Shown here: piece by piece, positions 1 through 64,000 of the stretch
How the letters are laid out: each line of letters starts with the position of its first letter
Numbering within the stretch: the first letter of the stretch is position 1
Source of the DNA: Psococerastis gibbosa
Taxonomy: Eukaryota; Arthropoda; Insecta; Psocodea; Psocidae
Length of the DNA stretch: 64,000 nucleotides
NCBI GenBank assembly: GCA_963971405.1
Contig: OZ020485.1
Location: 13,330,001-13,394,000, forward strand
Reading direction: 5' to 3'
Notes under the pieces: generated by a model
Told to the model about the DNA's origin: nothing
Databases searched by the model: none
Seen by the model: only the letters and a program-made list of their open reading frames with translations
Program-made: the position numbers and the translations under genes

Positions 1-70
1 GTTTGCCAATGGCCAAAACATTCATATGGAAACAATACAAATAATGTCTGAATTCCATGAGGTTGTCGGT
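1..70. repeat. Dispersed repeat, uninterrupted copy
   Basis: The first 70 bases recur in two separated halves elsewhere. Bases 1-42 match 50791-50829 and bases 42-70 match 55093-55122, at about 85 percent identity by eye. This copy is unbroken, so it serves as the empty-site reference for the insertion block between 50.83 and 55.09 kb. It carries no recognisable coding content and its left boundary may lie outside the window. Confidence 0.55.
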
Positions 71-611
71 ATTAGACAAGGCACCTATGGGCCAGGGTCC
101 ATACACTGTCATTAAAAAATGTTATAATTGATACCTTATTTATAAAATTTAATACATTCCTTCGGCGCAGGGGAGTGCCGGCCGAACAAGAAGATTACAA
201 GACAAGATAATTATTGTACAAGACAAACAACAGCGTTCCAGTGAATTACGACCTGAAATTTTTCGCAGTACTGAAGCATAAGGACGTGTGAACCTAAAAG
301 CGAGAATTAAGTCGCAAAAACCGCAAGGAGGGCAATAAAAACTTTGCCAATATGAGAGGCGTAGAGAATTTTTAAGAGAAATGTTAACACAACTTCATGT
401 CATGAACATGACATTCAAAGTTTTTGCCGCCTTAATTTTTTCTTATGTAAGCGGTATGCTTTAGCTTTCTATGTGTTATCTCTCTTTGATGCTGAGAAAT
501 GTATCGTATTGCAGTGTGCTTACTATATTTCTTATTCCATTGTCATTAGAATTGTTTTTTATCTCGATATTTCTCCAGCTTTGTCTCGTAAAACAGCTGA
601 ATAGTACTAGT
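71..611. other. Unassigned AT-rich sequence
   Basis: No coding, RNA or repeat feature is supported here. The 72-codon frame at 471-689 runs into the left end of the hAT-type element and is not gene-like. Bases 604-611 (GTACTAGT) are the left target-site duplication of the next element. Confidence 0.5.
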
Positions 612-1255
612 CAAGCCCGTAGCCAGGATTTTTTTTCGGGGGTGGCTGCGGCAACTGTGATCCTATCCAGTGTAAAAAAAATTTCTTGAATTCAATTGTA
701 TCTAGTGTATTCTTTGGAGGTTATGGTGTTACTGAGTATATATGATAGCATAGGCACACCAAACGTCAATTTCTAGGCGGACTTAGTTTTGGTGCGAACA
801 CTGACCTACAATATTTTGCGGAAATGCGGACTAAATCCTAATGTTACCATTACGACGGTTTAGATTGAATAGAAATAATATTGCATTTCAACAAATGGGG
901 GGTTCGGGGGTCTCCCCCGGGGAAAATTTGAAAATATTAGTGCAAAATAGTGGGGTTTTACGCATTTTAACAGCAGTAAAAGATAGATTTTACAAAGCTT
1001 ACAACGGAATACTTACTCATAAAAATAATATTGCATTTAAACCAGAGGGGGGCCTCCCCCGGGGAAAAAAATCCACATATAAGTGCAAAACAGTGGGGTT
1101 TTACAGCAGCAAAGCTTACAAAGGCATGCATATTCATATATCTGCAAACAGGGGGGCCCGAGGGTCTCCCCCGGCGGAAATGTTTTTCAAAAGTTTTCAT
1201 TTCGGGGGGGGGGGGGGGCTGCAGCCCAATAAGCCCCCCCTTGCCTACGGCCTTG
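612..1255. mobile_element. hAT-type non-autonomous element (MITE)
   Basis: The left end reads CAAGCCCGTAGCCAGG and the right end is the inverted complement of CAAGGCCGTAGGCAAGG. These are imperfect terminal inverted repeats. The element is flanked on both sides by the same 8 bases, GTACTAGT (604-611 and 1256-1263), which is the hAT duplication length. The interior holds two diverged internal repeats (about 866-1010 and 1022-1130), each with a TCCCCCGGGG block followed by a GGGGTTTTAC block. A long G tract sits near 1204. It encodes no transposase, so it must be mobilised in trans. The frames at 841-1440 and 967-1287 are by-products of the repeat. Confidence 0.8.
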
Positions 1256-1383
1256 GTACTAGTACACTGTTTACGCTGAGGATTCACATATCTCAGTTTT
1301 TATTCAATTCTTTTGAGAGGGGGAGTCATATTTCCTTGTACAAAATTGCCAATCATATACCTAACCCTGTATTATTATATTTC

Positions 1384-1870
1384 AATCAATACTTACCCAA
1401 CTTATTGAGACTAGATCGGTCTGAACATAAACCATTCTAATTTGAACATAAATCATAAGAGGAAGTTCTTATGACTGTACTTGTTCACTTTACTCGAGCG
1501 ATTTCCATTTAAGACTAACGGAGGGGTGAGAAAAGGAAGGGCAGAAAATAAAATAAATATTTCAGAGTTGTGGTGGAGGTTGACAAGCCCTTGACATACC
1601 TCCTGAATACATTTAAATCAATACTTTCCTATACCAGAACTTATTCTGACTGGATTGGTATGAACATAAACCATTATTATTTGAACATAAATCATTGGGG
1701 GGGGGGGGTACTGTAGGTACTTATGACTACTTCTTCACTTTGTTCGAACAATTTCCATTTCGTAAATAATGGAGGGGGGGGGGTTGTGGAGTGTAGAGAA
1801 TAAAATAAATATTTCAGAGTTGTGGTGGAAGTTGACAAGCCCTTGACGCGCCTCCAGAATACATTTAAAC
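1384..1870. repeat. Tandem duplication, ~240-bp unit
   Basis: Two diverged copies follow one another. TTTGAACATAAATCAT occurs at about 1441 and 1680, TTCAGAGTTGTGGTGG at 1561 and 1813, and TGACAAGCCCTTGAC follows in each. The second copy is longer because of G tracts at about 1697-1709 and 1771-1783. No coding function is evident. Confidence 0.8.
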
Positions 1871-2234
1871 TTGTTGGTTAGCCTGTGACATATTTCCGCG
1901 ACGCCTCTTGCATAAGTCTCCCGCGGGAGTAATCTCTTTTGAACACAAGACAACTCCATTTTTACCAGCATCCCGAAATTCTTGTTGAGCCCCTTTTGGA
2001 ACGTGGGAAATTTACAAACGGGCTCACTTTCCGAATTATTTCGCGTGATTTGAATTTATTTCACGGTTGGCTGGCTCTGCAAGTTTCATAGTTGCTATAT
2101 AGCCGACGATTTTCGCTCACAGCTCAGTGGTGTTGTTTGATAAGGGGTTTGAGAAATTTCATGAGTTAAGAGGCTTTGTGAACTGCCAATAGAAAAACAA
2201 CCGGTACCAGTGAACCGGCATTTCCTATTTATTT
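1871..2234. other. Unassigned sequence
   Basis: I see no coding or structural feature in this interval. Confidence 0.4.
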
Positions 2235-3100
2235 ATCAATTGATATCTAGGTACCGTAATAGTTCCATGGTAAATAATTATTCCGTGGTTAAATATCAGC
2301 TGATTAATGATTTACCTTATCCTAAAGAACTGGACTGTTTGATGTAGGACAGTTACATGACCTAGAATGGGCAGGCCAATAATAGAACCGGTCCGAGTTT
2401 ACTCGAACATGCTTTCCAATTTATCGACATTAGTAGATAAAGAAAATGAGTAATTTCATGGTAAACAATTTTCCTATGGTTCAATTTCCGATATCTTGGG
2501 GGGGGGGGGGAGTTGTCCGCTTGACCTCACTAGAGATGAGGTAAATTCTAGATAGGTCAGACCAACACATTACCACACAGCAATACTGGCAGGGCACGCA
2601 ATGCATTTGAGCGTGAATTTTCTATCATTTTTTCAAGAAAACATTTTTTTGTACAAAACCAAGTACTTTTCTGGGAAAGCAACCTGTCCGGTTTCGTTAA
2701 TCAATTTAACACCTAAAACATACCTGAAGTTAGAAATCATCGATGGAAAGGTTTCGCAGAAAAATTATTTTTTAGTCATTTTTCATTAAAATTTAGTTAT
2801 TTTTATTTTTTTACTCCCAGAAGCAACCTATCAAGGGGCAAGTGACTCCCCGCATTTCGTTAACATTAATAACGACTACAATGTATGTGAATTTAAAAGA
2901 AATCGTTGCAGCCGTTTTTGAGAAACAATTTTTTTAGACTTTTTTTTGGAGTTTTTTGAGAATAAAACCCCCCCAAATTAAGTTTGCCCCAAATAAAAAA
3001 ATTGTTCCGAGGTATGATTTTTGTGAACCTACATGCCGAATTTCATCAAAATCGACTGAGTAGTTTGCCCGGAAATCGACGCACTGACAGACAGAACGAC
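2235..3100 (-). mobile_element. HINE-like element, copy 1 (5'-truncated), with an extra fragment
   Basis: From 2384 this is the (GTCT)n-bearing family in reverse orientation. The 3' terminus appears as AGAACCGGTCC, followed by the 12-bp hairpin CGAGTTTACTCG (2394-2405) and the subterminal GCTTTCCAATTTAT (from 2411). Homology to the other copies continues to the degenerate GACAGACAGA tract at about 3095, where the copy stops without its 5' palindrome. A short partial copy of the 3' region lies at 2235-2310. A G12 tract interrupts it near 2500. No protein is encoded; the frame at 2934-3215 is repeat-derived. Confidence 0.65.
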
Positions 3101-3339
3101 ACTGTATGGCACGGTATGCAATGAATTGGGGCTCGGATAATCGGATTATCCGTAATATCTTTAAAAAATCAAAAATACTTTTCCTCAAAACCAAACCAAA
3201 CCAGACAACTTCCACTCAACGCTAAGAGGAAAAACGCGGCTGCCGGGAACGCTACAGCTACAGCTACAGCAGCGATCAAGAGAGACTCAATGATTCAATC
3301 AGCGCCCTATAGGAGGGATTTACTTACTATCTTACTCCG

Positions 3340-3540
3340 TGGTGCTACGGCCTATGAAGGGCTTTGGCCAATTCTGCCTCATCGCGCCAGCCTGCACAGT
3401 CCTTCGCTCTTCTTCGTCAGTCATCGATGCCAAGGGTCGCCAGATCCACCTCGACGACATCCAGCCATCCCACTAGGTCTTCTGACTTGGGGCACCTTGT
3501 GTAAGGCTGCTCTTCCACGTGCCCTACCTACCTGACGCGG
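3340..3540 (-). pseudogene. LINE ORF2 C-terminal tail fragment (family T)
   Basis: The reverse strand encodes a short peptide with WLDVVEVDLATLGIDD, a stop codon, RRRAKDCAGWRDEAE and AKALHRP before a stop. This WLDxVExDLxTLGV-(W)RRRAxDRxxWR pattern is the familiar C-terminus of several arthropod LINE ORF2 proteins. One Trp codon has become a stop. After the stop comes a short TAAG-type tail. The fragment at 20140-20410 is the same family. It is a 5'-truncated dead insertion. Confidence 0.7.
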
Positions 3541-4284
3541 GTTGGGTTGACGGGATTGTATTCGACTCCTATCGTGGGTTCTTGGCATTTCGCGTAGAAC
3601 TCATCATTTCTACTGATACGCCACTCGGGAGGGGTTTATAGGCTAAACATAACCAAATCTGAGAACTTCTTTCTTTTTTCAGGTAAGATTCATATACTGT
3701 CGTATTGCACTGGCATAATTTATATAGTAGTATCATCCTGCGTAGAAGGTAAGTTGTACTAGTCTGTACTATTTATACCAAATTCCTTTGCAAAAGCCAT
3801 CCTATTGGAATTTTGTGTCAATCAAATTTTGCCCCACTTGCATCATTTGCCGTATTTGTGTCAAAAGGTTCAAAAGCCGAAGGACATCAACAATTTCTAA
3901 AAAAGGCTCATCATCAGAATTTTATCCGACAATAATCAAACGGTATAAAGTCAAAGGAACCTTTATGTTTGGTACACAAGCCAGAGGACCTACTTTGCAT
4001 CCCCTATGCTTCTCTTAACCCCCTCGTAATGTAGTCCAGTGCGAACGACCCTTAGCTCGTCGCCTCAAGTTGCTTGCTGAGAGAGCATCTGCTCAAGGAC
4101 ACTTCACATGCCCCCTTTTGTTTCTGTGCAACCCTCTTCCGAGTTTGTTTACTTCTCGGGGGCTAACCAGCCCCTTCACTTGACGTCGTCCCGGGGTTGA
4201 AGTTGTCTGCTGTATATGGTTCCGCGGATGCTTAAAGTTTTTGTTAGGTTTTAATGTGAGATATTCTTTCTTTTTTAAATAATA
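3541..4284. other. Unassigned sequence
   Basis: The short frame at 3788-4018 has no recognisable domain. Nothing else is supported. Confidence 0.4.
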
Positions 4285-4435
4285 GGTTAGTCAACATACA
4301 AACTATTCAATGGATGTATCCGATTGATCTCTTCAGCAGTGCCTCTGTATAGGCTAGTACCTGTGTTGAGTTCGATTGCATGATGTGCAGAGACTCGCAC
4401 AAGTACAAGCACGCTAATACCTTGTCACCGAAGCC
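4285..4435 (+). repeat. Unclassified dispersed repeat 'D', copy 1
   Basis: Shares a roughly 150-bp core (AATGGATGTATCCGATTGAT then GTGTTGAG then GAGACTCGCACAAGTAC) with copies at 34021-34110 (reverse), 39419-39505, 40590-40745 and 47998-48165. It has no ORF, no clear tRNA-type promoter boxes and no inverted termini that I can see. It could be a SINE body or a LINE untranslated region. Confidence 0.6.
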
Positions 4436-5460
4436 GATTTAATAGGCCTATATCTAGGCTTACCATATTTTTCGGGCTTCAACCCCGGACAGGTAACCAA
4501 GTGCTATTCTATCTAGTGTACATTTAAACTTAATGTTTAACAGTTTAAGGCATTTATTGAAAGAGACAATATATAGTGTCAAGGTTTTTTTAATTTATTG
4601 CTGGTACTTTTCCGAACCACACACTTTCTCCAGAAAAGTTTTGTCGCACTTGATGCTTGGAAGATGGGGGTCATACTTTGTCTGAGTTATGAGAATATGA
4701 AACGTAGATAAATAATGGTCACCCCTGCAGTGGATCGTACAAAAATCAATCAGTTTCATTTCATTTCAAGTTTTTTTTTTTTTTTTTTGAGCGAAGAGGG
4801 TGTGAAGAAGAACCAAAGTGAGAAACTGAAAAGATAGTAGTAGGTACTACAGTAGCTTGAAAATTTTGGATTGGGTACGGTACGCAATATGAAACAGAAC
4901 ATCAGTCATCCATTTAATTTTGTGTATGCTAGTTACATTAACATTGTAATATAAATTTTCAGCTATGTAGCGAAACCTTCTGAGGTTGGGTTCTAAATAC
5001 TCATATTTATTATTATTATTATTATTATATCTTTTGAGTATCTGTCACTTAATTGGTCTGGTCAGGAGTATGAATTTAATATAATGTTGACTTCATTAAA
5101 TTGGGACTAGAGGGCCTAAAGTGGTTTTTTTTAAAGACTCATATTCTTAGATTTTTTGTTTTTTTGCCTTAACCTCATGGAGGGTCGGTGGCAGCGTTTC
5201 CGCACACAGTCCTGTTCTGTGCGTCCTCGATTGGGAACCCCTTGGGAAACTTCTTATAGGTGTACTGTATCTGCAGCGATCTTTCTTCCCACTGGTGGTC
5301 TTCTTTCTTGTATCTCCCGGTGCATTACTCTTTTGAATGGGTGGTTTTCGTCTCTATACGTAGTAGGCTTACGTGTCTCCACCATACATGATGTTTACAA
5401 AACAAAGCTTGAGCAAAACAATTGAATGACTCAAACCTAAAAAACATTCGAGAACAGAGT
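4436..5460. other. Unassigned, with simple repeats
   Basis: Contains a poly-T run near 4771-4789 and a (TTA)n run near 5009-5027. The frame at 5156-5425 is not gene-like. Confidence 0.4.
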
Positions 5461-5466
5461 GAAGTG

Positions 5467-5472
5467 TTTATT
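5467..5472 (-). promoter_or_regulatory. Candidate poly(A) signal AATAAA
   Basis: On the minus strand a canonical AATAAA lies about 78 bases after the stop codon of the small ORF at 5551-5715. The spacing suits a 3' end for that ORF, but the hexamer is common by chance in AT-rich DNA. Confidence 0.3.
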
Positions 5473-5550
5473 TACATTAGCAGCTCATCCAGCCTTTTAG
5501 TCCCTTAAAGACTGACCGAGAAGAATCGGTGACACCCGTTACACAGCAAG

Positions 5551-5715
5551 TCACTCTCCTTCCATCAGTTCCGTGGCCTGCCGTACCACCTTCACCATTC
5601 CCGCCCTGTACACGGAGTTGAGGGCTCGTTTAGAGATGCCGAATCTTCGGGCAGTTTCGAAGCGAAAGTATTTTTTATTTCCACGAACTCGTTTATCTGA
5701 ACGATTGCTTGCCAT
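5551..5715 (-). CDS. Small ORF, 54 aa, HTH-like motif
   Basis: ATG at 5715 opens a 54-codon frame ending in TGA at 5551-5553. The protein is basic at its N-terminus (SDKRVRGNKK) and then carries FETARRFGISKRALNSVYRA, which has the helix-turn-helix pattern seen in transposases and DNA-binding proteins. Codon third positions are more GC-rich than the surrounding sequence. CTGCAG lies directly before the ATG, so this could also be a terminal exon with that AG as acceptor, although the upstream pyrimidine tract is poor. A truncated duplicate of the upstream part lies at 5783-5895. It may be a host mini-gene, a terminal exon or a transposase remnant. I do not recognise the family. Confidence 0.35.
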   Translation of the reverse strand: MASNRSDKRVRGNKKYFRFETARRFGISKRALNSVYRAGMVKVVRQATELMEGE

Positions 5716-5895
5716 CTGCAGGCATCATGTTCATTATCCCATCCATTTATGCCCCTCCCCTAATCAACCTGTTATTCATTTTCCGAACCTTCGGGCTGTT
5801 GCGAATCGAACGTTTGTTTTCCATCTGAAGGCATCATGCTCTTTCTCTCCTCCAACTATGCCCCTCCCATCATCAACCTGTTATTCATTTACTAA
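5640..5895. repeat. Imperfect tandem duplication, ~125 bp
   Basis: GCATCATG..ATGCCCCTCCC..ATCAACCTGTTATTCATT occurs twice (about 5721-5780 and 5828-5890). CCGAATCTTCGGGCAGTT at 5639 is matched by CCGAACCTTCGGGCTGTT at 5783. The duplication covers the N-terminal half and upstream sequence of the small ORF but not its HTH segment. Confidence 0.7.
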
Positions 5896-5899
5896 TTAA

Positions 5900-6340
5900 A
5901 TTAAACACCATTGCCCCCTCTCTTATCCCACCCCCGAACCAATTAGACCCGTATTGAGATAGACCAGTGTATACGAGCAATTAAGAGGGTTAGCTGGCCA
6001 GAAGCAGTCCTTGACCTGCCACCCCTGACAGCTTACTCAGCGTCTTGACAGGCAGTTAAGCGAACGTGGATATAATTCGCTGATTAAGTCCTTCCACCCT
6101 GATAAGCACAGCCCTCGTACAACATATTGCTGACCTCATTACTGCCCACCGGGCGGGCAACAGCACATTAGACCTATTATCTGTCTTGAATTGTTCATGG
6201 AATCGTTTATGGGAAATGGCACAACATTATGTCTATCTCTGTACATTTTACTACTCACTACAACTGGCAGTGCTTTGCAGTGGCGGGGAAGGAGTGGAGC
6301 GCCACGGAACCAAAAAATCCATTAAGACATTGCATTACAT
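5900..6340. other. Unassigned; possible LTR remnant
   Basis: No ORF of note. The stretch ends just before a primer-binding-site-like sequence, so part of it could be a solo LTR, but I cannot define its 5' edge. Confidence 0.2.
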
Positions 6341-6345
6341 TAATT

Positions 6346-6360
6346 TGGCGCAGTCAACCT
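6346..6360 (+). other. Candidate LTR primer-binding site
   Basis: TGGCGCAGTCAACCT follows CATTACATTAATT. TGGCGCAGTC is the start of tRNA-primed binding sites in insect Gypsy-type elements, where it lies a few bases after an LTR ending in CA. No second LTR, gag or pol sequence is visible nearby, so this would be a degraded remnant or a coincidence. Confidence 0.25.
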
Positions 6361-6540
6361 AATGGGAACAATAGTCCTCCACCTTTGGCGGTGATCAGCC
6401 ACTGGTCGCCAGGCTGCAGTGTCGAGGCCGACGTAGTGGAGTAGCAATGAAGCAAAACGTTTTCTACTGAAGCAAATACTCTTGATCTAATTTCTTGTTA
6501 ATAGAAATAGAAGCATAAGCTCATCAAATTATGTGAAGTA

Positions 6541-7004
6541 TTGTATAAGCTAATGCTTCATTTTATGAATTCGGCTAATAAATGCGTGTGGTTTCATTTA
6601 CTTTTACCTGAGAAGAAGTCGACATGGTCGAATTTTTATTATAACAGTGATATTACGTGCACTTTTAGTGGTGCAAAACCACAGGCTAGTTCAGACGTTT
6701 CCTACGATCTGGCGTGTCTTGGGGACGATAGCGCGCTCGTGCGGTCGCCTAGTACTCGTTTGCTTCACGCCAGCTACAGAAATCTTTCCAACCAAACATT
6801 TTCTAAAATGAAAAAAGACTGCAGAATTGGCCGTGACCAGCCAACACAAGGTTTTGAGTAGCTCCTGGCATTGAAACTTTTAAACTAAACCACGAGCGGA
6901 TTCTCGAAGCCATAAAAAGTCAGGCTTCGTCAAAATGCTCAGCAATCAGACAACGTGTGGAAAAAGCGAAAAGTGCCACTCAATACGAAATTGGAAGAGA
7001 CTAA
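6541..7004 (+). other. Two adjacent open frames, unrecognised
   Basis: A 106-codon frame (6541-6861) is followed, after a one-base overlap region, by a 48-codon frame without a start (6858-7004). The second contains ERILEAIKSQASSKCSAIRQ and RVEKAKSATQYE. It looks amphipathic and exon-like rather than random. No splice pair or homology is evident. It may be an exon, an element fragment or chance. Confidence 0.2.
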
Positions 7005-7552
7005 AGAACGGTAGTAAAAACTGATCATTTCATCGATAAAGACGGTTGATATCTTGACGATATTTCGGTTTCCACCACAACAGCGAAATGGAGATCTTAA
7101 AATTCTACCACACTAGACGAGAAACAACCCGAAAGTTTTCCCAATGGTATCCTGCCCGAGGATCTCTCATCTTATACACAGCGTTGTCGACAATATTTTC
7201 CAATTTTTCCAAACTATTTATTTGCTATTATATCTGAAATTGTGAGGTCTTCTCCCCCGTATCCAATAACTCTCTTTTTCCTCTTTTTTTCTGTTTTTCG
7301 GTTTCATATTTCTCGGATCTCAAGATGGGTAATTCAATATCGTTGTTTCGGAGACTCTGGCCATGACTTTACCACTTGGCTGCCTACTTTATTGATATTA
7401 TCTCTCGCAGTTTTTATTCTTGGTCTTAATATTTTCTCTTTTGGGTCAAACCACTGCATGGAAAATTCAATATGGTCTTAATTAAATTAAAATAAACTAA
7501 AAGCGCACAATATCACTGTTATAATTGTCAAAAATTATAAAAATTAAAAAAC
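7005..7552. other. Unassigned AT-rich sequence
   Basis: The frame at 7242-7481 is a hydrophobic peptide without support. Nothing else is recognised. Confidence 0.35.
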
Positions 7553-7633
7553 ATGTAGCAAGTGTGGGACTCAAACCAACCGCCTTTCGGGTCGGAGTCA
7601 TCTGTATGCTACCTCTACTCTACATATCCTGAC
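7553..7633 (-). mobile_element. tRNA-derived SINE, head only (copy 1)
   Basis: The reverse strand starts GTCAGGATATGTAGAGTAG, with an A-box-like segment. It ends with a degenerate B box (GGTTTGAGTCC) and GCTACATG. Only the tRNA-related head is present; the body and tail seen in the other copies are missing. As a pol III promoter it is degenerate. Confidence 0.7.
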
Positions 7634-10180
7634 GTTGCGACCCTCCTCCACTCTGGGTACTCAGTCATAGGTGTTCAGCGCAGCCTCTGGACCCCGTCAC
7701 ATTACTTCCCTATCATTTATACATTTAATAATTGTTAAAAATAAATTACGATAAATCGCAATTACAAAACTTTTTACATTTATAGAATATTAGCTGCCGT
7801 GCATATGTTAATCGGAGTGAATGTACTCGAAATTGAGTGAAAAATGTATGACATTTCGGTTTTTCAAGGCAGAAAATTAGCAAAACGCTGCAGATTAGCA
7901 TTTTACAATTTAATCTAATCTATCCAACAAATCAAACACAAATCTACTCGTTTGACACATCGGTATACACAAAATAGATAGATTAATTCAGCAATTTGCT
8001 GAAACACCCGATATCATGTCAACGCGCGTTGGGATTCAGATTGAAAAAGACCAAAGTAAACTATTTGTGACGCGGGGCCGAGGGGTTGTAGCAAATACTG
8101 CGCTAATATGTTTTGAAGTTTGAATATTTGAGGGCGATCTCTCCATCTCTCCCATCTCTGAATTTAGTTATTTTCCAGAGTTAAACTTTGCAAAGCTGCC
8201 GCTATTGACTCCTCTGGGCTCCGGCTCCAGTCTGCAACTATTACACCGGTGCTGGAGTGCTGTTTAGCGTTTCCTCTTTGAATTCCCTTTCATTCATAAT
8301 ATTGCGAAAATTTTTGTTTTCGTATTCTCGTAAACTGTTATTGCTACTTTCCACTGACGGCTTGAGGTTTTTTTTTATAAGTTTGGGGAACTGCGCTTAC
8401 TGCCAATAATATAAATATTGTAGAGTGCCTCGTATGAGAAAGTTGTATATGACAGTGTAGTGGAGAAGGTGCATTATGTTTGTAGTAGGGTTAAACTTAT
8501 GGTAAGGGTTAATGGCAATGGTGTTGTAACACGAGTAGGTAATACTATTTAACAAAGGGTTAGTTGAATCCATGTGAGAGTTTCTTCAGCGACTTCGTGG
8601 AAGTGAAACATGATTAATAAGTGTATTATATATAAAAAATTGCACTTAATCCCACAACATAAATTTTTAATAGTAACAGCTGTTTCAGTGTAACACTATC
8701 ATCAGACTGGCTCCAACAAGTACCTATTCCCTACATCTGCCTTAATTAGTGTGGAGGGGGAATGGGTGGGGCACTTCAGATACTAGAACTAAGAGAGGGG
8801 AAGTGTGCATAAATGTTATGTCATTGACGAAGTTACAATTGTTATATAATGCATTTCTTATTTCTATGCAATCCAGCCTATCTAACAGTTTGCCATTGTC
8901 ACAATCTTATAATAACTTGCCAGTCGAGAAATCTGAGGTATGGAAAGAGGTACGTAGGTGCTCTGCGAAAGCTGAGTCGCAGTCCTGCTAGCCAACCGCT
9001 CGCTTATGCTCAGCGCCGCCACTGGAACCCGGCAGAACGATTCAAAAAGCTATGCGAGTATAATTTAATCAGCAGTTCTAGAAATTTTTTAGAATCCACT
9101 AATAATTGTACCAAAACAAAATCCAGCCCCTTCAAAATTTAAACCCTTTCAGTAAATTTGTTATTTAATTTAAGTTAAATTCATTGGGCTTAGGAAACAA
9201 CGAATATAGATGTTAATATGGGGGAAGCGGCTGGAAACATTTGGCCCCGAAAAGTTTTTCGTGAACTAAATTAAAAACCCATTGGTAAAAATCTCTTTAG
9301 CTTCAATTTAGACGAAGTGGAGGGTAAATCAATTAATGTAGGACGTACTTAACTGAATCCGCTGGCTAATTCGATAGCCCAGCTCCACTTTATAACCTTA
9401 TTCGCTAATTCGTTACCAAAACAACCCTTCTATCGCTCTATACTAGTACCCGAAACCTCTCTTTTTTTCGCGAAATCAAGTAAATCGAAATGGAAATTTT
9501 ATGTGGGAATTATGGGCGTTTTTTTATCCGGAGGTGGATTCACACGAGTTAGCCTGTATCGACATTTTTTCCGCTTGAGGGATTTTTTTTTTTTTTACTT
9601 TCATGACGGTTCTGCTGTTATACTGGATCTGTAGCGTAAACATTGATATCCTAGGGCTGTATTAAAGAACAATACTATAATTTCATCATCAATTTAGAGT
9701 ACATGCAGTTACCAAACTGTTGTATATTTGTGAGTAATATACTAGATTATAGGCAAAAAGCAGGACGATGATTCGGCTGATGCTCTGTATTCTTTCAACT
9801 TCTCATTCGATACAATGTACGAAGTAACAAGAATCGATACTCAAAGGGGGGCGGGGGGACATTTCAATCTGATATACACGTACACTACAGGTACAATTTT
9901 CCCAACCATATTAATAACTTAATCTCCGAAAAAGTATAGATTTTATAGCCCAATAGATATTTTGTACCTTTTAGAAAACATTTTTTTTAGCAGAATAATG
10001 TTATTGCAGTTGAGGAAATTTACTGCGATATTTCCGGGAATTTTTTTTAAATTTTATTATACCATTAGAGACTATATTCATTTAATTGCATGAAATATAC
10101 CTGCACCTGATCGTCCAGAGCCGAAATAGTTGTTCATTACTTAATATATCGGCCCCGTTCTTCTGTCTATGTCCTAGTAC
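7634..10180. other. Long stretch without supported features
   Basis: 2.5 kb of AT-rich sequence. Frames at 8749-8991 and 8849-9142 overlap each other and resemble no family. A 31-base match (ATGTGAGAGTTTCTTCAGCG onward at about 8570-8605) recurs at 63342-63373, so a diverged dispersed repeat is present. T and G homopolymers occur at about 9583 and 9846. Confidence 0.35.
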
Positions 10181-10184
10181 ATCA

Positions 10185-10330
10185 GCTAGTAGCGGATTTA
10201 CCAGTAGGCAACTGAGGCAAATGCCTATATCCGCGTGCGCGTATACATTAAATTTTTTTTGTGTGCATATTATGTAAAAAAAAAAAAGTATGTTAAGGAT
10301 AAGAAAGTTGATTATTTTGATTTTCGATAA
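10185..10330 (+). mobile_element. hAT-like MITE fragment
   Basis: GCGGATTTACCAGTAGGCAA and the following 90 bases match, in reverse, the right end of the element at 29552-30031. The match resumes at TTAAGGATAAGAAAGT. The copy is internally deleted and I could not define both ends. Confidence 0.5.
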
Positions 10331-10439
10331 CAACAAGACCCTGTTACCTAGCCTTGTAGCAGTACAGACCATGGACCCCCCTTTTTTCCTCCTCCTACAC
10401 CCCTTCCTTTTTTACCTTTCCCCCTCCCCCCTTTTTAGA

Positions 10440-10586
10440 TTCCACACACGATAATTTAAGTTATATTTTACTTTGTATGCTGTTATTAAGTTATGGTTAA
10501 CGTGAAAAAAAACTTTATAGTCTTATTGTTCGCCATCCCTTTATTTGTATTGCAATAAAGTCGTTTATTCATTCATTATAAACATT
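10440..10586 (+). mobile_element. LINE 3' end fragment with (TTCA)n tail
   Basis: TTTGTATTGCAATAAAGTCG followed by TTTATTCATTCATT is the standard ending of CR1/L2-group LINE 3' untranslated regions: an AATAAA-type signal, then a short tetranucleotide tail. No coding part remains. Confidence 0.6.
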
Positions 10587-10774
10587 TTAAAAAAATAGAA
10601 AGTAGTGGTTTTATTAGTGAGTACATCACCCCCCCCCCCCCCTATGCATTATTAATATCCGTGACAACGGCAGTGCCATATCCGCCCAAAGGCAAACCCT
10701 CCCCTGACATCAGCAATATGTATGAAAATAAGAGGAACTTTTGACAAAAGTTAAACTCATCAACTACATAGGTA

Positions 10775-10781
10775 AGATAGA

Positions 10782-10784
<3 letters not shown>
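10775..10784. repeat. Candidate target-site duplication, downstream side of LINE
   Basis: AGATAGACAT directly abuts the poly(A)/poly(T) end of the 10.8-16.5 kb retrotransposon and is repeated exactly at 16545-16554. The right side is locally repetitive (ACATAGATA repeats), so the exact length is uncertain. Confidence 0.6.
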
Positions 10785-10820
<36 letters not shown>

Positions 10821-10860
10821 GCATTGTGGGTTCACATACAGCCATGGTGGGTAGGTGGGG

Positions 10861-13800
10861 TTAAAATTCAACGTGGACTTCCCTTAGAAAGTCATATATA
10901 GCCTGGTAGGAGTCACTTTTAGAGATCATGTGGGCATAATTAAAAGGGAGGACTGTCATTAAGGGGAAGATGCGGTCTAGTAATTTGTTTCTAGCTATGG
11001 TGAATTCAGGGCATTCCAATATAACATGCTGCATTGTGCCTTCACTTTCCAGGCAATGGCTACAGAGAGGAGAGTATGAGCCCCGTAGGGTATGATAGAT
11101 ATATGCCTCAGAGATTCCATGGTTTGTCCTCAGACGTGAGATGGTAGATAAATACATGCGGTGAGTTGGGCCAGACACATTAGCAGACCATTCGTTTTTA
11201 AGCGGTCGAGGTAAAATAGACCTATAGAAGGAGCCAGAAGTATTGGAATTGAAGTCATTTACCCAGAACTGGAAATAGTGTTGTTTTATGGTCTTGTAAA
11301 ATTCCTCTTTCGGGAGCAAAATAGCACTGTACTCGCCAGTATTTGCTCCTTCTTTAGCCAGTGCATCTACCTGTTCATTCCCCTTAAGTCCGACGTGGGC
11401 CTTCACCCACACAAAACGAACATTGATGCCTCTTGATCGTAAATCAGCTAGAAGCACAAGAATTTTTACGATGAATGGGTTTTTTGCTCTATTTTCCATA
11501 CTTTCGAGAAGCTGCAAGCAGCTCATAGAGTCTGAGAAAATAGCGACATTCCTACAGTCTGAAATTATCATGGTTTCTTTGCAATGTACCAGTGCTCTAT
11601 ATATCGCTTCTACCTCAGCAGCGAAGCTGCTACAATGAGGTGGAAGCTTAAAGGCTTTACTGTAATTTGTCGTGGCCACATAAAAGGCGCAGCCTGTGGC
11701 GGAAAGGGTGTGGGGGTGAGTATTTTGTCCTTTTGAGCCATCTGTGTAAACATGCAGGTAATTGTTATAATTAGTTTGGGACCATTCGGTAAATGTTTTA
11801 CAGTATTCCCTATCAGATATGTTATCTTGTCGCCGAAAATAGGTTACCGACACCTCCATTGCATACTCATCATACGGCAAGGAGTATTGGGGAAGATTTC
11901 TGTGGGTCCACAGCAACTTCCAATCGACATGTTCCATTGTAAAGCTGTCAACCAACATGGGGCTGTTTCGCCCGGTGGGAGAGGTTAGTACAAAACCGGT
12001 TAATTCTGCCAATTCGGGCAGCAAGCTGCTTTGTCGCGCTCTTTGTTTCAGAAGGAACTTGTCAGACATAATAGCTCTGCGGTATCGGAGGGGTAGTTCT
12101 CCGGCTTCAGACAGTAGGGCTACAATAGGGGTTGATTGTAACAGACCGAGACATGCACGGAGGCACCGGTTATGCAACCGGTCAACTTTGACTAAATGTA
12201 CTTCACTCGCCTGGCCATAGAAAAAACCAGCGTAATCAATGATTGCCCGTATAGTGAGCCTGTAATACATTAGACATGTTGAGGGGTGAGCGCCCCAACG
12301 ACAACTAGTTATCATTTTAAGTATATTGTAATATTTTTCGCTTTTTGAAAGAACTAAGTCAATATGCTTCTTCCACGTCAGCGTCTTATCTAAGGTGAGA
12401 CCCAAGAACTTTGCATCACTTTTAACGGAAAAAGTCAAGCCAGATATCGATACACTGTCTCCTATGTTTTGGTTTCTCTTCCGGGTGAAGGGGACAACAA
12501 ATGATTTCTCCAGGGACAGCGCAAGACCCATGGTTATGAGCCAAATTTTGAGATCCGCTACAAACTGACTAAGGGCTGTCACACATTCATCTAGGCTGTT
12601 AGTTTCTACATACGCGCACACGTCGTCGGCGTATTCTATAATCCGGACGTTTCCGGGGGCAAGTTCGCTTAAATTTGCTACATAGATGGCGTACAGGCTA
12701 GGGCTTAAAATTCCTCCCTGGGCCAAACCCTTCCACATGGGTCTTGGACCAAACATTTGTTGACCTACTCGCACAGAGACTTGTCGATAAAGGAGTGGTA
12801 CTAGTCTACTAATAAATGGTTCAGGGAAACCCACGGTACGTAATCGCTGGATCAGCATAGTCCAAGGGACCTCATCATAGGCACCCTTAAAATCAAGAAA
12901 TAATGCTAACGTGATTTTACGCCGTTCTAGGGTACGGTGAATACCGCACACTAGTTTGCCCATGTTATCATAAACAGACCGACCTGAGCGGAAGCCACAT
13001 TGGGAATCAGGTAGGATGTTATTGTGTTCTATCCACCATTGCATTCGGTTTTTTATTAGGCGCTCAAAGGTCTTGAGAACGCAGGATGTTAATGAGATGG
13101 GTCTGTAAGAGGACGCAATATTGCTTTTTTTCCCAGGTTTTAAGATGGGTATTACCGTGACCCTAGACCATTCAACTGGATAGTTAGCATTATTCCAAAA
13201 TGTGTTAAAAAGTTTTAGGAGATGTAGCTTAAAAATGAGTGGCAGGTGAAATAGAATAGGGTATGTGATGAGGTCGGGGCCGGGGGCAGACCCCCCTTTA
13301 TTCCGTAGAACACTATTGAACTCGGCTTGAGTAAAGGGTCTACTCAATGAATCATAGCCTATATTTGGGGGTGGCCCACCCGACAGTAAGAACTCTGTTG
13401 AATAAGAAACGGATGGAGAGGCATAATTATCTAAAAAATCCTCAACCCAGTCTCCAGGTACAACAACGGGGTTTGGGTCATTCATATTTTTATTTATGCG
13501 TTTTAATCTATTCCAAATATCACGGACAGGCGTGGACCTATTAAGCTTCGCACAGTAATTTTTCCAAGACAGAGCCTTTGCGTCCTTAACAATGCGACGG
13601 AACTCATCATTTCGTTTGTGGTATAGATTATAGTATTCCTGATTGGGTACAAGTCTATATTTTTTGAAGGCCTGTTTCCGTAACAGAAACGCCCGTTCAC
13701 AACAAGAGTTCCACCACACTGTACTTTTTGGATTCGGAGAAAAGGGTTTTGAGATAGGGAAAGTCGCATCGCAAGAGTCAGTGATTTTTTGTAGAAATGC

Positions 13801-14604
13801 CTGATAAGAGTCAGAGGCTTGCACCAGATTATTCTCCAACAGGTGTTGCTGAAAGCTTTGCCAGTTAGCAGCATCTGTTTTCCATCGGCGGGATGGGTAG
13901 ATGGTGTAGGGTTCATATTGAATGTAATTTGATGTAAATTTAATAAGGAAATGATCTGACCCGAGACTCTCATCTAGCACTTGCCAGGAAAATAATGGAG
14001 CAAGTTCTGCAGAAAGTAATGTCAGGTCAATGGCCGAAAACGAAGTGGAATTTCGACGATTAACTAATGTTGGGCTACCGTTGTTCAGAAAGGCTAAATT
14101 ATTTTTATCTAGGGCATGAACAAAGTTAACTCCTTTACTTGTGGTCACAGTTGAACCAAAACACGCATGATGTAAATTGTAATCCCCAGCATGAATGACT
14201 GGTCCTGCGGGTACTGAGGAGAAGAATTTCTCCCACTCTTGTCTGCTTACATTATTCCTATCACAATTATATATACAAACAAGATTTAGCGTTGTACTAG
14301 TACCAGGCAGCGATATTTGAGCACCCACCACTTGACTGTTGGCAGGTTTATGGATAGAATGTGTTATGTTCATGTATGGTATGGTTTTGCGAATAATCAG
14401 GGCCGATCCTCCAAAGCCGTCTGCCCTGTCATCCCGCAGGATGTCATATTGTCTATAAGAGATATTACGTTTTGGGCTAAGCCAAGTCTCACTGATAAAC
14501 GCTATGTCAATGTGCTGGTCCAGCAAAACTTGCTCAACTTCATCCTTTCTGTTCCATAGGGAACGTGCATTAAATTGCAGGCAAGTCAGTGGGAATTTAG
14601 TCAT
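10861..14604 (-). CDS. LINE ORF2: endonuclease-reverse transcriptase-RNase H, 1247 aa
   Basis: Copies the element's RNA into a nicked chromosomal target. Residues 1-240 form an EEP/APE-type endonuclease (LQFNARS, ISETW, HAGDYNLHH, AIDLTLLS, GSDHF). The RT spans about 480-740, with SYRPISLTS at 497, the catalytic LDFKGAYDEV near 565, QGGILSPSLY and YADD near 656. RNase H spans about 945-1090 with VYTDGS, EVEAIYRAL, FSDS and AHVGLKGNEQVD, so the D-E-D-D residues are all present. A C-terminal CSHC(..)H(4)C knuckle lies at about 1180-1198. The ATG at 14604 precedes the endonuclease by only a few residues, as is normal. The frame is full length without breaks. Confidence 0.95.
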   Translation of the reverse strand: MTKFPLTCLQFNARSLWNRKDEVEQVLLDQHIDIAFISETWLSPKRNISYRQYDILRDDRADGFGGSALIIRKTIPYMNITHSIHKPANSQVVGAQISLPGTSTTLNLVCIYNCDRNNVSRQEWEKFFSSVPAGPVIHAGDYNLHHACFGSTVTTSKGVNFVHALDKNNLAFLNNGSPTLVNRRNSTSFSAIDLTLLSAELAPLFSWQVLDESLGSDHFLIKFTSNYIQYEPYTIYPSRRWKTDAANWQSFQQHLLENNLVQASDSYQAFLQKITDSCDATFPISKPFSPNPKSTVWWNSCCERAFLLRKQAFKKYRLVPNQEYYNLYHKRNDEFRRIVKDAKALSWKNYCAKLNRSTPVRDIWNRLKRINKNMNDPNPVVVPGDWVEDFLDNYASPSVSYSTEFLLSGGPPPNIGYDSLSRPFTQAEFNSVLRNKGGSAPGPDLITYPILFHLPLIFKLHLLKLFNTFWNNANYPVEWSRVTVIPILKPGKKSNIASSYRPISLTSCVLKTFERLIKNRMQWWIEHNNILPDSQCGFRSGRSVYDNMGKLVCGIHRTLERRKITLALFLDFKGAYDEVPWTMLIQRLRTVGFPEPFISRLVPLLYRQVSVRVGQQMFGPRPMWKGLAQGGILSPSLYAIYVANLSELAPGNVRIIEYADDVCAYVETNSLDECVTALSQFVADLKIWLITMGLALSLEKSFVVPFTRKRNQNIGDSVSISGLTFSVKSDAKFLGLTLDKTLTWKKHIDLVLSKSEKYYNILKMITSCRWGAHPSTCLMYYRLTIRAIIDYAGFFYGQASEVHLVKVDRLHNRCLRACLGLLQSTPIVALLSEAGELPLRYRRAIMSDKFLLKQRARQSSLLPELAELTGFVLTSPTGRNSPMLVDSFTMEHVDWKLLWTHRNLPQYSLPYDEYAMEVSVTYFRRQDNISDREYCKTFTEWSQTNYNNYLHVYTDGSKGQNTHPHTLSATGCAFYVATTNYSKAFKLPPHCSSFAAEVEAIYRALVHCKETMIISDCRNVAIFSDSMSCLQLLESMENRAKNPFIVKILVLLADLRSRGINVRFVWVKAHVGLKGNEQVDALAKEGANTGEYSAILLPKEEFYKTIKQHYFQFWVNDFNSNTSGSFYRSILPRPLKNEWSANVSGPTHRMYLSTISRLRTNHGISEAYIYHTLRGSYSPLCSHCLESEGTMQHVILECPEFTIARNKLLDRIFPLMTVLPFNYAHMISKSDSYQAIYDFLREVHVEF

Positions 14605-14845
14605 AAGAATTAGTTAAAAATACCAAAAATACCTCCTGACTGTTACCAGGCACACGTACACATACGTGCATAGGCCTATATGCACACAAACAGACACCCA
14701 TATATGCACATGCACAGGCACATGCATACACATGCATGCCGCATACATACAAGGATATGCAAAGGGCATAAATGTATATATGTAGTAATTATACGCAGTT
14801 AACGTAATTTATTTAAAATAGCAGTACGTATGGTACAAACAGATT
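14605..14845 (-). other. ORF1-ORF2 spacer with alternating purine-pyrimidine tract
   Basis: 241 bases separate the ORF1 stop from the ORF2 start. About 14642-14760 is a CA/TG-rich alternating tract (repeated ACACATAC, GCACATGC and CATGCATAC units). Such sequence can adopt Z-DNA and forms weak hairpins. How ORF2 is translated from this bicistronic layout is unknown; the spacer is the obvious place for a reinitiation or internal-entry signal, but that is inference. Confidence 0.6.
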
Positions 14846-16366
14846 CTAATTACCAAACCTGAGAGAGCCATTGCTGATACTATCAGCGACGGCTGCACGT
14901 ATTGTCTCATCATTTAATTCACAAGCCATATCCAATTTTTCTATAAAATTAATGACTTTCATGGCGAATTCGCAAATTTTTTCTTTGTCGGTCCCAGACT
15001 GGCTGAGAGTATTCTCAGCGCCTCTAGTAATCCCCTCCCTTTCAGCGTGATTAGCTGAGTTGCTTAAATTTATGTAGCCACCAGGGACCTGGCGTTCTTT
15101 ATAGTTATAAAAAACCTCTTGGGGAATCTTCATGCCAGGTGAAATTGGGGAGGTAGGCTTCCTTTTCTTTGGCCTAATATCCCTATTAGGCCTAGGCGAC
15201 GGTTCAGGTTGGCCCTGAGGTCTCATTCTAGCTTGGGCTGAGGGAGTCCTTAAATAGCTGGGGTTAGCTCTTGTCAGGGGCGGAAACTGAGTGATATTGG
15301 CACTGTTAGTGTTTGACGAAAAATTTACTACTTTTTGCGCGTAAGACTGTGCCCCAATGGCCTGTTTGGCTTCCCAATAACTGACGTTTGATTGCGCCAT
15401 CAATTCTTTAATTTTTTTTTCACTATCAAACTTCTTGCAAAGTGTCTTATCATTTGGTTTGTGAGCTTGTTTACAATTAATACAATGGGGTGGCTCAGAG
15501 TCACATTTACCCTTATCATGATCTTCATTCAAAGCCCCCGAACACCGCTCACAGATTTGCTTCCCTTTGCAATTGCTTATTATATGCCCAAAACGGAAAC
15601 AGCCCCTACATTGGACGGTATTCTGGATGAAGGGTTGCACTTTGCACACCACGTACATAATACGAACTTTGTCAGGTAGGTGTTGCCCCCTTATAGTAAA
15701 CATAACTGAGGTTGTTGGGACTCGGCTAACTGTCCCATCCTTCTGTACTTCACGTCGAGTCATTCTATCTAACTGTAGTATTTCGGGTTTACCATACATT
15801 CCTATACATTCCATATTTTCCATAATTTCCTCTTTTGTGAGGGACGGATCTACCCCTCTAATAACTCCTTTCCTTCGAGTTAAATGTATAGGGATGTATG
15901 CACGAAATTTGCAAGCAATTAATTTAGTACTGTTAATTAAATTGTTAGCATTGGTTAAGTTAACCAGGGTAACTATAACCCTATTCCTTCCGGTTTTCTG
16001 AATACCAATCACCCCAGGTGCAACTGGAAGGTCTAAATTATTAAGAAGCTTACCTACTGTCATGGGGTGAAGGCGCCCCACTCCACGGGATTCACTGTCC
16101 CAGCTCTCAACAACTACAGAATAGGGACTGCTGTCAGATAGACAATACGTATGCTGTATGTTACTCACGCTTTTATCGGTACCCAAACCCTTCTTGCTAT
16201 TTGCTACCTGATCGGCGATAGAGCTAATGCCTATGCCTAGTGTTGTTTCCATCTGCTGAGGAGGACTGGGCAGTCCCCCTCCCCCTGACTCCGATTTATC
16301 CTCATCCTGATGCTCATGCGTATCCTCAAAAAAGGGGGGGAATTTCCCCCCACTTGTGACACTCAT
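14846..16366 (-). CDS. LINE ORF1: gag-like nucleic-acid-binding protein, 506 aa
   Basis: Expected to coat the element RNA and form the ribonucleoprotein that carries ORF2 protein. The N-terminal 90 residues are acidic and Ser/Gly-rich. The middle (about 100-240) resembles the RRM/PRE_C2HC-type region of arthropod gag proteins. Three zinc knuckles follow at about 251-305: CRGCFRFGHIISNC, CERC..H..C and CINCKQAH..C. A Pro/Arg-rich segment (about 370-410) precedes a helical C-terminus. The frame is intact. The ATG at 16366 is the first in frame after the leader. Confidence 0.88.
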   Translation of the reverse strand: MSVTSGGKFPPFFEDTHEHQDEDKSESGGGGLPSPPQQMETTLGIGISSIADQVANSKKGLGTDKSVSNIQHTYCLSDSSPYSVVVESWDSESRGVGRLHPMTVGKLLNNLDLPVAPGVIGIQKTGRNRVIVTLVNLTNANNLINSTKLIACKFRAYIPIHLTRRKGVIRGVDPSLTKEEIMENMECIGMYGKPEILQLDRMTRREVQKDGTVSRVPTTSVMFTIRGQHLPDKVRIMYVVCKVQPFIQNTVQCRGCFRFGHIISNCKGKQICERCSGALNEDHDKGKCDSEPPHCINCKQAHKPNDKTLCKKFDSEKKIKELMAQSNVSYWEAKQAIGAQSYAQKVVNFSSNTNSANITQFPPLTRANPSYLRTPSAQARMRPQGQPEPSPRPNRDIRPKKRKPTSPISPGMKIPQEVFYNYKERQVPGGYINLSNSANHAEREGITRGAENTLSQSGTDKEKICEFAMKVINFIEKLDMACELNDETIRAAVADSISNGSLRFGN

Positions 16367-16544
16367 ACCCTCTCACTTATTAGGCACTAGGAACGTGAAA
16401 GGTTGAGAAAAAACGCAAAAAAAAGCAGGGTCCAACCGCACAAACCCAATAAACACACCGCACACCGGTTTTCACTTGCTCAACAACTAATAGGTTAGGT
16501 GTTGTCGCTAGCGCGTCCCGACACAAACTGACATAGATATACAT
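16367..16544 (-). promoter_or_regulatory. LINE 5' leader, presumed internal promoter
   Basis: About 178 bases lie between the candidate 5' end and the ORF1 start. Elements of this type carry an internal pol II promoter here so that it travels with each copy. I see no unambiguous initiator or downstream motif, so promoter function is inferred from position only. Confidence 0.4.
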
Positions 16545-16554
16545 AGATAGACAT
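16545..16554. repeat. Candidate target-site duplication, upstream side of LINE
   Basis: AGATAGACAT, identical to 10775-10784, lies just beyond the element's 5' end. Confidence 0.55.
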
Positions 16555-16809
16555 AGTTTTAAGATAAATCGAGTGACCCTAATAATAACAATTGAAGCGC
16601 CCAGAAGGCAAGGGGTGCAATTGACATTTTTTGCGTTTTGGATTTAAATGCACCAGGTTACTCTAGCTGCTCTTAATCCTAAAAACGAACAGGAACATCG
16701 GGATCTGTCATTTTGACAATGCTAGAATTCGTGGAAAAGGGTTATACCTGTACAGTTTTAATTGAGTTACTAATAACATTAGCTCTAATTATCTCGAATG
16801 TTTATTTTT

Positions 16810-17676
16810 GCTTTCCAATTTATACGTAGTATAAGGAAAGCTTTGTGATGGTCGAAATTTTCGATTCCGAGATTTCAACGGATGTAGACGTTTTGAGGTC
16901 CCAGAAACCCAAAAAAGTGGTTTTTACGAAATGTCTGTCGGTCTGTCTGTGTGTCTGTCTGTCTGTCTGTCTTTGCATCGATTTCCGGGCAAACTACTCG
17001 GTCGATTTTGATGACATTCGGCATGTAGGTCCACAAAAATCATACCTCGGGTCCATTGTTTTTTATTTAGGGGGGTTTTTATTTGAGGGCGTTTTATTCT
17101 CAAAAAATTCCGAAAAAACGTCTAAAAAAATTATTTCTCAAAAACGCCTCAACGATTTCTTTTAAATTCTTATATATTGTAGTCGTTATTAATGTTGACA
17201 AAATGCGGGGGGTCGCTTGCCCCTTGATAGTTTGCTTCTGGGGGTAAAAAAATAAAAATAACTAAATTTTAATTAAAAATGACTAAAAAATAATTTTTCT
17301 GCGAAACCTTTCTATCGATGATTTCTACCTTCAGTCATGTTTTAGGTGTTAAATTGAGTAACGAAACCGGATAGGTTCCTTTCCCAAAAAGATATTTGGT
17401 TTTGCACAAAAAATTATTTTTTGAGAAAATGGTAGAAAATTCGCGCTCAAATGCATTGCGTGCTCTGCCATTATTGCTGTGTGGTAATTGATGTATTGGT
17501 CTGACCTATCTAGAATTTATCTCACTTCCAGTGACGTCAGGTGGACACTCCCCCCCCCCCCCCGATATATCGGAAATTTAACCACTGGAAAATTATTGAC
17601 CATGAAATTACTCGTATTCTCTATCTACTAATGTTGATAATTAGGAAAGCATGTTCGAGTAGACTCTAGGCGCTTC
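16810..17676 (+). mobile_element. HINE-like element, copy 2 (near full length)
   Basis: The 5' end is a compound palindrome (16810-16841): GCTTTCC, TTATAC, GTATAA and GGAAAGC arranged as two nested stems. The sequence TGATGGTCGAAATTTTCGAT follows, then a (GTCT)n tract (about 16935-16973), then TCGATTTCCGGGCAAACTAC and a body ending near GGAAAGCATGTTCGAGTAGAC. The 3' hairpin and final ACCGGTTCT are mutated in this copy. A C tract near 17551 marks an internal variable site. No protein is encoded. Confidence 0.75.
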
Positions 17677-18933
17677 AATTAAATTAAGTTGAATAATAAA
17701 GTCAAATAACAAACATTTTGACATAAAACAAAAACCAGTTATCTCGTCTAGAAGCGTACACTACTAACCATGTACGAGTACATTCAAGTCAGGCCTTTTT
17801 ATAAAACCAGGAGCTGCAGCCGCCTGAAATTTTTTTTGACTTTACACTAAATAAAATTTAATTTTCCAGACGTACGAAATTGAACTACATATTGTACTAT
17901 AGGATCACAGGGGGGCCCCGAAATAAAATCCTGATTACGGGCCTGATGCTAATTTTGTGTAATAAACTAGCGCTAGTTTTAAGCTGAATCCCATAAGCAA
18001 CTAATTGTATTAAAAATATCAAATAACTAACATTATGACATAAAACAAAAACCCATTTCCCGTCGAAAAACGTCCAAGAATCCACACAGCAACTCAACTG
18101 GAAATCCGATAATTTTGGCGGGACTTTCAAAATCTATCTCACAACCCATCTGACGGCGAAGTGCGTGCAAATCGATCCCGCTCTGGCCCAGATCCGCTTG
18201 CCTCTTTAATGCCTGGCCCTTCGCATAAGCACAACATGGGTGGCAACGTTGTGTTAAGGGTGGGAGTGGGTCGCATTGAAGCTGACGCAGGTGTAAGTCG
18301 GGGACAGTTTATCAAGCTTTATCTCAGCAATAGACGATTCACTGCTGACTGAGATAGATATTTTTTCATTCATTACCCCGCTGAATATGCTGACTCTGAC
18401 ACTTTTTCTTTCTCTATCTTATGTTTGCACTTTTATGTACTCTTGCTTTACTTCTACTTTATCTGCCATATTTGTATGTTTCTTCGTGGCAATGCAATAT
18501 GTCGTGGTCGTGGAGTTTGCTTAGTATCGGAGGAGTATCGTATATCAGTCGTGCCAACAGGTTGAGACACATTTTATACACATGACATAATATATCACCG
18601 ATTACATGAATATCGTGAATAAGTGTATTTGAGTATATCGTGGCTGTTGGGGATTCTTCGGAGTTTTTGTTAGGGGCGTTAGGACTTTAAAAGTCAGAAG
18701 GGTCTTCTATTGTATTTAGAGGGTGAGACTTAAGACTAGAAAGTCTTTTACTGTCAAGCTCACCTCGAAAAATCAATACAATTTCCAAAATACAGTATAT
18801 AGTCGTAACAAAAACAACGGTTAGCGTAACTTAAATAATATTAATCAAAACGTGTTTATATAAAAAAAATGCAGACACTCTTTTAACAATGCAACTGCAA
18901 CTGCAAAGGCTTTCAGGGCCGGAGTCGAAAGAA
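17677..18933. other. Unassigned AT-rich sequence
   Basis: Short frames at 17897-18130 (minus) and 18161-18352 have no recognisable motif. ATAACAAACATTTTGACATA at about 17706 recurs diverged at about 18020, a weak internal repeat. Confidence 0.35.
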
Positions 18934-19050
18934 GAACCAGTAGAATTCGGGCTGATGGGCTGTGGTCGAAATGAATGAGAACTTCGACGAAACGTTTGGA
19001 AGTTCACTTTCATTTCGACCACGGCCCATCAGCCCGGATTCTACTGGTTC
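18934..19050. mobile_element. Palindromic fold-back element, 117 bp
   Basis: GAACCAGTAGAATTCGGGCT and the next 20 bases are repeated inverted at the right side (ending AGCCCGGATTCTACTGGTTC), leaving a loop of about 35 bases. Related partial sequences occur at about 29219-29265 and 58815-58900, so it is a dispersed family. No ORF. Confidence 0.8.
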
Positions 19051-19344
19051 CTCACTCTTTTAACACTTTTGAAAAATGTTCAGCAAACGGAGATTTGATT
19101 TTGTTGAAAGTTCCTCATCACTTTGCATATCCCTCATAATATCGGACTGTATTGTAGGCCTAAACAAAAGGGTGTCAAATAACACGAGCGCCTAGTAAGT
19201 TAAACAGCTCAGCAATCATTAACAAAAAACCTCCAACCATCACTCACTTAACCATCATTTTTCATTACACCTTTCACCAGTGCTGACAAGGCAGCAGCCG
19301 CAGTAAGCAAAACTCAAGTTCTTGCAACAATATACGCCCACCCG

Positions 19345-19466
19345 GCCCACAGCATATCGAAAAAGTAATAAACCATGTGGATTAATTATTACTGGGTTAG
19401 CAGCGGAATTATTAATTACCGCTTTTTGGACTGCTGAGTTAATGTTCCTGCAGAGAAACACCGCGA
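19345..19466. repeat. Dispersed repeat 'U', copy 1
   Basis: ATATCGAAAAAGTAATAAAC, then GGATTAATTATTACTG, GCGGAATTATTAATTACCGC and TTTTTGGACTGCTGAG recur at 20998-21110 with small indels. Unclassified. Confidence 0.75.
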
Positions 19467-20139
19467 CTGACGACAACACATAGCTGTTGGAGTGTTGGGT
19501 TACTGCTGCGATAAAATGCCATTATTTATTTGCCCTTTCCCTATCTTCTTCTTCTTTAAATATTCTATCAATTCTTCTTACTACTTAAAAAGTTGTGGCT
19601 GACAGTGGCGGACCGTGGGATAATATTGCGAGTGTAATGCTTGCGTCGTTAAAATTTAAAAATAAAGAAAACACGCATCGATCATTTTACAAAGCATCTT
19701 CTTAAAAATAAAACAATAAAAAATTGAAAGCAGAAAAGAAAACATTTGAATTCTAGCGTGACGAGATTCTTAATTTTCGTAGACTACGTCGATAACATCA
19801 TGCTCGTAGAATCTTATATTTGCTGGCGGCTTCCTATAGATTGCAACTATAGATTGCAACGAAGCTCTATTAATACATTCTAAGGATTTGTTTAGTGTAA
19901 TGCGGCATTACCCTCCATACATGCACGCTCCGCCATTGGTGGCTGAGATAAAAGTTCTCGTCATAATCTACTTACAGTCACCACATAGCTATTAAGATTT
20001 CTTAGTCAAGTGTACAGAGCTTCTACTTCTTCTATTAATGCCTCTTCTATCTAATAATGGCGATCACCATGACAATGTGTTTCTTAGAGGCTGCTGCACT
20101 GGAAAGGGAAGTCGTGCTCGCCTTACCAAACCATTAATT
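19467..20139. other. Mostly unassigned
   Basis: CAGTGGCGGACCGTG at about 19604 matches a hAT-type terminal repeat start also seen at 60605, so a fragment of such an element is likely. No partner end was found. Confidence 0.35.
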
Positions 20140-20410
20140 TTACTAACTTACTCTTTGGCGATACGGCCTGCGCGGTCCTGTGCTCGCCTTCGCCAGTCAT
20201 CGACGCCAAGGGTTCCCAGATCCACCTCGACGTCGTCCAGCCATCGCATCCGTGGTCGTCCCACTCGTCTTCTACCTTGATCGAGGCACCTTGTGTAAGG
20301 CTGCTCTTGTTGCCCTATTGTCTTTTTACCAAACCTCAGCCTCAGGTTTTTCAACATGAATGTTCTTCTTCTGCCGGGAGCCCTCAGTCCATCTTTCCAC
20401 CTTCCCATGG
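20140..20410 (-). pseudogene. LINE ORF2 C-terminal tail fragment (family T)
   Basis: The reverse frame includes LRFGKKTIGQQ, YTRCLDQGRRRVGRPRMRW and LDDVEVDLGTLGVDDWRRRA followed by a stop and a TAAGTTAGTAA tail. GRPRxRWLDDVExDLxTLGV is typical of LINE ORF2 C-termini. It is 5' truncated, open over 86 codons, and the same family as 3340-3540. Confidence 0.75.
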
Positions 20411-20485
20411 ATTATGTAATAACATGCAGAAGGCGATACTACAAGCTTTTCCCCTTCTGTTGTCTGTTAAGTGTTCACGTGATCA

Positions 20486-20900
20486 GCAGGACTGGTAGGC
20501 GATTCCTTGTCTTGACCACTGCGCTATTTGGGATGTTTTGGACGACAATATACCAGGTAGCCGTGTTTTCCCCTAACAATTAAAGTAATGTACCCATTAA
20601 AGTTTGGTGAGCCAACTAAAACGTTTCACTTTATTTTAAATTTCGTTTCACTACTGCAGTTTGTGGTCCAGGTCATTAGCAATAATTGGACTAAGCCCGG
20701 TCAATAAGTTGTTAAGAATGGTTACAGCAGAAGAAGGCTAGGTATTGAGGACTAGAGTCTTTTTGGCCACTGCTCTATTTGTGATGTTAAAAAATGTAAA
20801 AACGCAAAGGCGCTTTTCTTCTCCCTGAGAAGGTATATAATTAAAAGGTACCCATTATGGTTTGTTGGAAAATTGGTACTTGGTTGTATTTTGAATAGGT
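20486..20900. repeat. Diverged direct duplication
   Basis: The pattern ACCACTGCGCTATTTGGGAT, a spacer, then AATTAAAGTAATGTACCCAT occurs at 20515-20600. It recurs diverged at 20765-20860 (GCCACTGCTCTATTTGTGAT, AATTAAAAGGTACCCAT). Function unknown. Confidence 0.55.
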
Positions 20901-20997
20901 ACAGTACACTAGTACACACTTACTTTACATTACCTGTAAATTTATGTCGAGTCTCAAATATGTACCTGCCGAATCATGGGACAATTCCATACCGCTA

Positions 20998-21110
20998 GCC
21001 AATCGAAAAAGTAATAAACAGTGGGGATTAATTATTGCTGAGTTAGCAACGGAATTATTAATTACCGCGAAATGGTTTTTGGACTGCTGAGTAATGTTGC
21101 TGCAGAGAGT
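20998..21110. repeat. Dispersed repeat 'U', copy 2
   Basis: Matches 19345-19466. A CGAAATGG insertion separates the shared ATTAATTACCGC and TTTTTGGACTGCTGAG blocks. Confidence 0.75.
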
Positions 21111-21454
21111 TGAAATAAAACGGAGGGCGCGGGCGGTTGGGAGTGACAAGTGATGAACGAATGATCTGCTGAATGTTGCCCGCCTCAGGTGGCATCGTGA
21201 CATCCGCTAAATTTTGCTGTCGCTATGTATTGTTATCCGTTCCTGACAGTGACGATAATTAGTTTTTTTTTTAAAATTATTATATATTAGAATGGTCCAA
21301 ACTTGTACCAATAGGTTGCGGCTGGGCCACGCCTTTTTCCCAAATCATCATTTCCCATCAGGGGCACTTTAGTTTTTGTTCACTGATGTAAAAAATTAAG
21401 AAAATACACTCGGCTTCTGTATCCACTCGTCTCAGGACCTCTGATGCTGCAGTG

Positions 21455-21876
21455 ATCAGTGCAGAAATACCTAAAGCAATTCGGAAGCCACTTGTCGCTG
21501 TGTCTGTGCTACGCGGATTAGTGTATAAATACCTAATACAATTCGTAAGCCACTTGTCGCTATGTCTATTCTGCGCTGATGGTGCACAAATACCAAATAC
21601 GATTCGGAAGCCACTTGTCGCTGTGTCTGTGCTGCGCGGATCAGTGCATCTAATACAAATTAAAAGCCAATTGTCACTACGTCTATGCTGCGCTGATCAG
21701 TGCACAAAAAGCTGATACAATTTGGAAGCTACTTGTCGCTATGTCTGCGCTGCGCGGATCAGTGCACCTAATACAATTTTATTTTGAAGCCACTTGTCAC
21801 TGTCTATACTACGCTGATCAGTGCACAAATACCTGATACAATTTGGAAGCCACTTGTCGCTATGTCTACGCTGAGC
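21455..21876. repeat. Minisatellite, ~60-bp unit, seven copies
   Basis: AAGCCACTTGTCGCTGTGTC and variants begin at about 21487, 21547, 21608, 21667, 21726, 21788 and 21847 (spacing 59-62). Each is followed by a CTGCGCGGATCAGTGCACAA-type segment. GCGGATCA and GCTGATCA versions tend to alternate, hinting at a 120-bp higher-order unit. The 87-codon frame across it is just a consequence of the repeat. Confidence 0.9.
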
Positions 21877-22841
21877 GTGACTGTCAGTCATAAACCCAGC
21901 AAGATCTCATAAAGTGGTTTCCTGCACGAACTACTTATAAATCCGAATCTTATCACATTCCACCGTCTCTTCTTCAATTGTGTTTTCACCTTCTTCCGCG
22001 AAGAAGCTTAAGAAAATTGAATTAGTGGCCTCAGCTTTAACGTCATGCACTCATTAATGAAGCGACGCATCCCCAAAAGAAAACGTCAAAATTTATGTCG
22101 ACGGATTTTGTTGCTAACAAGTCACTGACATGGTTGGTGGCATCGATTTACATAAACATTGGGTCTGCATGTTCTCACATGTTAGATGTCTTCTTTTCAC
22201 ATTCGTTACAGGTAGTTTTTTTCGGGATGTCTGCACCAGGCTTGGAACTTTATTTCCGTCAATGTTGAATTTCTGATCACAAAACATCAATACTCAATCT
22301 AATGTCAACCCATGTTGAAGACTAATTTTGAGTCAATTTTGTCCATGTTGGTTACTCAACTTTTGTCAAAAATCTTGTTGGGAAAATAGCTTACTATTCA
22401 CGAGCATTTGTTGCAATTCTGCAAATTCAAAAACTTAAAACGCAACATGAAATATATTCACGTATATTCACGTAATTTTCAGTAACTACCAAGTTAACGA
22501 AAGTTTAATGTACCGGTGCATAAGTTGGATTTATAATCACTTTTAATTGTGTATTTATAATCACTTTTGTAACTAATACTTAAATTACAAGTTACAACGA
22601 AACTATAAGAACAATAACTCGCTCTGTTAACGTGCAATGTATTTTCTTCATGCTAATGACACAAGCAACTGCAATTCTGAAACTTAAGTAAATATGTTTA
22701 CAAGGGAAAGTTTATAGTTAGGATTGGGAAGAAGACTATTCCTCACTATTCTCTATTTTCTGCATGCCAGTATGACGCAACATTCTTAAATTGACTATAA
22801 CTCGTGCTTCAACTAAATAATAAATAAATAAGGATTTTTTA
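21877..22841. other. Unassigned AT-rich sequence
   Basis: No feature supported beyond short local duplications such as TATTCACGTATATTCACGTA (22453). Confidence 0.35.
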
Positions 22842-23019
22842 TTGTTTCTGTTACTAAGCTATATAGCCTTCTCATACACTCAACTAGGAAGGCCCGGGAC
22901 CGCCTGTTTTACATGCCCTCCGCAGCATGGCTAGAAAATGTAGCCGGCAATGTTGGACTCGAACCAACAACCTTTCGGGTGAAAGTCAGAGTCCGCACCA
23001 CTACGCTACATGTCCTGAC
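22842..23019 (-). mobile_element. tRNA-derived SINE (copy 2)
   Basis: Read on minus from 23019: GTCAGGACATGTAGCGTAGT GG gives an A box. A tRNA-like anticodon region with CTTTCACCCGAAAGG follows, then GTTGGTTCGAGTCCAAC, an excellent B box and T arm. The body has GGAGGGCATGTAAAACAGG, CCTTCCTAGTTGAGTGTA and an AGTAACAGAAACAA tail. The anticodon region is degenerate and cannot be assigned safely. This is the best-preserved head in the window. Confidence 0.85.
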
Positions 23020-24896
23020 TATAGTTAATATTTGAGAACTTAGATGTAAACGGCCGTTACCACCAACTTCCAGAAAACTTTCCCTGTAGTAAGTTCGCGT
23101 AAGTGTGCGTAAACACAATTTTAATTTTTGAAAGCTTTTGCTGATTTTATGTCAGTCGTATCAATAGCAGTTGGTAAGTGTACATTTTTGAAAGGTTGCT
23201 TCCAGGATATTCCTTACATACTATATATTGCTAATAGTGGCAACAGCTCTAAATAAATATCTTAATTTTTAACCCCTGGTGAAAATACCTAGCTTACAAT
23301 TTGGGGGAAATTACAGTGATTTTATCAAACACCATGCAAGTCCTGTCGAGGCAAAGTAACTTACTAAACTATTAATGGCAGTGGCAAAAGATGAATCAAT
23401 AAACATGATTCCAAAAGCGTCCGAAAACTTTGGGACAGCAATTTTGGAGAAAGGAGGAAAGGCTTTGAGGGACAGTAAATAAACCAAATGAGGGGACATT
23501 ACGGTAATCACGTGGCCGGACTGAGTCCGGGGGGGGGGGGGCAATTAAGTCACCACCCAGCACCCGGGAGCCATCTTTTCCATTTTACAACTTACTTCGT
23601 TTACCCGCCGTTCAAACAGCCTAATTACTGACAATTCAGGAATCAGCTTCACCCTTTTTACCTTATTTCAATTCTTCATCCCATTTTACCACTGCCCGTT
23701 TTTTCTCTAAAAATGACACAAATCTGATTATGGCACTTGTAGGTATTTATTTTTACAGTTTTTTTTTTGTAACAGCCGTTGCATGCACTGTGAATATATT
23801 GTGTTATTTAAATGTGATTTCAACACCCGGAGTACCTGACTCTTAAAAAACTTTTCATTATTCTCTATAATTAGTCCAAACTGGGCTATGTACATACATA
23901 TGTATAATCATACTAAAGTAATCATGTAATCATGCATTAGGGAGCAAAATTAATACAAAGCCGTAAAAGGCCCATTCGTAAGCAACCCGACCCCCAAGCA
24001 TAACCTTCAAATACCCAAAAAATTAGCATTCAACAACCTATTCAAATTCAGAAAAGGTCCCACTAAATTTCGCGGCGCTAGTAAAAGCACTCTAAAACAG
24101 TGTAAAGCCGTGTACAGTATAATATATCGCAATACAATGAAAGGAATATTACCGCTGTTGTACACAATGCCTACGCGAATATAAAAGCCCGATAAAATGG
24201 AATACTACGTGATCTCGCAGTCCTTTTTGCTGCGCCTAAAAGCCACCCCCCTCCCCTACTATGGGGTGCTGGATATAATAAAACGATTCCCCTTGACTTG
24301 CGCCCGATTGCTGACTGTCCCTAGCAATTTGCCTCCCCTATCAAGGGGTGCAGCACCAACAATTACGTCCTTGGGCACATCGCGCCCTTTTCCGTCTTGT
24401 GTTCCGCACCAATGCGCCTTTTCACTCCCCCCCCCCCCTCTGCTATTGAAGCCAACAATATTGTATTTGTCAACAACCGATTTGTTTCCCAAGTGGTATT
24501 CTTGATTATGTCAATAACACGTGCGTGCGAGCTCTTCACGCGCCGCCTTTTTTTCTCTCACTAAATTCTATTTTGAACGTTTGTTGTATTTATGGGTCTT
24601 TATGGAATTGAATTTTTATGCTCATTGTTTTGCAGCTGGCATGACCCTGTGTGCACCAAATTGCATGTGGGGGTACCACTCTTCCTTCGATGTTTATTAT
24701 ATTATTTTACTTATTTTACAATACCTTTCTCACAGAAATCGCGTAGTGGGATCTTCGTTTCAATCATTTATGAATATCACAAGTCATTCCCATAAACCAC
24801 ATATATGTGATACGTTGTGATACGTATAACATATCGTTATAAATGCTAAAAAAAGAACATACCTCTATGCGATTTCCGTCAATACTGGTGAGCGCA
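23020..24896. other. Unassigned; no supported gene
   Basis: Overlapping short frames on both strands at 24197-24505 and 24521-24820 show no domain. G11 (about 23530) and C10 (about 24427) tracts are present. Confidence 0.35.
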
Positions 24897-24922
24897 CACG
24901 TCACGTCACGTCACGTCACACG
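24897..24922. repeat. Tandem ACGTC array (repeated TGACGTG on minus)
   Basis: CACGTC is repeated four to five times. On the other strand this is overlapping TGACGTGACGTG, the core of CREB/ATF and XBP1-type sites. No gene start is identifiable nearby, so it may be only a microsatellite. Confidence 0.5.
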
Positions 24923-25084
24923 CAACTGATTTGGGCGCGAAATTTTAACTGTCCTCGTGCACATTATAATGATAATTAGTGGGCTGTATATTGTGATTAC
25001 CGTAAAGGGTTATATATTAGAGAAATAATTATGTTATCTTGCCTCCAACGGCGACCGGCTTGGTAACAGTGCCGGTGCAATGAC

Positions 25085-25283
25085 TTTTTTGTTGTTCCAT
25101 TACTAAGCCAACCTAGCGGAGTTAGGGCCATAAGCCCTCTTTTACACTCAACTAGGAAACCCTAGACCACCTACTTTACATGCCCTCCGAAGCATAGCCA
25201 GAAAATGTAGCAAGTGTGGGACTCGAACTAACAACCATTCGAGTGAAAGTAGGAGTCTGTACCACTACTCTACATGTCCTGAC
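25085..25283 (-). mobile_element. tRNA-derived SINE (copy 3)
   Basis: The longest copy. Head at the 25283 end (GTCAGGACATGTAGAGTAGT), B box GTTCGAGTCCC, body with CTTCGGAGGGCATGTAAAGT and CCTAACTCCGCTAGGTTGGC, and a tail of AGTAATGGAACAACAAAAAA. Confidence 0.85.
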
Positions 25284-25321
25284 CTGTAATGTGTATGTGT
25301 GACTGTGTTATTATGCACTGT

Positions 25322-25608
25322 CAGAGGCGTAAAGTTTTAGAATGATGGCGGGGGCCAAACTAAGTAGACTTTATGACGTCATCAGGCAGGATAGGAAAAA
25401 ATTGAAAATATAACAGCAAAATAGTAGGGTTTTACGCATTTTAATAGTTGTAAAGTATAGCTGTAGATTTTACAAAGCTAAAAAAGGAATGCTTATATTC
25501 ATATTGCTGCAAAGGGGACCATGAAGTATGAACCGCGTCTTACAATACTCGAGGGTGGGAGGGTGGCATGTTGGAGCGTGCCCCCCCCCCCCCAACTTTA
25601 CGCCCCTG
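25322..25608. mobile_element. hAT-type MITE, 287 bp, perfect 8-bp TSD
   Basis: Ends are CAGAGGCGTAAAGTT and its inverted partner AACTTTACGCCCCTG. TGCACTGT flanks both sides exactly (25314-25321 and 25609-25616). The interior shares AGTAGGGTTTTACGCATTTT and AGATTTTACAAAGCTA with the element at 612-1255. A C13 run precedes the right end. It inserted about 30 bp from the SINE. Confidence 0.9.
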
Positions 25609-25699
25609 TGCACTGTTATCCTTCTGGTTCCTGGAGGTAAGTAATTCGTACACCACTCTATTATATGAACATTAAGAAATGGGGGCAATGAGAGGCACG

Positions 25700-25912
25700 C
25701 GGATGGGCCAAACTTACTTGAAGCTTCCTAGTATAGAAACGCTACTGAATATTAGGGGAATTTTTTCTGGGGGGGGGGTCCATCTGATGTCACCGGAGGT
25801 GAGGTAAGCTTTAATAGGTAATATGTTTAAAACTCTATTCTATCTAGTGTACGCTGGAAATATTTTGGGGGGGGGGACCCCCTGGACCCACACTCTCGCT
25901 ACGGCCATTTCA
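25700..25912. mobile_element. Fragment of CCGTAGC-ended element
   Basis: Contains two G tracts, a TCTATCTAGTGTACGCTGG segment shared in kind with 690-712, and ends CTCTCGCTACGGCC, the right-end signature of the family at 612-1255. The left end is not defined. Confidence 0.4.
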
Positions 25913-26570
25913 CCTTCTGTAGCATAAGGTAGGCGCTAGGGCATAATAATAATAATCGGAGAGTTTGGTAACAGTTTTGTTGGTGTAGGCTTGTTTGAAA
26001 AAGCCACAGAAGCCCAAGGATGACAACGTGATGGGGTGTAACGTTGCCACCACTAAAATAAGCAACAACTACAAGGGTAGGTGCTCTGTTGCCCTTGTGA
26101 GTACAACTCCCAAAAGGCGGATGTACCTGATGCTGTTGCATGGAATGGAATGGGGAAAGAAGCTGGAAACTACCGCATTAAAGGCTATAGCATCCGTAGT
26201 GCCAGCAAAAGTCCCACGTTCGGAGTTCCAGGTGGGGGCATAAAAGAAATGATACATAAATGAAATGATACATAAATGATTATGCAACATTTCGTCATGA
26301 CGTCCTGAAAATAGGCACTTTTGCAATGTGATTGGGAAATCAGGTTTAAGAAACAAATTCAGCAGGTTCAGGTTTAACGCAGGGGTAAAGGATTCATTCT
26401 GTAAAACGAATTATTTGAGAGAAGCCGCTTTCCCCGGAGAAAATTGCCCCAAGAGGAGCCTCAGATGTTCCCGTCTAAACGGAAGGATTGAAAGAATCCT
26501 ATCTCACAGCCACAGCAGCCAATATTTTAGTGTTTCGGAAACATTAGGTTAAGGCCGTATTCTCCTGTTT
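25913..26570. other. Unassigned sequence
   Basis: Overlapping frames on both strands, no domain. A short tandem (GAAATGATACATAAAT twice) lies at about 26248-26279. Confidence 0.35.
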
Positions 26571-26957
26571 AGGCGCCCATTCCATTGACCGGCTAGTGCT
26601 ATTTCCAAAAACAGTGACGTGGTAGCAGACATTCAAGACTTAGGTTGCGTTTCCATCGATCTCGCATTGCAGAATGCAAATGACATTGACGGAAATTAGA
26701 ATTTTTCTTTTTATAGAAATCTATTAAAATGTTTGTACTTAACATATCCCATGACGCCATTTTTTAATTTTAGTTTGTTTGTTTGTGATTTTACTGTATG
26801 ATCATTGATCAATTTTAACTATGGCATAGAAGAAAATAAACATTTCCGTCAATTCTGCAATGCGAGGTCGGTGGAAACGCCACCTAAGTCTTGAATGTCT
26901 GCTACCACGTCACCGTTGTTGGAAATAGCCCTAGCCGGTCAATGGAATGGGCACCTT
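26571..26957. mobile_element. Fold-back MITE (GTTTCCACCGA family), copy A
   Basis: Nearly symmetrical, about 387 bp. The outer arms are AGGCGCCCATTCCATTGACC with 50 further bases (GACGTGGTAGCAGACATTCA) and their inverted complement at the right. The inner arms carry CTCGCATTGCAGAATGCAAA and TGACATTGACGGAAATT, with complements at about 26845-26875. The central loop has GTTTGTTTGTTTGTGATTTT and TGATCATTGATCA. No ORF. Confidence 0.85.
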
Positions 26958-27631
26958 ATACTAGTATTTCCGCTATATTGTCATTTTACACTAGCTGCTA
27001 TTATTCCATTTAAATTTTAAAACAATTATAATTATGCAAATATTAATATAAAATAAATAAAAATGAAATTGGCGTGGATTGCCCAAATACATGGGGAGGG
27101 AGGAGAGTGTGAAGACCCCACATGTTCCGTACACCTTGTTGTCAAAATCCGGGCAGTGGAGGAGGGGGATGGAGGTTTAAAACCACAAAAACTTTAAGAT
27201 ATTAATATCCATGACTGCAGTGCTGATTCAAACATAAACATTGACAAAAGAACAGTCCGAAACTGCGAAATTGCCAACACAGTACATTAAAATAGTCGAA
27301 TTTTTGCGTTAAAGTGATTTTTACAAAGGAATTACTTTTATTCTCTGCAAATAAAAAAATAGTATTTTTAATTATTAGTATATTTATTAGAAAGAAAGAA
27401 AATTGTCTTTATTTTCCATATCGGCCCACTCTTTCAATCAATTTGTTTTATTTCCTTGAATCCTGGGCCCCCCGTAATTACGCCAGCATCTACCTTAATG
27501 ATAGATGCTTATCGAAACCTCAGACTCCAGTAACAATAAGTATTTTCTTTTTTTATTAAACCTGTACTTCCCTAAAACGAAACGAACATCAACCTTCACG
27601 TAATCGTCCGCATCCAGTATAGAACTTGTAG
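26958..27631. other. Unassigned AT-rich sequence
   Basis: The frame at 27314-27559 is low-complexity and not gene-like. Confidence 0.35.
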
Positions 27632-28563
27632 AAAAGGAAAATCCTTGGCTTAGAAAATTTAGAAAATTGCGATGAAGATCGTTCGTCAGATGTTCAAAAA
27701 AATAAAAAAATCAATCCTTCAACATATTCTGGAAATGAGAGCTTCCAGATAAAAATTGAGATAAATTTAATTCTTTACGAGTGCTTTGTCAACAAAATAA
27801 TGTAAAGCAAACAAGACGTTCTCATTTTATTGCGTATGAAACGTTGAGACTAAGTCAAATCCTTCATCGTTTTTTTTTCGTTGAATTGTTTGCTCATCGA
27901 GTCAAAAAGAAGTGATGAAAAGAAAGAGTTTAGATTGAAGATTGAATCGTATCCAGTGTTTATTGATAATTTCTTCATGGAAAATTATCTGAAAAATTAT
28001 ACCAATTGGTTGATGTTATTTCTCAGCTTTGTTCTCATTTCAAAGTAGAGATGAATTTTAGAATATCATTATTACGAAAAATGGTCGATGAGTCACTTCG
28101 AAAAAACCGGTCCTACTGTATCTTGCGATTAGATTACTTTTTTTAGCCGGCTATTCCACTTGTCAATATTCCGACATTTTAGCATCAATAATAGATAAGA
28201 TTTTTGTTTTACTCTATGTCATTGTCCATTTTAACTTTCGCATGTTAAAATCGATCAATGATCATAGAGTAAAATCACGCTTTGCAAACAATAACAAACT
28301 AAAATTGAACAATACTGTCGTTTGGAGGTGATAAATAATTCAAATTAATTTCTTGAGAACGAATGAATTATTTCGTAATTTAAATCATAAAATTTCTTGT
28401 AGATTATAAAATTAAAAGAAAGACGGCGGACAAACTTACAGAATTGGAAGAAATTGAAAACAAAAAGGGTCAATTATTGAAGAAGTGGAATGAGGTGTAA
28501 AAATATAAATGCCATATTGATGGTATTTCCGTCAATGACATTATCAAAATTGAAGAAAACTGA
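27632..28563 (+). other. Cluster of broken open frames, possible decayed gene
   Basis: Open stretches overlap and succeed one another: 27632-27805 (57 codons), 27760-27915 (51), 27854-28048 (64), 27970-28146 (58), 28384-28500 (38) and 28501-28563. All but two share one frame. Peptides include LRVLCQQNNVKQTRRSHFIA, VEMNFRISLLRKMVDESLRK and KLTELEEIENKKGQLLKKWN, helical and charged as in coiled-coil proteins. A MITE fragment sits between the fourth and fifth segments. Such open runs are uncommon in DNA this AT-rich, but frame choice by eye is biased. It could be a frameshifted pseudogene, an intron-containing gene or chance. Confidence 0.25.
28200..28315 (-). mobile_element. Fragment of GTTTCCACCGA-family MITE
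   Basis: TTTTGTTTTACTCTATG, ATCAATGATCATAGAGTAAA and AACAAACTAAAATTGAA match the central loop of the fold-back family in the orientation of the 43880 copy. Terminal arms are absent. A separate inverted repeat of about 17 bp (ATTCCACTTGTCA at 28154 and its complement at about 28563) brackets the region. Confidence 0.55.
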
Positions 28564-29355
28564 CAAGTGGAATATTAGCCTTAGGCAGATTCATCTACCT
28601 ATTGAGCCAGCGACCAATGTTCAGCTTCAGGAAAATTTCTTCACAACTTTTCATTTCATGACCCCTCTATATTTTTCATTGGACCTATTCTTAAAATCAA
28701 CCCATGGCACCGCAGGCTGCTTCGCTTATAAAATATTTGCCAAGTCAAGTACTGGATGCGCCTATGATATTTTATGAAGACTAAGCAACAATTTACAATA
28801 ATTACAATTTGAAATTTAAGCTCACATAGTCTCAACTCTCATTTGCTAAAGAAGGAAGACTTGAAAACCTCGTTTTGACAAATTTTAATTTTAAATTCTC
28901 AGCAGCACAGCATTTTAATAAAATCAAATTTCAATTGAGCTTTCAATGCAGAAAATTTAGAATTTGAAGCAAAATTAGAAGAGAATGAAAAGGAATAATT
29001 GCAAATACAGCCTCCATGATGAATGTATTGTTAGAGCGGCAGCTGTGCTCTGCTCTGTATTGAAGTCTGTGGCTTTTTCGCGCGTAGGAGTTTTGAATTA
29101 GTCATTTGTCGGATTCAAAGAAGTTGAATTCCTAGAATGCTTTCCGCCGCCACGTTTCCATAGTGAATTCAGTATTTGAGAATATACTTTAAAAAGGGTA
29201 CAGTCAGATGATGAAGTTGTCGAATCCGGGCTGATGGCCATGGGGTTAGATTGGTAGGCCGTTGAAACCTAAGACTCAAGGACGGATACAGAAGGGGGGG
29301 GGGATTCTATGATGCAACTTATGAAGTGACCGATCCAACTAGCATTTCTTGTGTC
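28564..29355. other. Unassigned, with open runs
   Basis: The frame at 28490-28777 (95 codons) and a start-less open run at about 28836-28970 might extend the broken frames to the left, but no family is recognised. A fold-back element fragment (GAATCCGGGCTGATGG) lies at about 29223. Confidence 0.25.
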
Positions 29356-29433
29356 TAAGGCCGTGCCCAGGTTTTGATTTCGGGGGGGGGGGGGGTCCAG
29401 ACCCCATGGACCACCCCCCTGGGCACGGCCATG
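29356..29433. mobile_element. Minimal palindromic hAT-like MITE, ~78 bp
   Basis: GGCCGTGCCCAGG (29359-29371) is inverted exactly at 29418-29430, with little but a G14 tract and GTCCAGACCCCATGGACC between them. The flanks CTTGTGTC (29348-29355) and CTTGTATC (29434-29441) agree at 7 of 8 positions, fitting an 8-bp TSD. Confidence 0.65.
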
Positions 29434-29551
29434 CTTGTATCTATAGATGCTTTCACTTATTCTGGTTAGGACCTCCTCATTGGTAACATGGTCTTCTTAG
29501 CATGCGAAGATAGTACCACACTTCAAATGCTGCTAGTTTTTAAGTATTTCC

Positions 29552-30031
29552 AGGAACGGATTTGGCTTTTGTGCGGTTACAGGCACGGCCTTTGTCGCGG
29601 ACATTAATAATTATTGTATGTATAAGGGGGGGGGGGGGAATAACCTACTTTCTTATCCTTAACTGAAATGTTATACATAATTGAGGGGGCAGTTTACAAA
29701 CATGGCCAACTTCAAGTTGTAGAATTTTTCAGGAGACGGATTATCTGTTGAAAATTGCATTAAGTTTATAGCTAACCCTAGACTTCTCAGCGCTTCTGTG
29801 CTCAATCTGGCTGCTTTTGTCACTTTATTTTACAAACTGCAGGTGGACATTTAAAATTTTCTGCAAGGTCGGATCAAAACCCCATTTTGTGAAAAAATGG
29901 AGTTGGCCACGTTTGTAAGCTCCTCAATTATTTTTTTTTTTTTTTACATAATATGCACAAAAAATATTTTGTGCCCGCGCGCGCGGATTTAGGCATTTGC
30001 CTCAGTTGCCTACTGGTAAATCCGCCCCTTG
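29552..30031. mobile_element. hAT-like MITE, ~480 bp
   Basis: The left end (C)AGGAACGGATTT pairs with the inverted right end AAATCCGCCCCTTG. The flanks GTATTTCC (29544-29551) and GTATTTCA (30032-30039) agree at 7 of 8. The right 100 bases match 10185-10290 inverted, which supports a dispersed family. Contains a G13 run and an alternating CGCGCGCG tract. Confidence 0.55.
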
Positions 30032-30336
30032 GTATTTCACTTGTATACATCATGTTTCACATCCGTAAATTGCCATTCTCCAAACCAGAGACTCCAACAT
30101 TCGTTTCCTTATTCCAACTTCCAAGGCTTCTGTTGCTCGACACAAATCTAAAATCTAAAACATTTAATGCGCTCTATAAGTTACACTCAATCTCTTGGTT
30201 TGAACTGCCATCGAATGTAATTTTACTGCCTAGGTGTGTTATAGTTCTGATGTTAAAACGTAACTTTTCCCTAGAAGTGCAGTAGGACGATAAACTGATG
30301 GAAATCGAACCGGGGAAAGCTTATTTGTCTGTTATT

Positions 30337-31195
30337 GCTTCCAATTCCAATTCCAATTTATAGTAGATATAAGAGAAGCTTTGTGATGGTCGAAATTTTT
30401 GATTCCGAGATTTCAACGGATTTACACGTTTTGTGGTCCCAGGAACCTAAAAAAGTGGTTTTTACGAAAAGTCTGTCTGTTCATCGATTTCTGGGCAAAC
30501 TACCCAGCCGATTTTGATGAAATTTTGCATGTAGGTTCACAATAATCATACCTCAATATATCGAATCATACCTTTTTTTATTTTGGGCTAACTCAATCTG
30601 GTGGGGTTTTATTCTCAAAAAACTCCAAAAAAACGTCTAAAAAATTTATTTCTAAAAAACGATTTCAACGATTTCTTTTGAATTGACATATATTGTAGTC
30701 GTTATTAATGTTAACAAAATGCGGGGGGTCGCTTGCCCCTTCATAGTTTGCTTCTAGGGGTAAAAAAATAGAAATAACTCAATTTTCATGAAAGATGACT
30801 AAAAAATAATTTTTCTGCGGAACCTTTCTATCGATGATTTCTACCTTCAGGCATGTTTTAGGTGTTCAATAGGGTAACAGTAACGGATGGGTTGCATTCC
30901 CAATAAATATTTGCTTCTGTGCAAAAAGTTATTTTTTGAGAAATTATGGAAAATTCGCGCTCCAATACATTACGTGCCATGTGACATTGTTACTACTGTT
31001 ACAATGTATTGGTCTGTTCGTTCCAGAATATGCCATTAAGTTTTAAGGGGGTCTTAATATATTGAGGTGGACCCCCCCCCCCTCGAGGGATCTGAAATTT
31101 AACCATAGGGAAATTATTTCCTATGAAATTACACATGTCTATATCTGCTAATTTATAAATTAGAAAGCATGTTCGAGTAAACTCGGACCGGTTCT
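30337..31195 (+). mobile_element. HINE-like element, copy 3 (full length)
   Basis: From GCTTCCAATTCCAATT at the 5' end through GATGGTCGAAATTTTTGATT to a body shared with the other copies. The 3' end has TAAATTAGAAAGC, the hairpin CGAGTAAACTCG (31174-31185) and GGACCGGTTCT. The microsatellite is contracted to GTCTGTCTGT. 859 bp. Non-coding. Confidence 0.8.
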
Positions 31196-31927
31196 TTGCA
31201 TTGGTAGCCTAGAGCCTAGAAACAAAAGCGCATATTTTTATCCTTTTTTTTGTTTGTTTTTTTGTAGTCTGTTGTGACTCCCTGGTAGCTTGATATCTCA
31301 GTTAATTTTTATCTGTCTATCAACTTAACCGACATTTATCAGTGACTATAATTACGTATGCATTGTCAGCATTTGGTGGTGATCTATGAATTAAACCTCG
31401 TTGATTGTATCAACTTTTCTGGGAAGAGTCGTTAATTCACGGTGCCGTTACTTTGGTTGTTTATTTTACGACTATGTTCGTGACAGGCCTCGCGCTAAAG
31501 TTATCATTTATGCACGTTCAGATTATCTCACTTTACTGCTCAGAGAGAGAAAGAGAGAGAGAGAGAGGGGGGAGGGGGAAACTATTCCCTTTGATCCCTA
31601 ATTATTGCATAATTTAATAAATTTAGTTATTTTTTCAATAAATTTCTCTTTTTGTCCTTAAATTATCTGTGGTATAATTAAGTTAACTTAGTATAAACTA
31701 ATAGCTTCGGTGTATTAAGCTGTGCCATTTAATTTTCTACATCAAGATAGAATAGATCTAGCCTAAATTTAAATCAGAATAAAAATGAATTATGACCTTA
31801 TTAGTTATTATATACGGAATAATGGAGCGCAGAAAAAAACCATGCCCTATTCCGAAGGGGAACCCATTACCCAGTCTTGTTTAGTGCTGAAAAAGTCACC
31901 TGTACTCTGTACTACACTATCTGGCAA
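31196..31927. other. Unassigned, with (GA)n microsatellite
   Basis: (GA)n occurs at about 31541-31567, followed by a G-rich run. No gene supported. Confidence 0.4.
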
Positions 31928-32780
31928 GGCGGGGTTTCCACCGACCTCTCATTGCAGAATGCACATACGTTGCAGACATTCAAGGCTTAGGCGGGGTTTC
32001 CACCGACCCCTCATTGCAGAAAGCAAATTACATTGACGGAAATTTTAATTTTTCTTTTGATAGAAATCTATTAAAATGTTTTTACATAACATATCCCATG
32101 ACGCAATTTTTTAATTTCAGTTTGTTTGTTTGTGATTTTACTCTATGATCACTGGGGTTCATTTGTGGCGTCATTTTGTAGATGGCAGCATGAGTTGCAA
32201 TGATATCAAAGCGTTGATTTTTCCATAAGCTTCAATACTATTTTAAAATGATTTTTAATTACGTATTATTTTAAAGTGATATTTTACTATAAATCATGGA
32301 GAATATATACATTAAATTATATGCAGCTAAATAAGGTCCATGCATAGTAAAAATATTATAAAAAATATTAAAAGAATTAATTAGATGCTAAGAGCTTAGT
32401 TTTCGCATGCAAACGGCGGCCATTTTGAATAATATGGATATCGGTTTGTCCTCAGCGAACCTAGTGACCAAAACTGTCCCTACAGAACCTCATTTTAACT
32501 GTGGCATAGAGTAAAACAAAAATTTCCGTCAATGTCATTTGCATTCTGCAATGAGAGGTCGGTGGAAACCCCGCCTTTATTAATGATATCTGCTACCACG
32601 TCAACGTATGTGCATTCTGCAATGAGAGGTCGGTGGAAACACCACCTAAAACAAAAATCTCCGTCAATGTCATTTGCATTCTGCAATGAGAGGTCGGTGG
32701 AAACCCTGCCTGTATTAATGATATCTGCTACCACGTCAACGTACGTGCATTCTGCAATGAGAGGTCGGTGGAAACCCCGC
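31928..32780. mobile_element. Composite fold-back MITE (GTTTCCACCGA family), copy B
   Basis: Left arms begin GGCGGGGTTTCCACCGACC at both 31928 and 31990. Matching right ends close at 32575, about 32645, about 32708 and 32780. The block 32503-32645 is repeated directly at 32646-32780, so the right side is a tandem of fold-back arms. Each arm carries TCTGCAATGAGAGGTCGGTG and CTACCACGTCAACGTA-type segments. The loop is interrupted by a foreign insertion at about 32155-32480. Confidence 0.85.
32155..32480. other. Insertion inside the loop of MITE copy B
   Basis: Relative to copies at 26571 and 46257, about 330 bases interrupt the loop between TTTTACTCTATGATCA and TTTTAACT. The ends CTGGGGTTC and GAACCTC are weakly inverted. 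Unclassified; AT-rich, no ORF. Confidence 0.5.
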
Positions 32781-33288
32781 ATAATCAAGCAGATGCTGAA
32801 CGTGGACCATGTTAGTCTGTAAAACCGTAGACTGTAGCCCACCATATCATTTATAAGACGCAACAGGAGTAGAAAATACTGTACGGGTGTAAAAAAAAAA
32901 CATTTTCACATAGGAAAAATTGATAGTCCAGTAGAGCCATAAATGATGTTTTACTACATTTTGAAATTGGGTGGCCGTCACTAATACAGTAGGTTATTTA
33001 ACATTATTTGTAAGAAAATAACAGGCACTGAGGATGTCACGTCGAAAGAGTTCCAAAACTGAGAATTCTATATTTAGTTCTATTTGAACCCGCCCAAAAT
33101 TTCTGAGGCATCCTGCCACGTCTTTTCTATGGATACGTTGCAAGTGATCCCTAAAATTCAAGAAATTCTATTTCTATCTGGAAGTGAATGTCCTATCTCT
33201 CCTACCTGTATGTAGAACTGTACTGTGACCCATTGGTATTAGTGTATAGGCTACTACATACGTATAGGATCATATTTTCTTCTACTTC

Positions 33289-33435
33289 GGCGGGGTTTCC
33301 ACATACGCCAATGGTCAATGGTAAATGTGGTATTGACATATTAGCAGACATTAAAGACATACTAAAAATGTCTGCTACCACGTCAAAACCATATTTACCA
33401 TTGACCATTGAATGTGAATATGTGGAAACCCCGCC
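33289..33435. mobile_element. Short fold-back MITE, 147 bp, TTC TSD
   Basis: Ends GGCGGGGTTTCCACATA and the inverted TATGTGGAAACCCCGCC. Almost the whole element is a hairpin (TGGTCAATGGTAAAT against ATTTACCATTGACCA). TTC flanks both sides. It shares only the terminal GGCGGGGTTTCCAC and the internal TCTGCTACCACGTCAA with the longer family. Confidence 0.85.
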
Positions 33436-33490
33436 TTCATGACTCCTCATTTATGATATTAGGCCTACTGTCAATATTTCGACTTCTTTG

Positions 33491-34006
33491 CAGGGACGGA
33501 TCAAGGGCGGATTTAGGGGTATGGACCCCTCCCCCCCAAAAAAAAATTATATTAACTTACACTAGATAATATGGGTTTACAGTGGGAATTAAAAATAATA
33601 ATGTTTTTTAATGTTATAATCCACTGAATCTGCCCGCTGACCCCTCCCCCCTAAATTGGAGGCAAAATCCGCCCTTGGGCCGGATTAACCTTCTCTGGGC
33701 CCCTAGGCAACCCCCTCCCCCCTCTATGGGCTCTATGTCTATATAGTCTTCCTAGGTAAGGGGACTAACATTGCAACTAAGAACTAATAATACTAAATAC
33801 AAAGTACATCATATTTTTAGTATATACAGTTTTGGCGGGAATACTTATTTCTGTTTTAAAAATTTGAGTTTTGCAATATTATGAAAAGCACATTTTTCAA
33901 AGTATTATGAAAAGTTTTGAAAAATTACATAATAAATTAACTTTTTTTACAAATTTGTGAGCCCTCAGGCAGCTGCCTAGTGTGCCTAGTTGGTGATCCG
34001 GCACTG
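33491..34006. mobile_element. Outer hAT-type MITE, split by another hAT MITE
   Basis: Starts CAGGGACGGAT and ends ATCCGGCACTG. The flanks CTTCTTTG (33483-33490) and CTTCTGTG (34007-34014) match at 7 of 8. The element at 33502-33677 lies inside its left terminal repeat. Removing that insertion with one TSD copy gives CAGGGCCGGATTAACC, which pairs with the inverted right end CAGTGCCGGATCACC and with matching CTAGGCA segments further in. No ORF. Confidence 0.8.
33502..33677. mobile_element. Inner hAT-type MITE, 176 bp
   Basis: CAAGGGCGGATTT and the inverted AAATCCGCCCTTG are the ends. The flanks GGACGGAT (33494-33501) and GGCCGGAT (33678-33685) differ at one base. Both flanks belong to the outer element's terminus, so the nesting order is clear: this one is younger. 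Confidence 0.85.
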
Positions 34007-34020
34007 CTTCTGTGGTATGG

Positions 34021-34110
34021 TGCTTGTACTTGTTGAAGTCTACACCCTACACCTCATGCGATTGGAGACGTGTCGTAACTCAACATGGGTACTAACCTAC
34101 AAAGACGACT
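34021..34110 (-). repeat. Unclassified dispersed repeat 'D', copy 2
   Basis: The reverse complement matches the GTTGAGTTACGACACGTCTC and CGATCGCATGA core of the copies at 40590 and 47998. Confidence 0.6.
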
Positions 34111-34144
34111 GTAGAGGTCAATCGGATACATTCATTAAATTGTT

Positions 34145-34521
34145 CAGAGGCGGTCCCAGACCTCATAAAAGGGGGAGGCACTTTTCAGTGGCGTAACAAT
34201 AGGTTTTCAAGGGCGTATAATTTGGCGCCTCTCCACCCACTTTCATAAAGGTTGCTCAGGAGCCAGAGGGCTGGAATATTGGGGTTTTACGCATTTCGAG
34301 AACAATAAGGCTTATATTTTACAAAGAATGAACATAATTATGGGCACGGGGTGTCCGGGGGTCTCCCCCGGGAGAAAGTTTTTGAAAAATAGGGCTGAAA
34401 TAGTGAGGTTTTGCGCATTTTGAGTGCAGTACCACTTAGATTTTAGAGGCAAAGAATATAACTGCTGGCCAAAGGGGGGGGGGGCAATTGCCCTCAGTGC
34501 CGGTCGCTGTGTCTGCCTCTG
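34145..34521. mobile_element. hAT-type MITE, 377 bp, perfect 8-bp TSD
   Basis: Begins CAGAGGCGGTCC and ends GTCTGCCTCTG. AAATTGTT flanks both sides exactly (34137-34144 and 34522-34529). The interior shares the GGGGTTTTACGCATTT and GGTCTCCCCCGGG blocks with the elements at 612 and 25322. A second possible terminus, CAGTGGCGTAAC, lies at 34186, so it may itself contain an older end. Confidence 0.88.
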
Positions 34522-34529
34522 AAATTGTT

Positions 34530-36123
34530 AGTATGAGATTCGCCTTTTATAAATAAATAAAAACCCAGTGAATTTTATAGTTTAAATCCAAAAATTGAGT
34601 TTGGGGGTGTCCTATTGTTCAATAGCTTTGCTGCTGTTTGAATGGGAGAGCGAACGACCGCATTCGAATTTCGAAGTACATAACCATGACCTAGGTCAGG
34701 GGTTGCACAAATGTTTGTCAAGTGGCCAGTGGCTACCCTCCCTAGGGGCGGCTTGTCCAATATGAGGCACTCTGTACATACCGACCCTGGCGCAGGGGAC
34801 TCAACCTTTTTCCATTATTTCGATTGCTCTCCACCTTCCCCACAGACCTGTAAATTCCACATTGCACCTCTTTTCCTTTCTCAAGTAGGTAGTGGTAGAG
34901 AACTTTTACCTGTTACGTACCATTGGATTTGAGTTTGATAAAAATACGTATATCCAATAGGTAGGTAGGTAGGTATTTATTAAGGTGTATTTGACCTTGG
35001 AGGCTAAACCAAATAATGGCCTTAATCAATATTAATTTATTATATTATAATATAAATATACAATTACTCACATTGCAACAGGAGGCACTGTGCTGCGGCA
35101 AGCTATACGCTGGCTAAACTTAACTTTGAGGACTGAAATATAAATATATTAATTTATGCAGAAATTGAGGTGAAGCCTAGTACACACTTACGATATATAA
35201 ACTGCTAGTCATAGTTTATATCTGAAAGTACGGTTAGCATTAAAAGAAAAGTCCCAAACCAAAATTATCTTTTAGTCCTTTTTCATGAAAATTAAGTCAT
35301 AATAAAATTGACCAAATTGAGGTGATGCAAAGCACACACTTCTATAAAACTGCTAGTTGGTTGTGGTTGGTTGACAATGTACGAAAATTAGTGGCTCGAT
35401 GAGAAAAATTCCAAAACTTCCCGGAATTCGTCATCCTTAATCCGTGCTTCAATCGAAAAGGTCAAACCAACAGAATGCTCTTATTTTAGCTCCAAAGCGC
35501 TTTTTAGAGGATTTAATTAAAGTTTGTAGCTAATTCGTTAGGTACGGGAACCGGTACTAGGAAAAAGTTACTCTTGTGACAACGTCTAATAAATTGATGA
35601 GCGCCGGCTGGAATACTACGTGCATGTACGAAAAATGTAACGCGGGTCGGGAACGCGGGTCAGTAACGCTGGTTTAAAGCAACATGTAGAAGATCTTCGT
35701 CTATTCTTCTTCTTTTAGGCCACGCTATATATTGATAGGGCAAGGAGTTCGACATTAGGGTATGGAAACGTGAGAAGGTGCGCCCAAATTTGGGCCGAAT
35801 TTGCCGATTTTCATCGAAAATATGCCTTTTTCGGGCGCGTGTTTGGAGGTGTTAATATCAATTTGAAAACTTCAAACTACTTTCGTTCTTTTCCACCTTT
35901 CTTACTATTTCCAGAAATATATATTCAGTTTTCTCATTGTCCATGGTCAGGTGAGTGTATAAGTATGATTTTACATTTTAGTGATTTTATGATAAATTAT
36001 TTATTATTATTTTTATATAAACCTGTATTATTGAAGAATTGGAATAAATTTAAATTTAATTGTTTAATTTAATTGTTAATTGTTTAATCGTTCGAACATG
36101 TTGATTTCACATTAAACAATATT
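34530..36123. other. Mostly unassigned
   Basis: Contains a hAT-like end (CAGGGGTTGCAC at about 34698) without a partner, and the LINE tail at 34958-35110. Frames at 34711-34932 and 35770-36072 have no domain. Confidence 0.35.
34958..35110 (-). mobile_element. LINE 3' end fragment with (CTAC)n tail
   Basis: On minus: AAGGTCAAATACACCTTAAT, then AAATACCTACCTACCTAC. A 3' UTR ending with an AATAAA-like signal and a tetranucleotide tail is typical of 5'-truncated LINEs. Confidence 0.5.
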
Positions 36124-36246
36124 CTACCAGACCACGATAGGATGGCACGTGGAACACTATGTTTATTCAAAAACTTGCATAAGCGGAACACCGAGTTTAT
36201 AGGATTTTCATAAGTGTTGCAAGTGCCATCCTATCGTGGTCGGGTA
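36124..36246. mobile_element. Palindromic MITE, 123 bp
   Basis: CTACCAGACCACGATAGGAT and GGCAC pair with the inverted right end (GTGCC through GGTAG) with one mismatch. About 70 bases separate the arms. No clear TSD. Confidence 0.85.
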
Positions 36247-37087
36247 GTACAAGTACCAATCACGTCATCAACGATAATAAAATGGAATAGATTGTGCCAA
36301 ACCAGGTCCTGATTTACCTGATGAAACCACCTAAAAAAACAGAATGAATCCTACTCTGATTCACAGGAGGTACATTACCGAAATTTTATTCAAAGCAGCG
36401 TAACCAATGCTCAAAATTTCGGCAATGTGAGATAAAAATATTCTCCACTCATCGCGTTCTTAGAATACGTCATGCGTAAATGGAAACCACAGATTACAAT
36501 ATGTATCTCTTCTCCCCGCACTCCATCTTGCGTACTTTAGAATTTCAAAAACTCGAAGCTTTTCATGAGCAAAAAAAAAAAATGAAAACACAAAAGAATT
36601 TGTGCCGTGATACAACCGTTGCTGTACTGTAGCTACCCCCTACCCCCCTACCCTTCTCGTAAAAATATTCAGCTCATCGCTAAGGGGAGCAATATAGGGA
36701 CGGAACACAATGAAACTGCTGGGCAGCAAGGGTGGACAAACAGAACTGCAGTAGACTATTGTCTGCTTTGTCTTTATGTCCGATATTGACCCGACTTGCT
36801 CAATTCAATTTTCATTTTGAAACCGGACAACAGTTCTACGTCCAAAACTTGTCCTCCGTTTGCAAATAGCATCATTATCAAGCCATCAGTGGCGGATCCG
36901 GTTTTTTATTTTAAGGGGTCATGCTTGCCGAAATTGGGGCCCTTTGCTAAGTTAGACCGGTTTATGGTAGCCTATTTTTATTAAATATTTTTTTTGTTAA
37001 TTAGGTAAACCTGCAGTCCGATCAATTTGAACGCTGTGCACCCGATTTCTGCGATGTCTAATCAATAATAATAGAATAAATACTGGC
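36247..37087. other. Mostly unassigned
   Basis: CAGTGGCGGATCCGG at about 36890 resembles a hAT terminal repeat without a partner. No gene supported. Confidence 0.35.
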
Positions 37088-37266
37088 TTCTTGTTCTAAT
37101 ATTAAGCCAACCTAATGGAGGTACGGCTGTAAAGCCCTCTCAACTAGGAAAGCCCAGGACCGCATGCTTTGCATGCCGTCCGAAGCATGACCAGAAAATG
37201 TAGCAAGTGTGGAACAAACCACCTTCCGGGTGAAAGTCAGAGTCTGTACCACTACTCTACATGTTA
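37088..37266 (-). mobile_element. tRNA-derived SINE (copy 4)
   Basis: Body and tail match copies 2 and 3. The head is damaged: the B box is lost by a deletion (GTGGAACAAACC on plus) and the 5' end is cut after CATGT. A likely old, inactive copy. Confidence 0.8.
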
Positions 37267-38344
37267 GAGATTACCTGAACTTGTCAGAAAGCTCGCGAAG
37301 CTCAGTTATCCACGTTGATGCCCTTTTTACATTTAATATAGAATGCAGAAGCTTACTAGTTTTGTACGCCATTGACCTTCTTGACTTACGAGAAAATCGT
37401 TACAACCTTGTTTAAAAATGTATCTAATTGTCGTCATGCCCCCCCCCCCAGCTCCGCCTGAAAAATATTGAAATGATGCCCTTGCTTACGTCCATAGATA
37501 GTCCCTCAAAAACTGCTACTACTTCCGTTCTATAACGAAGGTGTAATATCTAATATGAAGTTTCAAGGCGTTGCGGTGCTCCTATAAAGCTTCGAACCTT
37601 ACACATTATCTTCCCAATCGATGAGCCCACTATACTTCAGCCTGAGCCTATGTAGTATATACCGCGAATAAGCCCCTTAGCGAATATGCATTAACGGAAC
37701 CAATTAAACAGGGATTAATTTGTGAAAGCTGCTAAACTTAGAAGCTCAATATAATATTTTCATTCATAAATGATTAAGGGACGGGGGAAGTTTGCAAAGG
37801 ACGCGACCAGGTATTCTGCAGCCCCCTCTAGCTGATATATACAAAGATTGCAAATTCGCTATTAATATGTAACAACGTGAGGGTGCTCACAAACGACCTG
37901 AATTTCCCCGGAAGGCATAAGAGGGACGAAGGGGTTGGAAGCTATTTTAAGTTAAGGGGGTTGAAGAGTTTAATTAGGATTTGGAAGGAAGGGGGTAGGA
38001 AGGGGACAATTTCTTGGGGTGCAGATTTGATAGCAAACAAGTTTTGGTCTGCCATCATAAATCTTGCCTTTGGCACAGTCGCTGAGTCACCGCCCCAGAT
38101 GGCTCCCCCTTTTCGAGTCAGTTTTCAGCTCTTTGGAAGAGGGTTTCGGGGAAAAATTACATTTTATGACGTGTTTCGCGCTGTAGTCTAGCCTAGTACT
38201 GGACGCAGCAAACCATTAAATCATGTATAGCGACTGATTTTTCTCGCAAAATTACTGCATGTTTTGATGAACAAAGGTGGGTTGTAAAATTGTAATATAT
38301 TGTAGAGTTCTATATAAGAGAGATCTCACTAATGATATTTTTTT
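37267..38344. other. Unassigned
   Basis: The 104-codon frame at 37877-38191 shows no recognisable domain. A C10 tract lies at about 37440. Confidence 0.35.
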
Positions 38345-38519
38345 AATTTCTGGTGCCAGTTGCCCCGTCTTTGTCGACCAATCAGAGCATTGACCAATTG
38401 ACATGTCTTCGTTCGGCGAATCAGAGCCCGTCTTGCAGTTACAAGATGGTATTTCTTATTGTTTGGATGCACCCAAGGCGTTTTTTGATTGTTCGGGAAG
38501 GAGGTGGCACCAGAAATTC
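38345..38519. mobile_element. MITE with AATTTCTGGTGCCA ends, copy 1
   Basis: AATTTCTGGTGCCA at the left is inverted at the right (TGGCACCAGAAATT). The interior has CCGTCTT..GACCAAT and GAATCAGAGCCCGTCTTGCA. 175 bp. Confidence 0.8.
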
Positions 38520-38543
38520 GCTCCTGTCAATTTTTTTGGTTTA

Positions 38544-38672
38544 AATTTCTGGTGCCACTTGGCCCGTCTTCATTGACCAATTGACACATTTTCTTTCGGC
38601 CAATCAAAGCCCGTCTTGCAGCCACATGATGGTATTTCTTATTGTTTGGAAGCACCCAAGGCGTTTTCTTCC
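38544..38672. mobile_element. Same MITE, copy 2, right-truncated
   Basis: Repeats copy 1 from AATTTCTGGTGCC through GGTATTTCTTATTGTTTGGA and CACCCAAGGCGTTTT, 199 bases downstream and in the same orientation, without the right terminal repeat. Confidence 0.8.
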
Positions 38673-38689
38673 AGGGCGCGGGGGCAGGT

Positions 38690-38990
38690 GCAAAAGTTTG
38701 ATTAAATCGATTGGTCTTCGCGGGTTTATTTGAAATTTTTTGGAATATTAGCCTATATAACATTAAATTCTTATTCATTAGGCCTATACTTACTACTACT
38801 GAAGTTGGCGCTGTCAGCTTTGGGGGACTTTTAGCCGCATTCACAACACCACGCCAACGGATCCTGTTCTTCGCCGGACCACGCCACTCATCGGCCTATT
38901 ATAAGGTCTATATCTAGTTTAAATTCCCCGCACTTTTTTGTATTGCATAAATTCATCGAAGAAACCCCAATTCTATCTAGTGTTAACTCG
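38690..38990. repeat. Dispersed repeat 'K', copy 1, interrupted
   Basis: AAGTTTGATTAAATCGAT, TTTATTTGAAATTTTTTGGA and GCACTTTTTTGTATTGCAT match 62330-62500. About 105 bases absent from that copy lie at 38788-38892. Confidence 0.7.
38788..38892 (-). mobile_element. Short LINE 3' insertion with 7-bp TSD
   Basis: On minus it encodes EWRGPAKNRIRWRGVVNAAK, a typical LINE ORF2 C-terminal pattern (DRxxWRxVVxAA), ending in an AGT-repeat tail. GGCCTAT flanks both sides (38781-38787 and 38893-38899). The other copy of repeat K lacks it. Confidence 0.65.
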
Positions 38991-39418
38991 TCAAATCATT
39001 CTGACTACGCCCATGGTGGAGGCTCGTGGTTTCTGAAACTGGAGGGGCAGCTGGTGTACAGTACCCTGTACCCGAAACACTTTAAATGTCAAACACAAAC
39101 AATTTTATTTTTCTCTTGTATTTAATGACTCGTGACTCGGATCATTACTCTATGATACTGCTTTATATACTCATCTCGCAGTTACTGTAATAATTCCCCT
39201 GCTTTTAAGATTAAAGTTGTCCATACAACAATGAATTTAAACATAAATAAATACATATTTCGGCAATATCTGATCGCAATGACATGGCACAATAGTAATT
39301 TAATAACGTTTTTGTGGATTTATGAAATACTGGTAGCATAATTCAATTTTTTAAGTTGCAGTTTCACTCAGTAACATTATAGGGCACATTTTTTTTTATT
39401 TTTTTTTATTTTTTTTTA

Positions 39419-39505
39419 TAAAGATTAATCGCATACAAACAATTCAATGAATGTATCCGATTGACCTTATCAGTCGCCTCTGTAGGTTATTACCCGTGAT
39501 TTATA
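39419..39505 (+). repeat. Unclassified dispersed repeat 'D', copy 3 (partial)
   Basis: AAAGATTAATCGCATACAAA and CAATTCAATGAATGTATCCG match the left half of the copies at 40590 and 47998. Confidence 0.6.
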
Positions 39506-39539
39506 TTTCTTTTACCTGAAATATTAGGGAGGATAACTC

Positions 39540-39690
39540 GCCAGTGCTGGATGAGTTGATACTGACCTTCGCGAGTTGGGAGTCGGTAGATGGTGGAGCG
39601 TTGTTCAAAACCGAGATGAATAGGAGTGTTGTCGATCAGGCCCTCAAGGGCTGTAGAGCCAGAGGAAGAAGAAAAAGAACTGCTCAGTGT
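39540..39690 (+). pseudogene. LINE ORF2 C-terminal tail fragment (family W)
   Basis: Same sequence family as 46975-47230 and 55945-56085, here on plus: GATGAGTTGATACTGACCTT, GCGAGTTGGGAGTCGGTAGA, then an AGAAGAAGAAAAAG tail. Frameshifted relative to the DELTTDLRELGVRRWWSVVQ reading of the 47 kb copy. Confidence 0.7.
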
Positions 39691-40589
39691 CCTTCTGGTT
39701 CGACGAGCCACCATTGGCTCTACCACAAAATACTGCTCTTTCTTTGTGGCTTTACTATCAATATTTCTTGTAAAATTTTATATTTAAAAAAAATGGATTG
39801 TGGTTGTGTCCGATATTCTCTTAAAAGGCAAAGCAAATCATGTAGGCTCACTGAGAGTCACGTGAAGACCTCAAAACCAACAAGGTAAACTGAAAATGTG
39901 GAGGTTTTGAGTGCACGCATTTCCCATTCGGAGCACGTTACGTTTCTTAGCACCCTTCATCCCCGAGTTGATTCCACATTATCTCACTTCTGGTCAGGCA
40001 TTGGACTCCTCTAAACAACATTTTTTATTGCCTTCAATGGCGGAATCCACGTGTTTTCCCGCTCGTTTTGCGGCTAACGGTTTACGATATTTTTTCGAGC
40101 GGTTTCGGAATGGCTTTTGCTGGGATTTTCGGTCGTAATGCTTCGTCCAATATTGCTTTTAACCTGTGGAATTTTGGAAATGGTTTGCTTTTTGTTTTTT
40201 TGAAGGGTCATTGGGGTGTAATAAGACGGAATTGCCTGGAACAAATGACGAGTATTTCGTATTATTATACACTATTACGATTTTATTGTATTTATTGTGC
40301 TATTGTACTATATACTTGTATTTATCGATTTGGTGTTTGGGCTTCGAAAAGCGGTATATAACCATGTTAGTTTAAACATTATCTGTGGAATCAGTGTAAA
40401 TAGGATAAGTAAAACAATTAATTAGGCTATATCACCAATTAGAAGCAAATAGCTGGCCTTAATGCTTTAGAAGAGAAGGTTATTCCATAGAATAGAAATA
40501 TTGGTTTTATTTGGGTTGTGCTGCGTTTAAGTGACATTTAAAAAAAATATTTTTATTAAAAATATTTGAAGTTCTTAGTTTTTCTAAAA
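39691..40589. other. Unassigned AT-rich sequence
   Basis: Overlapping frames at 39544-39888, 39911-40138 and 40068-40375 lack domains. Nothing supported. Confidence 0.35.
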
Positions 40590-40745
40590 GGGTTAATCGT
40601 ATACGGTATACAAACAATTAAATTAATGTATCCGAATTCAGATTGAGCTCTTCATTCGCCTCAATGAGTAAATTAATACTTGTGCTGAGTTGCGACACGT
40701 CTCCGATCGCACGGCATGTAGAGACTCACACAAGTACATTTCAAT
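40590..40745 (+). repeat. Unclassified dispersed repeat 'D', copy 4
   Basis: Near-complete copy from GGGTTAATCGTATACGG through GACACGTCTCCGATCGCA to CACACAAGTACATTTC. Confidence 0.65.
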
Positions 40746-41339
40746 GGTAGAACCATAAATGAAATGTCAGAAAGGAGAATAAATGTTCCTCTATAGATTT
40801 TGATATGCATATATATTAGTAGGCCCTAACATCAATTGGCAACAGAACTCATTTTTTATAAAAAGTAAAGTAAATGTAAGTTATTTCAAAGTTTTCCGTT
40901 ATCATACATTCGTGAACACATGGGGCCCGTTCGGCAAAGCACGTGATGGGCCCCTAAACAGTTTCTAGCATTGTACAAACAATGTAAAGACACCCATTTC
41001 ATTTATCACTATAAACACAGAAACCTATTAAACATTAGAATGTCAAACTAAAACTATTGATATGGACTTCTCTGTCAAACTAAAACTATTGATATGGACT
41101 TTTCTCTCATTGTTTTTTTTTTCTTCAAATTATTGACTCATAAATAGTCAAAATGTTTATAGTCTAGACTTGATGTTTTGATATTATGTAGCCTACATGG
41201 TAGACCTAATTGTATTTTTGACGGTGCCGAGCACATACTGTACCTTTATATCTATATTGTACTGTATGTGGTAATAATGGCCTATTATATTTCATTTCAT
41301 TTCATTTCATTTCAAAATATTAATAAATAATCATAAAGA
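40746..41339. other. Unassigned with simple repeats
   Basis: A 27-bp direct repeat (GTCAAACTAAAACTATTGAT) occurs at about 41042 and 41074. (TTTCA)n lies at about 41291-41315. The latter could be a LINE tail. Confidence 0.45.
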
Positions 41340-41733
41340 AAATTTTTTGTTTTCTTTTCCTTGTCCAGTATTCCCTGGACAAGGAGCATATATTACAAAA
41401 ATACAATACATAATAATACCATCCCGCATCCCCAAGCTATCGCTTATTTGGGACAAAAGACTCATACAGTGCTGCTAAACAAGGCTTAATCATTTATTTT
41501 TGTTATTTATTTATAATGTTTATTTTATTTTATTTTTATTTTATTTTATTTTAACTTGTTATTTTAATGTCAGTTTTTATTATTATTATTATTAACTCCA
41601 ATTGACCAGCCATCTTTTTATACCCGCTTTTAACTCACCCATCTGTTTAAATTTTTTCATTTGTGGAGGAAGTTCATTAAATATCTTTGGTATAAGTACT
41701 TTGTTTAATCTCTCTCCGTATTTGTTATATCAT
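41340..41733 (-). mobile_element. LINE 3' end, copy B (family N)
   Basis: On minus from 41733 the peptide contains NKYGERLNKVLIPKIFNELP and MGELKAGIKRWLVNW, matching NKYGRRLNETVLPEIFNKLP in copy A. A 3' UTR ending in a stem-loop follows (41359-41384). 5' truncated, and abutting the 3' end of copy A. Confidence 0.75.
41359..41384 (-). ncRNA. LINE 3' UTR stem-loop (copy B)
   Basis: CCTTGTCCAG and CTGGACAAGG form a perfect 10-bp stem with a six-base loop. The equivalent in copy A differs by compensating bases. Probable cis-acting RNA element recognised by the LINE reverse transcriptase, by analogy with stringent-type LINEs. Not an independent RNA gene. Confidence 0.6.
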
Positions 41734-41754
41734 AATAATAATAATCACTTTTTT

Positions 41755-41779
41755 CCTTGACCGGTAACCCCGGACAAGG
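41755..41779 (-). ncRNA. LINE 3' UTR stem-loop (copy A)
   Basis: CCTTGACCGG and CCGGACAAGG pair with a single mismatch. Relative to copy B, the inner pairs have changed on both sides, which supports selection on structure. Confidence 0.6.
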
Positions 41780-42048
41780 TGCATATATTGAGAACAACAA
41801 TTTGTTATTAATCAGCATTATCACGCTCAAGCTTCCGCTTATCGAGCGATCATAGTGCAGTGGCACTGCCAGATATAAATATAATTAATAATAATTAATA
41901 AGAATAAACCATTGTATAGTACTCACTCCAGCTTTCTGCAATGAGTGAGATCCTTCTGAACTCTGAAGGATGTATTTATATATATTTATTATTTATACTA
42001 TTATATATTATTATATATTGATGTAAAATTATATGTATAATGAAATGG

Positions 42049-42640
42049 CTAATAGTCTGTATTTAAAATTAAGTATTTTTTTAATTCTTTTTTTATTTTC
42101 CCTATTTTGTTCAATTCTTTTAGTTTAAGTGGCAATTTGTTAAATATCTCTGGTAAAACTGTTTCATTGAGGCGTCTGCCGTACTTATTATGTGTTATAG
42201 GAATATTTTGTCTCAATGTGTCTACATTTCTCAGTTGCCTCTTATTCTGTGTGTTTCCAACAATTTTACTTAAATACATAAAATAGTTATTCTTTATTAT
42301 AAGATATTTGTACAGTTTTCCTATTGGTAGTATATTTAGAAATCTGTATATTTCGTCTATATTTTTAAATTTTTTGTTTAATTTATTAGATAGCATGTTT
42401 TTTACTATTTTATTTTGCATTTTTTGTATTTTTGTGAAATAGCTGTTGTTATCTCTCCCCCAAGTTTGTATTCCATAATTTAATACCGATTCTATTAGTG
42501 CATGGTAAATCATTTTTAGGGTTTTTAGCGGAAGGCAATATTTTAATTTTTGCATAGCACAACACCCTGACCTCATTTTTTTGTATATACAATCAATTTG
42601 ATTCTGCCATGTTAGTCTACTGTCCAATATTAACCCAAGG
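42049..42640 (-). pseudogene. LINE ORF2 C-terminal region, ~197 codons
   Basis: Begins inside the RT thumb (YLGLILDSRLTWQNQID) and continues through YHALIESVLNYGIQTWGRDN, a standard post-RT motif of Jockey/CR1/L2-group LINEs. The catalytic RT core is missing. The frame is open to a stop at 42049, so this is a 5'-truncated but otherwise well-preserved insertion. Upstream Tyr repeats in the same frame are translated from the (TAA)n tract, not from the element. Very AT-rich codon use. Confidence 0.8.
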
Positions 42641-42726
42641 TAATAATAATAATAATAATAATAATAATGGTTACCTACAAGTAAAATACATAGTGCAGCA
42701 TGTATATATATTTTATAAGGAGACAC

Positions 42727-43879
42727 ATTAAATAAACATGAGCTAAACTTGACCTAAAATCATCAATAAGTACCCGTTATTTTTAACTGGTCAAGTTCAA
42801 TGACTGTGGCCGATCAGTGTTAGAACTGTACATTACGTATTTTTTTTTATTCTCGCTTAAGCAGTGGAACAAGGTGCACCTTTTACTCAAACTAAAGGCA
42901 AAATCTTTTTTTATTGATTATGGTACCACAGATGATCGGAGTGTTATGATTCGTTGAAATAAAGTGAAACTAAAATCGATTGCTCTGTTACAGGTAAGAA
43001 ATGCCAAATTTGTGAAAATGCAAACGTAACTTCCCAAGACATTTCCACAAAGCCAACTATAAAATATCATGTCGTAAGTAAAACTATAATTAAGTAAAAC
43101 TATAAACTATAAGAAGAATTAATTCAAATTACATCGAAAGGTGGGGTCAAGGGATCTCCCCCGAGGAATGCTTTTATTTTAAATATTTGCGAAATAGTGG
43201 GGGTTTCTGCTTTTTTTCATACCAAGGGTAATGGAAAACACGCAAAGCTTGAAATATGTTATCTTATGAAAGCAACCAAACTTTTAAAAATAATGTAATT
43301 TAGTGTAAATTGTATAACAAGTTCACATGAATAGTATAATTGAGACTTATCACCAGGGGTGGTGGCAATTAGTTTCCAGGGGGAAATTTACCCCTGCCTC
43401 CCTGTTTATGCGTCCCTGCTTACAATACAAGTAAATATATGACACAATCATTAAAAAGTTGGAAGAAAAAGCAAAAAACTTTACCAAGAAATATCACCCC
43501 TGAGGGTTACGATTAATTGCTAGTGGAGGAACTAAAGTATCAGCTGACGAAAGTTGACCGCAGAAAATAGTTTGGAATTGAAACAAATGACCTCTGACCT
43601 CCCAGAGGTCTTAAAAGCTGGATACCACCCTGATGGCGACAAGACTTTCGTTTTAGGGTTTAATGAGGAAGAGTGAGCTTTTCCGAATAGGGGAGGGTGT
43701 AGGAGGGGGTTAGAGTTTTGGAATGATTAGGGGACCTGTCAGCAGTGCCCCAACTTCCAAAAGTTTCGGTTTCGTTTTAATGATTTTGATCATTGATGAC
43801 AAGGAGGCAAAACGTTGCTGACCAAAACATCCCAAATAGAGCAGTGGGCATGAGAGAGAGTATCTTCTACCTGTGCTTA
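42727..43879. other. Mostly unassigned
   Basis: About 43140-43430 contains GGGATCTCCCCCGAGG and AAATAGTGGGGGTTTCTGC, a diverged relative of the hAT MITE interior at 612 and 34145, without definable ends. No gene supported. Confidence 0.4.
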
Positions 43880-44144
43880 GGCGGGGTTTCCACCGACCTC
43901 TAATTGCAGAATGCACATGACATTGACAGAAATTTTTGTTTTACTCTATGCCATAGTTAAATGTATCAATGATCATAGAGTAAAATCACAAACAAACAAA
44001 CTAAAATTAAAAAATGGCGTCATGGGATATGTTAAGTACAAACATTTTAATAGATTTCTATAAAAAGAAAAATTCAATGTCATTTGCATTCTGCCACGTC
44101 AACGTAAGTGCATTCTGCAATGAGAGGTCGGTGGAAACCCCGCC
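43880..44144. mobile_element. Fold-back MITE (GTTTCCACCGA family), copy C
   Basis: GGCGGGGTTTCCACCGACC at the left and its inverted partner at the right end. The central segment (ATCAATGATCATAGAGTAAA) is in the opposite orientation to copies A, B and D, which suggests inversion or recombination between arms. One right arm is partly deleted. Confidence 0.85.
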
Positions 44145-44191
44145 ATAGGCCCAGATCCTTATTGGGCTGTCGTGCTACAGTGTTTTTTTTT

Positions 44192-45000
44192 CGTTGTTTA
44201 GTCCAATAGTATTTGTTATAAATTATAATGGTGTGGACCAACTCCTACAATTCTCGAATCACCTCAAGTCTCTTAGGCCAACCATCCAATTCAGAATGGA
44301 ATTAGAATCCAATAATGCATTGTCATTCCTTAACGTCTTAGTTAGAAAAAAACATAGACAAGCTGGAAAGCACTGTATAAAGTATGCCTACCCACACACG
44401 AAGATACCTCAATTACACCTCCAACGACCCACAAGCCATCAATATCTATAATATAGCATAACAGATAACATATAACATCATAGAGGGAACAATAAATAAA
44501 TAAATAAATAAATAAATCTGCAGCAAGTTATGGAGGATGTAGGGGCCAATACATACGTGGAGCTGAAGAGGGTGTGCCAGGTTCGAGGGGAGTGGAGGCA
44601 TCGAAGCCACATGTTGCTGCTAACCAGCCATCCGGCTGTAACTTGAAGAAAAAGAGAAACAGAGCCAAAACTATTTTTTTCTCAACGGATCCATACCTTC
44701 AGAGACATCAGAAAGGACCTTCAAGCCAACGGCTATCCCATTCCCGAAAGATATAGTAGTTTATTAAGCAATGAAACCTCCTAAAACTCCCAGTTCACAA
44801 ACCTAACCATTGGAAAAGTCACAGTCGTCCTGCCATATATATCTGGTTTATCCGAAAAGATGTGCAAGATAGGTCAAAAAGTCAACATCCGAACAGCATT
44901 CAAGTCCGAGTCAACCCTTAGGAAAGAAAGTTACATCGTCCTTGTCAATCGTCCAGAAATCATCTCAGAACTAAACCATCATTCCTCCTCAGGACTAAAC
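44192..45000 (+). pseudogene. Penelope-like element fragment
   Basis: Two blocks in order. 44194-44451 encodes LRPTIQFRMELESNNALSFL and NVLVRKKHR, the familiar PLE pattern around HPxIQFTMExExNNSLPFLDV near the RT end. 44812-44940 encodes GKVTVVLPYISGLSEKMCKI and NIRTAFKSESTLRK, the downstream linker pattern before the GIY-YIG domain. The segment between is frameshifted or deleted, and the catalytic RT motif and GIY-YIG nuclease are not seen. A dead fragment. Confidence 0.7.
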
Positions 45001-45663
45001 CTGATGGTTTCGGAGTAGCACCCACTTCCGAAACCTCGCCCCCTTCCCCTGCCAATATGCTCTATGAGCTATTCGATGACTTTGAGGCCCTGTCTCTAAT
45101 GACTATTAACACAGCAGGCAATGTAAATCCAACTAACTGTTAAATAATATAGCACCATTGCCATTAATATTTACCAATAGAGAACCCGCAGCTAAAACAA
45201 TAAAGGTCTGCAAAGGGACAGGTTTACAATAATAGGAACATTGTAACAATAATGAAGGAACAATCGGGAGGTGCAACGGTGATTTACGAGCAATGATTCC
45301 CCACTATTACGGACACAATAAACATTATATCACGAATGATGAACGGCAATGCTAAAACTAATGTTGCAATGCAAAGATAGGACAGGAAATAAAACTATGG
45401 TTTGCGGAAACGTGGATTTACTGTGAACTGTGTGTAGTGCTGTGTATAGTACGTGCTGTTGCAGAGATAGCGTACAGCCCCATTTACCTCATTAACGCTT
45501 TCATGTTGGCGTAATAATTTTCATTCAGGTGGAAAATGGAAACCTTTTTGATTACTATCTAAATGAATTTAAGGTTGCTGGGCAGTGGGCTTACCTTTCG
45601 ACGTTGCACAAAACAGGGGAAACGATTTGCTTCTGAGAATAAGGTTCTCAACCGGTTGGTTCT
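45001..45663. other. Unassigned
   Basis: May include decayed sequence 3' of the Penelope-like fragment. No motif recognised. Confidence 0.3.
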
Positions 45664-45666
45664 TAA

Positions 45667-45880
45667 GGCGACCCCTACACGGTCAATAATAATGACATTA
45701 TCAGTAATGTCATTACTATTCAGTAATGTCATTACTATTCAGTAATGATGCAGCTATGATCAGAAAATCGGGATCCTTATCATTATTTTTCGTCATTCCA
45801 ACTTTGTCCACCTTACACGATCATTATAACTGTCATCTTGATAAGGTAATGTCATTATTACTGATCGTGTAGAGGCCGCC
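45667..45880. mobile_element. TAA-flanked MITE, 214 bp (PIF/Harbinger-like)
   Basis: GGCGACCCCTACACGGTCA and the inverted TGATCGTGTAGAGGCCGCC are the ends. TAA flanks both sides (45664-45666 and 45881-45883), as in PIF/Harbinger insertions. The subterminal region has an internal duplication (CAGTAATGTCATTACTATT twice at about 45700-45737). Confidence 0.8.
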
Positions 45881-46256
45881 TAAGGGTTTCTGTCTTACAT
45901 AGCCCCAATTACACCCGTCGCCACACATGGTACCGAAGCATGGGTGACTCTGACTGCCACTCATGGCGGTTCCAAGGAAATTTGAGGGGGGGGGGGTTTC
46001 AGTCAATAGTACCATACTCGTATGAAATGTAGTAAAATTTTAGCCTATGAATTCAACTTTAAAGTACTGTATAAGCAACTGATGCAGTGATACACATGTT
46101 ATACGTTATACCATTCAAACAGGGCTATATCGTCGCTATATTCATTGGTGTTGTTTACTTTTGCTCATAGGTAGACGGAGCTCTTGACATTTTCGAAGGT
46201 CATTCCTTCCACAGGCAGGTTGTTTTCTCTTCGCCTCCTTTCCATAGGCGCGGTTT

Positions 46257-46656
46257 CCACCGACCTGCAAGTGCAAAATCCACATACGGTGACGTGGTAG
46301 CAGATATCATTAATAAAGGGGGGGTTTCCACCGACCTCTCATTGCAGAATGCAAATGACATTGACGGAAATTTAAATTTTTCTTTTTATAGTAATCTATT
46401 AAAATGTTTGTACTTAACATATCCCATGACGCCATTTTTTAGTTTTAGTTTGTTTGTTTGTTTGTGATTTTACTCTATGATCGTTGATCAATTTTAACTA
46501 TGGCATAGTGTAAAACAAAAATTTCCGTCAATATCATTTGCATTCTGCAATGAGAGGTCGGTGGAAACCCCGCCTTTATTAATGATATTAATGATATTAA
46601 TGATGCCACGTCACCGTGTGTGTATTTTGCACATGCAGGTCGGTGGAAAGCGCGCC
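46257..46656. mobile_element. Fold-back MITE (GTTTCCACCGA family), copy D
   Basis: Outer ends GGCGCGGTTTCCACCGACCT and the inverted GGTCGGTGGAAAGCGCGCC, flanked by ATA on both sides. Inner arms (from about 46319 and up to 46575) carry the standard CTCATTGCAGAATGCAAATG segment. The structure is therefore a hairpin within a hairpin. The loop matches copy A. Confidence 0.85.
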
Positions 46657-46684
46657 ATAGCTGGCATTACTCAGTAAATATAGT

Positions 46685-46830
46685 ATATTTGCAACATTCA
46701 TTTCCAGGCCTACTTGTCCCGTCTCTACACATAATCTGGCAAGTCTGTCTTCCATCCAGGGTCGGGATAACTATATATTTATTAGTGTATGTTTTGCAAA
46801 TAAATATTCTATTCTATTCTGTTCTATTCT
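46685..46830 (+). mobile_element. LINE 3' end fragment with (TTCTA)n tail
   Basis: TATGTTTTGCAAATAAATA followed by TTCTATTCTATTCTGTTCTA is a CR1-type 3' ending: poly(A)-like signal, then a short tandem tail. No coding part. Confidence 0.6.
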
Positions 46831-46974
46831 ATTGAGCAGGCCAACAACCTGTCCCATCCACCATTGGTGGAGACACCCTCCCTTTAAATTCTACAACCAT
46901 ATCAATTCCCGCCTCGGAGGTATGCATGCATGTATAAGGACCCGATGTTAAAGCGTCCACTCTACCCGGATTTT

Positions 46975-47230
46975 CTTCTTCTTCTTCTGGCTTCGCAGCC
47001 CTTCGGCCTGCTCGACAATACTCCTCCAGTCATCTCGGTCTTGCACAACGCTCCACCATCTACGGACTCCCAACTCGCGAAGGTCAGTTGTCAGCTCATC
47101 CTTCGAACGTTTTCGAGGGCACCCGGCCAGTCATCTTCCTGTCATGCTTGTTTTGTACATCTTTTTGGCATGGGGTCGTCTGACATGTCTGACGTGCCCC
47201 ATGGTATGAAGCAAAGCAGAACAAAGTTCC
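46975..47230 (-). pseudogene. LINE ORF2 C-terminal tail fragment (family W)
   Basis: On minus the peptide reads KDELTTDLRELGVRRWWSVV, QDRDDWRSIVEQAEGLRSQ and then a Lys run from an (AAG)n tail. DLxxLGV-W-xxDRxxWR is the typical LINE ORF2 C-terminus. Best preserved of three copies. Confidence 0.75.
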
Positions 47231-47997
47231 CAGTGACTAAGCAATGAGACGGCTGTCTTCCAATGGGCCCTAAATAAATATAACACCCTTACAACTTTAA
47301 GCACTCAATCATCTTTCCTGAAAGCGAAAGAAACGAAAACTCTAAATTAAATGAAATTTACAAGTTGTAACCAAAAATAATCAATGAGGAAAATTGCTGC
47401 AAAACAATTCATTCTTCCAAAAAGTCATTTTCTGGCAAATGAATTTTAAATTTTCACTGAAGTTTCACTAAAGGAATGAACAATTTCAAACTTGATGGAT
47501 GAGAATAAAATCAGTCCGGTCATTGTATTGAATCTACGTTCTTTTCAGCGGCCTTCGCCAACTGCTTCGTCTCCCTTTTCTTATTCTCCGCTCTTTTTTT
47601 TTAAAAAAAGTTTTACTGTTTTTCTGTTGTTCTGTTCTTTGGGAGCTCTGTGTAATGAGTAATGACTTGCCTGACAGAAAGAGGCCTTACAACCCTTGTC
47701 GCCACATATTAGAGGGAGGAAAGTCGCTGCCTACTCTAAAATTACAAAAAGAAATTGCAGATTACTTACAGATCCTATTTGAGTGTAAGAGAGTTGGCTT
47801 AGTATTACAATAGAACAAAAAGTCCATATTTACCTGAAGGGTTCCAAATACAGAAAATTTTAGTAAAAATAAATATTATCAACCTATAATTAACAAAAAG
47901 TAGACAATAAAGAAATAGGTACGCAACAAACTTTGTAAGCAAAGGGCGCTAATGTTTGCCATGAACCCTTCAAATATAGCCGATAACTTCATTTTTT
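47231..47997. other. Unassigned
   Basis: No feature supported. Confidence 0.4.
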
Positions 47998-48165
47998 TAA
48001 AGATTATTCGCATCCAAACCAATTCAATGAATGTATCCGAATAATCTCTTCGGCGCCTTTGTAGGTAATACCTGTGTTGAGTTACGACAGGTTTCCGATC
48101 GCATGATGTGTAGAGACTCGCACAAGTACGAACAAGCTACCACTATGCCATCGAAGACCACCCGC
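47998..48165 (+). repeat. Unclassified dispersed repeat 'D', copy 5
   Basis: AAGATTATTCGCATCCAAA, TGTATCCGAATAATCTCTTC and CGACAGGTTTCCGATCGCAT match the 4285 and 40590 copies. Confidence 0.65.
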
Positions 48166-48947
48166 CACTGCATTTACGCAGTAATGATTATGTCGACTTT
48201 GACGCAAATTATCATCGCATCAAGCCTGAAATCATAAAGAACTACAATACGGTTCAATATAAAAGAAAACAGGAAATGATATAGGAACGCCATTAAAAGT
48301 CTACAAAGAAGGATTTGCAAGTTATACAAGGGAAAGTGGTGAAGAGGAGGGAAGCTGTCCCAATAGAGTGAAGAAACGGCGCCCTAATTGAACCAAGTTT
48401 GTTCCTTTGGGACACTACGACAATACCGTAAGCTGGGGAAAAAGTTGGCGTAACGAGACAAGTTCATACATCATTAGTGGTAAGCTCTCTTGCTTTGACA
48501 CAAAGCACAGTTCCATCCTCACTTGCCCCGCACTACCCTCTTGTAAAACCTCCTTTTTTTTCTTTTTCGTAGCCGATTGTCGTTTATGTGGCTTCGCTGG
48601 AACCATGACAATGGCTGGGAATCCTTTTCTGGGGAAGAGTTCGTAAACGCCAATTATATAATTTTCTCTCTCTCTCTCTCGGCCGCTGCTTCGCGAGTTT
48701 AGTACTTTGTATTAGTCATAATTTAACCTGGAGAATGTATATCATTATTTGATTTTGGAGAGCTGTTTGTAAGCTTTGAGTCTCTATTGCACTTGAAGTG
48801 GTAACTGCATTGAGTTTGAATAGAATATTGTAGTATCGTTCGAAAATCTCTTAATGACTTATTGGGTTGACACTTGATTGTATTATAGGGAGAGTTTCCG
48901 GTTATCCTCATGCTTCCCAAAGCCTTTGGTCAGTGCACTCTGCCAAA
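48166..48947. other. Unassigned with (TC)n
   Basis: A (CT)n run occurs at about 48663-48680. Frames at 48407-48646 and the opposite strand have no domain. Confidence 0.4.
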
Positions 48948-49290
48948 ATACTTACTTTACTTTACTTTTTCAGCGCCATTTCCCTTCACGGGGGGTCGGC
49001 GGCACGACAGCAACGCTTCCAGGTCACCCGGTCTTGGGCCTGTTCCTTCGTGAGATTGGCAATTAGTAGGTCCTTCCGTGTTTTACTCGCCAGTGAGATT
49101 TTTGGTCGTCCACGTGCTCTGGTTCCTGGTACGGGTGTTGATCGCACTCTTTTTATCAACTCGTTGTCCCCCCTCCTCTCGACGTGCCCCCACCAGCTTA
49201 GTCGTCTTTCTCGCAGCTTTTCGTGGATGTCTCTTGTTCTCATTTGGCATCTTATGTCGGTGTTTCTCACTCTGTCAATCAGAGAAAAGC
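48948..49290 (-). pseudogene. LINE ORF2 C-terminal tail (RTE/BovB-like pattern)
   Basis: The minus frame includes LRERRLSWWGHVERRGDNEL, IKRVRSTPVPGTRARGRPKI and RKDLLIANLTKEQAQDRVTW. RLxWxGHVERR..GRPKxxW..RKDL..EDAQDRxxWR is a widespread LINE C-terminus. A short TAAAG tandem tail follows (about 48950-48968). 94 open codons, 5' truncated. Confidence 0.8.
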
Positions 49291-50790
49291 CACATACATT
49301 CAGATTTCAGTCTTACTCATTTCAATATGAAAATTATAAGTGTTGTGTCATAAATTAGCCTACTGGCTACTTCTGTACTGGTACTGTTGTTTATTACTCT
49401 TTTACAACATATTAGATGGCACCATTGTCGATACCAATGGCAAGGGCCGACCAAGTACGCATGCATTGCCCTCAAGCTACTTGAAACTCAATGAAACGGC
49501 CCAGGACAGGGTAAGAAAGATTTATTTCAAAGATTGACGAAGCCACTACATAAATGTCTACCACAAGAAAAGAAACCTCATGATGAGTATTTATTTTCAT
49601 AATATTATGATTGTATTGTGCTATTGAATCACTGAAACACTGTTGGTCAAGATGGACAATTAAATAATTGTGAAACTGCGGTCCATGAATGCTGTGAATA
49701 TAAATTATATAAATTGAATTCCCCCCTCCCCCCCCCCCTATTGCATAGAAGGGGCGAAATAAGTTTATGATGCTGAGTAAGCGGTAGACAAGGGTAAGTG
49801 ACGGGTTTATGGGGCTGCGCTCAAACTTTACGGTTCCAAACAGCTCCCCTTTTTGGGGGACTAAGTTCAGCTCCTGTTTAGTTGCGAAGTCATTTTCCTT
49901 TTTGAAAATTACTCACTCATGGCGTTTTGGGGCTGATATGATCTTCATATTTTCCTGTTCGTCTCAAGGTGAGTTCGAAGTAATTCGATGTACGATGTTA
50001 CTTTAATCTACCCAAGTTTAATTGAACAATTTTTTTTTGTTACTTTCCGTATACCTACGAAAGTCTTATTCTGATTTCTGGGCAACTTATTTTTTGTTCA
50101 ATATCAATACTTAGGTCAGCAATTGGAAAACCATGGTCTTTAATTTAGAATTAATTTTTTTTTATACTTTTTGAGGTACCTGTACAGCCGAAAAACCACG
50201 GAAAGACGTGATTTTTTTTTAATTTTTGGCAATTTTCCGCATCGATATTTCGGTGAGAAATGACAGAATCCGATTCAGCAACCCCACAAACATATAAACG
50301 AGAAAATTTCGAGGTAACCGGAACTTTCCTGAATAGGCTGTTTTTCTGACAAATGTACCGTATTATTTGCCCTTTATTTGACTATTCTTCATTGCTTACA
50401 AACAACTTAAGCACTCCCATTTATCATTGAAGTCAGCAAACAAACGTGCGCCGCAGTAAGGTGGCCCATTCAAAGAAACGCCCCTTTCCAGAACTAACAT
50501 GGGCAACAAGTCTCCAACAAGGCGACTCATAGAGGGGGCGTGGTCGGCGAAAGTTTAGCCGACGTCTGTTGACAAGCCATCGGCTGGAACTTTGCCGAGG
50601 CCTCTGAGTTAAGAGTCACCCTTGCAATCTCTGCTTTATATAGTCGGTTTGTGCATTCTCTAGCAATTTCAAGGTAAAAATGCCACTGTTGGATATACTT
50701 ATGATCATGCTTTCGCTTGTTACAAAGCTTGTCTCAGCTTGCTCATTATCGCTTGTAGCCGGTGTAGGTTGACACCGAGGACGTGTACCA
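49291..50790. other. No supported gene
   Basis: 1.5 kb without recognisable coding sequence. A C-rich tract lies at about 49721-49738. A roughly 19-bp imperfect hairpin (GGCGAAAGTTTAGCCGAC against its partner) lies at about 50547-50600. Confidence 0.35.
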
Positions 50791-50829
50791 GTTTGACAAT
50801 TGCCAAAAATTCATATGGAAACAATATAA
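50791..50829. repeat. Left half of the split repeat (cf. 1-70)
   Basis: GTTTGACAATTGCCAAAAAT then TCATATGGAAACAATATAA aligns with bases 1-41, ending where the HINE-like copy 4 begins. Confidence 0.55.
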
Positions 50830-51529
50830 AGAACCGGTCCTAGCTTACTCGAACATACTTTCCAATTTATCAATTAGTAGATGGAGGAAATGAGTAATTT
50901 CATGGTAAATAATTTTCCTATGGCTAAATTTCCGTAAATTCTAGATAGATCAGACCAACACATTACCACACAGCAATAATGGCAGGGCACGCAATGCATT
51001 TCAGCGTGAATTTGCTTTCATTTTTGGAATTTTTTTTTTGCACAAAACCAAAAGGTTTTTTGGGAAAGCAACCTGTCCGGTTTCGTTACTCAACTTAACC
51101 CCTAAAACATACCTGAAGGTAGAAATAGTCGTTGAAAGGTTTGACGGAACAATTATTTTATAGTTATTTTTCTTAAAAATTTAGTTATATTTATTTTTTT
51201 ACCACCAGAAGCAAGCTATCAAGGGGCAAGCGACCCTCCGCATTTTGTCAACATTAATAACGACTACAGTTTTTGAGAATTAAACCCCCCCGAAATTGAG
51301 TTAGCCAAAAAACATCTGTTCATTTTTGTGAACCTTCATGCCAAATTTCATACGAATCGACTGAGTAGTTTGCCCGGAAATCGATGAACAGACAGAGCGA
51401 CAGACAGACATTTCGTAAAAACTTTTTTGGGTTCGTGGTACCTCAAAACGTGTAAATCCGTTGAAATCTCGGAGTCGAAAATTTTGACCATCACAAAGCT
51501 TTCCTTATACCACGTACAAATGGGAAAGC
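50830..51529 (-). mobile_element. HINE-like element, copy 4 (internally deleted)
   Basis: The 3' end is AGAACCGGTCC at 50830, with a mutated hairpin (CTAGCTTACTCG). The 5' palindrome (GCTTTCC..GGGAAAGC) closes at 51529. The microsatellite is GACAGACAGA at about 51396. About 160 bases shorter than copy 3. Lies just upstream of the plus-strand LINE. Confidence 0.78.
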
Positions 51530-51867
51530 ACCTACGTACTGCACTGCTGGTAGACCTATGATTTTTCACGTATCTATCTATTTTATTTCAACTCTTAGTT
51601 AGTGCAATGTAACGAAATTGTGGGTTATGTAAATTAGGCTATCTACCAAGTAAGAAAGTATAAAGCATAAAACTTTTGATAAATTTTATTATTATTATTA
51701 TTTAATAAGCTTATTTAATATGCTTTGTTTCTCAAACTAGTTATAGGCTACATAAATGTATGATAGACCAACAAATAATAGCTCGTAATATCCATATTAG
51801 TCTCTTGAGCTGTATGTATTTAATTTAATCTCAACGGAATGGCGTAGGTAATGGAAGGAGACTACCA
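51530..51867 (+). other. Possible 5' region of the adjacent LINE
   Basis: Non-coding, contains (TTA)n at about 51690-51701. It lies between the HINE-like copy and the endonuclease frame. May be LINE 5' UTR or older flanking DNA. Confidence 0.3.
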
Positions 51868-52661
51868 ATGAGCAGAACGTTCCTAAGTCTAGTCGACAAT
51901 GAAGATACTAAAGAAACCAATGTATGCAGAAATAACTTTGATATCAATTTCTTCAGTAATAGACATTTAAAAATTTTACAAATGAATATTAGAAGCATAG
52001 GAGCTAACTTCGACGAATTTTTGCTAATTCTAAACGGCACTGGCATTCTCTTTGATATTATAATTTTAACTGAAACATGGCACTCCCAAATAAATCCGAA
52101 AAGAAATTTTACTATACCAAATTATCAAACTTATCTTTACTCAAGTGAAATAAATAAATGTGACGGAATTGCGATCTTCACGCGGGCTAGCCTCTCGGCT
52201 ACCTGCTCACCGGCCGGAATACCCGGTAGTTGTGCGGCTCATATCTCTTTAAATTCTCTAACGAACTCCAAAATATTCTGGCCATATACAGACCTCCACC
52301 CACGAACGTTGCTACATTTATCTCCGGCTTAGCGACTTTTCTATCTGGCTTCCAAAATAATGATATGATCCACTTGGCAGGGGATGTAAATATTAACATA
52401 CTCGACACAGACCTCGATAACGTTACTTTAGAATACCTGAATTTACTGTCGTCCAGAGGCTTTTACTCGGTTATCAACTGCTACACTAGAGTAGACGGAA
52501 CTATTATGTCCTGCATAGACCACATCTTTACCAAACAAACCAATCATAGCTCGGGACATATACTACACTACAATCTAATATTACAGACCACTACATCACA
52601 GCTCTCTCAATACTACATAACAACTCGCAACCAGTGTACGAAAAAAGGAACAAACTCGTAG
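51868..52661 (+). pseudogene. LINE endonuclease region, two frameshifts
   Basis: The EEP-type endonuclease is read in three pieces: 51868 to about 52215 (LQMNIRSIG, ILTETWHS, DGIAIFTRA), about 52225-52575 (NILAIYRPPP, HLAGDVNINIL, SCIDHIF), then the frame of the RT ORF from about 52580 (TDHYIT). The active-site pattern N-E-D/N-D-DH is still recognisable across the pieces. The frameshifts would prevent synthesis of a functional nicking domain, so this copy is probably immobile. Confidence 0.8.
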
Positions 52662-54868
52662 AAGTAATAGACCATAATAGGCTTAGTGAACTTTTAAAAA
52701 ACGAGTCATGGGCGGCAGTTCTGGAAGAAACAGATACAGATAAATGCGCCCAAAGTTTTCAAACTACCCTCAACAGCAACATAGGTGCCAGCAAGAAACA
52801 AATGAAAATTTCTAATCGCGTAACAAAATTAAAACCGTGGATGAATAATGATCTACTAATACTAATAAGGCAACGTGACAAACTAAAACTAAAACTAAAT
52901 TGCCAGCAAACTAACGTAGCCCTGAGGCAAGACTATAAAAAGAATAATAATAGGGTGAAACGCGAAATAATTAAAACAAAAAACTGTTATTACAAAGGAA
53001 AACTACAAGAACATAAAAACAACTTAAAGAAAACTTGGGAAACTATTAACGAAATAACTGATAACACGAAGATACATCACGAGATCACAGAAATTACTGA
53101 TAGTAGGGGTCACTCAATAAATAACAGTAACCTAAAGGAGATGTGCGATACTTTCAATTACTACTTTTCCACTGTGGGTGAAAGACTTGCTGCAAATTTA
53201 CCATTAGCACAAGCTTACCAAGATGGGGCAAATAACAATCCAACATCCATATTCTTAACTCCTATTGATGAAACAGAGACAATGAAATATATTTCCCAGT
53301 TAAAGTCTAAATCATCTTCAGGTCCTGACAAAATCTCTAGTTCCTTTCTTAAGAAGCATGCGGAACACTTACTTGAACCTCTCACCCATCTCATAAACCT
53401 CTCATTAACAAATGCGGTGTTCCCTAAAGTACTTAAAATTGCTGAAGTCATACCTGTTCATAAAAAAGGCCCAAAGACTGTCATGTCTAACTATAGACCG
53501 ATATCACTTACGAGTACCATTGCTAAACTTATTGAGAAAACTATCAAATCAAGACTGACCAACTTCTTAGAAACAACAAACTACCTATCAAACAACCAAT
53601 ACGGATTCAGAAATGGACGTAGTACTCAAGACGCGATTGCAAAACTTTCATCCCTACTATATAAGGATCTTGACGACGGAAACCACCCCGTATGCATATT
53701 CATAGACCTTGAAAAAGCTTTTGACACAGTGTCCCATGAGTTATTGCTTAAAAAACTTAATCGTGCCGGAATTAGAGGCCACGCTAACAACCTAATAAGA
53801 TCTTTTTTAACAGACAGGCAACAATTCGTACGACTTTCCAAAACTAATAACGGTTATCAAACGTCTTCCCTAAGTTGCACAACAACTGTGACATGCGGGA
53901 TCCCTCAAGGTACAGTCCTGGGTCCTCTGTTATTCTTGATTTTTATAAATAGCCTACTCGAAATGAATCTGGATGGTACTCTGCTGGGTTTCGCTGATGA
54001 TACAACTCTATACTTTTCAGGCAAAACCTGGGACGACACACATACTAAAGCAGGAAATGGAATTAAGAGAGTTAAAGAATGGCTAGCTAACAATCAGCTT
54101 ACTCTTAATACCTCTAAGACGGAATACATCACATTCAGCCTTACCGCAACGGGCCAACCTGCCAGATCATCCATAAAGTTACATGAAAGACTATGCGACC
54201 CTAACGTCCCCGATTGCACATGTCATGTTATAAAAAGAGTAGATAACTACAAATACCTAGGGGTGACAATAGACAAACATTTGAAATGGGCTGAACACAT
54301 TGCACTTACAGCTAAACGGGTACGGAAGACAATATACAAATTTAAATTACTCAGACAAATACTTGACATTAATTTACTGAGGCAAGTTTATCTCTCGCTA
54401 GTCAACTCTATAGCATCCTACAGTTTATTGGCTTGGGGAGGTGCCCACCAAACTCATCTAGAACCTGTAGAAATCTCTATAAGACATGTCATTAGAGTCA
54501 GTTTGAGAAAACATTACCTGTACCCATCCCTAACACTGTACAACGAATTCAAGGTACCATCGATAAAATCATCTTACTGCTTCCAATTATTAACATATAG
54601 GTTACAGCAAAATCTGTCGCTCCAGGGACAAAGTGAATTCATCCAACATAACCGGATTACCCGCCTGCGTGAGAGTCGCAATCTCCAAATACCTACTTTT
54701 AAAACAGCCTCGTACAAACATTCCCACTTATATTTAGGGATTTTAGCTTTTAACGCACTACCAACTGATCTTAAAACATTAATGCCAGATAAGAAGTGCC
54801 GTAAAACAATTAAGCAATTTCTGCATAGTAATCCACAGTTTATAAACATAATATATCCGGGAGAATAG
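52634..54868 (+). CDS. LINE reverse transcriptase ORF, 744 aa
   Basis: Target-primed reverse transcription of the element's RNA. The first in-frame ATG (52634) is internal; the true start lies in the broken endonuclease region. The RT core runs from about residue 270 (VIPVHKKGP, SNYRPISLTS) through catalytic IDLEKAFDTVSH (about 357), GIPQGTVLGPLLF (about 421) and FADD (about 452; usually YADD) to YKYLGVTID (about 539). The thumb/connection follows with NSIASYSLLAWGG. No RNase H. The frame is open to the TAG at 54866-54868. Codon use is AT-rich. Confidence 0.9.
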   Translation: MYEKRNKLVEVIDHNRLSELLKNESWAAVLEETDTDKCAQSFQTTLNSNIGASKKQMKISNRVTKLKPWMNNDLLILIRQRDKLKLKLNCQQTNVALRQDYKKNNNRVKREIIKTKNCYYKGKLQEHKNNLKKTWETINEITDNTKIHHEITEITDSRGHSINNSNLKEMCDTFNYYFSTVGERLAANLPLAQAYQDGANNNPTSIFLTPIDETETMKYISQLKSKSSSGPDKISSSFLKKHAEHLLEPLTHLINLSLTNAVFPKVLKIAEVIPVHKKGPKTVMSNYRPISLTSTIAKLIEKTIKSRLTNFLETTNYLSNNQYGFRNGRSTQDAIAKLSSLLYKDLDDGNHPVCIFIDLEKAFDTVSHELLLKKLNRAGIRGHANNLIRSFLTDRQQFVRLSKTNNGYQTSSLSCTTTVTCGIPQGTVLGPLLFLIFINSLLEMNLDGTLLGFADDTTLYFSGKTWDDTHTKAGNGIKRVKEWLANNQLTLNTSKTEYITFSLTATGQPARSSIKLHERLCDPNVPDCTCHVIKRVDNYKYLGVTIDKHLKWAEHIALTAKRVRKTIYKFKLLRQILDINLLRQVYLSLVNSIASYSLLAWGGAHQTHLEPVEISIRHVIRVSLRKHYLYPSLTLYNEFKVPSIKSSYCFQLLTYRLQQNLSLQGQSEFIQHNRITRLRESRNLQIPTFKTASYKHSHLYLGILAFNALPTDLKTLMPDKKCRKTIKQFLHSNPQFINIIYPGE

Positions 54869-55092
54869 CTTGACGAAGAGAATGCCAATGTGCCAAATAA
54901 TGTATAATGTACCGCATACCTAGTTTTATTATTTAATTATTATTCTATAATTAATATTAACATCTTATAATACTAACCTAGCAACTAAGACAGAACCCAT
55001 CACGGGCCACATGGCCTATAGGGTTCATTTCCTAATATGTATATTTTGTATTGTTTTCTTAATTTTGAATATATTGATTGATTGATTGATTG

Positions 55093-55122
55093 AATAATGT
55101 CCGAAATCCATGGGGTCGTGGA
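55093..55122. repeat. Right half of the split repeat (cf. 1-70)
   Basis: AATAATGTCCGAAATCCATG and GGGTCGTGG resume the sequence of bases 42-70 directly after the LINE's (TTGA)n tail. Confidence 0.5.
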
Positions 55123-55944
55123 CTCGTGGGTCTAGGTTCATGTTCCCATCCCAACCAGGGACGGTCTGTGGACCACTATTATTATTATTTTTTTTTAAGA
55201 AGTAGAAGGCTTTCAAGGATATCCCTATATTTAGCTTACAGCATGATTTTAATGCACGGCATAGTTAATGTGAAACTAACGCACGCACGCATCACTATTT
55301 CAAAATTCATTGTATTTTCGGCTTAATCATTTTGTTAATAGCAACTCTTAATTAAGTCATTCTCCAGAAGTCCGCGGACCACCGGTTGGGAACCCCTGAT
55401 ATAAAGTCTTTCAGGACATTATAAATGTATCTTATATATATATAAATGATCTTCTTACAATATTTCGTTAAGCATGCATGGGGAGAAGGGTATTCCTCTA
55501 TTCTCCATGCGTATGTAACACGTTCAAATTCCTAGCTTGAATTGCCCGCAGAATACGTACATAAATCGACTCAACCAAAGAAATGGCTCTTAATTTTGAT
55601 ATACATGTTACTTTCAGGCTGGGCAGATGGGCATCCAAAGCTCAATCAATCAGTCAATCAACCGATTCGGCAGTCGTGGCTGAGATTATGCTGGAGGTTC
55701 TCCCCATAAGCTAAACATAGTGGACATTAAGGTAGTGAAGACCACCAAGAACCCAAGGTCAAGTGCGCATAACTTCTACCTTGTCAGAACTGCTTCTTGA
55801 ATTTTTCATTTTCAAATATTTTCTTTTCTTATGTTGCCACCCTTTTGTCTTTTACCACCTTTGCCATTTTATTTGACATTTTTTCCTACGATTCACTTCA
55901 ATTGGCCATACTTGGCCTATGGTTAAGTGCTATCTACTCTATTG
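55123..55944. other. Mostly unassigned
   Basis: GGACCACCGGTTGGGAACCC plus CTG at about 55377-55399 resembles a hAT right terminal repeat. A weak left counterpart (CCCAACCAGGGACGGTCTG) is at about 55154. Ends not provable. Confidence 0.35.
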
Positions 55945-56085
55945 TTGTCTTCTTCTACTGGCTCTACACCCCTCTGAGCTTTAGCCTACTTGACAACACT
56001 CTTCCAGTCATCTCGGTTTTTTACAACGCTCCACCATCTACTCCCAACTCATCTTTCCAGCGTGTTCGAGGATTTGCTGGTCAAG
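55945..56085 (-). pseudogene. LINE ORF2 C-terminal tail fragment (family W)
   Basis: Minus sequence GAGTTGGGAGTAGATGGTGG, AACCGAGATGACTGGAAGAG and an AGAAGAAGAC tail match the 47 kb copy with small deletions. Confidence 0.65.
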
Positions 56086-56470
56086 CTACTCTTATTATGA
56101 ACGACATTCTTTTGATTTGCAGCAACTGTTGCTAGAGGAATTTAAAACATGAACGACACACTTGTAACAACATACAAACTTTCTATCCGTACAATTTGCA
56201 TGCAATTACTATTGGCTAGACATGCATAGGTATGTTTTTCCTTGCTGCAGGCATCCTAAACAACTAGCTGGGCTTGTGTATATTACGGCGATAATTTTGG
56301 AATAACCGCGGAAAATGAAAACAGGTTTACGGAGGAACTAATTAATTTAGCGGGGCCTGGTTGGGAATCGACGGGATTTTGTTTGATCCGACAAACATGC
56401 ATTCCATCCTGTTGTATAGCGGAGTGGCTTAGCGCCCCCCTCCCCCTATATGGCCCGCTCCCCCATATAC

Positions 56471-57125
56471 ACCGCATACCATTATGCTCCCCATTGTTTC
56501 TGCTTTAAGTTCTGCGGCGTTAAGCCATCAATAATGAGATTTCACTTTATACGAATGAGATATCATTATTATAATTCATTATTTAAAAACAGTTGCCTGA
56601 AATAATGAATCAATCAATTACTGTATTTTTTTACATTTATTTTTGACTTAGTCTGACATTGTAATCCGGCTCGAAGGACCATTTTCACAGAATACCTTCT
56701 CCTAAACACCTACCGCATACCATGATGCTCCCCATTGTTTCTGCTTTAAGTTCTGCGGCGTTAAGCTATCAATAGGCTAATGAGATTTTACTATATATGA
56801 ATGAGATATCATTATTATCATTCATTATTTAAAATTAGTTGCCTGAACTAATGAATCAATCCATTACTGAATTTTTTTACATTTATTTTTGACTTAGTCA
56901 GACATTGTAATCCGGCACGAAGGACCATGTTCACAGAATACCTTCTCCTAAACACCTACTGCATACCATAATGCTTCCATTGTTTCTCCTTAAGTTCTGC
57001 GTTCAGCCTTCAATAATGAGTTTCACTTTACATAAATTATGATCCCATAATTAATTGTTCCATTACAGAAATTTTACTTTTTAATAAAGTTAGACATTGT
57101 AATCCGCCTCGAAGGACCAAGTACG
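56471..57125. repeat. Tandem array, three ~240-bp units
   Basis: Units start at 56471, 56712 and 56958 with ACCGCATACCATNATGCTCC. Each contains TTCTGCGGCGTTAAGC, an ATGAGATATCATTATTAT hairpin-like segment, CAGACATTGTAATCCGGC and CGAAGGACC. Units 1 and 2 are about 93 percent identical by eye; unit 3 is deleted in the middle. Confidence 0.9.
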
Positions 57126-57237
57126 CAGAGTTTCTTAGCCTGTTGAATCAATTCCGCGACCCGTTATTTAGCAGACAGTATTTGTATTGTCTCGGCACTC
57201 ATATTTCCAAATGAGTACATTTTCATTTTTCTCAAAG

Positions 57238-57760
57238 TCAACATAAATAGACTACAAGCGATAATAGACAAGCTGTGACATGGTTACTATTGTCACATTG
57301 CAATATTGTGTTGCATCTGACATTGAAATAGAACAGTTTTAAGTTCATCTCACAGTGTCTATTCTTCCTCGTCTTCTTCTGTCTCTTCTTCCGGTGCTGC
57401 TGCTCTAGTACAGGTCTTTCCCACCACCTATTTCCCCACCGCATGGTTCCAAGTCGTCTTCTACCTACCTGTACTTGCCACCCAGAGTTGCACCCAAAAT
57501 CTTTGATGTCCCAACAGATATCCTCTTTAAGTCTCCTCGTCCCTCCACCAGCTTGGACTATCTGTCTCTCGCGCCACCCCATTTTTGACAGCATTGTTCC
57601 ACTTGATTCTCTGCCCATACTTGCCAAAGAAAATCTTCGATGTCACAACTGACATCTTTCTTACGTCTCCTACTCCCTTTATCGCTTCAGACTGTTGCTC
57701 TATGTCTCATTATGTCTTTCGCGCCACATTCTTCTTGACGGCCTAGTTCTACGTCTTCAA
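57238..57760 (-). other. Duplicated coding-like segment, unrecognised
   Basis: About 125 bases are tandemly duplicated. AAAATCTTTGATGTCCCAAC with TCTCGCGCCACCCCATTTTT (57498-57589) corresponds to AAAATCTTCGATGTCACAAC with TTTCGCGCCACATTCTTCTT (57628-57736). The minus frame 57238-57627 is rich in Arg, Trp and Lys and ends in a Lys/Arg/Glu run, which is reminiscent of LINE ORF2 tails, but I cannot assign it. Confidence 0.3.
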
Positions 57761-59384
57761 CTGCCTCCATTGGTTCCTTAATTTTGCATTGTCACCTTTT
57801 GGAATTTTGCTCTCCGTACTCCATACTATACAATATTATCTAGTCCTTTTAAAAATACATTTGAACCTTACTTCTAAAATTCATTGTACATTTTCCTAAC
57901 AATTCCTGCAATTAGTGTTCCAGTTATCAAATACAGCTACTACAAATTAAAAATTATATTAAAATTTACAAACATAATAAGCATCATCATTGAATTGTAC
58001 TCAGGAAAGAAGAAAATTGAGGGAATAAACTAGAAGCTGGGGATTTAATTAAAAAGAAAACGGAATAACAAAGGAGGGAGCGAGTGGTGGCCTGCATTAG
58101 AATAACAAAGAAGGCGATATCCTGATGGAAAATGCAGAGCCCAGTAATGAAAAGTATGAAAAATTCATGGGAGCAATAGTGGGGGAGGAGGGGGCCCAGC
58201 CGGTGCAACGCCCCCCTCCCCCCTCCTCCTCTCCGCCAATGTCATTTACTTCTCATTTTGTAAATCCAGTTTTTGTAATTCAATCGTGTCCCACCGCAGT
58301 GGTTGGCAACTGATGGGAGTTTGGCCCCGAGGTGAGATGTCCATTTTTTGTATTTATTTATTTTTTGTTGGTTTTGCGTTAGAGATTGAATTTATTTTTG
58401 GTGCAGTTGCAAGCTATGTGTGCGAAACTACTGTTGTTGTTGAAAAGGTGTGGGTAAGGAAAGTCTGGATTTGAAGGGGCGTAAACGGATGTGACGTCTA
58501 AATGAAGGATATGAGACTAGGTTCGAAAACACCCAAGGTAATTAAATATACTATATGGCGCCTTACCATAAATAAAGAAATATATATTTCTTTTAAATTT
58601 TACAATACAGGAGTAATCTACAAATAATTGACAAGTAAGTATAAAGTAAAATCGCCAAAATATCGTCAAAATCAGGTCATTGTGCTAGTATAATGGGCAG
58701 GCCAACAAATTATAAAACAGAAATAATGTCAGGGTGTCCAATGCATTGGTGTATGATATATTCATATAATTAGTTAATTACAAAGACTTGCACTGCCGTA
58801 GATACGTGATAAAGCAGTAGAATCCGAGATGGTAGGCCGTCGTCGATCTGAAAGAGTACTTCCAAACGTTTTGTCAATATCTCCGGTCGACATCTTCAGT
58901 GGAACTGCGCAGAAGATTGTCTCTCGTAGGTTCCGCAGCAACTCCCTGCAATCATCCTCCTCTTCTCTCTGTCCTGCGCCTTTCTCTTCAGGTCTTGGTG
59001 CGTTCGAGCTCCTGTGTCATAATGGGTAAGCAATAACAGCGGATTAATTCAGGAGTGACCGATATCTACATTCCACATCGTCTTATTAAACATAGATGAG
59101 CGAAAAAATAGGGAAATAAAGGTAGGTCTGATTTCGAGTGAAAAACATGCGATGTAGTGGGAATATAGGCCAGTAGTTGAACATAACCCGAAATCATCAA
59201 CATGAAAGGAGCAACAAGGGGTAGTTCCCCGGCACGCACGTTTTCCTCCATCGATCACAAAAATTGAAAAAGGTTGTGATCCTTTCCGCGGGTGCCTTCC
59301 TGGACAGTTCACAATTACTTCATTCAAACTTTTCAGATAGGTATTGATTATTGGATTGTTGTTATGCATTTCTATTTATAAGTT
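57761..59384. other. No supported gene
   Basis: 58815-58900 (CAGTAGAATCCGAGATGGTA and ACTTCCAAACGTTTTGTCA) is related to the fold-back element at 18934. Nothing else is recognised. Confidence 0.35.
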
Positions 59385-59575
59385 AGTAGAAGGAAAGCTT
59401 TGCGAAGATAGAAATGATCGATTTTGAGATTCCAGTGGATTTATACGTTTTGATGTCCCAGGAACCAAACAATTTTATACGACATGTCTGTCTGTCGGTG
59501 TGTCGTTGATTTGTGGGCTAAATAATCGGTTTAGAATAAAGGCCCACAAAAATCATATTCTGAGATCCTGTAGCT
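59385..59575 (+). mobile_element. HINE-like element, partial copy 5a
   Basis: GGAAAGCTTTGCGAAGATAG, GATTTTGAGATTCCAGTGGA and ATGTCTGTCTGTCGGTGTGT match the 5' third of the family, more diverged than its neighbours. It stops at about 59575, where copy 5b begins. Confidence 0.65.
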
Positions 59576-59579
59576 TTTT

Positions 59580-60479
59580 GCTTTCCAATTTATACGTAGT
59601 ATGAGGGAAGCTTTGTGATGGTAGAAATTTTCGATTCCGAGATTTCAACGGATTTACACGTTTTGAGGTACCAGGAACCCAAAAAAGTGGTTTTTACGAA
59701 ATGTCTGTCTGTCGCTCTGTCTGTCTGTCTGTCTGTGCGTCGATTTCCGGGCAAACTACTCGGTCGATTTTGATGTAATTCGGCATGTAGGTTCACAAAA
59801 ACCATACCTCGGGAAGTTTTTATTTTTATTTTGGGCTAACTCAATTTGGAGGGGGGGGGGGTTTATTTTCAAAAAACTCATAAAAAAATCTAAAAATATT
59901 ATTTATCTAAAACGGCTCCAACGATTTCTTTTAAATTCACATATATTGTAGTCGTTACAATTGTTGACAAAATGCGGGGGGTCGCCTGCTCCTTGATAGT
60001 TTGCTTCTGGGGGTAAAAAAATAAAAATAACTCAATTTGATTGATAAAATGATAAATGACTAAAAAATAATTTTTCTGCGAAACTTTTCTATCGATGATT
60101 TCTACCTTCAGGCATGTTTTAGGTGTTAAATTGAGTAACGAAACTGGACAGGTTGTTTTCCCAAAAAACTATTTGGTTTTGCACAAAAAATTATTTTTTG
60201 AAAAAATGATAGAAAATTCACGTTCAAATGCATTGCATGCCCTGTCATAATTACTGTGTGGTCATGTGTTGTTGTGACCTATCTATAATTTACCTCACCT
60301 CCAGTGACGTCAGGTGGACAACCCCCCCCCCCCCCCGAGATGCCCGAAATTTAACTATAGGAAAATTATTGCTTTTCAATTTATACGTAGAAAGCTTTGT
60401 TTACCATGAAATTACTCATTTTCTCTAGCTACTACTTGATAAATTGGAAAGCATGTTCGAGTAAACTCGGACCGGTTCT
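59580..60479 (+). mobile_element. HINE-like element, copy 5b (full length)
   Basis: Best complete copy, 900 bp. It has the 5' compound palindrome, (GTCT)n at about 59701-59733, the conserved body, TAAATTGGAAAGC (60440-60452), the hairpin CGAGTAAACTCG (60458-60469) and GGACCGGTTCT. A 20-base partial 5' end (GCTTTTCAATTTATACGTAG) is duplicated inside near 60371. C16 tract near 60321. Confidence 0.85.
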
Positions 60480-60681
60480 TTTAGTTTGGGCTTACTCAAT
60501 TAAAAAAAAAAAAAAAACGGCTAACAGCTAAAGCCATTTGTTCTTTATGCGCATATATTGTGGTCGTTTTGAATTCAATAATATCCAAATAGGTAGCTTG
60601 CCCCAGTGGCGGACCGTGACTGGAAATTATTTGGCATTTTCGGATTCCGTGGCCCCTTCCACAGGTCAAAAATATATTATT

Positions 60682-61150
60682 GCTTTCCAATTTATACGTA
60701 GTATAAAGAAAGCTTTGTGATGGTTGAAATTTTTGATTCCGAGATTTCATGTTTCAAACTACTCGATCGATTTAGATGAAATTTGGCATGTAGGTTAACA
60801 AAAATCATACCTCGAGATTGTTTTTTTAATAGGGGCTAACTCAATTTTATGGGGGGTTTATTCTCAAAAAACTCCAAAAAACGTCTAAAAAATTTATTTC
60901 TTATAAACAGCACCAACGATTTCTTTTAAATTCACATACGTGTAAATTGAAATCGTCATTAATGTCAACAAAATGCGGTGGGTCGCGTGCCCTTTAATAG
61001 TTTGCTTCTGGGGGTAAATAAATAAAAAATTCTTTTTTGAAGAAATTATGAAAAATACATTGCCTGCCCTGTCATTGTTACTATACTGTTACAATATATT
61101 GGTCCAGAATATGCAATTGAGTTTTAAGGGGTTTTTAATATATTGAGGTG
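60682..61150 (+). mobile_element. HINE-like element, copy 5c (microsatellite lost)
   Basis: An intact 5' palindrome and TGATGGTTGAAATTTTTGAT. It then jumps, deleting the microsatellite block, to AAACTACTCGATCGATTT. The body continues to about 61150 without the 3' hairpin. Confidence 0.75.
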
Positions 61151-61219
61151 GATTTTTTTCCCTTGGACGTACGGCCCCACACAACTATTTTTGGACCGGG
61201 AAATGCCCGTCTGCCAGTC

Positions 61220-61480
61220 TGCCTCTGGCTTGCTCCTTGATAGTTTGGTTCTGCAGAAAAAATAACAAAAGTGGCTCAATTTTCATGAAACATTACCAAA
61301 AAATTATTTTTCAGCGAAACCTTTCATCGATGCTTTCTAACCTCAGGTTGCTTTACCACGCAAAGTTTTGGTTTTGAATAAAACGGTTTTTTTTTCGAAG
61401 AAATTATGGGTAATTTATGCCCCAATACATTGAATACCCCGTCATTATTACTGTGCTGCTTTAATTGGTCTGCCCCCTGT
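61220..61480 (+). mobile_element. HINE-like element, partial copy 5d
   Basis: CTTGATAGTTTGGTTCTGCA, AAAAATTATTTTTCAGCGAAA and CCCCGTCATTATTACTGTGC match the body of the family. Both ends missing. Confidence 0.65.
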
Positions 61481-61630
61481 AGACTGTGCAATTGACCCAT
61501 CGATCAATTCCGTACTTTGGGATAGGGAAGTCGAGGCAACCAAAATGTAACCTTAGATTTATAGTTACACTGATACCGACTGCCGCAGTTTATCTCTAGA
61601 TAAAGGTTAATGAAATAAATAAATAGTGGA

Positions 61631-61799
61631 ATTTTGTTCTATTATTAAGCCGGCCTAGTAGAGTTACACTCAATTGGAAAGGCCCGAGGTCACCTGCTTT
61701 ACATGTCCTCCGAAGCATGACCAGAAAATGTAGTAATTGTGGGGCTCAAACCTTTCGGGTGAAAGTTGGAGTCAGTACCACTACTCTATATGTCCTGAT
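61631..61799 (-). mobile_element. tRNA-derived SINE (copy 5)
   Basis: Head at the 61799 end (ATCAGGACATATAGAGTAGT), damaged B box, conserved body (CTTCGGAGGACATGTAAAGC, CTAGGCCGGCTTAATAATAG) and tail AACAAAA. Confidence 0.8.
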
Positions 61800-64000
61800 T
61801 AATAGATCTATAATATACAGTGTTTGAAACTTATTTTTTTGTAGAATACCCTAATGAATATTAAGCAGTCTATTTACTAGGGCGTTGACAGTTTATCCAC
61901 ATGTTAAATGCATTACTGCTGAAAGTTGGTCAGAAGCATGCTGAGCTTATTAATCATGAAATTACCCTGAAAATAGGCATTTATTATATTACGGGTACGC
62001 CCATAAGCATATAATGCCCTCGGAAGAGAAAGCATATTATCATAATGGCGAGCACAAATGTAATGGCTTGATGATATGTGACGACGTGCTGAATTTATCA
62101 TGTCGACACAAAAATTATATTGATTGGGGCCTATACGCTGCGGTGCTCCGTAAACAGGGCATTTTACATTAATATGTAATGTAGCCTATGCTGATGCCCA
62201 TTGCCGGTTGCTGGGCACCCGGAGAGTAGGTTAACTTGCAATTATAGCGGACTGCAGTAATTTCAATTCCGGTAAATGGTTTACAATACCTAGCCACTAT
62301 ACTCTTGCAGGCGTACCCTAGATTTGGATCCAGAGGGGGGACAGTTGCAAAACTTTGATTAAATTGATCGGTTTTCGAGAATTTATTTGAAACTTTTTCG
62401 AGTACCTATAAACATTAAAATCGGATTTAATATATCTAGCTAAAATTCCCACATTTTTTTCTATTGTATGCATTCATTAAAGAAAACCCAATTGTGGCGT
62501 ATAGAAGCCAAAGCGTATAACTACATTTTTTTTTTAAATTTTGAGATAACTGCACCATGGTCTTCCTGAAGCAATATCTATTTGTCACGAAGTAGAAGAA
62601 ACGTTCTTCTAAATTCTAACGTGACTGCAGTCGTCACTCGTCACTAAAACCAATCGACCACAGTCAGTTATTGAACTTTATAAGTAAAAAAGTAACGGAC
62701 GCTGAAGCCAATTGGTGTAAGACTGGTGTATTAAAGTGTTGCGAAACATTCCTTATATTTTTCTCAATTATAAACTCTACGATTTATTTTTCCTGTGAAA
62801 TTGGATTTCAATAATAAACTGACTGTGGAGTTTTCGATGGTCTTTGAATACCATGGAAAATGGCTCTTTCGGGGCCTCCAACTTAAACTTAACAATGCTT
62901 GCCATTGTATTGGGTTGGCTGTTGCCACTCATAGTTCATCCCATATGTAATGTATTGAAAATAAGGCGGAAAAATCAAGAGTGGCCGGAAGGTGCTGCCA
63001 TCTACAAAAATCAAGGGAACCATAGGAAGAGACAAGTCAAAACAGGGAGAAGGAGAAAATGGCCAAATATGAGAGGTTGTTTTGATTTGTATTTTTTTGA
63101 AAAGAAATGATGGAAGGCTGAGGGCTTTTAAGGCCTTACCGGGGCCAAGAGGGATGAGAGATGAAGTACCCTTACACTGACAAAACATTGGACTTGGAGC
63201 GGCCATGAACACCAGGGAAGGAAATATCAAAAACATTACCCTCAACAGTGCTACATAGGTAGTCTTACTGCAATATTACATCTTACGAAGCATTGCAATG
63301 TCACTTTAAAGTAATACAACGCCAACAGTTTTAAGCAGTCCTTGTGAGAGTTTCCTTGGTGACTTCGTGGAACATCATGAGTAGAGGAAGAAGAACGCAA
63401 TGTTTTAAGCAGACAAAGGTTTTACAAGGGTTAGTGGAAATGGCATTGGTCAGGCTCTTGTGTTTCGAAATTTCCAGCGAAAAGTCACTTCAGGGAGTAC
63501 CTCTGGAATGGCCTCACCCGCCCCCCCCCCTCCTTCCTGCTCAACATTCCTGCATAGCAAGCATTTCCTGGAAATCATGCCGACATTTACAAATCCAGTG
63601 GGAACGAGCTCGTAGATTAAATTTTCATCACCGAGTGAAACTTGAAATGGGCACCCGTATACTGTTTGGAAATTGAAAATTTTCCAGAAACATAACCTAC
63701 TACTATTATAGGGATACTCACTAAAGTAAGAAAACTGAGGTAAAATGAAAAATTCCATGCCTGGAGTGGGCTACACTTTACGCTATTTGTTTCGAATTTT
63801 GTTCTGCGTAATGCCCTCTTATCCAATCTTCATAACTGGAAACGAGGAGAGTCAATTAGTGAGTCAAAAACCAATAATTGCTGAGTTGTAGCTTTATATA
63901 GGGTCAGCACTGCTGCTTATATCGGATTTTGCTGAAGCTTTACCCAGCTCTATTTTCTGACCTTATGCTGCTGCAACTGCTATTGGCTACTCATTATCGC
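61800..64000. other. No supported gene
   Basis: 62330-62500 is copy 2 of repeat K. Frames at 62844-63110 and 63344-63676 (plus) and 62889-63245 and 63450-63758 (minus) overlap each other and lack domains. Confidence 0.35.
62330..62500. repeat. Dispersed repeat 'K', copy 2 (uninterrupted)
   Basis: Matches 38690-38990 without the 105-base LINE insertion, serving as its empty-site reference. Confidence 0.65.

Follow-up and report, generated by a model that had tools for sequence, protein, structure and literature searches.

Near one end of the 64-kb stretch of DNA that was analysed (the window), at 59.4–61.5 kb, lies a cluster of related repeat copies in which young elements are nested in an old one. 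The old copy, c59365, is split into three pieces on the plus strand. The first (59366–59579; nhmmer 59363–59558, model 20–238; alignment) opens at the 5' end with GCATTTCTATTTATA after a T and reaches as far as the block A poly-T, the second occupies 60479–60595 (nhmmer 60513–60604, model 309–419, E 0.0012; alignment), and the third (61228–61567; nhmmer 61228–61490) aligns with a second old copy of the window to about 61568. The first interruption is a young complete copy, c59580 (59580–60478, plus strand; nhmmer model 5–905, 987 bits), which sits in the block A poly-T of c59365 with junctions CTTTTT/GCTTTCC and GGTTC/TTTTAG. The second is a hAT-like insertion (60604–61227; no strand assigned) with ends CAGTGGCGGAC...GTCTGCCTCTG, which, like its duplication, were read directly. 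Its 8-bp target duplication consists of GCTTGCCC on the left (60596–60603, plus strand) and GCTTGCTC, the first 8 bp of the third piece, on the right; the two are alike at seven of eight bases, and the site is single in five other copies. This insertion probably belongs to the hAT class, an assignment based on the positions of its ends and on the duplication, since 573 of 2,000 random stretches gave an end alignment equally good. Within it lies a third copy of the family, c60682 (60682–61165, plus strand; nhmmer 60661–61033 and 61024–61173), which is 3'-truncated and internally deleted. A sequence-only reading of this DNA had described four copies arranged head to tail between 59385 and 61480. 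Because the pieces of c59365 join in order across both insertions (alignment, nhmmer), a head-to-tail multimer is ruled out here, and the limits have also shifted, the oldest copy starting near 59366 and extending to about 61567. A true head-to-tail junction of two copies (GGTTC-TTTATT-GCTTTCC) is found elsewhere, at L005 4925–4932, so tandems of the family do exist in the genome.

The window as a whole contains six younger copies, of which four retain both ends, besides two or more older copies that have been split. Self-comparison placed copies at 2.4–3.1 kb (minus), 16.8–17.7 kb (plus), 30.3–31.2 kb (plus), 50.8–51.5 kb (minus) and 59.4–61.5 kb (plus), and together with alignment bore out the five substantial copies listed earlier (2384, 16810, 30337, 50830 and 59580), two of which are on the minus strand. 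The sixth younger copy (60682) and the second old copy (approximately 2188–2384 and 3106–3195) are additions to that list. An nhmmer profile built from the six younger copies recovered these and the older pieces, while its best match in the reversed window had an E value of 0.015. Besides c59580, the best-preserved members are c30337 (30337–31194, plus strand; 913 bits), a complete copy whose junctions were read, and c16810 (16810–17677, plus strand; 983 bits), which is complete with a decayed 3' end. c50830 (50831–51529, minus strand; 481.6 and 282.6 bits; alignment) retains both ends and has internal deletions, and c2384 (2385–3101, minus strand; 840.7 bits, model from 149) is 5'-truncated inside its GTCT tract. 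The host of c2384 is the second old copy, present as a 3' part (2188–2384, minus strand; nhmmer 2301–2188, E 2.5e-7) and a part upstream of c2384 (3106–3195, minus strand; E 9.2e-5); when joined, these flanks align across the junction with 61367–61568 at 63%. Pairwise identity is 75–87% among the younger copies and 63–67% between c59365 and the younger copies.

Alignment of the copies gives a complete form of approximately 860–900 bp, laid out as a T run, GCTTTCCAATTTATACGTAGTATAAGGAAAGCTTTG (the 5' repeat with its partial inverted repeat), a GTCT tract about 120 bp in, an AT-rich middle with a C run, TAAATTGGAAAGC, ATGTTCGAGTAAACTCGGACCGGTTC and a further T run. The 5' terminus is GCTTTCC, preceded by the first T run, and the 3' terminus is GGTTC, before the second. 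In c59580 the 5' compound palindrome (59580–59611, plus strand; direct reading, hairpin fold) comprises the 13-bp repeat GCTTTCCAATTTA and the partial inverted repeat GGGAAGC, and a partial inverted repeat beside the 5' repeat (GCTTTCC...GGAAAGC) characterizes the family. The exact inverse of the 5' repeat, TAAATTGGAAAGC (60440–60452, plus strand), matches it at 13 of 13 positions; it sits 26 bp in from the 3' end and precedes the hairpin GTTCGAG-TAAA-CTCGGAC (60455–60472, plus strand; fold); sampled copies have the same layout. The 5' compound palindrome, the internal 3' partner and the T-rich flanks of the sequence-only reading are all present in the alignment and by direct reading. Its 12-bp hairpin is in reality larger, with a 7-bp stem that includes one G.T pair and a TAAA loop, and the final string that it placed after the hairpin shares one G with it (CGAGTAAACTCG + GACCGGTTCT), the version with a doubled G having 0 matches. 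The stem-loop formed in three of the five window 3' ends folded and is absent from two decayed ends; DNA fold energies of the three intact ends resemble those of shuffled sequences (z −0.17 to −0.58). In a variant of the 3' end, seen in L001, L002 and L003 and found exactly at three genome places, there are three bases fewer between repeat and hairpin. Exact copies of GCTTTCCAATTTA occur five times in the window against 0.00 expected (100 shuffles), with at most two mismatches the count is 12 against 4.24 (a small excess), and the 3' string CGAGTAAACTCGGACCGGTTCT with at most three mismatches occurs four times against 0.00. The GTCT/TGTC microsatellite of block A (59702–59736 in c59580, plus strand; Tandem Repeats Finder, period 4, 8.8 copies) does fall in the first quarter of the element, as had been proposed, yet it is not a constant feature: it is reduced to (GTCT)2 in c30337 and c50830 (minus), c2384 (minus) starts within the tract, and none is left in c60682.

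The targets of the family are rich in T. Across the window and the fetched loci, T occupies position −1 in all 18 5' ends and −5 in 17 of 18, giving a 5' flank consensus of TTWTT/G, and position +1 in 14 of 15 3' ends. In the window alone, T accounts for 33 of 56 bases flanking the 5' end (permutation p 0.00025) and for 23 of 40 flanking the 3' end (p 0.00195). The clearest view of an insertion is given by a copy at L016, which sits in another repeat. Its occupied site reads GCCA-T5/element/T3-A, whereas 13 of the 14 same-orientation relatives crossing the junction have T6 and then A, after GCCA (12) or GCAA (1); the fourteenth (window 28363) has diverged at the site. At this site, therefore, insertion added two Ts and nothing else, and the expectation of an insertion without a fixed-length target duplication, put forward with the original reading, held for the one insertion tested to the extent of at most two Ts. 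The two Ts may belong to the ends of the element, which would then insert without duplicating anything, or they may be a duplicated TT of the target; published DINE-1 sites are ambiguous in the same way (PMC2374699). The site of c59580, with nine Ts as against 5–7 in five other copies, fits the two-T result less exactly; of the two insertions in c59365, the hAT-like one is accompanied by its 8-bp duplication, c59580 by nothing but Ts. The repeat that furnished the empty sites is itself present at 26615–26912, 46290–46575, 43876–44144 and 31969–32154 and in nine fetched loci, and it matches itself in both orientations, as an inverted-repeat, MITE-like sequence does.

A gain of exactly two Ts over 13 of 14 empty sites is also what would be left by a MITE of a cut-and-paste DNA transposon making a 2-bp TT target duplication, and the copies are suitably short and non-coding. 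However, the element does not have inverted repeats at both termini, as the 3' repeat lies 23–26 bp inside in those 3' ends where it can be read; any duplication is at most TT, which published DINE-1 sites leave equally ambiguous; and the family has in common with DINE-1 a 3' hairpin and a GTCT tract. We consider a MITE of this kind very improbable. The family is far better described as a non-autonomous rolling-circle transposon of high copy number, of the Helitron2/Helentron type (DINE-1/HINE-like), a description to which we give a probability of roughly 0.9. The earlier reading as a HINE/DINE-1-like family is well supported by the ends, the target, the microsatellite, the 3' hairpin, the lack of coding capacity and the empty-site comparison, with Helentrons and Helitron2 both as candidates for its narrower affiliation. 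As to coding capacity, the lone frame of at least 110 aa within a copy has 111 aa and no Pfam family, and a Pfam scan of 28 of the 35 window frames of at least 110 aa found no Rep or helicase.

In the parts of the published descriptions available to us, the closest counterpart is DINE-1 of Drosophila, which like the present family has 13-bp subterminal inverted repeats, the 5' one accompanied by a partial inverted repeat, a block A containing a GTCY microsatellite, a stem-loop immediately behind the 3' repeat, insertion at TT and no coding capacity (PMC2374699). Strict Drosophila DINE-1 has a conserved 90-bp core, and GCTTTCCAATTTA differs from all 14 rows of the table of subterminal repeats in that report (PMC2374699). 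HINE-Mo of the mite Metaseiulus shares palindromic subterminal repeats, a 3' palindrome and a T-rich target left unmodified, but its 3' repeat lies approximately 38–60 bp from the end as against 26 bp here, and its partner is known (PMC4067079). With 7 bp, the 3' stem is as short as the published range of 7–11 nt allows. Helitron2_Cv and Helitron3_Cv of Calliphora are DINE-1-like, a likeness drawn from their description; Helitron2_Cv has a 750-bp consensus, 11-bp subTIRs, a GTCY tract, a 9-bp stem and 41 annotated copies (PMC3630058). Fungal Helitron2/FoHeli elements resemble the family in their asymmetric inverted repeats, in the end hairpins of some groups and in inserting beside T, but are mostly coding and have other end sequences (PMC5148889). 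Lepidopteran Hel-2 also combines a CTGT tract with subterminal repeats, but has TC and CTRR ends (PMC4344730). Neither GCTTTCCAATTTA nor TAAATTGGAAAGC was found in the literature searched. The family is a new one of a kind already known, and an ordinary yet very clear case of it.

The genome encodes Rep proteins of the Helitron class, as a genome search with Pfam Helitron_like_N gave 20 matches, of which several are fragments from one place. The Rep part was read at 12 places, ten of which show the diagnostic motif and two of which end before it. RGLPHAH is found at C1, C21 (two), C14:9.38 Mb and, after a stop, C14:9.44 Mb; GMVHAH at C2:17.7 Mb, C3 and C19; and the Helentron-type S, the published mark of Helentrons (PMC4067079), at C15:2837569 and at the decayed C20:19263772. 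The RGLPHAH proteins, which are of the canonical type and include three frames of 1,199, 1,619 and 1,671 aa, raise the possibility that the family is a non-autonomous derivative of a canonical Helitron (Helitron1), but its ends are GCTTTCC and GGTTC instead of 5' TC and 3' CTRR, and it inserts in T runs where a canonical Helitron would go between A and T. Together with the empty site, the ends make a canonical Helitron extremely unlikely.

The earlier reading had recommended a search for a Rep-helicase element with the same ends. We read the surroundings of Rep genes at four places, namely C1 (with parts of two siblings), C15:2.84 Mb (10 kb) and, upstream only for about 4 kb, C2:17.7 Mb and C21:2.65 Mb, and at none of these four was a Rep gene bounded by the ends of the family. 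At L027 (C1:12042501–12052500) the family's 5' 81 bp (96.3% identity) lie upstream of an open 1,671-aa Rep-PIF1 frame. Two siblings have in common another 415 bp or more upstream of this (99.8% identity), which means that the family's 5' part (approximately 330 bp) is embedded, not terminal, in the L027-type element, and L027 was rejected as the autonomous partner. A hairpin, GGGGCCC-GTA-GGGCCCC, is located where L027 diverges from its siblings, which continue alike. L027 and its siblings on C14 and C15 (L028–L031) are Helitron-type elements with this embedded 5' part; the pieces read are 99.8–99.9% identical (96–98% in the 3' part of the C15 sibling), a degree of identity that suggests recent movement. 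At L043 (C15:2831501–2841500) copies of the family flank the Helentron-type Rep on both sides in an orientation opposite to its frame, which has Helitron_like_N and DUF6570 and no helicase or endonuclease family; we do not regard it as a demonstrated partner.

If the family is of the Helitron2/Helentron type, as we conclude, its helper may have been a Helitron2-type Rep-helicase lacking an endonuclease and acting by the same mechanism, in which case it would be a mistake to call the family 'Helentron-associated'. The ends described for Helitron2 and for Helentrons resemble each other, and those of the family, with asymmetric inverted repeats and hairpins, fit Helitron2. Moreover, the one Rep-helicase frame scanned whole has no endonuclease family, and the Helentron-type S occurs in only two of the ten motif-bearing Rep pieces, the better one having no helicase in frame. 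Against this, the Helentron-type relic shows that such elements were once in this genome, and the endonuclease-less protein says little about the helper because its element has the family's 5' part embedded and not terminal. This variant, whose probability lies inside that of the conclusion as a whole, seems to us a real possibility, though somewhat less likely than not.

For the mode of transposition we infer a rolling-circle chemistry, with strand roles and a helper protein as follows. A Rep-helicase supplied in trans would nick the 5' end at T/GCTTTCC, one strand would then be peeled off until termination at the 3' hairpin and GGTTC end, and the single strand would be joined, with no staggered cut, to a T-rich target. 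When such targets are used again and again, among them the poly-T of an older family member, nested clusters would result. Circular intermediates have been reported in Fusarium. Within c59580 there is also a 31-bp insertion (60371–60401, plus strand; alignment) in a TTT target. It contains the 5' palindrome of the family and nothing else, and it is missing from the four other copies that have the site. It might be a minimal rolling-circle product, in which premature termination left only the 5' hairpin to be joined to TTT by the element's machinery, although we think this unlikely; if true, it would mean that the 5' end alone suffices for target joining and that the 3' hairpin sets only length.

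Abundance was estimated from 20 stretches of 10 kb, taken at round coordinates on four contigs of the assembly (409 Mb, 68 contigs). The profile gave 22 matches (E ≤ 1e-4) in 11 of the 20 stretches, covering 6,676 of 200,000 bp, with 0 in the reversed control. By rough extrapolation the family would make up approximately 3% of the genome, if the sample is fair. It is real, small, non-coding and very abundant, in an animal-like genome, and as expected of an animal-like repeat it has no match among phages (blastn), and its exact patterns have none among viral and prokaryote contigs. The general picture of DINE-1-like elements is unchanged by this family, which adds to it a well-bounded and very abundant member with an exact empty-site comparison inside one genome, and illustrates one way in which such a cluster can form, through nested insertion into an older copy's poly-T.

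Several other elements share the window. Scans for tRNAs and against Rfam gave no matches there. A short repeat family (61614–61800, 22819–23021, 25142–25282, 37070–37264 and 7550–7632) is possibly a SINE: its reverse strand, with a GGTTCGAGTCCC box, looks tRNA-derived. ARAGORN found no tRNA in it. A non-LTR retrotransposon (10784–16372, minus strand) has an open ORF2 of 1,250 aa, stop to stop, with endonuclease, reverse transcriptase and RNase H, a 508-aa candidate ORF1 that matches no Pfam family and, as its presumptive poly(A) tail, a run of 36 T; as a target duplication it offers only 9-base matches. A second open reverse transcriptase frame, of 772 aa, lies at 52550–54868 (plus strand).
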